A program made the translations under genes and the position numbers. DNA of 36,583 nt. Origin: Candidatus Daviesbacteria bacterium RIFCSPHIGHO2_01_FULL_40_11. GTDB taxonomy: Bacteria > Patescibacteriota > Microgenomatia > Daviesbacterales > UBA10151. The stretch is taken from positions 1 through 36,583 of the forward strand of contig MFCP01000027.1 of the NCBI GenBank assembly GCA_001776635.1, read 5' to 3'. Below are positions 1 to 36,583 of this stretch, one piece after another; position 1 is the first letter of the stretch; the number at the start of each line of letters is the position of its first letter. The notes below the pieces were generated by a model that was not told the origin of the DNA, did not search any database, and saw only the letters and a list, made by a program, of their open reading frames with translations.

Positions 1-876
1 TACCTCTTCGCTTTGAACTTTCTTAACTCCATATTCAGATAAAGAGAGCTTCTTCTTATTAGCCAGAGTCCTAAGCTTAATATTGTGGGCTTTAGAACCG
101 GTAAAATGCTGCAAAAGCGCCCCATAGCTCTCTGGCCTCCCAACTAGTAAATCTGCTTGAAAACCTCCCCGGAGGACCACTGTAGCTTTGTTTTCGCCTT
201 GATCAACTACGCGGGTTACTCCCGGCATTTTGCAAAAGTATTCAACGGCCTCTTTAGGTTTAGTGGAACTCACGGAAAAGTCCAAATCCCCCACGGTTGC
301 CACCATTCTGCGCAAGGAACCCAAAGGATGCACCTGAAGTATTGCCGGGCTTTTCTTCAAAAAACTTAAAATCTTGTCTGCCTGTACGGCTGCATAAGGC
401 AAAAGCATCCTGCCTTGCCTGCCTGATAGCTCTAGAATTCCATCCATGATCCTTCTGGCTATCTTTGCGGAAAAACCTTTTTCCACTAAAATTCCTGATT
501 TGATCCCGCGCTTTAGACCGTCCAAGTCTCTGATACCCAATTTTGCCAGTTTCATGGCTGTTTGGGGACCTACCCCGGGGATATCTAAAAGTTCAAAAAC
601 AACCGGTGGTATCCCCTTTTGTACCGCTTCAAAATGCTTAACCTGACCGGTGGTGAATAATTCGTTTAAATACTCTTGAATTTTAGTCCCCACATTGGGA
701 ACTTCCGGGAGCCTACCTTCCTGCCAAAGATCAAAAACTTCCGCATTAGATTGTTCTACAGCATCGGCTGCATTCTCATAGGCACGAATTTGGAAAATAT
801 TACCAAATTTTTTAAGGGTATAAGCAGCAGCGGTATTACGGAGGATTTTGGCAACTTTAGCATTAGAGATTTCCAC
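1..876 (-). CDS. polX: DNA polymerase X family protein, N-terminal part (runs off the left edge)
   Basis: Open minus-strand frame from a GTG at 876: VEISNAKVAKILRNTAAAYTLKKFGNIFQIRAYENAADAV...LLDIPGVGPQTAMKLAKLG...HPLGSLRRMVATVGDLDFSVSS...; helix-hairpin-helix motif and the GSLRR..TVGDLDF nucleotidyltransferase motif of PolX. Not in the ORF track because no stop lies in the window. Confidence 0.88.
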   Translation of the reverse strand, partial: MEISNAKVAKILRNTAAAYTLKKFGNIFQIRAYENAADAVEQSNAEVFDLWQEGRLPEVPNVGTKIQEYLNELFTTGQVKHFEAVQKGIPPVVFELLDIPGVGPQTAMKLAKLGIRDLDGLKRGIKSGILVEKGFSAKIARRIMDGILELSGRQGRMLLPYAAVQADKILSFLKKSPAILQVHPLGSLRRMVATVGDLDFSVSSTKPKEAVEYFCKMPGVTRVVDQGENKATVVLRGGFQADLLVGRPESYGALLQHFTGSKAHNIKLRTLANKKKLSLSEYGVKKVQSEEV

Positions 877-945
877 AGATTCAATATACCATTTTTTGCA
901 AATTGAATACACATAGTTTATTTGTTAAAATACTCTCAGCCTTTT

Positions 946-1018
946 GGGGCCGTAGTGAACCGGTCATCACGTCTCCCTGTCACGGAGAAGATAGCGGGTT
1001 CGATTCCCGTCGGCCCCG
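946..1018 (+). tRNA. tRNA-Asp (GTC anticodon)
   Basis: Cloverleaf read by eye: acceptor GGGGCCG/CGGCCCC, anticodon arm TCTCC-CTGTCAC-GGAGA, T-arm GCGGG-TTCGATT-CCCGT; CCA not encoded. Confidence 0.93.
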
Positions 1019-1026
1019 CAGATAGT

Positions 1027-2574
1027 TTACTCTTCTGTTTGTAAGGACTCTCTAAGAGAAGTCATATCAAACTGATTTACACTCTCAGTTACATCAATAA
1101 ACTCAAAGGGCCTGCTATAGTTAGAAAAATAGTATTTATCTTCTAATAATTCATACCTGGCATTAAAGTAATTATTAAAAATCAATCTAAAAATATTTAC
1201 CGGGGTAAGATTGTCATAAGTGAATTTTTCCTTATCCGGGAGTTTATAAGCTATAAAGGGCCTCATCCTCTCCTGAATAAGATCAGGGTTATACTCTTCC
1301 ATGCCTGGTGTTGAAGCCGAACCATGATCAGCTTGGATGATTATTATTGGTGAATTTTCTCTACCAAAAGTCAATTTTCTGACCAAATCCATTACCATTT
1401 TATTGATAAATAACAGCTGGTTTAAATAATCCTTCCTATCTTGCCAAGTATCCAATCCTGTAACTTTATTTTCTGCTGTTAGTTTAACCTGTTCCCCATT
1501 TGGACCAAAAAGGTAAGGTGGATGAGGCGAGACAATATGGGCAAATACAAACATCGGACCGTCAACATTTTCTCTGATACTGGCCAGTTGGGAAAATGTA
1601 CATAGTACTCTGTCTCGGGCTTTATCAGATAAATACATACCATTAAATGTCCTTAGCATAGTAGTTTTAAGAAAAGTCGCTATAAACTGGTTGCTTACCC
1701 CGCACGAAACATTTAAATCTGCAAAATTATTCTCCTGTGTACCTACCCAGCCGGAATTAAAATGTACAGCTTGATAGTCTTTTGATTTTAATATCTTGAG
1801 CACCTCATTATCTTTAATCATGTTAATAGCGGCTATTTGATCAGTCAGGTAACTTACATACTTCATGTTAAGCGAGGATGCTAGTGAGAGGTGAGTAAGA
1901 GCATAATTACTGTGGGCATTATAGGCTATGTTAAAATCCTTACTTTCCAAAAAATTTACAAAATTAATGTTATCGTATCCGTAAATATTTTTTAATACTT
2001 CATTGCTAGCATACCCATCCAAAATAATATAGTAAATATCAGGACGATCAGTAATTACGGGAAAGTTCTGGTTTAAATTATTGAGTTGTTTATTCGTTTT
2101 GGTAGTATCATTATAAGCAAACAATACTTTATTGTTATTTAGGTTGTATCCTGCAATTTGAATTAAGGATACTAAAACCAATATGCCCCCTGTTACCAAC
2201 GGAAATACTTCTAAACCCCGAAGTTTTCTCCCAAATTTAATTATCAAAAAGCTTCCAATTAGTAAAAAGGCTGACCAGAGTACAAACAGGCTAATGTCTT
2301 TTTCACCGTTTTTTACTAAGAAACCATCCAGGACTTTATAAACCTGACCATACGAGTAAAATAACAACAAAAAATAAGTTACCAATAGACTTGTTTTGTA
2401 CCTATCCTTAATTAAACCATTCAAAAATAACCATAAACCGAGTGTAAAACCTATGCTAAACTCTAGAGGCAGAATAATCCTATCAAATCGGACTTTATGA
2501 ATATTTTTAGTGTAAAAAGCCAGAATTGGAAAAGCAGCAAATAACAACGGATGTAAAAACTTAAACCTATGCAT
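1027..2574 (-). CDS. Membrane alkaline-phosphatase-superfamily (sulfatase/phosphotransferase-like) protein
   Basis: Multiple N-terminal hydrophobic segments, then a soluble domain with DIYYIILDGYAS, NYALTHLSLASSLNM (candidate Thr nucleophile) and IIIIQADHGS metal-binding motifs. Confidence 0.82.
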   Translation of the reverse strand: MHRFKFLHPLLFAAFPILAFYTKNIHKVRFDRIILPLEFSIGFTLGLWLFLNGLIKDRYKTSLLVTYFLLLFYSYGQVYKVLDGFLVKNGEKDISLFVLWSAFLLIGSFLIIKFGRKLRGLEVFPLVTGGILVLVSLIQIAGYNLNNNKVLFAYNDTTKTNKQLNNLNQNFPVITDRPDIYYIILDGYASNEVLKNIYGYDNINFVNFLESKDFNIAYNAHSNYALTHLSLASSLNMKYVSYLTDQIAAINMIKDNEVLKILKSKDYQAVHFNSGWVGTQENNFADLNVSCGVSNQFIATFLKTTMLRTFNGMYLSDKARDRVLCTFSQLASIRENVDGPMFVFAHIVSPHPPYLFGPNGEQVKLTAENKVTGLDTWQDRKDYLNQLLFINKMVMDLVRKLTFGRENSPIIIIQADHGSASTPGMEEYNPDLIQERMRPFIAYKLPDKEKFTYDNLTPVNIFRLIFNNYFNARYELLEDKYYFSNYSRPFEFIDVTESVNQFDMTSLRESLQTEE

Positions 2575-2583
2575 TTTAATTTT

Positions 2584-4002
2584 TTATTTTCCTTCCATCA
2601 AAAACAATACCCTTTGGGAATGCCTAATTTTTACAGAGTATTTAATAGTAAAATACTGCTTAAATTCTTGCACAAAATTTTCCTGTGTGTAATCAGGAAA
2701 AATATCTTTCCGAAACAAAAGCAACCTTTTTACGTTCGAATCGCTCTTTGGAATAAACTCTATGATAAGAAATTTACAAATGCTCCTAAAAAAACTTGCC
2801 ATTTTAGCAAAAGGAAGATTATTTGATACGGCAAGATGATGAACCAATGCTAAAGCAAAAATCATGTCCACCGGCCCTCGAGTCTCTAAACTCATCCTTT
2901 CCTTGTTTTCCCAACCAATACCGGGGCTGGGATTAGTAAGGTCAATAATAAGTGGTAAAATGTTTTCTTCTCTTTCTTCAACACAACGCAGGTAGTTTCT
3001 TTCAACAGCTTCCGGATCGCCATCTATAGATATTACTGGTATATCTAGCTTACTGGCAATACGGCTAAACAGTCCGGTATTTGCTCCTAAATCCCAGACA
3101 CTTTTGGGTTTAACTGTTTTTAGAAATTTCTCAATTACCCGCTTTTTTTGTTCAAACCCCACTTTAGAGTAGTTCGTGTCGGAATAATAATCCCCCCACT
3201 GTGATCCTCTCAACTTATAATTCAGCCGTTTAGTCACCGATTCCAGGCTATCAATTAACCCTAACAAGGATAATTTATTTACTCGGGGTGGGTTAAGCTG
3301 CATTTTCAGAAAGACCCTGCGCATATCTCCTTCACTATATGCTGCATAGCGGTTTTGGCTCCTGGCATGCAGGTGGATATGGGTTAAAAGCGAAAAATTA
3401 AGATAAGTACTTAAGGGTAATAAAGAACTCGTGAGATCTAAAGGTATTCCATCAATATAGGCTCTATTTAATTTGTTTAGCCTAAGATCCCTATAAGACA
3501 TCAACGCCAAAGGGGCAAGAAAATGCTGGCAGAATTGTCTATACCCCTTCCATGGCTGCCCCTCCTTATATTCCTCAAACGACAAAGTATCAATTAGAAT
3601 CGGCTTGCCTTTCCAAAACTGGATATTATAAGCACTACTGTCTTTTAAAGACATTCCAAACTCAAGGGCTCTCTTTTGAATCTGGATAGTAGCAAGGGCA
3701 GCATGCTTTAGTTGGCTAAAACTCCATTCATAAGGATAAGAGACAAATGGAATCATTTCCGGTTTAATAAGCTTAAAATAACCGTTGCTTTTTTGATCTT
3801 TCTTCGCTTCTTGGTGTGGAATTAACAACATATCCTCCACTAAAGATCGATAAAGGCCTGAATTGATTAAAAAATCATAACTTTCCCGATAGATCAAATT
3901 TACCCTACGGTATAAAGAACCCTTCCTTTTAAGGACCACTCCGCTTGGATCTCTAAACGAACCCGAAATGAGTTCATTTTGGGGAATTTTTTTTGTTTGC
4001 AT
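2584..4002 (-). CDS. Two-domain protein: N-terminal kinase-like region plus C-terminal class I SAM-dependent methyltransferase
   Basis: N-terminal SFRDPSGVV..LYRRVN..Y...YD.LINSGLY and LKDSSAYNIQFWKGKPILIDTLSFE (resembles kinase catalytic/DFG loops); C-terminal SVWDLGANTGLFSRIAS...VISIDGDPEAVERN methyltransferase motif I and II. Confidence 0.75.
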   Translation of the reverse strand: MQTKKIPQNELISGSFRDPSGVVLKRKGSLYRRVNLIYRESYDFLINSGLYRSLVEDMLLIPHQEAKKDQKSNGYFKLIKPEMIPFVSYPYEWSFSQLKHAALATIQIQKRALEFGMSLKDSSAYNIQFWKGKPILIDTLSFEEYKEGQPWKGYRQFCQHFLAPLALMSYRDLRLNKLNRAYIDGIPLDLTSSLLPLSTYLNFSLLTHIHLHARSQNRYAAYSEGDMRRVFLKMQLNPPRVNKLSLLGLIDSLESVTKRLNYKLRGSQWGDYYSDTNYSKVGFEQKKRVIEKFLKTVKPKSVWDLGANTGLFSRIASKLDIPVISIDGDPEAVERNYLRCVEEREENILPLIIDLTNPSPGIGWENKERMSLETRGPVDMIFALALVHHLAVSNNLPFAKMASFFRSICKFLIIEFIPKSDSNVKRLLLFRKDIFPDYTQENFVQEFKQYFTIKYSVKIRHSQRVLFLMEGK

Positions 4003-4219
4003 GCGTGGAAAAAAGATTTCTTAGAAAATTTACTATTTTTCTAAAGAAAAGTTTCACAGTCAATATTGCTCCCAGTAATGAGGCAATCGCAATTTGGAAT
4101 AAGTAGCTATTGGCTCCAGGGTCTAAATAAGCATATGTCTGTTTAGGAAAAGTTAGGTTTACTAAAAAAATGGCCGTAAATATTATAGCAATAGTTTGTA
4201 AAAATATTTTCATTGGCAA
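3974..4219 (-). CDS. Small membrane protein with YLDPG motif
   Basis: 81 aa, two hydrophobic segments around AYLDPGANSYLFQIAIASLLGAILTVK; overlaps the next gene's start by 29 bp. Confidence 0.75.
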   Translation of the reverse strand: MPMKIFLQTIAIIFTAIFLVNLTFPKQTYAYLDPGANSYLFQIAIASLLGAILTVKLFFRKIVNFLRNLFSTHANKKNSPK

Positions 4220-4385
4220 ACCTTCAGCAGAAATGTCGATTTGAATAATACTATACCATTTACCTATGTTTCAAGACCTCTAAGTTTGGCAAGCAAACAT
4301 ATTGCCTCTGTTTGCCCTCTTGACAATTTAGCTCATTTGGATTAAAAGTATCAGTAGAAAACTGCCTTCAAATCTGTCCTCAAAG

Positions 4386-5009
4386 ATGGCAAAAAGAAAT
4401 TCGAGTAATTATTTGGAGAAGCTTGAGAGCGAGATTCAATCCAACCAGTCCAAGGTTAGCCTGGTCTTAGGAGCATTGATTGTTTTGGTAATCGGGATAT
4501 TGGTTTTCAATTACTTCAACCAAGGTAAATCCAGTCTGGGTCCTGCTCAACAGACTCAAATAGAAGACCAGCAAGACGTTTCAAAAGAAAACCTCCCGGG
4601 TAAATATACCGTAAAAGAAGGTGATACTTTGTTTACGATTGCAGAAAAATATTATGATGATGGCTACAAATATCCCGAGATTGCTAATGCCAATAGCCTT
4701 ACAAATCCTGACCAGCTTGAAAAAGAACAAGTTCTTCAAATTCCAAAACTGGAACTTCAAGCTCAAGCTTCACCGACACCTTCCGCGCCGCCCACAGAGG
4801 AGGCTCTGGGAACCGGTGGAGGCGATACCACCATCTGGGGTCCAAAGATTGAAGGCAATACTTATACCGTAGTCGAAGGTGACTGGCTTTCCACAATAGC
4901 CGCTAGGGCATATGGCGATATAATGGCTTTCGATCGCATAGCCAAAGCCAATAACATACCGAATCCAGATCTGATCGAACCGGGAATGGTCTTAAACTTA
5001 CCCCGTTAA
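4386..5009 (+). CDS. Membrane-anchored protein with two LysM domains
   Basis: N-terminal TM segment; KYTVKEGDTLFTIAEKYYDDGYKYPEIANAN...L.IPK and TYTVVEGDWLSTIAARAYGDIMAFDRIAKAN...LNLPR. Confidence 0.9.
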   Translation: MAKRNSSNYLEKLESEIQSNQSKVSLVLGALIVLVIGILVFNYFNQGKSSLGPAQQTQIEDQQDVSKENLPGKYTVKEGDTLFTIAEKYYDDGYKYPEIANANSLTNPDQLEKEQVLQIPKLELQAQASPTPSAPPTEEALGTGGGDTTIWGPKIEGNTYTVVEGDWLSTIAARAYGDIMAFDRIAKANNIPNPDLIEPGMVLNLPR

Positions 5010-5026
5010 TCTTGTATACTTGAGAG

Positions 5027-6634
5027 GTGATCAAAAAACACTTACCCCTATTTCTACTTCTTTTCGCCTTGATACTGCTGATATACGGCAATTCCTTGAA
5101 TAATGCTTTTTTATCCGATGATCTTGCCGAAATCGTCCAGAATCCCAATATTGACCATTTAAGTAACCTCCTGACCCGCCCTTTCGGCTTTATCCGGCTG
5201 TTTTTATATTGGCTTGCCTTCCACATAGGTGGGCTTAATCCTTTTGTTTTTAGGCTTATTAATATCTTTTTCCATACGGGTTCTGTATTTTTGATCTATA
5301 TCCTACTGAATCGCTTGTATTCTAAAAGATTGGCTCTTTTTGTTGCCGGAATATTTGCCATCCATCCGGCAATTTCCGAGGCTGTAGTTTGGATTTCCGG
5401 TGGCATGTATGTCCAATACGCTTTCTTTTTCTTGCTGTCATTTTTATTTTACGTTCTGTCAAAAGAGAATAAAAAGTACTTTCTTTTATCCATTATCAGC
5501 CTCTTGCTAGCATTTATGTCTCATCCGCAGATGCCCCTCCTGCTTTTTTTAATCTTTCCCCTTTATGAACTCACATTTGGAAACTTAAAGGATAACTTCC
5601 CTAAAACTATTCCGTTTTTACTACTAACAATTTTATATATTTTTGTGTCCTTAAATGGTTTACCGGAACGTACTACTACCTTGCAATCCATGCATTATCA
5701 ACAAGGTGGCGTAGATAACCCGATTTTCCTGATTCCTGTTGCCCTAACTTCCTATTTTGAGCTAATCTTTTTTCCTCAAACGCTTACGCTTTATCACTCG
5801 GAATTAAACTTTGGCCAAATCCAATTTTTAGTAAGGTTTCTGATTACACTTGGTTTTCTAATCGTAGCTTTAATTAGTTTCAAAAAAAACAAGTCTATCT
5901 TTTTCTGGTCTTCATTTTTCCTAATTGCTCTTGCTCCAACACTCACCCCATTCAGGTTAAACTGGATTGTGGCAGAGAGATATTTATACCTGCCAATTTT
6001 AGGGATCCTGGTCCTTTTGGGCCTGGGGTTTGAAAAACTTACCAATTCTCCCAAATTTAAACAAATTAGCTATATAATGCTTGCCCTGATAGTTATTTTA
6101 CTCTCTGTCAGAACCATCATCAGGAATATTGATTGGAAGAATGAAGATAACCTGTGGATAGCCACCGGAAAAACTTCCCCTTCTTCACCCAATACCCATA
6201 ACAATTTGGGGGATGTTTACGGAAGGCGTGGGGATAAACAAGCAGCTCTCAGGGAATTTCAAAGGGCAATTGAGCTAAAGCCTAATTATGGTGATGCTTA
6301 TCATAATTTAGCCAATACTTATATGGAACTGGGCCAACCCGGCAAAGCCCTGGAAAACTATCAAAGTGCCCTCAAATTTAACCCTAACCTTTGGCAATCT
6401 TATCAAAATATCGCTGCCATTTATCTCAGTCAGAAAAATTATGAACAGGCCATCGAAAACCTGCAAAAGGCTATCTCTGTTAATCCCAAAAATCTTAATT
6501 TAAGAAATAACTTGGGCATTGTTTATCTTATATCGGGGAAAAAAGATAAGGCAAAAGAAATTTTTACGGAAGTTTTAAAGTTTGATCCAAATAATCAAAT
6601 TGCAAATCAAGGGTTACTGGAAGCTGGTAAATAA
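5027..6634 (+). CDS. Polytopic membrane protein with C-terminal TPR repeats (TMTC/O-mannosyltransferase-like)
   Basis: N-terminal NSLNNAFLSDDLAEIVQN glycosyltransferase-like loop, about ten hydrophobic segments, then several 34-aa TPR repeats (NNLGDVYGRRGDKQAALREFQRAIELKPNYGDAYHNLAN...). GTG start. Confidence 0.85.
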   Translation: MIKKHLPLFLLLFALILLIYGNSLNNAFLSDDLAEIVQNPNIDHLSNLLTRPFGFIRLFLYWLAFHIGGLNPFVFRLINIFFHTGSVFLIYILLNRLYSKRLALFVAGIFAIHPAISEAVVWISGGMYVQYAFFFLLSFLFYVLSKENKKYFLLSIISLLLAFMSHPQMPLLLFLIFPLYELTFGNLKDNFPKTIPFLLLTILYIFVSLNGLPERTTTLQSMHYQQGGVDNPIFLIPVALTSYFELIFFPQTLTLYHSELNFGQIQFLVRFLITLGFLIVALISFKKNKSIFFWSSFFLIALAPTLTPFRLNWIVAERYLYLPILGILVLLGLGFEKLTNSPKFKQISYIMLALIVILLSVRTIIRNIDWKNEDNLWIATGKTSPSSPNTHNNLGDVYGRRGDKQAALREFQRAIELKPNYGDAYHNLANTYMELGQPGKALENYQSALKFNPNLWQSYQNIAAIYLSQKNYEQAIENLQKAISVNPKNLNLRNNLGIVYLISGKKDKAKEIFTEVLKFDPNNQIANQGLLEAGK

Positions 6635-6641
6635 TTAGGGC

Positions 6642-7808
6642 TTAAATCTTTTGAGCCAAAACAACTAGATGCTTCTCGTTTCCACCAGCATCTATTTTGT
6701 TTAATTTTATTTCAAATCCGGCATTTTTAACCATCTCAATATTTTTCTTTGCTCCGAAGTGACTCCACCACATTTTTGTTCCATGGAAATCTTCTTCTGT
6801 TCCCTCCCATTCACCTACTCCCATTGTTACTAAAATATATCCACCTTTAGAAAGAAAAGAACTAATCTTTTTAAACAGCTCTTGATGTCCCTCTCTGGGA
6901 GTATGGAAAATTGCATAGAGTGAAACTACAGCATCTACCCGGTACTCATCATTTTGTAACTCCAACATATCCTTCGCCTCAAAGTTTGCCTGAGGAACAT
7001 TTTTTCGGGCCAGTTTTATTTGTTTTTCAGAAAAATCAATGCCTTTTACCTTAAATCCCTTTTCTACTAAAAATTTATCTACCGGTACTCCACTGCCACA
7101 ACCAATATCCAAAATAGTTACCCCAGGCCTTAGTAATTCCACCAGTCTCTCCAGATATTTCATATTGCTAAATTGGTCCCTGGATGCAGAATATTTTTCC
7201 GCTATTTTATTGTAACCCTGTTTGACTAAATCGCTTTCCCGAGAAAAGTTTAGCAGATGAATTAGCTCCTTTTCTGCAGCTTCAGAGTTAGTAAATGTTT
7301 TGTAACCATACTTTTCTGCCTCTTCTTTGTATTTTGTCCTGTCACAATTAAAAAACAATCTTGCTTCTAACTCCTGCAGCTTTTCAGTTTTTCCCCATCT
7401 TGGATCTTGTTTATTCCTTTCAAAAATCTCATTAAATGATTCTCCTAATAGAAATACCCCCGGAAAACTAAAATCCTTTTTTGCTAAATGAGGCAGGATA
7501 TTTACTCCTTCAAAAATTGCTGATTTGTGCGATTGCATTACTTCCTTAACTTTACTTAAAATTGTTGGCCAAAAAGCCTCCGATTGTTTAACTAAATTTT
7601 GCCAATGTTCCTCACACGAAGTTTCTATTAGATATTTTTCTTCATCCTGTTTAAAGAAGAAGTTGACCCAATACTCTAACTTGGAATCCTTAGACATTTC
7701 CTCCCTTACTGTGTCTAAATCTAAGACAAAAGCCCCGGTTTCATCCGAGATTTTCTTCGCCAGATAACTTTTACCCGATGCCGGTATTCCCCCAATGAAA
7801 ATATACAT
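6642..7808 (-). CDS. P-loop kinase (AAA_33/2-phosphoglycerate kinase-like) fused to class I SAM methyltransferase
   Basis: N-terminal MYIFIGGIPASGKSYLAKK Walker A; C-terminal VTILDIGCGSGVPVDKFLVEKGFKVKGIDFSEKQI methyltransferase motifs in one ORF. Confidence 0.8.
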   Translation of the reverse strand: MYIFIGGIPASGKSYLAKKISDETGAFVLDLDTVREEMSKDSKLEYWVNFFFKQDEEKYLIETSCEEHWQNLVKQSEAFWPTILSKVKEVMQSHKSAIFEGVNILPHLAKKDFSFPGVFLLGESFNEIFERNKQDPRWGKTEKLQELEARLFFNCDRTKYKEEAEKYGYKTFTNSEAAEKELIHLLNFSRESDLVKQGYNKIAEKYSASRDQFSNMKYLERLVELLRPGVTILDIGCGSGVPVDKFLVEKGFKVKGIDFSEKQIKLARKNVPQANFEAKDMLELQNDEYRVDAVVSLYAIFHTPREGHQELFKKISSFLSKGGYILVTMGVGEWEGTEEDFHGTKMWWSHFGAKKNIEMVKNAGFEIKLNKIDAGGNEKHLVVLAQKI

Positions 7809-7810
7809 AT

Positions 7811-8221
7811 TTATAATTTGTTTAAATTCTTTATTAGTAATTCCAAAATACCATTTTTATCCAAAAGTATTTTTGCTCCATCCTTAATCACTCTTTCAGT
7901 TCCCGGGTCAACCGGATCAACTTTTGCCCAATCTGGAGTAGTAATCCCGTACTCAACTTCCAAACCATTTCCGTAAAATACCCTTCTTACTTGTACCGCC
8001 TTGTAATCTTCCTTTATTATTTCCTTTACCTCTCCAAATCCTTTAATCCATAGGTCATTATCCAAATAAATCTCCGGTTCATCTGTAATTACTACTAAAT
8101 CTATGTCTGAATCCGGCTTAGCAGAATCTCTAGCATAAGAACCAACCAGTAAAACAGCCCAAATCTCCTTCTGTTCTCTAACCCATTTCGTAAATTCTGT
8201 TATAAATTGGTTTGCATCCAT
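7811..8221 (-). CDS. Nucleotidyltransferase-fold protein (MNT/KNTase-like)
   Basis: MDANQFITEFTKWVREQKEIWAVLLVGSYARDSAKPDSDIDLVVIT: GSxARxxxxxxSDxDL motif. The listed ORF runs to 8386 but the extension reads through tRNA-Thr; Met at 8221 is preferred. Confidence 0.8.
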   Translation of the reverse strand: MDANQFITEFTKWVREQKEIWAVLLVGSYARDSAKPDSDIDLVVITDEPEIYLDNDLWIKGFGEVKEIIKEDYKAVQVRRVFYGNGLEVEYGITTPDWAKVDPVDPGTERVIKDGAKILLDKNGILELLIKNLNKL

Positions 8222-8305
8222 ACAGGATATGAGCCGTGGACGGGATTTTGCTTCGCAAAGCATAGTCATACGACTATGAACGAACCGTCGATCTTCCGAC
8301 CAGCT

Positions 8306-8379
8306 TGGAGCCGAAGGTGGGAATCGAACCCACATCACTACTTTACGAAAGTAGTGCTTTACCATTAAGCTACATCGGC
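8306..8379 (-). tRNA. tRNA-Thr (CGT anticodon), CCA encoded
   Basis: Reverse complement GCCGATGTAGCTTAATGGTAAAGCACTACTTTCGTAAAGTAGTGATGTGGGTTCGATTCCCACCTTCGGCTCCA; anticodon loop TTCGTAA; one T-T acceptor mismatch. Confidence 0.92.
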
Positions 8380-8443
8380 GTTTCACTTGATGTATCTTGC
8401 GATAGTTCCGCTTCGCGTATTAACTATCTAAAGCTACATCGGC

Positions 8444-8517
8444 TGGAGCGGGATACCAGAATCGGACTGGCTTCTCCACCTTGGGAAGGTGGCATACTAC
8501 CGGTGTACTAATCCCGC
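8444..8517 (-). tRNA. tRNA-Gly (CCC anticodon), CCA encoded
   Basis: Reverse complement GCGGGATTAGTACACCGGTAGTATGCCACCTTCCCAAGGTGGAGAAGCCAGTCCGATTCTGGTATCCCGCTCCA; anticodon loop TTCCCAA; T-loop is TCCGATT rather than TTC.... Confidence 0.87.
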
Positions 8518-8561
8518 AATCCACCATATTTTACCAGATTTTGGTATATACTAAGTGATAT

Positions 8562-9293
8562 ATGGCTTACAGATACCGCTCTAGAAGATCAGTAAAGAGG
8601 TTAGCTCGTAGAAGTAGAAGAAATTTTTTAATTACTATAATCATAATTGCCATTCTGCTCTATTCCACATTAATGTGGATCCTTCCCAATTTTATAGGTG
8701 GCATTGGGTTTGTTAAAAATGTGATTAAGCCTTCACAAAACAATTCTAATCAATCTTCCGATACTTTAGCCCTTGCTCCTCCTGTGCTAAACATTCCCTA
8801 CGAGGCAACCAACAGCGCCCAAATTGATATTAAAGGCTTTGGGACTCCTACTTCTAAAGTCAAACTATACATTGATGATGAATCCAGTCAAACAATTGGA
8901 GTTTTAAGTGACGGAAGTTTTATCTTTGAAAATGTAACTCTAAACCTGGGCACAAATAATATTTATGGGAAAACTGTAGATGATAAGGGTCAAGAAAGTT
9001 TACCTTCTAAAACCATAAAACTTCAATTTGACAATGAAACTCCCTCTCTTAGTATTAACGAACCAGAGGATAGTAAGGTAGTGCAAGGCGGAGATAAAAA
9101 AGTTAGGGTTTCTGGTAAAACCGAACCAGGTGTAAAGGTTTTTATTAACGATATGCAAATAATTGTAGGAGGAGATGGAAATTTCAGTACCGATCAACCC
9201 TTAAACGAAGGGGCTAATACTATCTCCATAAAAGCAGTTGATGCTGCTTCCAATACTAACGAGCTCCAAAGAAGAGTTAATTATAACCCTTAA
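8562..9293 (+). CDS. Membrane-anchored protein with tandem bacterial Ig-like (glucodextranase-B-like) domains
   Basis: N-terminal TM segment, then two repeats of form ...VNINEP..G.TEPG.KV.I......GDG.F.....L..G.NTI.IKAVD..SN. Confidence 0.8.
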   Translation: MAYRYRSRRSVKRLARRSRRNFLITIIIIAILLYSTLMWILPNFIGGIGFVKNVIKPSQNNSNQSSDTLALAPPVLNIPYEATNSAQIDIKGFGTPTSKVKLYIDDESSQTIGVLSDGSFIFENVTLNLGTNNIYGKTVDDKGQESLPSKTIKLQFDNETPSLSINEPEDSKVVQGGDKKVRVSGKTEPGVKVFINDMQIIVGGDGNFSTDQPLNEGANTISIKAVDAASNTNELQRRVNYNP

Positions 9294-10351
9294 GAAACCC
9301 AATAACCCACAATAAAAAGTGCAGTAAAAATAGAAAGCAATGCGATAGAAACCACTTGAAAGAAAAGACCGACGTAGCGGTTTTTTATAAGTACCACTAA
9401 AATAAAAATAGGAAATACAGGGAGTAAAAACCTCGGCATAGATGAAAGAGTAGGTGTAAAAAGCGGGATACCAACTGAAATTAAGCTATATATTGCAAAA
9501 GATGGAGACAAAAACCTGAAAGCCCTTATTGCAAATCCAACCCCAAATATTGCAAAAATTAGATCAAGAAGAATATTAAATTTTGGTGCTGTAAACCCGC
9601 TACTTGAAATATTTCCCAGTGTCTGCCAAAATCCAATCACGGGTGTTGCCAGTGTTCTTTGCCAGTGATTTTCGGCTGTGATAAAGTAAAATGGATCGCC
9701 CGTTTGTTGATACAAAAATATACAATATGAAACAAACCCCAAAGGCGCCAGTAAAATAAACCAATTTTTCCGATTTATACCCTGCTTTGTGAGAATATCT
9801 ATCCAAAGAGCCACAACAACGGCCAAACCAACTACCCTGGTAGCAGAAACTAAAACCACAGCTATAGTAGCCCAAAATAATTTGTTCTGTCTTAAGAAAT
9901 AGAAGGCGGCAATGGTTAAAAGAAAAAACAACCCCTCGGAATAAGCTGTTAAGAAAAAGAAAGAGGTGGGGAAAAACAAGAGGGCCAAAATCGCCTTTTC
10001 GGCAATCTTTTTGTCAAAATCACCTGCCACCAATTTATATAGTAAATGCAATCCTAAAAAGGTGGCTGTCACACTTATTAAAATCGCCGCTAGCAAATAA
10101 TTTTGCGTTACCTGATTTAATGCTTTAATAGTCAACGGATAAAGCGGGAAAAAGGCATACTGGAATTTTTGGCTATAACCACTTTCCGCGATCCCCAAGT
10201 AATGACCACCGTCCCAATTTCCTAAGCTTTCCCAAAAATTATTATTAAATTTGCCAGATTGTGGTAAAGTCGAAAAACCAAAGTAGGCCACTGATAAAAC
10301 TACTGTCAACCAGATGATAAAAATATAAACCACATTAGGATATAATCTCAT
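9290..10351 (-). CDS. PIG-V-like mannosyltransferase family membrane protein
   Basis: NWDGGHYLGIAESGYSQKFQYAFFPLYPLTIKAL motif (WD.xHY...A..GY......AFFPLYP) plus multiple TM segments. Confidence 0.82.
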   Translation of the reverse strand: MRLYPNVVYIFIIWLTVVLSVAYFGFSTLPQSGKFNNNFWESLGNWDGGHYLGIAESGYSQKFQYAFFPLYPLTIKALNQVTQNYLLAAILISVTATFLGLHLLYKLVAGDFDKKIAEKAILALLFFPTSFFFLTAYSEGLFFLLTIAAFYFLRQNKLFWATIAVVLVSATRVVGLAVVVALWIDILTKQGINRKNWFILLAPLGFVSYCIFLYQQTGDPFYFITAENHWQRTLATPVIGFWQTLGNISSSGFTAPKFNILLDLIFAIFGVGFAIRAFRFLSPSFAIYSLISVGIPLFTPTLSSMPRFLLPVFPIFILVVLIKNRYVGLFFQVVSIALLSIFTALFIVGYWVS

Positions 10352-10354
10352 TGC

Positions 10355-11509
10355 ATGAATACTCTTTTGGTTTTGATTCTAGCACTGGCTGTAGCAAGCG
10401 GTCAATTAATCAGGATACCGGTCGGAACACAAGGTGGTATTACCATTTTAGATATTACCGTTTCACTTTTGTGTCTTGGGGGACTCTTAAAACTTAAATT
10501 TAATCTTAAGAAGTCTCCTCCTCAAATTATTTCAGCCTTAGTTTTTTTAAGCTTAGCAACCCTCTCTTTAATTTTTACACCACTGAATCTGAAGACAGAA
10601 GAATACATAATCAGTTTTTCTTACACCGTCAGATTTTTTCTCTATGTGCTTTTTACTTGGCTTATCTTTTCAAATGCTTTTGGTGATTTGAAAGAAAATG
10701 TGACTAAAGTCTTTTTGCTTTCCGGAATCTCATTTGCATTTTTGGGACTTTTGCAATTTCTACTGTTTCCTAACTTAAATTTCTTAAGTATCTTAGGATG
10801 GGACCCCCACTATTTTAGGACGGTTTCCACATTCCTAGACCCCAACTTTGCAGGAGCATTTCTTGTACTGTCATCAATATTGGTATTCCAAAATTTCGCA
10901 AATGACAAAAAATGGAACACTATCTTTTTTTTGATAATTTATTTAGCGCTTCTAACTACCTTTTCGCGCAGTAGTTATTTGATGTTTCTGGTAAGTGGAT
11001 TAACTTTTTCTTTCTTAAAAAAATCAAAAATTTATATTTTTGCAACCGTTATGCTATTTGCGCTTCTTCTGGTAGGATTCCAGGTTTATACTAACTTGGT
11101 TGCCCAACCCCGTAATATAGACAGGGAACAATCAGCCTCCTCCCGTTTAAATACCTGGGAACAAGGGATTACCATTTTTCAAAAATATCCAGTTCTGGGT
11201 ATCGGGTTTAATGCATATAGATATGGGATAAGAGAGTTTAAATTAGGGGATGAGCAGTTTTTGCAAAGCCACGGCTCGTCCAGCAATGATTCTTCACTTT
11301 TGTTTGTATTATCTACTACCGGAATAATCGGCCTTTTAAGTTTCCTCTATTTTCTATTCTCTCTTGTCCATGCGAATTATTCGAATAAGCAAATCATTGT
11401 AATCCCAGCTCTTCTAGGGCTGTTTGTCCATTCCCTGTTTGCCAACAGCCTTTTTTATCCACCAATACTTGCTTGGATTCTGATCATTTCAGCAATCCCC
11501 AAAAAGTAA
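10355..11509 (+). CDS. O-antigen ligase/polymerase-like membrane protein
   Basis: Polytopic; TFLDPNFAGAFLVL, LLTTFSRSSYLMFL and the periplasmic RLNTWEQGITIFQKYPVLGIGFNAYRY...HGSSSNDSSLLFVLSTTGIIGL pattern of the Wzy/WaaL family. Confidence 0.87.
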   Translation: MNTLLVLILALAVASGQLIRIPVGTQGGITILDITVSLLCLGGLLKLKFNLKKSPPQIISALVFLSLATLSLIFTPLNLKTEEYIISFSYTVRFFLYVLFTWLIFSNAFGDLKENVTKVFLLSGISFAFLGLLQFLLFPNLNFLSILGWDPHYFRTVSTFLDPNFAGAFLVLSSILVFQNFANDKKWNTIFFLIIYLALLTTFSRSSYLMFLVSGLTFSFLKKSKIYIFATVMLFALLLVGFQVYTNLVAQPRNIDREQSASSRLNTWEQGITIFQKYPVLGIGFNAYRYGIREFKLGDEQFLQSHGSSSNDSSLLFVLSTTGIIGLLSFLYFLFSLVHANYSNKQIIVIPALLGLFVHSLFANSLFYPPILAWILIISAIPKK

Positions 11510-12464
11510 TTTTTTTCTCTTTCATAAAACTTTCTATATATTCATCACTTACCTTTCTACTTGACTGAATCCTCTTTCTTTCGTGAAGAAGTTGTGGCAG
11601 GTGAAATAAAATCCAAAGGTCTGCCAAAACCGGGGGCCAAAAATATCCATTTCTTAACTGATAAAAAATAGTGTTTAAGTGCACTAAGATTATTTTTAAC
11701 CACCGCCATTTTTTAAATAAAATACTAACAGGGAAGTCCTTGACGATGGTTTGAGTCATATTTCTAAACTGCCAGTATTCTACATGGGCTGAGAATTTCT
11801 TGGCTGTTGCTTTATGTTTGTGGAAAACCTTCGCTTCAGGACAGAAAATAGATTTATATCTTTGAAACTGTGCTCTAAAGGCAAAATCTACCTCTTCAGA
11901 ATACATAAAATAATTTTCATCAAATAAACCTAATTTTACGAAACTCTCTCTTCTGAATAGCGATGCACCACCTGTTGCCCCAAAGATATATTGCTCGCTA
12001 TTATACTGTCCTTTATCTTTCTCTTGCCAATCTATTGACCTGGCTTGACCAACTTCATTTATTAAAATTCCCACCCCGTCTATGATTTTTTTATTATAGA
12101 AATTTAATAGTTTTGAATTAACGGAAATTACCTCGGGGTGCAACTCAGCGCATTCTATTAATTTTTTTATAAATTCTTTATCGACACTAGTATCATTGTT
12201 CAAAAGAACAATATACTCTGCGCGAGATACCTTAACCCCCTCATTTATAGCCCTGGCAAAACCAAAATTCTTCTGTAGAGATATTATTCTTACTTTAGGG
12301 AAATTATTTTTTACATACTCAACCGAACCGTCTGTAGAACCATTATCCACTAAAATGATCTCAAAGTTTTTATAACTTTGATTCTTCAAAGATTTAAGAC
12401 AATCTTTTAATAAGTCTCTACCATTCCAGTTAGGAATAATAACCGAGATATCAATCTTTTCCAT
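11484..12464 (-). CDS. GT2 family glycosyltransferase
   Basis: DISVIIPNWNGRDLLKDCLKSLKNQSYKNFEIILVDNGSTDGSVEYV...YIVLLNNDTSVD...FDENYFMYSEEVDFAFRA. Confidence 0.94.
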   Translation of the reverse strand: MEKIDISVIIPNWNGRDLLKDCLKSLKNQSYKNFEIILVDNGSTDGSVEYVKNNFPKVRIISLQKNFGFARAINEGVKVSRAEYIVLLNNDTSVDKEFIKKLIECAELHPEVISVNSKLLNFYNKKIIDGVGILINEVGQARSIDWQEKDKGQYNSEQYIFGATGGASLFRRESFVKLGLFDENYFMYSEEVDFAFRAQFQRYKSIFCPEAKVFHKHKATAKKFSAHVEYWQFRNMTQTIVKDFPVSILFKKWRWLKIILVHLNTIFYQLRNGYFWPPVLADLWILFHLPQLLHERKRIQSSRKVSDEYIESFMKEKKITFWGLLK

Positions 12465-12465
12465 C

Positions 12466-13149
12466 TCATTCCTTAGAAGCTACAACCAAAAAATGGTAAT
12501 ATGCCAAGTTTTTATATTTATCAACAAGTTCTTGATACAAAACCTTCTTAAAAATCCACCACAATATCGGTATTTTACTAATTAAACCCTCAAGCGGTAA
12601 TCTGGTCATGGTCCCTATAACCTTTTCAACTTTCCAGCCATTTTCTGAAAGCAGTTTCGGTAAAGTATTAATAGTATAAAAATGCAAATGGGTCTTATCT
12701 AAAAACCCACTCTCCTGATACTGGAAATCTCCTTTGAAAAATAATTGTTTTCTCATGGTCCAACTGGCAATATTGGGAAGAGAGACGAGCAATTTTGTTC
12801 CAGCTGATGCTTTTTTAGATAGTTGCCTTAATACCTTTTCCGGGTCTACCAGATGCTCCAGTACATCTGCCATCACGATAAAATCATAGCGGCCCAATTT
12901 GTTATAAAATCCTCTATCTTCTATTGAGGTATTAAATACCGTCTTAACACCCTTTGGTAATTTGGCCACTGCTTTTTGATCAGACTCCACAACATCCACA
13001 GCACAATCTTGCTCTAAAAAAGCACGACTCATATAACCCGTGGAGGACCCAATCTCCAAAACAGTTTTTTCTTTGCCAACTATTTTCAAAATTTCCTGCT
13101 GGGTGGGGGACAGACCGTATTTTTTAAAAATCTGCTCGTATACAATCAT
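12466..13149 (-). CDS. Class I SAM-dependent methyltransferase (MetW/Methyltransf_23-like)
   Basis: KTVLEIGSSTGYMSRAFLEQDCAVDVVESDQKAV...YDFIVMADVLEHLVDPEKVLRQL. Confidence 0.9.
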   Translation of the reverse strand: MIVYEQIFKKYGLSPTQQEILKIVGKEKTVLEIGSSTGYMSRAFLEQDCAVDVVESDQKAVAKLPKGVKTVFNTSIEDRGFYNKLGRYDFIVMADVLEHLVDPEKVLRQLSKKASAGTKLLVSLPNIASWTMRKQLFFKGDFQYQESGFLDKTHLHFYTINTLPKLLSENGWKVEKVIGTMTRLPLEGLISKIPILWWIFKKVLYQELVDKYKNLAYYHFLVVASKE

Positions 13150-14381
13150 TATCTTACTTTATCCAAAATTCTATTTTTTACAAACAGGAAGAAAATAACA
13201 AAAGATAAAACTTCCGATGCAACAGTTACCCAAGAAGCAGCAATAAAACCAAACTGAGGAATAAATATTAAATTAGCTGCTATATTAAAAACTAAGGCAA
13301 GAACAGATAAAATTAAAACCTGTTTCAAAAATTTATCCGTTGAAAGCAAAACAGAAACAGCGGGTACATGGATTAACATAAAGGGAATAGCTAAAGATAA
13401 AATCCTAATTGCCCCAATAGATGACAAATAATTCGGCAGCACTGCTTTAATAATCTCCGGCAAAATTAAAACATATCCCAACCAAACTACTAAACCTAAC
13501 ACTAGCATCACCTTAAATGAATTAAAATATAATCTTTTTACATCTTTTACAGAAGACTCATGCAGCCTTGCCAATACTGGCAGCAGAGCCAGCGAGAATG
13601 CGGAAGGAATAAAAGTCACAGCTTCCAAAAATTTGAAGGCTGCTCCGTAAATACCCGTCTCAAAACTCCCCTTCATATAGGAGAGCAAAATAGCATCTAT
13701 CCTAAAATAAAGCAGGCCCAATACCGAAAGCAAGCCATAAGGCAAAGACCCAATTATGATTTTTTTAATTACGGTTAGATGGACTCTCGATAAAACTAAG
13801 CTTTGGTGTCTATACAAAAAAATAATTAAGATAGTTACATACGCTACTTGCCCAACAATCAACGCATTAACCGCGCCCAACGGGCCAAAACCGTTCCCCA
13901 CCAAATATAAACCTGCTAAAGTAGTGAATAAACTGGAGACAAAAAGTGCTGCTGCGGAAAATTGTAATTTTTGTTTGGCCACAAATATTGCATCAAAAGC
14001 AAAAGCAACGGATTGAGGCAAAATCGCAAGGGTAGCCAAAAGGATTAGGCTCACTCTCATTTTATCGGGATCCAGCAAATATAGAATGATGGAAAAAATT
14101 GCAAATAAAATTGAAGTTAAAGTCAACCGTAACATTACAATATTCCAAAGTAACTCCGGAGCTTTTGATTTGTCTATTGCTACTTCCCTAATTAAAAATC
14201 TGTTAAATCCAAAATCTGCCACTGAAGAAAGAATGGAAAAATAAGCAAGAGCTACTATGTATAAACCAAAATCTGAAACTCCTAAAATCCTAGCCAAATA
14301 GATAATATAGAAAAAACCAATAGCTCTGGTTAAAACTTGAGCAAAAAATAGCCAGGATGTTTGTTTTAAAATTGCTCTCAC
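13149..14381 (-). CDS. Oligosaccharide flippase (Wzx/MATE-like polysaccharide exporter)
   Basis: QTSWLFFAQVLTRAIGFFYIIYLARILGVSDFGLYIVALAYFSILSSVADFGFNRFLIREVA and about 12 hydrophobic segments. Confidence 0.93.
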   Translation of the reverse strand: MRAILKQTSWLFFAQVLTRAIGFFYIIYLARILGVSDFGLYIVALAYFSILSSVADFGFNRFLIREVAIDKSKAPELLWNIVMLRLTLTSILFAIFSIILYLLDPDKMRVSLILLATLAILPQSVAFAFDAIFVAKQKLQFSAAALFVSSLFTTLAGLYLVGNGFGPLGAVNALIVGQVAYVTILIIFLYRHQSLVLSRVHLTVIKKIIIGSLPYGLLSVLGLLYFRIDAILLSYMKGSFETGIYGAAFKFLEAVTFIPSAFSLALLPVLARLHESSVKDVKRLYFNSFKVMLVLGLVVWLGYVLILPEIIKAVLPNYLSSIGAIRILSLAIPFMLIHVPAVSVLLSTDKFLKQVLILSVLALVFNIAANLIFIPQFGFIAASWVTVASEVLSFVIFFLFVKNRILDKVR

Positions 14382-14417
14382 AAAGTAATTGTACCAGAAT
14401 ACGTCATTCTAGCGTTG

Positions 14418-14489
14418 TGGACTCGAGAGGATTCGAACCTCTGACTTCTTCGATGTGAACGAAGCACTCTACCGCTGAGTTACGAGTCC
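14418..14489 (-). tRNA. tRNA-Val (CAC anticodon)
   Basis: Reverse complement GGACTCGTAACTCAGCGGTAGAGTGCTTCGTTCACATCGAAGAAGTCAGAGGTTCGAATCCTCTCGAGTCCA; CCA not encoded. Confidence 0.92.
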
Positions 14490-14591
14490 GTGATAAATCT
14501 ATGTGTCATTTTAGCATCCTACCTCTTGCTTCACAACCAAAGCCTTGAGATAATAAACCGCAGGACTATTTTCCTTCAGAAAATCAAAAAC

Positions 14592-15179
14592 ATGGATCCA
14601 AACACTTACTACACTGATGCTCCTCAAAAAACCTTCTTTGGGCGTCTAGGTGAATATTTTGTTGAATTTTTCGAAACAATAGTGGTATTCGGGGCGATAT
14701 TTGCCTCCATATATCTATTTGTTGCCCAGTTTCATAAAGTCCAGGGTAATTCAATGGTCCCAACTTTACAGTCCGGAGACTATCTCATTACGGAAAAATT
14801 AAGCTTTCGATTTAGAGATCCCAAAAGCGGAGAGACCATCGTACTCAAAAATCCCAGGGATGAATCTCAGGATTTTATCAAAAGAATTATTGCTGTACCG
14901 GGAGACACAATAAAAATTTTAAAAAATACTGTGTATCTTAATGATCAACCTTTGCCGGAAAGCTATCTACCTCCAGGTACTCTAACACGATCAGGAGCCT
15001 TTTTAACAGAAGGGCTATTTATTAAAGTTGCGAGTAACCAATATTTTGTCTTCGGAGATAATAGAGAACATTCTTCCGATTCAAGAGAATGGGGTCCAGT
15101 TACTAAAGAAGAAATCGTAGGCAGAGCTTTCTTCCGCTACTTTCCTCTGCAAGCCATGGATTTGCTTACTGATAAGTGA
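14592..15179 (+). CDS. lepB: Signal peptidase I
   Basis: VQGNSMVPTLQSGDYLITEKLSFR (Ser box), DFIKRIIAVPGD (Lys box), FVFGDNREHSSDSREWGPV. Met at 14592 preferred over the listed 14490, which starts inside tRNA-Val. Confidence 0.93.
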   Translation: MDPNTYYTDAPQKTFFGRLGEYFVEFFETIVVFGAIFASIYLFVAQFHKVQGNSMVPTLQSGDYLITEKLSFRFRDPKSGETIVLKNPRDESQDFIKRIIAVPGDTIKILKNTVYLNDQPLPESYLPPGTLTRSGAFLTEGLFIKVASNQYFVFGDNREHSSDSREWGPVTKEEIVGRAFFRYFPLQAMDLLTDK

Positions 15180-15181
15180 AC

Positions 15182-16030
15182 TTAAAGTTTAAGTTTGAAG
15201 TAACCAACAATCGCCTGGTGTAAATCCGCCAAAACCGTGGTAGTTTGACCCGGCTCACCATTGATTATAAGTTCCAATCTCGCTCTTTTACCGGTCAGCT
15301 GGCATTTAACCTGTGCCTTATCTGTCCTTTGAGACAAAATATCGCTGATATCAGCCTGAATTTTATCAATATCTTCAGAAATAATACGCATTGAATCCAC
15401 ATCAGCCTTTTTCTTAGGCCCGATACCAATATTTGCTCTAAGACGACGAACTAATTCTTCGGTACCTCTAACGGACAAATTCTTTTTGAGAACCTCTTTA
15501 TATGCATTTATGATTATATGCGGGTCTTCCAATGCGGCTAAGGCTCTGGCATGACCTTCTGTAGTGGCTCCAGACATCAGAGCATCCTTTAAAGCATCCG
15601 GGAGGATTAATAGTCTAATTGTATTGGAAATGTATGACGGACTTTTTGATACTCGCTCTGAAATTTCTTGATTAGTCAGGCCAAACTCATCCATCAGTCT
15701 TCTATACGCTTGAGCCCGCTCAAGCGGATTTAAATCTACCCTTTGCACATTTTCAACTATGGCCATTTCCAACATCCCCTGGGGACTAGTTTCTCTAATT
15801 ATTACCGGAACTTTGGGTAAGCCAATTACTTTAGAAGCTCTCCATCTCCGCTCACCAGCAATAATTTGATAACCCGCAGGAGTCTTTGCAACAACCAATG
15901 GTTCTAAAACTCCGTGAGATCTTATTGACTGGGCAAGTTCCGATAAAGATTCGGGGGTTATAAGTCCTCTTGGTTGCAAGGGATTAGGCTGTAGAAGATC
16001 TATTTCCAGTTCGTATATCTGTTCGTCCAT
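15182..16030 (-). CDS. parB: ParB/Spo0J-family partition protein
   Basis: IDLLQPNPLQPRGLITPESLSELAQSIRSHGVLEPLVV...YQIIAGERRWRASKVIGLPKVPVIIR...NPLERAQAYRRLMDEFGLTNQEISERVSKSPSYISNTIRLL. Confidence 0.92.
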   Translation of the reverse strand: MDEQIYELEIDLLQPNPLQPRGLITPESLSELAQSIRSHGVLEPLVVAKTPAGYQIIAGERRWRASKVIGLPKVPVIIRETSPQGMLEMAIVENVQRVDLNPLERAQAYRRLMDEFGLTNQEISERVSKSPSYISNTIRLLILPDALKDALMSGATTEGHARALAALEDPHIIINAYKEVLKKNLSVRGTEELVRRLRANIGIGPKKKADVDSMRIISEDIDKIQADISDILSQRTDKAQVKCQLTGKRARLELIINGEPGQTTTVLADLHQAIVGYFKLKL

Positions 16031-16072
16031 TTTTTGTTGGGCAATCCTATCTAGCTCGATCAGTTACTTAAG

Positions 16073-16318
16073 TTACGTTACCTCAATAATAGTTTTACTT
16101 AACCTCTTCTTAAATTCCACTTTACCTGAGGCAATTGCAAAGATTGTATAGTCGTTACCTTGTTTAGTGCCAACTCCAGGATAAAATTTGTTCCCCTTTT
16201 GGCGTACTAAGATATTTCCGGGCTTAGCCTTTTCCCCACCGTAAAGTTTAATACCCAATCTCTTGGATACAGAGTCTCTATTTTTTCTGGTACTTCCTCC
16301 GCCTGTTTTATGTGCCAT
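16073..16318 (-). CDS. rpmA: 50S ribosomal protein bL27
   Basis: MAHKTGGGSTRKNRDSVSKRLGIKLYGGEKAKPGNILVRQKGNKFYPGVG; internal Met at 16318 preferred. Confidence 0.96.
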   Translation of the reverse strand: MAHKTGGGSTRKNRDSVSKRLGIKLYGGEKAKPGNILVRQKGNKFYPGVGTKQGNDYTIFAIASGKVEFKKRLSKTIIEVT

Positions 16319-16352
16319 AGTTAGAGTAAGATACACTTCGTGAAAAAGAATG

Positions 16353-16661
16353 TCAAGTCTTTTTCACAGGTAATACAACCTTAGTAATCTTAGACCTGTA
16401 ACCGGTAGTTCTTCTGTAGTTTGCCTTAGCATGAAATTTACTGACTCTGATTTTTCTGCCCTTTACATCCTCAAGACGTTTCAAAGTCAAGCCATCTTTT
16501 AAATGGGGTCTGCCTATCTTTAATTTACCATCCTCTGATAAAAGCAAAACATTAACCTCTAACTCCTGATCGGACCCCTTTTGCAAGGCAACTTCTAAGC
16601 TTTGGCCTGGTATCACCTTATACTGTTTCCCAGAAATTTCACAAATTGCATAATTTAACAT
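16353..16661 (-). CDS. rplU: 50S ribosomal protein bL21
   Basis: MLNYAICEISGKQYKVIPGQSLEV...GRKIRVSKFHAKANYRRTTGYRSKITKV. Confidence 0.95.
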   Translation of the reverse strand: MLNYAICEISGKQYKVIPGQSLEVALQKGSDQELEVNVLLLSEDGKLKIGRPHLKDGLTLKRLEDVKGRKIRVSKFHAKANYRRTTGYRSKITKVVLPVKKT

Positions 16662-16671
16662 GGGTTCGATT

Positions 16672-17718
16672 TTACCTTTTTCTTGCACAAGATGCAACCA
16701 TCCCGAGTAACAAGAAAGTTGCCACTATCGAACTTCCCCCATACGAAATTAACGGTAAAGTAATGCCTGTTATCGGCAGAAGTCCCACATTCATTCCAAT
16801 ATTCACGAAAACCTGAAATAAAAACATTGATACTACACCCATCACCACCAAAAGGCTAAATGAATTATTTACCCGTTGGGCCACTCTCAAAAAGTAGAAG
16901 AGTAGAAATAGATACAGCGACAAAATCAACAAAGAACCTACAAATCCCATCTCCTCTGCAATGGACGCAAATATAAAATCGGTCCTAAATTCTGGTAAGA
17001 ATTGTAATCTTGATTGAGTACCCCTTCCCAAACCCCTTCCGAAAAGTTCCCCGGATCCCACTGCAATTGTTGATTGTATTAGATTATAACCTTTGCCCAA
17101 GGGATCAGACTCCGGTGCCAGGAAGCTTAAAATTCGCTCCCTTTGATAATCGTGTAGGAACGACCAGCTTGTGGGAATTACAAAGATGAAAATTGCCGCG
17201 AGTATCAATATCTTTCTGATGGAAATATGTGTTACAAGCAATATCCCAAGCCATATTGCAATCAAAGTAAGCGCCGAACCTAGATCCGGCTGTTTAAAAA
17301 CTAATACGAAGGATGGGGCAAACCAAAGCAAGCTTTTTAGGATATTCAACCAATTCGGAGAATGCTCTGACCAAAATTTTGCCAACATCAGTATCAAAAT
17401 TGGTTTGGCAAATTCGGAAGGCTGAATATTAAATATTCCTAGAGGAATCCAACGAAGCGCTCCTCTTGTTTCAATGCCTAAAATTAACACAGCAACAAGC
17501 ACTATCAAAATAAAAATATATAATGGTTTAATCAGGTTTCTTAGTGACTCCAGCTCTATTTGTGAAACAAGGAAAAAAAATACTATGCCTATACCAGTAA
17601 ATATTAATTGTTGTAAAGCTAGCTCTTTTGAAGAAGAATAAATGACGAGTATGCCCACAGATACCAGCAACAAACTAACCAGACTTATGGGCAAGTTAAT
17701 ATTACCTAGATTTCTCAT
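16672..17718 (-). CDS. rodA: SEDS-family peptidoglycan glycosyltransferase RodA
   Basis: GALRWIPLGIFNIQPSEFAKPILILMLAKF, KQPDLGSALTLIAIWLGIL, FLPEFRTDFIFASIAEEMGFVGS, GITLPLISYGGSSI. Confidence 0.94.
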   Translation of the reverse strand: MRNLGNINLPISLVSLLLVSVGILVIYSSSKELALQQLIFTGIGIVFFFLVSQIELESLRNLIKPLYIFILIVLVAVLILGIETRGALRWIPLGIFNIQPSEFAKPILILMLAKFWSEHSPNWLNILKSLLWFAPSFVLVFKQPDLGSALTLIAIWLGILLVTHISIRKILILAAIFIFVIPTSWSFLHDYQRERILSFLAPESDPLGKGYNLIQSTIAVGSGELFGRGLGRGTQSRLQFLPEFRTDFIFASIAEEMGFVGSLLILSLYLFLLFYFLRVAQRVNNSFSLLVVMGVVSMFLFQVFVNIGMNVGLLPITGITLPLISYGGSSIVATFLLLGMVASCARKR

Positions 17719-17729
17719 TATAAATATAG

Positions 17730-17750
17730 ATCCCGTATCAAGTACGGGAT
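17730..17750. repeat. Short palindrome ATCCCGTA-tcaag-TACGGGAT in the ileS-rodA gap
   Basis: Perfect 8-bp inverted repeat around a 5-nt loop; no T-run typical of an intrinsic terminator. Confidence 0.8.
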
Positions 17751-17757
17751 GATACTA

Positions 17758-20571
17758 TTACGTCACCTTAAGGACTTTAAACTCTGAGCCTTCTTCTATT
17801 GAAATAGAAGCTGTACCTGCAAGAATTTGTTTTTCAAAGGATCTAGGCCATGATGTAGCCATAATTTTTGTCTTATCAGTCAAGGTTAAACCTTGCTCTT
17901 TTCTAAGCTGCTGTATTTGTCTGATTAAATCCCTTGCTTCGCCTTCTTCTTTCAGTTCTTGGGTAATTTTAGTATCCAAATCAACTTTCGGCTCCGGCGA
18001 TGGGGACTTTTGGTATTCAACCTTTTTTACATTGAGCTCTTCTGCAAGAATTTTCTCTAACTGCTCACTTAGTCTCTCCGGTGATTTGTATGAAACAGAA
18101 GCTAAAGGTTGTCTTAATTTAATCCCTCCCTCTTTTCTTTTAGCATGCCCAACTTCTGCAATTTTGCGAACTTTCGCCATATCTTTCATTAAATCTTCAT
18201 CCAACAATTCTTTACTAATCTCCGGAAAATCTTGCAGATGGACTGATTCTTCGTCTGTTAAACCTTTAAACATATCTTCTGTAATAAAAGGTACAAGTGG
18301 CGCTGCCAACTTAGCTACCGTCACCAGTACCTCATACATAACCGAGAGCGATGTGTTTCTGTCTAAAGGATCTGCCGAGAAATCAACCCTATCCCTTGAT
18401 CTTCGAATATACCAGGTCGAGAAATCATTTAATATAAATTCCTTCGTGTATTTAACGATATCCGTGGTATTGTACCCCCCATATGCTTTTCTTAAATCAG
18501 CAATCAACTGTGTTAATTTCGAAAGAATCCATCTGTCCAAAACCGTTAATTTACGGTCTCCACCATCAAGACTCCAATCGGATAAATTCGCATACTCTAC
18601 AAAAAACTTATAAGTATTCCAAAACACCAAGAGAAATCTGTACGCTTCCGCTACTCCTTCTTCGCTGAAATTGATATCCTCTCCTTTCATAATGGGAGCT
18701 CCCATAAAATAAACCCTCATCGCATCGCCTCCATATTTCTCCAAAATCACTTTAGGATCAGGATAATTACCAAAGTTTTTGCTCATCTTCCTGCCGTCTG
18801 TTCCCAGAAGAACTCCTGTAACCACTGCGTTCTTAAAGGCATTTGAACCGTAAAGGGCCGTAGAGAGAACATGGAGTACATAAAACCAGGCCCTGATTTG
18901 GCCTGTGTACTCAACTATAAAATCCGGAGGAAAAAATTCTTCCAGTTTAATATCTGCTTTAAAAGGAAAATGCCTCTCCGCAAAAGGAGCAGATCCTGCT
19001 TCAGTCCAACTATCCAAAACCTCAGGTACTCTTCGGGCTTGTTTCCCACATTTTTCGCATTTGACTATCACTTCATCAATCTCCGGTTTATGTAAATCAG
19101 TTATTTTTTCGCCTGAATGCTCTTCCAGCTCGGCAATAGAACCGGGCACAAACCTTTCCCCACATTCGCACTCCCAAACCGGCACAGGGGAACCCCAATA
19201 TCTGCTTCTTGAAATGTTCCAATCAGGAGCAGCTTCCAAACTCTTTAAAAACCGACCGTGCTTAAAATGTTTGGGAAACCAATTTACCATCTCATTTGTC
19301 TTTTTCATTTGGTCTTTGAGTAGTTGTACATTAACAAACCAGGCATCTTGAGGGGCATAAAATAAGCGGGTTGCGCATCTCCAACAATGTGGCACACTGT
19401 GGATATAGTCGTCTATCCTGTATATAAATCCCCGGTCCTTTAAGTCCTCAAGCACTAACTTATCGGCCTTCAGGTAATACATCCCGCCAAATTTTGGCAC
19501 AAAATCTTTTACTGTTCCTTCTTCATCCACATGCATTACCATCTGAATATTTTCCTTTTGCATCAGAGCCAAATCTTCTTCACCATATGGGGCAAGAGTT
19601 ACTACTCCTGTGCCTTCTTCGCCGGTAACGAACTCATCGCCAACTATAATAAACGCCTTCTTACCAGAATCAATCTTGTAAAAATCGTAATGGGGTATAA
19701 ATTCTTTACCAATTAATTCACTACCTTTAAATTCTTCCAATACCTTGTAGGATTCTTCTTTTAGCATTTTAACTGTACCTTTTGCAAGGATATAGTTTTC
19801 ACTACCCTGTGAGACTTTTACATAGGTAAGTTCGGGGTTAACTGCCAAAGCTGAAGTCACCAATTTGTTCCAAGGGGTAGTTGACCAGGCAAGCAGGAAA
19901 GTATTTTTCTCACCCTTTAAGGAATACTTATACACTGCCGTAGACTCTGTCACATCCTTATAATTATCCGCATCCATGGCCACTTCGAAATTGGAAATCG
20001 GGGTTGAGCAATGGGGGCAAAAGAGTGAAACCCGCAGGCCTTTGTAGATTAAATTCTTCTCATACATCTGCTTAAATACCCACATCACCGTTTCCATGTA
20101 AGGCAAATCCATAGTTCTGTAAGCATTTTTGAAATCTACCCATCTGCCTATATGATCCACATACCACTCCCACTCGGAAGAAACATTGTTAACATATGCC
20201 TTACAAGCTTCAATGAATTTCTTAACCCCAATTTTCTCTTCTATATCTCTTTTTCTCGTGACCCCCAACTGCTCCTCAACCTTATTTTCTGCGGGTAGGC
20301 CGTGACAATCCCATCCCCAAACGCGCCTTACCCGAAAGCCTTTCATTGTCCAGTATCTGGGAAAGATATCTTTTGGCACCCAGGGTAGAATATTTCCATA
20401 ATGAGGCATCCCGGTAATAAACGGCGGGCCATCTAAAAAGTTCCAATCCCCATTAGGTGCTTTTTTCTCCAGTGATTTTTCAAAAATCTTTTCCTCTTTC
20501 CAGAATTTAAGAATATTTTCTTCAACTTGTGCAAAATCAACTTGTGAAGAGACTGGTTTAAACTTTTGCAT
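17758..20571 (-). CDS. ileS: Isoleucyl-tRNA synthetase
   Basis: FLDGPPFITGMPHYGNILPWVPKDIFPRYWTMKGFRVRRVWGWDCHGLPAENKVEEQLG; LGTDGRKMSKNFGNYPDP. Confidence 0.95.
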   Translation of the reverse strand: MQKFKPVSSQVDFAQVEENILKFWKEEKIFEKSLEKKAPNGDWNFLDGPPFITGMPHYGNILPWVPKDIFPRYWTMKGFRVRRVWGWDCHGLPAENKVEEQLGVTRKRDIEEKIGVKKFIEACKAYVNNVSSEWEWYVDHIGRWVDFKNAYRTMDLPYMETVMWVFKQMYEKNLIYKGLRVSLFCPHCSTPISNFEVAMDADNYKDVTESTAVYKYSLKGEKNTFLLAWSTTPWNKLVTSALAVNPELTYVKVSQGSENYILAKGTVKMLKEESYKVLEEFKGSELIGKEFIPHYDFYKIDSGKKAFIIVGDEFVTGEEGTGVVTLAPYGEEDLALMQKENIQMVMHVDEEGTVKDFVPKFGGMYYLKADKLVLEDLKDRGFIYRIDDYIHSVPHCWRCATRLFYAPQDAWFVNVQLLKDQMKKTNEMVNWFPKHFKHGRFLKSLEAAPDWNISRSRYWGSPVPVWECECGERFVPGSIAELEEHSGEKITDLHKPEIDEVIVKCEKCGKQARRVPEVLDSWTEAGSAPFAERHFPFKADIKLEEFFPPDFIVEYTGQIRAWFYVLHVLSTALYGSNAFKNAVVTGVLLGTDGRKMSKNFGNYPDPKVILEKYGGDAMRVYFMGAPIMKGEDINFSEEGVAEAYRFLLVFWNTYKFFVEYANLSDWSLDGGDRKLTVLDRWILSKLTQLIADLRKAYGGYNTTDIVKYTKEFILNDFSTWYIRRSRDRVDFSADPLDRNTSLSVMYEVLVTVAKLAAPLVPFITEDMFKGLTDEESVHLQDFPEISKELLDEDLMKDMAKVRKIAEVGHAKRKEGGIKLRQPLASVSYKSPERLSEQLEKILAEELNVKKVEYQKSPSPEPKVDLDTKITQELKEEGEARDLIRQIQQLRKEQGLTLTDKTKIMATSWPRSFEKQILAGTASISIEEGSEFKVLKVT

Positions 20572-20614
20572 ACGACCTCAATTCTAACAAAAACCCATTG
20601 GTTTAACTAGTTAC

Positions 20615-20830
20615 TTAAGTTTTTATGTTGCTCTCTTTAACCATCTTTTGACGGAATGGACAATCATAAATACTTACATCAATCGAGGAAGGTTCATGGT
20701 ATTTTGGTCCTGTGAGGGCATATGTTGGTCTATGAATCAATCGGGCCCTCCCAGCTTTATAACGCGTACATATCCTTCCTGGCTCTTCTGGACAGTTGTC
20801 ACATCTGTATAAATCAGGTTCTCTTTCCAT
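20615..20830 (-). CDS. Small Cys-containing hypothetical protein
   Basis: 71-aa ORF MEREPDLYRCDNCPEEPGRICTRYK...SIYDCPFRQK with CxxC-x(7)-C and a later C; no confident family. Confidence 0.45.
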   Translation of the reverse strand: MEREPDLYRCDNCPEEPGRICTRYKAGRARLIHRPTYALTGPKYHEPSSIDVSIYDCPFRQKMVKESNIKT

Positions 20831-20841
20831 ATTTTTTCCAC

Positions 20842-20866
20842 AAAAAAACCTCCCGTTTTTGGGAGG
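20842..20866 (-). terminator. Intrinsic terminator downstream of ftsZ
   Basis: Minus strand CCTCCC-AAAAAC-GGGAGG followed by TTTTTTT. Confidence 0.8.
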
Positions 20867-20901
20867 CTTTTGCCTTTTCTTACATAGCTAAAAGCTACAC
20901 G

Positions 20902-20923
20902 AAAAAGCCTCCCTTCTTGGAGG
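20902..20923 (-). terminator. Second intrinsic terminator-like hairpin downstream of ftsZ
   Basis: Minus strand CCTCC-AAGAAG-GGAGG followed by CTTTTTC. Confidence 0.65.
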
Positions 20924-21000
20924 TAATAATTGTAATAATAATTTCTGTTCTTAGTGTAAACATGACTTTTATTCTAATAAAATTAGATTCTCCTGTCAAT

Positions 21001-22164
21001 TTAGCGATTTGACCTTAAAAATGCTGGGATTTCTAAGTCTTCTTCGTCTTCCTCTACTTTTCGCTCTTCTTTCTCTTCCTCCGATTCGGATCCTCCCTCA
21101 GTAACTTGAGAATCAACTGGCGGTGAATTTGTATCTGAAAAAGCAAGTGGTTGAGCTTGCAGAGAAGCAGATCCTATGCCGCTACCAATATACTCCCGTA
21201 GTCTTCTCCTTGTTTCATCAAACCCTGTTGCAATTACAGAGATTTTTATTTGATCCAATTGATCTTCTTTAATGGTTGCACCAAATATGATGTTGGCATC
21301 AGGATCTGCAGCTTGGGCAATAATTTGGGCCGCCTCATTAACTTCTGTCATAGAGAGATCGGATCCACCCACAATATTGAAAAGGACCCCTTTCGCGCCT
21401 TCTATTGAAACTTCGAGCAAAGGAGAAGCTATTGCCATTCTAGCCGCCGCGGCGGCTCTATTCTCACCGCCAGCAACACCTATTCCCATGAGAGCTGATC
21501 CGGCATTAGACATAATAGTCTTAACATCTGCAAAATCAACATTGATAAGTCCCGGCATCGTGATGAGGTCCGAAATACCCTGGACACCCTGACCCAGTAC
21601 CGAATCTGCCAACTTAAATGCCTCTTGTAAAGTCATATTTTTCTCAACAGTTTCTAATAACCTTTGATTCGGAATAATAATCAAAGCATCTACCTGACCT
21701 TTAAGTTTCTCGATTCCCTCCTCTGCCACCACCATTCTTCTGGTGCCCTCAAAGGCAAAAGGCTTGGTAACCACAGCCACAGTCAAAGCACCAACGGTTC
21801 TCGCAACGGAAGCCACAATTGGTATAGAACCTGTCCCAGTTCCCCCACCCATGCCTGCAGTTATAAATACCATATCAGCGTCCTGTAAAACATCTTGGAG
21901 TTTCTGTGTGGATTCTTCGGCGGCCTGTTTTCCTACTTCCGGATCTCCGCCTGAACCTAAACCGCGGGTTAGGTTTTCACCAATTTGAACCTTGGTAGGA
22001 GATTGGTTATTCATTAAAGCCTGCGCATCGGTATTAACAGCAACAAATTCCACTCCTTGCATTTGTTGCAGGGAGATCATTGAATTTAAAGAATTAGAGC
22101 CGCCGCCGCCAAGTCCCATCACCTTAATTTTTGCAAATCTCTGGACGTCCGGTTTTATAAGCAT
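21001..22164 (-). CDS. ftsZ: Cell division protein FtsZ
   Basis: IKVMGLGGGGSNSLNSM, FITAGMGGGTGTGSIPIVA, C-terminal peptide DLEIPAFLRSNR. Confidence 0.97.
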   Translation of the reverse strand: MLIKPDVQRFAKIKVMGLGGGGSNSLNSMISLQQMQGVEFVAVNTDAQALMNNQSPTKVQIGENLTRGLGSGGDPEVGKQAAEESTQKLQDVLQDADMVFITAGMGGGTGTGSIPIVASVARTVGALTVAVVTKPFAFEGTRRMVVAEEGIEKLKGQVDALIIIPNQRLLETVEKNMTLQEAFKLADSVLGQGVQGISDLITMPGLINVDFADVKTIMSNAGSALMGIGVAGGENRAAAAARMAIASPLLEVSIEGAKGVLFNIVGGSDLSMTEVNEAAQIIAQAADPDANIIFGATIKEDQLDQIKISVIATGFDETRRRLREYIGSGIGSASLQAQPLAFSDTNSPPVDSQVTEGGSESEEEKEERKVEEDEEDLEIPAFLRSNR

Positions 22165-22350
22165 AAATTTTTCCTTTTAAAATTTAAGCTTGAAAACGAA
22201 GTCTTTCAAGCGGTGCTTTCAAACTCCGTTCATAAGCATAGGTTATTTTGAGGGCATTCTAACAAATGAATATTGTCTTTGCAACCCCCCTTCTGACAGA
22301 TCAAAAATAAGTGATTGACAGTCCGACAAGCTCACTGCAAGCCCAAAAAA

Positions 22351-23652
22351 TCAAGGCAGAAATGATTTTATTAAGTCAATTCCTTTTTGTATCATTCCTT
22401 TGATAGGCAGACTTGCTGAAAGAACTGGTATGTGCAATTGTCCTTGTGGACCCTGTGTTGCCCCGTAAAGAATCAAACCTGCTGAAGTTGCAAATGAGGG
22501 TGATTCTACCTCTTCCACAAGTCCCGACAAACCCTCAATGTTACCCACTCTTGCCGGAAATCCTAATGCATACTTTGCTTGTTCCAAAGTCCCAACGGTT
22601 AAAGCTCCACCCCCACAGATTACCAAACCTGATGGTACCTGTGTACCAAAACCACTTTTTTTAATTTCCTTGCCCACAAATTTAAATATCTCTTGCAAAC
22701 GAGGTTTGATAATCCCATCAACCACAGCTTTACGGGAAATTTTTTGTATGTCCTCGATAATACCCAATGCCTTAATGTCTATCGCCTCTTCATCTTTCTT
22801 CTTGTTATTTAATGTTGTCTTGCTGCTTTCTTCCAGTCCCTCTGAGACTGCAGGAGTTTTTGGTAGTTTCCCTAAAGATAATTTAATTTTTTCTGCAGAT
22901 TCCAAAGAAACGCGAAGTCCCACTGCCATATCAGAAGTAATATGGCGCGCGCCAATGGGAATAACAGATGAATAAGCGGTGGAACCGTCTATAAAAATTA
23001 CCACATCGGTTGTTTCTCCCCCTATATCCACTAACACTACACCCAGTTCCTTCTCTGTATCTGAAAGTACCGCCAAAGCGGAAGCGATACCGGAAAAAAC
23101 CAATTCCGTAACATCTATACCAACTTGGGAAACGCATTTAACAAGATTTCTCATAGAGGTCGTAGAACCGGTAATTATATGTGTTTCTGTTTCCAATCTT
23201 ACCCCGGTCATTCCTATCGGATCCTTGATACCTTCCTGCCCATCAACTGTGAAAGTACGCGGAATCACATGAAGGATTTCTCTTGATGAAGGAAGCGGAA
23301 TTGCCCGGGCCGCATCATTTACTCTACGGATGTCAGACTCTTTAATCTCCTCTTCGGGTTCAGAAACAGCTACTACCGCATGCTGATTGATGCTTTCTAT
23401 CTGGGGGCCGCCTAATGATACAAAGGCCTGTGAAATAGAGTAGCCGGCCATTCTCTCTGCTGACTCAACAGATTCTGTTATTGCAGCAATAGCTTCTTCA
23501 ATATCCACAACTTGGGTTTTCTTAACGCCCTTTGAGGGAGTTGTAGAAACACCAATTAGATTGATCTTTCCACTCTCTTCGACTGAAGCAATAAGGGTAG
23601 CTATTTTGGATGAGCCAACATCTATTCCGCAGATAACTCGATCTTTAGCCAT
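22351..23652 (-). CDS. ftsA: Cell division protein FtsA
   Basis: VICGIDVGSSKIATLIA, VVLVDIGGETTDVVIFIDGSTAYSSVIPIGARHITSDMA, LVICGGGALTVGTLEQA. Confidence 0.95.
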   Translation of the reverse strand: MAKDRVICGIDVGSSKIATLIASVEESGKINLIGVSTTPSKGVKKTQVVDIEEAIAAITESVESAERMAGYSISQAFVSLGGPQIESINQHAVVAVSEPEEEIKESDIRRVNDAARAIPLPSSREILHVIPRTFTVDGQEGIKDPIGMTGVRLETETHIITGSTTSMRNLVKCVSQVGIDVTELVFSGIASALAVLSDTEKELGVVLVDIGGETTDVVIFIDGSTAYSSVIPIGARHITSDMAVGLRVSLESAEKIKLSLGKLPKTPAVSEGLEESSKTTLNNKKKDEEAIDIKALGIIEDIQKISRKAVVDGIIKPRLQEIFKFVGKEIKKSGFGTQVPSGLVICGGGALTVGTLEQAKYALGFPARVGNIEGLSGLVEEVESPSFATSAGLILYGATQGPQGQLHIPVLSASLPIKGMIQKGIDLIKSFLP

Positions 23653-23655
23653 AAA

Positions 23656-24456
23656 CTATTTTTTAGGGGCAAATTTTACAATGGGTTTATCAAATCTTAA
23701 ATCGATAAACTCCAGTTCTTTCAAATCTATTTTAGCTTCTGCGAGGATCAATTGTAAAGATGCAATTTGTACATCTACTCTATCATCTAGTAGAAATATT
23801 ACCCTGGGATAAGAAAATATAATAAAAAAATTATCCAAAACTACCGACGTTTTTACATCCAGTCCAAATGTTTTTACTTTATCCAGAATTTTCAAACTGT
23901 TTTTTGTATTATCTCCTTCCGGTTCTTTCCCCAAAGAAAGATTTACATCTTTGATAAAAATATTTGGGATATTAAACCTCCCTGTACTTTTGGAAAAAAT
24001 TACCCCCTCGCTGTCTATTAAATAAGCATCCTGAGACTCCTTAGCGCTCGGTGTGGCAATATTTTCCAAAATGGAAGACGAACTTGCTTCCTTATTTTGT
24101 AATAACATCAAAGTAGCAACAGGTTGTCTACCGCTAATCTTTATTTTGATCTTATTGGGGAAAACTAAAGATAAATCAACATTCCTAATACAAATAAATT
24201 TTGCCTTTAGATTTTTTTTAATATTTTCAAAATTAATGAGAAAAACATTGTGTCCGATAATGTTTGTAGAATTTCTTATCTGGGTTTCATCAGTACATTC
24301 AAGCTGACTGTTACTTATTTCAACTTGGGTTATATTAAGAAGTCCCCATTTAAAAACAACAAATACTAAGGAGCTTACAAAAAGAATAGGGATCACCCAA
24401 TAAATTTTAGTCCAGTTACCAGAAAATCTCTTCTTGGATTTTCTTTTTCTCCACAT
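23656..24456 (-). CDS. ftsQ: FtsQ/DivIB-like cell division protein
   Basis: Basic N-terminus, single TM, POTRA-like region (VEISNSQLECTDETQIRN...NVDLSLVFPNKIKIKISGRQPVATL); position between murG and ftsA. Confidence 0.8.
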   Translation of the reverse strand: MWRKRKSKKRFSGNWTKIYWVIPILFVSSLVFVVFKWGLLNITQVEISNSQLECTDETQIRNSTNIIGHNVFLINFENIKKNLKAKFICIRNVDLSLVFPNKIKIKISGRQPVATLMLLQNKEASSSSILENIATPSAKESQDAYLIDSEGVIFSKSTGRFNIPNIFIKDVNLSLGKEPEGDNTKNSLKILDKVKTFGLDVKTSVVLDNFFIIFSYPRVIFLLDDRVDVQIASLQLILAEAKIDLKELEFIDLRFDKPIVKFAPKK

Positions 24457-24463
24457 ACTTACA

Positions 24464-25606
24464 TTATATCCGATTGGCCTCTATCTTTTGACCCAGCAGT
24501 ACTGTTTCCAGTGCCAGTCTTTTAGCGGCATCTGGGATGATAATTTTTTTGGCTTCTTTTGTCTTTTTTGTTAAATAATTTAAACCATTTAATAAAAGTC
24601 TAATATTTCTCAGTAGTGTTTCTCCTGATAATTTTGATTGAGATAATACTTTTACCAATCCGAGTTCCTCGAAATATTTTGCATTTTTGTTTTGTTCGCT
24701 ACTGGCAATGGGTATTATAAGTGCAGGTTTTCCTAGATAAGCTAGTTCATTTAAGGTGTTTATTCCCGCCCGGCAGATAACTAGATCTACCTGGGATAAG
24801 ATAACTCCCCATTCCTCTCCAATCCACTTTTTAACCAAATAACGACCAGTTTGTAATCCCTGGAGCCTCTCGAAATCCTCAAATTTATTGTCTCCTGTTA
24901 CATGAATAATGCAAGCTATTTTTAGTAATTTATCCAAACTCTCCTCCACCGCTAAATTTATAACATGAGATCCCTGATTTCCACCTGTAAAAAGGATAAC
25001 CGGCTTTTTATCTTTTCGTGCCGACTTGAAAATTTCTGAATATTCCTCTGTTATATCCCCGGGGCCTGCCTTGCCGGCAGGCAGGCGTGATAAGTCCAGA
25101 ATGTTTTGACGAACCGGATTCCCAGTTAAAATAACTTTTTCCCCTTTAAGCACACCTTTTTCAAAAGATGCGGCGATTTTATCGGCAAATATTGAATTGA
25201 TTCTATTGGCTAAACCGAGAGTTATAGTTTGTTCGTGAACAATGGTAGGAATAGAAAAAAGCCAACCAACTATCACGACCGGTACTGCCACATAACCACC
25301 AAAAGATAAAATAACATCCGGTTTCTCGGATAAAATTATATATAAAGCCTGGATCAATCCAATAGGAATCTTGAGTAAAGATGGAATAGTGTAAGGTGTA
25401 AAAGATCTCTGCAATCTACCGGTTATAATCGGAATAAACTTAACACCCATCGCAGGTAGCACTTTTGACTCTACTGATAAAGCTTTATCCCCTTCCAAAG
25501 TAGTCTTTCTGCCAACATAGACCACTTCTACTCCATCCATCTTTTTCAGTTCTTCAATCGTCGCAACTGCCGGTGTAAAATGTGCTCCAGTAATTAAAAT
25601 CTTCAT
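24464..25606 (-). CDS. murG: UDP-GlcNAc:lipid I GlcNAc transferase MurG (divergent)
   Basis: ILSFGGYVAVPVVIVGWLFSIPTIVHEQTITLGLANRI, ILTGNPVRQNIL, LFTGGNQGSHVIN, VDLVICRAGINTLNELAYLGKPALIIPI; N-terminal Gly-rich loop degenerate (ITGAHFTPA). Confidence 0.92.
   Translation of the reverse strand: MKILITGAHFTPAVATIEELKKMDGVEVVYVGRKTTLEGDKALSVESKVLPAMGVKFIPIITGRLQRSFTPYTIPSLLKIPIGLIQALYIILSEKPDVILSFGGYVAVPVVIVGWLFSIPTIVHEQTITLGLANRINSIFADKIAASFEKGVLKGEKVILTGNPVRQNILDLSRLPAGKAGPGDITEEYSEIFKSARKDKKPVILFTGGNQGSHVINLAVEESLDKLLKIACIIHVTGDNKFEDFERLQGLQTGRYLVKKWIGEEWGVILSQVDLVICRAGINTLNELAYLGKPALIIPIASSEQNKNAKYFEELGLVKVLSQSKLSGETLLRNIRLLLNGLNYLTKKTKEAKKIIIPDAAKRLALETVLLGQKIEANRI
25064..25086. repeat. 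Palindromic repeat within murG coding sequence
   Basis: gcctgccttgccggcaggcaggc, near-perfect inverted repeat encoding in-frame LPAGKAG. Confidence 0.75.
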
Positions 25607-26688
25607 GTAGTCTGTTTTGAAATATTGAGTAAGATCCCGACTGCTGTTAGATTCGCTACCAAAGCAGAACCTCCATATGAAATAAAAGGAAGTGGTACCC
25701 CGGTGAGTGGCAAAAGTGCAGTCATAGAAGAAAGATTAATGATTGCCTGGATTCCTAACCATGAAGTAAGTCCCAAGGCAAGAATCTTGCCAAAATTATC
25801 TTGACAATTTGATGCAATCTTAAACCCTCTTATTAAAATAAGAGCAAAAATCACTATCACTAGACTGCCTCCCACAAATCCCAATTCTTCTCCGATAATT
25901 CCAAAAATAGAATCTGTTGTAACCTCCGGTATATATTCAAACTTTTGTCTGGAATGTCCTAGTCCTAAACCAAATAACCCTCCGGAGCCTAGAGCTATTA
26001 AAACCTGAGAGATGTGATAGGTAAAACCCTGTGGATCGGAAAATGGATCTAAAAGGGCCAGAATTCTCTTGCTTCTATAACCAGACGTAAATATTAGGAG
26101 TAGAGAGGCTAATACACCAACAGGTATAGCGATAATGAAATGCCAAACCGAACCACCTGATGCAAAGTACAACACAAGAGCTGTTGCGACAAAAACGACT
26201 GATGATCCCAAATCTCTTTGCAAAACGGCCGTAATTAGGGTGACTCCCGTAATAAGAATTAAGAAGGGGACTAACCTCACTTTTTTCTCAAAAACAGAAG
26301 CTAAATAAATTACCCCGGTAAGTTTAATAATTTCAGCAGGTTGGATCGTAACCATCCCGAATTTTAACCAGCGATGTGCTCCTCCACCGGAAACTCCCAA
26401 TCCTGGAATGAAAACCGCAAGTAGAAATAGTAATGAAAACAAAAGCAGGGGAACTGAAAGAATTCTAAATTTTTTATAGTCGAAACTGGCAAAAAAAATC
26501 ATGGAAAGTACTCCGACTGCCACCCAAATCGTCTGCAACCTTATATAATAGAGGCTGTCTTTAAAATCCTTTAGGCCTTGGATAGCTGAGGCGTCATATA
26601 CCATCAGGAGTCCAAAAACCACCAAAACTGCTACTATCAAAAGGAGGGGTAAATCTATTCGTTGTTTTTGAGGACGATTGTGGATCAT
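25603..26688 (-). CDS. ftsW: SEDS-family cell division protein FtsW
   Basis: GGGAHRWLKFGMVTIQPAEIIKLTGVIYLAS, LQRDLGSSVVFVATALVLYF, GVPLPFISYGGSALVANL; Met at 26688 gives an ATGA overlap with the mraY stop. Confidence 0.95.
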   Translation of the reverse strand: MIHNRPQKQRIDLPLLLIVAVLVVFGLLMVYDASAIQGLKDFKDSLYYIRLQTIWVAVGVLSMIFFASFDYKKFRILSVPLLLFSLLFLLAVFIPGLGVSGGGAHRWLKFGMVTIQPAEIIKLTGVIYLASVFEKKVRLVPFLILITGVTLITAVLQRDLGSSVVFVATALVLYFASGGSVWHFIIAIPVGVLASLLLIFTSGYRSKRILALLDPFSDPQGFTYHISQVLIALGSGGLFGLGLGHSRQKFEYIPEVTTDSIFGIIGEELGFVGGSLVIVIFALILIRGFKIASNCQDNFGKILALGLTSWLGIQAIINLSSMTALLPLTGVPLPFISYGGSALVANLTAVGILLNISKQTT

Positions 26689-27695
26689 CTTGAGAGTAAG
26701 GCTATCCATAAACCTAAAATAGCAAACACGCCCCCCGCCAACCAAAACCTGCTCACGATTTTGGATTCTTCCCATCCGATATACTTAAAATACATATGAA
26801 TAGGGGAAACCGGCAAAATCTTTTTCTTAAAGATTGTTTTAGAAAGTATTTGGACTGCGGACGAGGCAACAATAATAATAAACATACCTCCAATGATTGC
26901 CAAGGCCAAAATTTTACCAGTTAAAAGTCCAACAACTGCCAAGGTTGCCCCAAAAGCAAAAGCACCTGCGTCACCCAAAAAAATTCTAGCAGGCCATACA
27001 TTAAAATAAAGGTATGCAAAAAGCAACCCAATCCAAATTCCTATGAAAGATGCTAAAGTCAAATCTAGGATTGAAGATGCAAGTGCTAAAAAAGCAAATA
27101 GACAGATAAGTAATAAACCCGCAGACAAACCATCCAATCCATCTGAAATATTATAGGCATTAGCAAAAGCAACAACTACAAAAGCAGACAAAGGTATATA
27201 CCAAGCATTGATGACAAAGTTACCTAGGCCAGAAATATAAAAATTATTTAACCCCCCTAAAAAATAAAGCATTGCTGAAACCAAGAGTGCTAAACCTACC
27301 TGGATCAGTAGCATTCTTCTCCTCCCTAATCCTAAAAATTTTCCTTTCCTTCTTGTAATAATAAACTTAATATCGTCAGCTAACCCCAAGGACCCAAACG
27401 AAATAACGGTAAAGAGCAAAATCGCAAGACTAATTTTATCAACAGCAGGACTAAAAAAACTATATCCAAGACTTAAAATTACCAGAATTAAAATTAGTAA
27501 TATTCCGCCACCTGAAGGAGTACCTTCATCAGTTTTCATTAAAGCATCATGGATAGGGGTTTCGGATTTTTTCTCCTTCTCTTTCTGAATTTTTTCAAAG
27601 CGTCGTTTTAAATAAAAGAGTAAGTCAATAAAGGGCACCATAAAAATAGAAGTAACTACAAATGACAATAGAACTAACCCTAGCAGTTGAGTCAT
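26685..27695 (-). CDS. mraY: Phospho-N-acetylmuramoyl-pentapeptide transferase MraY
   Basis: GTPSGGGILLILI, LGLADDIKFIITRRKGKFLGLGRRRMLLIQ, NAYNISDGLDGLSAGL, ARIFLGDAGAFAFGATLA, PVSPIHMYFKYIGWEESKIVSRFWLAG. Confidence 0.96.
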   Translation of the reverse strand: MTQLLGLVLLSFVVTSIFMVPFIDLLFYLKRRFEKIQKEKEKKSETPIHDALMKTDEGTPSGGGILLILILVILSLGYSFFSPAVDKISLAILLFTVISFGSLGLADDIKFIITRRKGKFLGLGRRRMLLIQVGLALLVSAMLYFLGGLNNFYISGLGNFVINAWYIPLSAFVVVAFANAYNISDGLDGLSAGLLLICLFAFLALASSILDLTLASFIGIWIGLLFAYLYFNVWPARIFLGDAGAFAFGATLAVVGLLTGKILALAIIGGMFIIIVASSAVQILSKTIFKKKILPVSPIHMYFKYIGWEESKIVSRFWLAGGVFAILGLWIALLSR

Positions 27696-28825
27696 ATTTT
27701 TTTCGCTATTCTCTTAACTACCTCATCTAACCTGATTGACCTAGATCCCTTAATAAGACAAACATCACCTTTGCTCAGGGTCTTTAGTAGTTTTGAAACA
27801 AGCTCTGAATTTTTTAAATTAGATTCCAGTCTCTCTTCCCAAAAACCTAAACTTTTAAGTTCGTCAGCGACAATACGTGTTTCTCCTTGACCTAAGAATA
27901 CAAGATCCAACTTCTCTTTGTATATTCTTTGTGCAATTAACCTATGTAACTGCTCTGAATATAACCCCAATTCTTTCATCGCGCCTAAAACAAGAATTCT
28001 TCGTCTTGCCGGTATCTGAAGGAGAGTATCAATGGCGCCGTCAAGTCCGCTTGGTGAAGAGTTATAAGTATCATCCAACAAAATTGAGCCATTTGGGCCC
28101 GAAATAGCTTGTAAGCAATACTCTGATGATTCGATCGATTCCAAAGCCAACTTTATTTTTGTTAAGGGAATGCCATGAACTACCCCCAAAAGAGAGGCTG
28201 CGAGCGCAGGATAAACTTGATGTAATCCTAAAAGTTGGAAGTTCACCTTAACTCGCTCAACTCCAAGATTCAGCTCGAAGGTTGTAGCAAAGTTTTCTAT
28301 TTTTGGATTACCTGCCCAAATTGTACAGTTTTCAGGATCCATGCCGTAGTAGAGAACAGTTCCTTTGCAATTTAGCGCCAATTTTTTACTGTTGGGATCA
28401 TCCCAATTGAGTAATGCGATTCCATCCTTATCTAAACTCTCAATGAGTTTCCCTTTTTCTTGCAAAACTTCGTTAATACTACCCAGAGTTTCGTTATGTG
28501 CGTAGGCGATCCTAGTTAGTACTGATATTTTGGGTCTAACTAATGAAAGATAAAAATCCATCTCCCCCTTATGCTCAATACCCATCTCCAAGATGACCTT
28601 CTTAATGGAGGGATTTAGTCTAAGAAGGGTGGAGGGAACGTTTGAAATGGGGTCGGTATTAGGTTTAGTTGAAAGGGTTTTATACTTTCGAGAGAGAACT
28701 GCGCTACAGGCTAAAACTGCGGTAGTTTTCCCAACAGAACCTGTTACCCCTATAAACATCTCGCTGGGATATAATTTGGCATATTGTCTGGCCAAATATA
28801 TTCTTAAGAAGTTAAAAGGTTTCAT
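27692..28825 (-). CDS. murF: MurF-like Mur ligase with shortened N-terminus
   Basis: EMFIGVTGSVGKTTAVLACSAVL, NTDPISNVPSTLLRL, VILEMGIEHKGEMDFY, ILLDDTYNSSPSGLDGAID. Met at 28825 preferred. Confidence 0.9.
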   Translation of the reverse strand: MKPFNFLRIYLARQYAKLYPSEMFIGVTGSVGKTTAVLACSAVLSRKYKTLSTKPNTDPISNVPSTLLRLNPSIKKVILEMGIEHKGEMDFYLSLVRPKISVLTRIAYAHNETLGSINEVLQEKGKLIESLDKDGIALLNWDDPNSKKLALNCKGTVLYYGMDPENCTIWAGNPKIENFATTFELNLGVERVKVNFQLLGLHQVYPALAASLLGVVHGIPLTKIKLALESIESSEYCLQAISGPNGSILLDDTYNSSPSGLDGAIDTLLQIPARRRILVLGAMKELGLYSEQLHRLIAQRIYKEKLDLVFLGQGETRIVADELKSLGFWEERLESNLKNSELVSKLLKTLSKGDVCLIKGSRSIRLDEVVKRIAKKI

Positions 28826-28829
28826 ATCC

Positions 28830-30092
28830 CTACACCTCAACTCTCTCGATATCTGCACCTAAACCCCTTAGTTTCATAACAACATCCTCATATCCTCTCT
28901 CGATTAGTTCAGCCTGATTAATTACACTCCTACCTCTTGCTACAAGTGCAGCTACAACCAAAGCCATGCCTGCTCTAATGTCCGGAGTTTCCAGTTCTTT
29001 ACCACGTAACTTATTTTGCCCGTATACAAGCACCCTGTGCGGATCAGCCAGAGTAATTTTGGCCCCCATTGTAATCAGCTTATCTATAAAAAACATCCTT
29101 CCTTCATACATCCAATCATGACACAAAATTACTCCCTTGGATTGGGTCGCCAAAACTATTGCAACACTCATGAGGTCTGTTGGAAATCCCGGCCAAATAT
29201 TAGTAACTAATTTTTGTGTTGACTTAAGTTTTGACAGATAAACTATGATAGCGTCTTTGCTTTCTTCTATCTTAATACCAAAACTTTTAAGTGGCGAAAG
29301 AACAGGATCCAGATAGGCTCCGCCCAATCCAGAAATTGTAACCTCGCCTCCTGTTATTGCAGCAGCTACCACATAAGTGCCTACTTCTATGTAGTCTGCT
29401 CCAATTCTAAATTTGGTTCCGTTTAACTTGTTCACTCCAGTGATTATAAGTGTATCTGTCCCGATGCCTACAATATTGGCACCCATTTGAGTTAACATCC
29501 TACAAAGATCGCTGACATGGGGTTCTTTGGCGCAATTTTTTAAAGTTATTACCCTACTACCCAAAACTGAGGCCAAAATTAGATTCTCAGTTGCAGTAAC
29601 AGATGCTTCCGGGAGGAAAACATCACAATTCGCAAGAGGAGAATTTTTTGCAAAATATAAGCTAAACTTAGAATTGTTTTTTTTGAAGGATGTACCTAAT
29701 GCTTTAAAACCTCCCACATGAGTCTCTATACTTCTTCTCCCTATTATATCTCCGCCTGGATGAAAAAAATTTACTTTACCTAATCTTCCGAGGATTGCCC
29801 CGACCAAAATGATCGATCCCCGTAGTTTCATCATCAAATCCTCCGGCAAATTGAAACGGCGAATCTCCGATGCTTTAATTCGGATCGTAGATTTATTTTT
29901 TTCTACAACTACACCTAATTTTTTAAGAATTTGTATGAGAACTTCTGTATCTACTAAATTTGATATATTCTCCAAAATCACTTCTTCGGAAGTTAAAAGC
30001 GCTGCCCCAATACAAGGGAAAACAGAATTTTTGTTACCGGAAACACACACCGTCCCTTCAAGCTTATGTCCCCCATTAATTATGTATTTCAT
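28830..30092 (-). CDS. murA: UDP-GlcNAc 1-carboxyvinyltransferase MurA
   Basis: GGHKLEGTVCVSGNKNSVFPCIGAALLTSEEVILENI, MMKLRGSIILVGAILGRLGKVNFFHPGGDIIGRRSIETHVGGFKALG, WPGFPTDLMSVAIVLATQ, EGRMFFIDKL. Confidence 0.95.
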   Translation of the reverse strand: MKYIINGGHKLEGTVCVSGNKNSVFPCIGAALLTSEEVILENISNLVDTEVLIQILKKLGVVVEKNKSTIRIKASEIRRFNLPEDLMMKLRGSIILVGAILGRLGKVNFFHPGGDIIGRRSIETHVGGFKALGTSFKKNNSKFSLYFAKNSPLANCDVFLPEASVTATENLILASVLGSRVITLKNCAKEPHVSDLCRMLTQMGANIVGIGTDTLIITGVNKLNGTKFRIGADYIEVGTYVVAAAITGGEVTISGLGGAYLDPVLSPLKSFGIKIEESKDAIIVYLSKLKSTQKLVTNIWPGFPTDLMSVAIVLATQSKGVILCHDWMYEGRMFFIDKLITMGAKITLADPHRVLVYGQNKLRGKELETPDIRAGMALVVAALVARGRSVINQAELIERGYEDVVMKLRGLGADIERVEV

Positions 30093-30697
30093 TATTTTTT
30101 TGCTTTTATCCTAAATACCGCAGATAATATTATATGTCTTTTTAAACTTAGAGCGCTAACATTAATTCTCTCGAGTTTTGATTTCAGATCTAATACTTTA
30201 ATACTTTTGGTGTGATTTTGCAAAAATCTATTTAAGAAAAGATTGCCTCCGATGCTACCCGGGATATTCTCAAAACCCAAGGTTTCAAGTCCTTGAGAAT
30301 CTAAATATTCTATCCACCTTTTTATGCTTACTCCTGATTCTACCTCTACCACTGCCTCTTCTACTCCGATACCAAATTTTGTAACCTTACCTTTAACAGA
30401 AACCGTTTGAATATTTTTAGTCCGATTTTTAATCACTAAACCATTAAAACCCAAATCGGAAATCATGATTTTGGAGCCTGTACCAAATAAGAAATAAGGC
30501 AGTTTCAATTGCCTGCACATGTTTATAATACTAACCAACTCCCGCTCGGTAAAAGCGATAAAAAATAGTCTGGCAGATCCACCTACTCCGAAGGCTGTAT
30601 AATCTTTTAAGGGTTCATTAAATTTAAATCTATCCTTCCCAAAAGAATCAATTATCAACTTGGACTTATTATCCATATAAAAAGACAGCGAAGTCAC
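30092..30697 (-). CDS. murB: MurB-like protein containing only the FAD-binding portion
   Basis: LKDYTAFGVGGSARLFFIAFTERELVSIINMCRQLKLPYFLFGTGSKIMISDLGFNGLVIKN...GFENIPGSIGGNLFLN...HIILSAVFRIKAKK-stop; stop overlaps the murA start (TAATG). Confidence 0.85.
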   Translation of the reverse strand: MTSLSFYMDNKSKLIIDSFGKDRFKFNEPLKDYTAFGVGGSARLFFIAFTERELVSIINMCRQLKLPYFLFGTGSKIMISDLGFNGLVIKNRTKNIQTVSVKGKVTKFGIGVEEAVVEVESGVSIKRWIEYLDSQGLETLGFENIPGSIGGNLFLNRFLQNHTKSIKVLDLKSKLERINVSALSLKRHIILSAVFRIKAKK

Positions 30698-31869
30698 GAG
30701 CTGGCTAATACATTTCGAACAGCTTCTAAATCCGACCAGGGAATTTCCCTTTTCCCATCTAGATTCATAGAAGTTTCATGACCCTTACCAAAGATTCCCA
30801 CAGTATCTCCATATTTGGAAAGCTTATTGATGGCAAAATCAAAAGCTTTCTCTCTGTCATCAATCACAAAAAAATTCTGATCCCTTTTTGCTCCTGCTTT
30901 TGTTGCTCCATCAGCAATCTGTCTATTGATAATGTCTAGATATCCCCTGGGGTCAACTGCAGTTACAATAACATAGTTTGCAAATCTTTGAGCGATTTCC
31001 CCCATCATAAATCTTTTCTCTATATCCCTATCACCTTCCGCACCAATGACTGCTATCAACCTCCCAGAACGCATCTGGCAGCGTAAAGCCTTTAAAGCCT
31101 GCTCTAAACCACCAGGTGTATGGGCAAAATCTATAATGATTTTTATATCTTTATTGTTTTGAACTTCCTCCATCCTCCCTTTAATACCGGTAAAACTTTC
31201 CAGAGCGTCCTGGGCAATCTTTTTATCAATTCCTAAAGCAAAAGCTACAGCCAAAGAGGTCAAGGCATTCTCAATGTTATAATCTCCGGGTACTTTTAAC
31301 TTCAACTTGATCTGTTCTTGATTAAAATCTCCTTTATCTAAACCAAAAGTAATGATTTTTCCCTCGCTACTCACGTCCTTGATATTTTGATTAACAACTG
31401 CAAATCTTACATTTCTTATTAATTTTAGTTTCGTTTTTAGATAATTATCAAAAGTTTTATGATAATCCAAATGTTCGTGAGTAATATTTGTAATTACACC
31501 AATATCAAACTTAATTCCCCAGTACCGATATTGATCCAGCGCATGTGATGTGACTTCCAAAACCAAATATTCATCCCCACTGCTGGCAGCTTGTCTTGCA
31601 AATCTCTGCACGGCAAATGAATCAGGTGAAGTTATATGAAAACCTGGGGCATTAATAGTTGAAACCACCGAAACTTTTTTCCCTGCAGCTAACAAAATCT
31701 GATAAATCATATTTACAGTCGTAGTCTTCCCATCAGTCCCGGTCACACCAATCACTGTCAGTCCCCTGGTAGGGAAGCCGTAGATAATATTTGCCAGGAT
31801 GGCTTTGGGAAGATGATAAAAATTATTAATTACTTCTTGAGACAGAATATCCTTTATTAATTTCTTCAT
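30694..31869 (-). CDS. murE: MurE-like Mur ligase with shortened N-terminus
   Basis: LTVIGVTGTDGKTTTVNMIYQIL, LEVTSHALDQYRYWGIKFDIGVITNITHEHLDYHKTFDNY, IIDFAHTPGGLEQAL, GKGHETSMNLDGKREIPWSDLEAVR. Confidence 0.93.
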   Translation of the reverse strand: MKKLIKDILSQEVINNFYHLPKAILANIIYGFPTRGLTVIGVTGTDGKTTTVNMIYQILLAAGKKVSVVSTINAPGFHITSPDSFAVQRFARQAASSGDEYLVLEVTSHALDQYRYWGIKFDIGVITNITHEHLDYHKTFDNYLKTKLKLIRNVRFAVVNQNIKDVSSEGKIITFGLDKGDFNQEQIKLKLKVPGDYNIENALTSLAVAFALGIDKKIAQDALESFTGIKGRMEEVQNNKDIKIIIDFAHTPGGLEQALKALRCQMRSGRLIAVIGAEGDRDIEKRFMMGEIAQRFANYVIVTAVDPRGYLDIINRQIADGATKAGAKRDQNFFVIDDREKAFDFAINKLSKYGDTVGIFGKGHETSMNLDGKREIPWSDLEAVRNVLASS

Positions 31870-31895
31870 TAAGGGATATTATATAACAGAGTCTT

Positions 31896-33593
31896 TTACT
31901 CAGAAGGGGCAATTTTGTAGTAGAGGAGAAGCTGTTTGGCTATTTCAAAAAATGTGGGAGCTGCTGTTTCTGATCCAAAAATAGAAGCAGAGGGTTCATC
32001 GTAGCGAACCAGCATTACAAATTTAGGGTCATCAGCAGGAGCAAAACCTACAAACGAAGCGATTGTTTTATTCGGATCGTAATGGCCGGCAACCGGGATT
32101 TGGGCCGTTCCTGTTTTACCGGCAATCCTAAATCCTTTAGGCCGAAATACCTTCGCCTCTCCTTCTTCAACAGCTGCCACCATCATCTCCTTTACTATCT
32201 GGGCAACGGAATCTTTAATTACTTTATCTTTAACCTTTGGCTTAACTTCAAAGCTTCCCTTCTCATCTTTGACTTCTCTTACCACATGAGGCTCCATCAA
32301 ATTTCCCCCATTGGCAATCGCGGCAACTGCCCTCACCATTTGAATTTCCGTTACAGCAATACCTTGGCCGAATGATGCTGTTGCCAAGTCTATTTCCCTC
32401 CAGTCACTTTTCGGTCTGATATCAGGGGAGGATTCATCCTGTAAATCAATATCTGAAGTTTTCCCGAATCCAAACTTTCCAAGATATGAATAAAACTTAT
32501 CTAAACCCAATTTTCGTCCCACAAATACCATCCCTGTATTATCCGAGTGAACTATCACATCTTTTAAGTTGGTATCGGGAAAGTACTTGTTATTCCAAGT
32601 CCTTATAACAAAACCGCCTATAGAAATTGGTCCTGAACAGTCGTCACAGCGGGTATCTGGCTGGACCAGATCTTCATTTAATGCAGCTGCCATAACCAGT
32701 ACTTTAAAGGTTGACCCCGGTTCGTATTGATCAGCCACAACGGGATTCTTAAAATACTCTTTTGGGTAGTTGAAATATTTTAAGGGATCATAACTAGGAA
32801 AAGATGCCATCGCTAAAATCCCTCCGGTAGCAGGATCCATCACCACAGCTGAAGCAGCCTTAGCCCCATATTTTTCTATCCCTGCTTTTAAGTTTTTCTC
32901 AATAATAAATTGAATAGAACGGTCTATATTTAAAACCAGATCCTTCCCATTTCTAGCCTCAGTGGTAAAAAAATTACCTATTAATATCGGTAGCCCTAAA
33001 GCATCCTTCTCGTGTCTTACGAGTCCAGACATACCTTTGAGTTCTCCATCAAAATAACCTTCCAGTCCAAAATAGCCTTTGCTTGCTCCTCTAGCGTCTG
33101 ATCCTAAAAAACCCAATAGATGTGCTGAAGAGGAACCTTCCGGATAAAACCTGGTGCTCCCCTGCTGAAAACCAATACCCGGTAAATTCAAGTTTTCAAT
33201 TTGTTTTTTTTGTTCAATTGAAATATTCTTTTCAAGTTGTACCCAATAGAGATTTTGTGATAATTTGGCAGTTACATCCTTTGCAAAAGTATCAACTTCT
33301 GTTGGATCTTCCGATAAAACCTTTGCTATCAGGTAAGCTACTTTAACTTTTTGATCCGTCGCTATAGCTTTAGGTAAACCATAAAGGGAAAATACAGGGT
33401 TAGAAGAAGCTAGTATTGATTCATCCGAGAAAAGAATATTCCCACGGGTAGCGTCTATTTTTGTATCTGTAAAATGTTGATTCTCAGCCTGAGATTGCAG
33501 AAATTCTGCCCGTACTACTTGCCAATAAAATAGGCGGATTATTATACTTAAAAAGAATAATAGAAAAACTGTTTGTATCCAGAATATTCGCAT
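31896..33593 (-). CDS. ftsI: Penicillin-binding protein 2/FtsI-type transpeptidase
   Basis: EPGSTFKVLVMAAAL (SxxK), VHSDNTGMVFVG (SxN), AGKTGTAQIP (KTG); single N-terminal TM and dimerisation domain. Confidence 0.94.
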   Translation of the reverse strand: MRIFWIQTVFLLFFLSIIIRLFYWQVVRAEFLQSQAENQHFTDTKIDATRGNILFSDESILASSNPVFSLYGLPKAIATDQKVKVAYLIAKVLSEDPTEVDTFAKDVTAKLSQNLYWVQLEKNISIEQKKQIENLNLPGIGFQQGSTRFYPEGSSSAHLLGFLGSDARGASKGYFGLEGYFDGELKGMSGLVRHEKDALGLPILIGNFFTTEARNGKDLVLNIDRSIQFIIEKNLKAGIEKYGAKAASAVVMDPATGGILAMASFPSYDPLKYFNYPKEYFKNPVVADQYEPGSTFKVLVMAAALNEDLVQPDTRCDDCSGPISIGGFVIRTWNNKYFPDTNLKDVIVHSDNTGMVFVGRKLGLDKFYSYLGKFGFGKTSDIDLQDESSPDIRPKSDWREIDLATASFGQGIAVTEIQMVRAVAAIANGGNLMEPHVVREVKDEKGSFEVKPKVKDKVIKDSVAQIVKEMMVAAVEEGEAKVFRPKGFRIAGKTGTAQIPVAGHYDPNKTIASFVGFAPADDPKFVMLVRYDEPSASIFGSETAAPTFFEIAKQLLLYYKIAPSE

Positions 33594-33889
33594 TAACGAA
33601 TATATTGTATACTTTCAGCTTGCGAAAAACCAAGCTCTGCAGATTTGGAAGCAACATTATTTAATGATTCATACTTTGCTATCTCATTTTCTAGAATTTG
33701 ATTTTCCAAATGGAGCGTTTTTGCAATTGAGGACAACTTGTCAAACTTTTCGCCGTAAGCAACTACATTATTACCTGCCCAGATTTCAACCAACATAAGT
33801 ACAAAAAGACAAACTATACTTAAGACTATATATCTTTTTGAGAATCCTTTTTTGGGTTCTGTGGTTTCAAATTTTTTAATTATAGTCAT
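33593..33889 (-). CDS. ftsL: FtsL-like small bitopic protein
   Basis: 98 aa, one TM plus a coiled-coil-like region, located between rsmH and ftsI as in canonical dcw clusters. Confidence 0.7.
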   Translation of the reverse strand: MTIIKKFETTEPKKGFSKRYIVLSIVCLFVLMLVEIWAGNNVVAYGEKFDKLSSIAKTLHLENQILENEIAKYESLNNVASKSAELGFSQAESIQYIR

Positions 33890-34836
33890 AATTTTTTAAA
33901 AACTCTCATCTTGGCTGAGCGGGATCTAGGATTTACCCTTACTTCAACCTCACTTGCAATAACAGGTTTTTTAATTAAAATCTCGCCAATGCCCATACTC
34001 TCCCACTGTTTAAAAGTATTTTTAACGATCCTATCTTCCAATGAGTGAAAACTAATAACCACAATGTGACCATTTTTTTCTAGTAAATCCTTTACCTCTT
34101 CTAATCCTTCCTGTAAAGCATCTAGCTCATCATTTACAGCAATCCGCAGGGCCTGAAATACTTTGGTGGCAGGGTGAATTTTTCCCTGCCTGTCGGCAGG
34201 CAGACCCCTTACCCTTCCCACCGCCCTAACCACAACTTCTGCCAATTCTGTCGTGGTCTTAAAAGGCTTTACCTCACGGGCGCGGACCAAAGTATCAGCC
34301 ACCTGCCAAGAATATTTTTCTTCACCCAAACTAGAAAATAACTCATAAAGCTCCCTTCTTGTTAATGTATTCGTTAGATCCAAAGCCCGAACCTGCAGAG
34401 TTGGATCCATCCTCATGTCTAAGGGTCCCTTTTTTACAAAAGAAAAACCCCTTTCGGGGTTCTCAAGCTGCAAACTGGAAACCCCGAGATCAAAAATTGC
34501 ACCTGCAAATTTATGCCTAGCAGTGTCCGTCTGCTTGTCCCACGAAGTCTGGTTCTGCCTGACGAAGTGAGACAAAGATATTAAGTTGTTAATGTCTCTA
34601 AAATTTCCCTGAATCAATACCGAATTCCCTAAATACCCTAAATTCCCTAATCTCTTTCTCGCTCTCTCTATTGCCTCCGGGTCAACATCTATCCCAACTA
34701 CTTTTCCTCCCCGTCTTAAAATCTCTAATGTGTGCCCCCCATCACCCAAAGTACAATCTAAATACCATTTTCCATCTCTAACTTCCAAAACCTCTATCGC
34801 CTCCCTAAGAAGAACGGACCTATGATATCCTTCCAT
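33886..34836 (-). CDS. rsmH: 16S rRNA (cytosine1402-N4)-methyltransferase RsmH/MraW
   Basis: MEGYHRSVLLREAIEVL...DCTLGDGGHTLEILRRGGKVVGIDVDPEAIERA...FDLGVSSLQLENPERGFSF...GPLDMRMD...HPATKVFQALRIAVNDELDAL. Met at 34836 preferred over the listed 35085. Confidence 0.95.
   Translation of the reverse strand: MEGYHRSVLLREAIEVLEVRDGKWYLDCTLGDGGHTLEILRRGGKVVGIDVDPEAIERARKRLGNLGYLGNSVLIQGNFRDINNLISLSHFVRQNQTSWDKQTDTARHKFAGAIFDLGVSSLQLENPERGFSFVKKGPLDMRMDPTLQVRALDLTNTLTRRELYELFSSLGEEKYSWQVADTLVRAREVKPFKTTTELAEVVVRAVGRVRGLPADRQGKIHPATKVFQALRIAVNDELDALQEGLEEVKDLLEKNGHIVVISFHSLEDRIVKNTFKQWESMGIGEILIKKPVIASEVEVRVNPRSRSAKMRVFKKL
34186..34203. repeat. Palindromic repeat within rsmH coding sequence
   Basis: ctgcctgtcggcaggcag, near-perfect inverted repeat encoding in-frame GLPADRQG. 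Confidence 0.75.
34535..34575. repeat. Second inverted repeat within rsmH coding sequence
   Basis: TTGTCcCAC...GTGaGACAA arms (9 bp, one mismatch); encodes SHFVRQNQTSWDKQ. Confidence 0.65.
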
Positions 34837-35230
34837 AATCTTTCTCGACCTTCCTGATATGCTTTTTCCAAATCTTTGCATCCCAAATCTCAAAATGATC
34901 ACCCGCGCCGATAATTGCAACTTCCTCTTTGACGCTAGCAAAATCAAGCAGGGCAGACGGTATGATAATCCGACCTTGAGCGTCCAGCTCCACCGATTCG
35001 CTGCCAGAAAATAAATACCTTCGCATATACCTGGCCCGTTCTTCCGTAGCAGATATTTCAAGCTGCTTCTTTGCTTCTGCCTCAAAATCCGTTAAATCAA
35101 ATCCCCAGATACAATTTTCAAAACCACGGCTTAAGATTACTTCCCTACTTTTTAACTCTTGCCTGAATTTATGAGGCAAAATTACTCTACCTTTACCTGT
35201 GAATTTTGTTCGATACTCACCCAAAAACAC
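34820..35230 (-). CDS. mraZ: Transcriptional regulator MraZ
   Basis: FLGEYRTKFTGKGRVILPHKFRQEL...YLFSGSESVELDAQGRIIIPSALLDFA: two AbrB/MraZ repeats; GTG start. Confidence 0.94.
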   Translation of the reverse strand: MFLGEYRTKFTGKGRVILPHKFRQELKSREVILSRGFENCIWGFDLTDFEAEAKKQLEISATEERARYMRRYLFSGSESVELDAQGRIIIPSALLDFASVKEEVAIIGAGDHFEIWDAKIWKKHIRKVEKDYGRIS

Positions 35231-35280
35231 GAGGCCATCCTCATTTCTGGGCAGATATCTTAGGGTCCGTCAACCGACGG

Positions 35281-35322
35281 ATCACCCTTTTTCACCATCT
35301 ATAACCATTTTCCGCCATTTTA
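35281..35322 (-). promoter_or_regulatory. Four 10-bp-periodic MraZ-type boxes upstream of mraZ
   Basis: Minus strand AAAATGGCGG AAAATGGTTA TAGATGGTGA AAAAGGGTGA; TGG/GGG cores exactly 10 bp apart (plus-strand CCA at 35315, 35305, 35295 and CCC at 35285). Confidence 0.75.
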
Positions 35323-35373
35323 CACTATCTTGTCAAGGGGGAAATTTTAAGAGAATCCAATTGGAAACTATGC

Positions 35374-36060
35374 TTACTTTAAAACGAAACCATCGGGATC
35401 TATTTGAGTGGGTAGTGAATTTGGTGCAGGCATCCATTCTGCAGTCTTCAAGAATCTGCCATAAGCCCCTAAACCATTATATCCGGTTATAAACAACCTT
35501 CTTTCTTTCCCTTCTGGTACATATAAAACAGGTGGAAAAGAATCAGCTCTAGGAATCCGTATAGTAGTAGCTCGTCTATCTTGAACTGTCTTATAACGTA
35601 GGGTATCAAAATCACCTTGGGCATAAAAGAATTTTGTTTCGTCGTTTGCTCTTGTGCGGATTATGAAACCTACATTGAATCGGTTGTCGAGAACATCATA
35701 GCTTAAAGTGTACAGTGTATGTACGCCGGGTAACTTACCTCCAAAATGACATACATCTAAAGCTGCATTATTTGATAAGTCATTCAAGTGATTTTTCACA
35801 TCCTGAGCCTGCTTGTATCTTCGGCTTAGTTCAGGAGAAATAATTGGCTTAATTCCCAAAACATCTAGGATTCTAGCATAGAGACGTTCAGTTAGTGGCC
35901 ATTCGGCAAATTGTTCTCTAGAAGCAACCAGTTCTTGAGAGGCTTGTTCAACTACTTGCTCTACCTTTGAAAGATCTTCTTGTAGACTTGTAAATTCGGC
36001 GATCGCTGCCTTAAAAAGTTCCTCAGAACGTGCTCTTGTGCCTGCTTTTGTTTCCAACAT
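35374..36060 (-). CDS. Hypothetical protein, no recognised family
   Basis: MLETKAGTRARSEELFKAAIAEFTSLQEDLSKVEQVVEQASQELVASREQF...; Met at 36060 lies just downstream of a strong promoter-like sequence. Confidence 0.75.
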   Translation of the reverse strand: MLETKAGTRARSEELFKAAIAEFTSLQEDLSKVEQVVEQASQELVASREQFAEWPLTERLYARILDVLGIKPIISPELSRRYKQAQDVKNHLNDLSNNAALDVCHFGGKLPGVHTLYTLSYDVLDNRFNVGFIIRTRANDETKFFYAQGDFDTLRYKTVQDRRATTIRIPRADSFPPVLYVPEGKERRLFITGYNGLGAYGRFLKTAEWMPAPNSLPTQIDPDGFVLK

Positions 36061-36066
36061 GCGGGG

Positions 36067-36096
36067 AGTATAGATGAAGAAATAATAGTTTGTCAA
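36067..36096 (-). promoter_or_regulatory. Sigma70-like promoter: TTGACA-18 nt-TATACT, 6 nt before ATG
   Basis: Minus strand TTGACAAACTATTATTTCTTCATCTATACTCCCCGCATG. Confidence 0.75.
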
Positions 36097-36120
36097 ACAA
36101 TGAGACAGACTATGTAAAAT

Positions 36121-36583
36121 TTATTTCGAAGACGTTAAAACTGCAAAGATTCCGGCTCCGTCTACCTTGGCTGATAACTTACTTCCATCTACTTCTGTAG
36201 GGAGTTCCTGCCACTCGCCTTTACTCTGGTTATACCGGTAAAGTTTTGCGCCGTTAGGGGGATTATCTGCCATCTCCAGGCTGAGTGACCCACCACCCAA
36301 CTCTTTAGCAATGGGGACATTTAGCGAATAAACTTTACCCAAGACCTCTTTTCCAGATGGAAGTTTAGGCACACCGGTCAGATCGTTAATTATTGTAAAT
36401 CCGATATTGGATAAGGTCTGCCTATCCCCATCCACTTTATAGATTAGATGTCCATCACCGGAAGTCAGAACTCCTAAAGCCACATCCGGCTTTTGCAAAT
36501 GCCACTGGGTAATCATCCTAAAAGCCTTATTGCCCTTTTTAATATGCAAAGTCAAGGTCCCGTTTTCCACACCCTTATCGTAT
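36121..36583 (-). CDS. C-terminal part of a larger, probably surface or secreted protein (runs off the right edge)
   Basis: Frame stays open upstream of the listed start at 36570 (YDKGVENGTLTLHI...); C-terminal beta-rich AKLYRYNQSKGEWQELPTEVDGSKLSAKVDGAGIFAVLTSSK pattern. Confidence 0.6.
   Translation of the reverse strand, partial: YDKGVENGTLTLHIKKGNKAFRMITQWHLQKPDVALGVLTSGDGHLIYKVDGDRQTLSNIGFTIINDLTGVPKLPSGKEVLGKVYSLNVPIAKELGGGSLSLEMADNPPNGAKLYRYNQSKGEWQELPTEVDGSKLSAKVDGAGIFAVLTSSK

Follow-up and report, generated by a model that had tools for sequence, protein, structure and literature searches.

We report that a stretch of 36,583 bp from Candidatus Daviesbacteria bacterium RIFCSPHIGHO2_01_FULL_40_11 (contig MFCP01000027.1; hereafter the window) carries, as judged by sequence homology, a complete YLDPG-noeA-noeB cassette, i.e. 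the counterpart of the noeA and noeB genes of Sinorhizobium together with a small gene that accompanies them, and that this cassette probably decorates a cell-surface sugar. The genome to which this contig belongs measures 964 kb, is estimated to be 95% complete and, by its size and gene content, resembles that of a CPR/Patescibacteria-type bacterium. An original prediction had put the three genes forward as an undescribed system. This no longer holds, as they belong to the NoeA/NoeB family, and a kinase-methyltransferase family with its conserved neighbours is already described in PMC9758233. What appears to be new is that the YLDPG gene constantly accompanies the enzymes, including within the noe operon, as well as the co-inheritance at the genome level; the finding of an intact cassette in bacteria with small genomes (CPR-type) is also added here.

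The three genes all lie on the minus strand where the original prediction had placed them (Table 1), with an overlap of 29 bp (3974-4002) between the YLDPG open reading frame (ORF) and the kinase-fold/methyltransferase fusion, and a gap of 9 bp (2575-2583) between the fusion and the adjoining NoeB-type gene. The ATG at 4213 is preferred to the TTG at 4219 as the start of the YLDPG ORF, because it has AAGG upstream. The extended -10-like element that had been noted ahead of the cassette is present, but the promoter itself is unproven, since a mere 13 bp separate the element from the closest -35-like box (TTGAAA), and since the region has about as many promoter-like sites as shuffled sequences do (17 versus 11.9, sd 3.3). 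The cassette is flanked by a divergent LysM gene and by a tRNA-Asp gene (946-1019, plus strand), the latter just beyond its 3' end; tRNA genes are common insertion sites.

Table 1. Features of the cassette, in window coordinates
Feature	Position	Strand	Remarks
YLDPG microprotein ORF	3974-4219 with TTG start; 3974-4213 with ATG start	-	79 aa from ATG
NoeA-family kinase-fold/methyltransferase fusion	2584-4002	-	472 aa; homology to S. meliloti NoeA, conserved in relatives
Kinase-fold domain (predicted), ~residues 20-215	3358-3945	-	R32, D121, N126, D138 invariant; predicted fold
Class I SAM methyltransferase domain (predicted), ~residues 285-470, motif I VWDLGANTGLFSR	2593-3150	-	Pfam sub-threshold, model, Foldseek
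NoeB-type membrane enzyme, alkaline phosphatase/sulfatase superfamily	1027-2574	-	515 aa; PF00884, hhalign to NoeB, TM prediction
Codon of T227, candidate nucleophile	1894-1896	-	Thr 38, Ser 2 of 40 homologues
Extended -10-like element TGGTATAGT	4250-4258	-	Seen in sequence; putative promoter

The identity of the cassette follows from the comparison with the nodL-noeA-noeB region of S. meliloti. In a translated search of plasmids, the fusion was found to match S. meliloti NoeA with 32% identity over 98% of its length (tblastn E 1e-66, blastp E 1e-80), and NoeB matched the profile of the membrane enzyme with an hhalign probability of 97%, the pairwise similarity being weak. The gene order on pSymA is nodL, a hypothetical protein of 71 aa, noeA and noeB; the sequence AYLDPGTGS occurs in the hypothetical protein, which is also matched by the YLDPG profile. 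Thus, the three genes and their order are common to the two systems, the homology being full-length for NoeA and at the profile level for NoeB and the YLDPG ORF, whereas the window is devoid of nodL, and its bacterium shows no sign of symbiosis. The small ORF was found in 61 plasmid records (57 from Sinorhizobium, three from Rhizobium and one from Ensifer), the same genus counts as those of NoeA, and its comparison between S. meliloti and Rhizobium T136 gave a dN/dS of 0.26, a value resting on only 17 changes. In Rhizobium T136, nodL, the YLDPG gene, the methyltransferase and a sulfatase-like gene follow one another in the same series, and YLDPG also stands next to the fusion on plasmids from Singulisphaera and a deltaproteobacterium.

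The noeA and noeB genes of Sinorhizobium, a symbiont of alfalfa, have been known as host-range genes since the 1995 work of Ardourel, in which the Nod factors of the wild type and of noeA/noeB mutants were reportedly identical. Their operon, which is poorly understood, is required for the nodulation of certain hosts. Both genes have been called host-range genes for Medicago, and a truncated noeA has been found in a strain that fails to nodulate many genotypes (PMC4053727). The literature that we searched gives no biochemical role for either. A host-specific nodulation role is not expected in the organism of the window. PMC9758233 (2022) describes Lani_1194 of Legionella, a NoeA homologue, as a kinase-methyltransferase, and counts roughly 1200 species with homologues of it. 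As in the fusion of the window, an N-terminal kinase precedes a C-terminal methyltransferase, a D/N/D set is conserved, Arg takes the place of Lys72, and a neighbouring gene is homologous to noeB; this comparison was made through NoeA and the text of that paper rather than by sequence. According to the same text, 38% of the 816 neighbourhoods include a gene whose product has an alkaline-phosphatase fold and is homologous to NoeB, and Lani_1193 is a second such conserved neighbour (65%). Lani_1193 may be the YLDPG protein; if so, the YLDPG partner has already been catalogued.

The fusion had been predicted to join a kinase-like region to a methyltransferase, and both parts are supported. The motif string on which the kinase reading had been based, LKDSSAYNIQF...PILIDTLSFE, occupies residues 119-143, and R32, D121, N126 and D138 show no variation among 40 homologues; with D121, N126 and D138 thus conserved, the kinase-like motifs are, at the sequence level, not a chance resemblance. 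Pfam returned methyltransferase matches only, all below threshold, and no transmembrane (TM) segment was found. Foldseek with the full-length AlphaFold2 model (pTM 0.83) retrieved SAM methyltransferases, among them WbdD at ranks 2-3. When residues 1-245 were modelled alone from 40 sequences (pLDDT 87, pTM 0.85), the 50 PDB matches listed comprised kinases such as PAK1, PknG, RioK1, AmiN, ROCK and CK2 together with chains of the pre-40S ribosome. The original prediction had made its reading depend on a relation of the N-terminus to kinases, and the region is indeed modelled to adopt a protein-kinase fold. The query-normalised TM-scores to kinases are modest (0.30-0.48), so the kinship with known kinases is one of fold and not a close one. 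Single-sequence searches of the PDB with the fusion and with the membrane enzyme gave nothing meaningful, and the kinase-domain profile had neither a PDB match nor a convincing Pfam match, so that what speaks for a kinase is the predicted model together with the invariant residues.

WbdD, known from E. coli O9a, which the original prediction had offered as a parallel, and from K. pneumoniae O3, likewise unites a kinase and a methyltransferase in one protein. It stands as an analogue only: a search with the fusion gave no match to WbdD among PDB sequences at E<=1, though the PDB holds WbdD structures, and the order of the domains is reversed, the methyltransferase preceding the kinase in WbdD, whereas the kinase fold (residues 1-245) comes before the methyltransferase (~residues 285-470) in the fusion. 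On these two grounds, membership of the fusion in the WbdD family was rejected. Moreover, WbdD carries a long coiled-coil ruler (PMC11231755), whereas the fusion comprises 472 aa in all.

The membrane enzyme is matched by the Pfam Sulfatase family PF00884 (3.5e-10, 40.1 bits against a curated cut-off of 25), which assigns it at the sequence level to the alkaline phosphatase/sulfatase superfamily; it had no match in NCBIfam. Four TM helices are predicted in its N-terminal part. T227, which sits within NYALTHLSLASSLN, had been proposed to replace the Cys of sulfatases, and the alignment of 40 homologues, NoeB included, bears this out, the position being Thr in 38, Ser in two and Cys in none. H346, H351 and D416 are invariant in the same alignment, and position 417 is His in 28 sequences and Glu in 12. 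These residues would fit a metal-dependent enzyme with a Thr nucleophile, as extrapolated from the superfamily. A sulfatase of the Cys (FGly) type was considered and rejected, as the CxPxR nucleophile motif is absent and position 227 is never Cys. With LtaS and EptA the enzyme has in common the TM helices and, outside the cytoplasm, a domain of the sulfatase superfamily whose nucleophile position is occupied by Thr. It differs from them in motifs of its own (PDIYYxxxDxYA, NYxxTxxSLxSSLN, HxxxPHPP and QADH/EG), and in a profile search of the PDB sulfatases ranked first, the best match of the EptA type being marginal (E=0.61). In loci L066, L067, L090 and L099, NoeB-type genes are paired in tandem behind the fusion.

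The YLDPG microprotein has hydrophobic segments at residues 3-19 and 41-57, which flank the AYLDPG motif, and a basic tail. The same pattern of two hydrophobic segments around an AYLDPG/AYIDPG loop, followed by a basic tail, was seen in all eight aligned members, and from it a hairpin is predicted whose loop lies outside and whose tail lies inside. A role as a membrane partner of the enzymes is plausible. YLDPG is the common element of these loci, because it is found beside either enzyme alone, i.e. with the fusion as well as, in loci L103 and L104, with the membrane enzyme and no fusion. A literature search for the string YLDPG, a weak probe, returned no paper, and this conserved partner appears never to have been named.

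The co-occurrence of the three families elsewhere, which the original prediction had left to be checked, was found. Among the genomes of 56 relatives of the window's organism, the fusion and the membrane enzyme occur in the identical nine, and YLDPG matches are strong in these nine alone, three other genomes giving weak ones. Among 241 genomes drawn from the phylum, the two enzymes again share an identical set, of six, and YLDPG was found in these six, in G118 and as a relic in G007. YLDPG-like matches in G024 and G028 proved to be larger proteins of an unrelated kind. The relic ORF (L105:4676-4882) joins the N-terminus of YLDPG to what seems to be the C-terminal end of a NoeB-type enzyme, with glycosyltransferases beside it, as if it were the leftover of a deleted cassette. 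The match in G118 (L112) is located at a contig end and adjoins genes resembling phosphonate-type metabolism (by eye, phosphonopyruvate decarboxylase-like and cytidylyltransferase-like). At least 565 relatives of the fusion were found in the genome collection, and among the best 80 loci, which span many phyla, 76 have enough sequence to hold YLDPG, which immediately precedes the fusion in 70 of them. A gene for the membrane enzyme directly follows the fusion in 36/65 loci and is present anywhere in the locus in 42/65; a NoeB-type gene is thus missing nearby from about one third of the loci, and hence the fusion and the NoeB-type enzyme need not share one pathway everywhere.

The cassette has likely moved horizontally, as a tree of 90 fusion proteins suggests. 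Its carriers include Chloroflexota, Zixibacteria, small-genome bacteria and an archaeon. In the tree, many forks of which are weakly supported, the nine copies from the window's relatives require four changes, two of them forced by well-supported branches, and the copy of the window falls outside its own genus, nearest to Stahlbacteria and Zixibacteria. When viral contigs were scanned with one protein, no relative was found, so a viral origin is without support.

We propose that the cassette as a whole serves the phospho/methyl modification of a lipid-linked surface glycan, with a Thr-dependent step on the outside and the YLDPG protein as an anchor, and we consider the chances of this full explanation to be about even. 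At the inner membrane face or in the cytoplasm, the NoeA-like enzyme would phosphorylate a sugar or a glycan linked to lipid, and would then methylate the phosphorylated product by a chemistry resembling that of WbdD. The NoeB-like enzyme, through Thr227 and a metal site, would act on the glycan or lipid after its export, either transferring a polar group or removing one, and the YLDPG hairpin would anchor or couple both enzymes at the membrane. Such chemistry is plausible, as methyltransferase-kinases that add methyl-phosphate to glycans, namely WbdD and Klebsiella O7 ORF6, have been characterised (PMC11231755). The envelope-glycan direction of the original prediction is supported; the window holds genes for a flippase, an O-antigen ligase and glycosyltransferases at a distance of 5-10 kb from the cassette, and sugar-nucleotide and glycosyltransferase genes lie near several other copies, glycan genes being found near some but not most of these (5/75 sampled neighbours per family).

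It is conceivable that the kinase-fold domain does not phosphorylate, being a pseudokinase, a scaffold or a catalyst of some other nucleotide transfer, in which case the fusion would act as a methyltransferase only, with a sugar or lipid as its substrate, while the Thr enzyme would work separately. The Arg at the position of the usual Lys72, the lack of an identified ion-pair Glu in the account of the family in PMC9758233, the modest TM-scores and the pairing of YLDPG with either enzyme alone would agree with this; however, pseudokinases rarely retain residues such as D121, N126, D138 and R32, which are invariant here, and we regard the alternative as unlikely. That the cassette modifies membrane lipids instead, the Thr enzyme being an LtaS/EptA-like headgroup transferase and the fusion preparing or methylating the headgroup, is suggested by the TM-anchored PF00884 architecture with its Thr and by a homologue on a Singulisphaera plasmid that is annotated as LTA synthase family. 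Yet sulfatases outrank the EptA-type protein in the profile search, and the informative neighbourhoods hold glycan genes, which makes this reading decidedly unlikely.

The cassette might instead decorate a signal of the lipochitooligosaccharide type that is secreted, a hypothesis raised for NoeA/NoeB and Nod factors in PMC9048898 and PMC9758233. In favour of this, noeA and noeB belong to a nod operon, in which they come after the acetyltransferase gene nodL. However, many non-symbiotic phyla carry the cassette, as do small-genome bacteria, and nodulation genes are not found next to it there, and a noeA orthologue has been noted in a non-symbiont (PMC3899959), so that we hold a signal to be a very improbable target. 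A surface polysaccharide is more likely the target than a symbiosis signal, because most of the carriers found are not known symbionts. We further put forward, as a tentative idea that falls somewhat short of probable, that YLDPG-NoeA-NoeB is a widespread, horizontally moving phospho/methyl module for surface glycans with the YLDPG hairpin as a required membrane adaptor, that noeA and noeB would act through surface polysaccharide, and that the noe operon holds an overlooked gene. The spread of the cassette beyond symbionts allows the function of noeA/noeB to be tested in settings other than symbiosis and directs attention to envelope chemistry, with D121, T227 and the small ORF between nodL and noeA as concrete targets.

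Several other loci of the window may be mentioned. The region 9290-14381 encodes a PIG-V-like mannosyltransferase, a Wzy_C O-antigen ligase, a GT2, a methyltransferase and a Wzx-type flippase. A second, unrelated kinase-methyltransferase fusion, with a P-loop kinase-like N-terminus (AAA_33/AAA_18) and a Methyltransf_25 domain, lies at 6642-7808 on the minus strand, and a cell-division/cell-wall cluster at 16672-33593 includes Mur ligases, an MraY-type GT4, FtsW/RodA, a MurG-type GT28, FtsA, FtsZ and a penicillin-binding protein.
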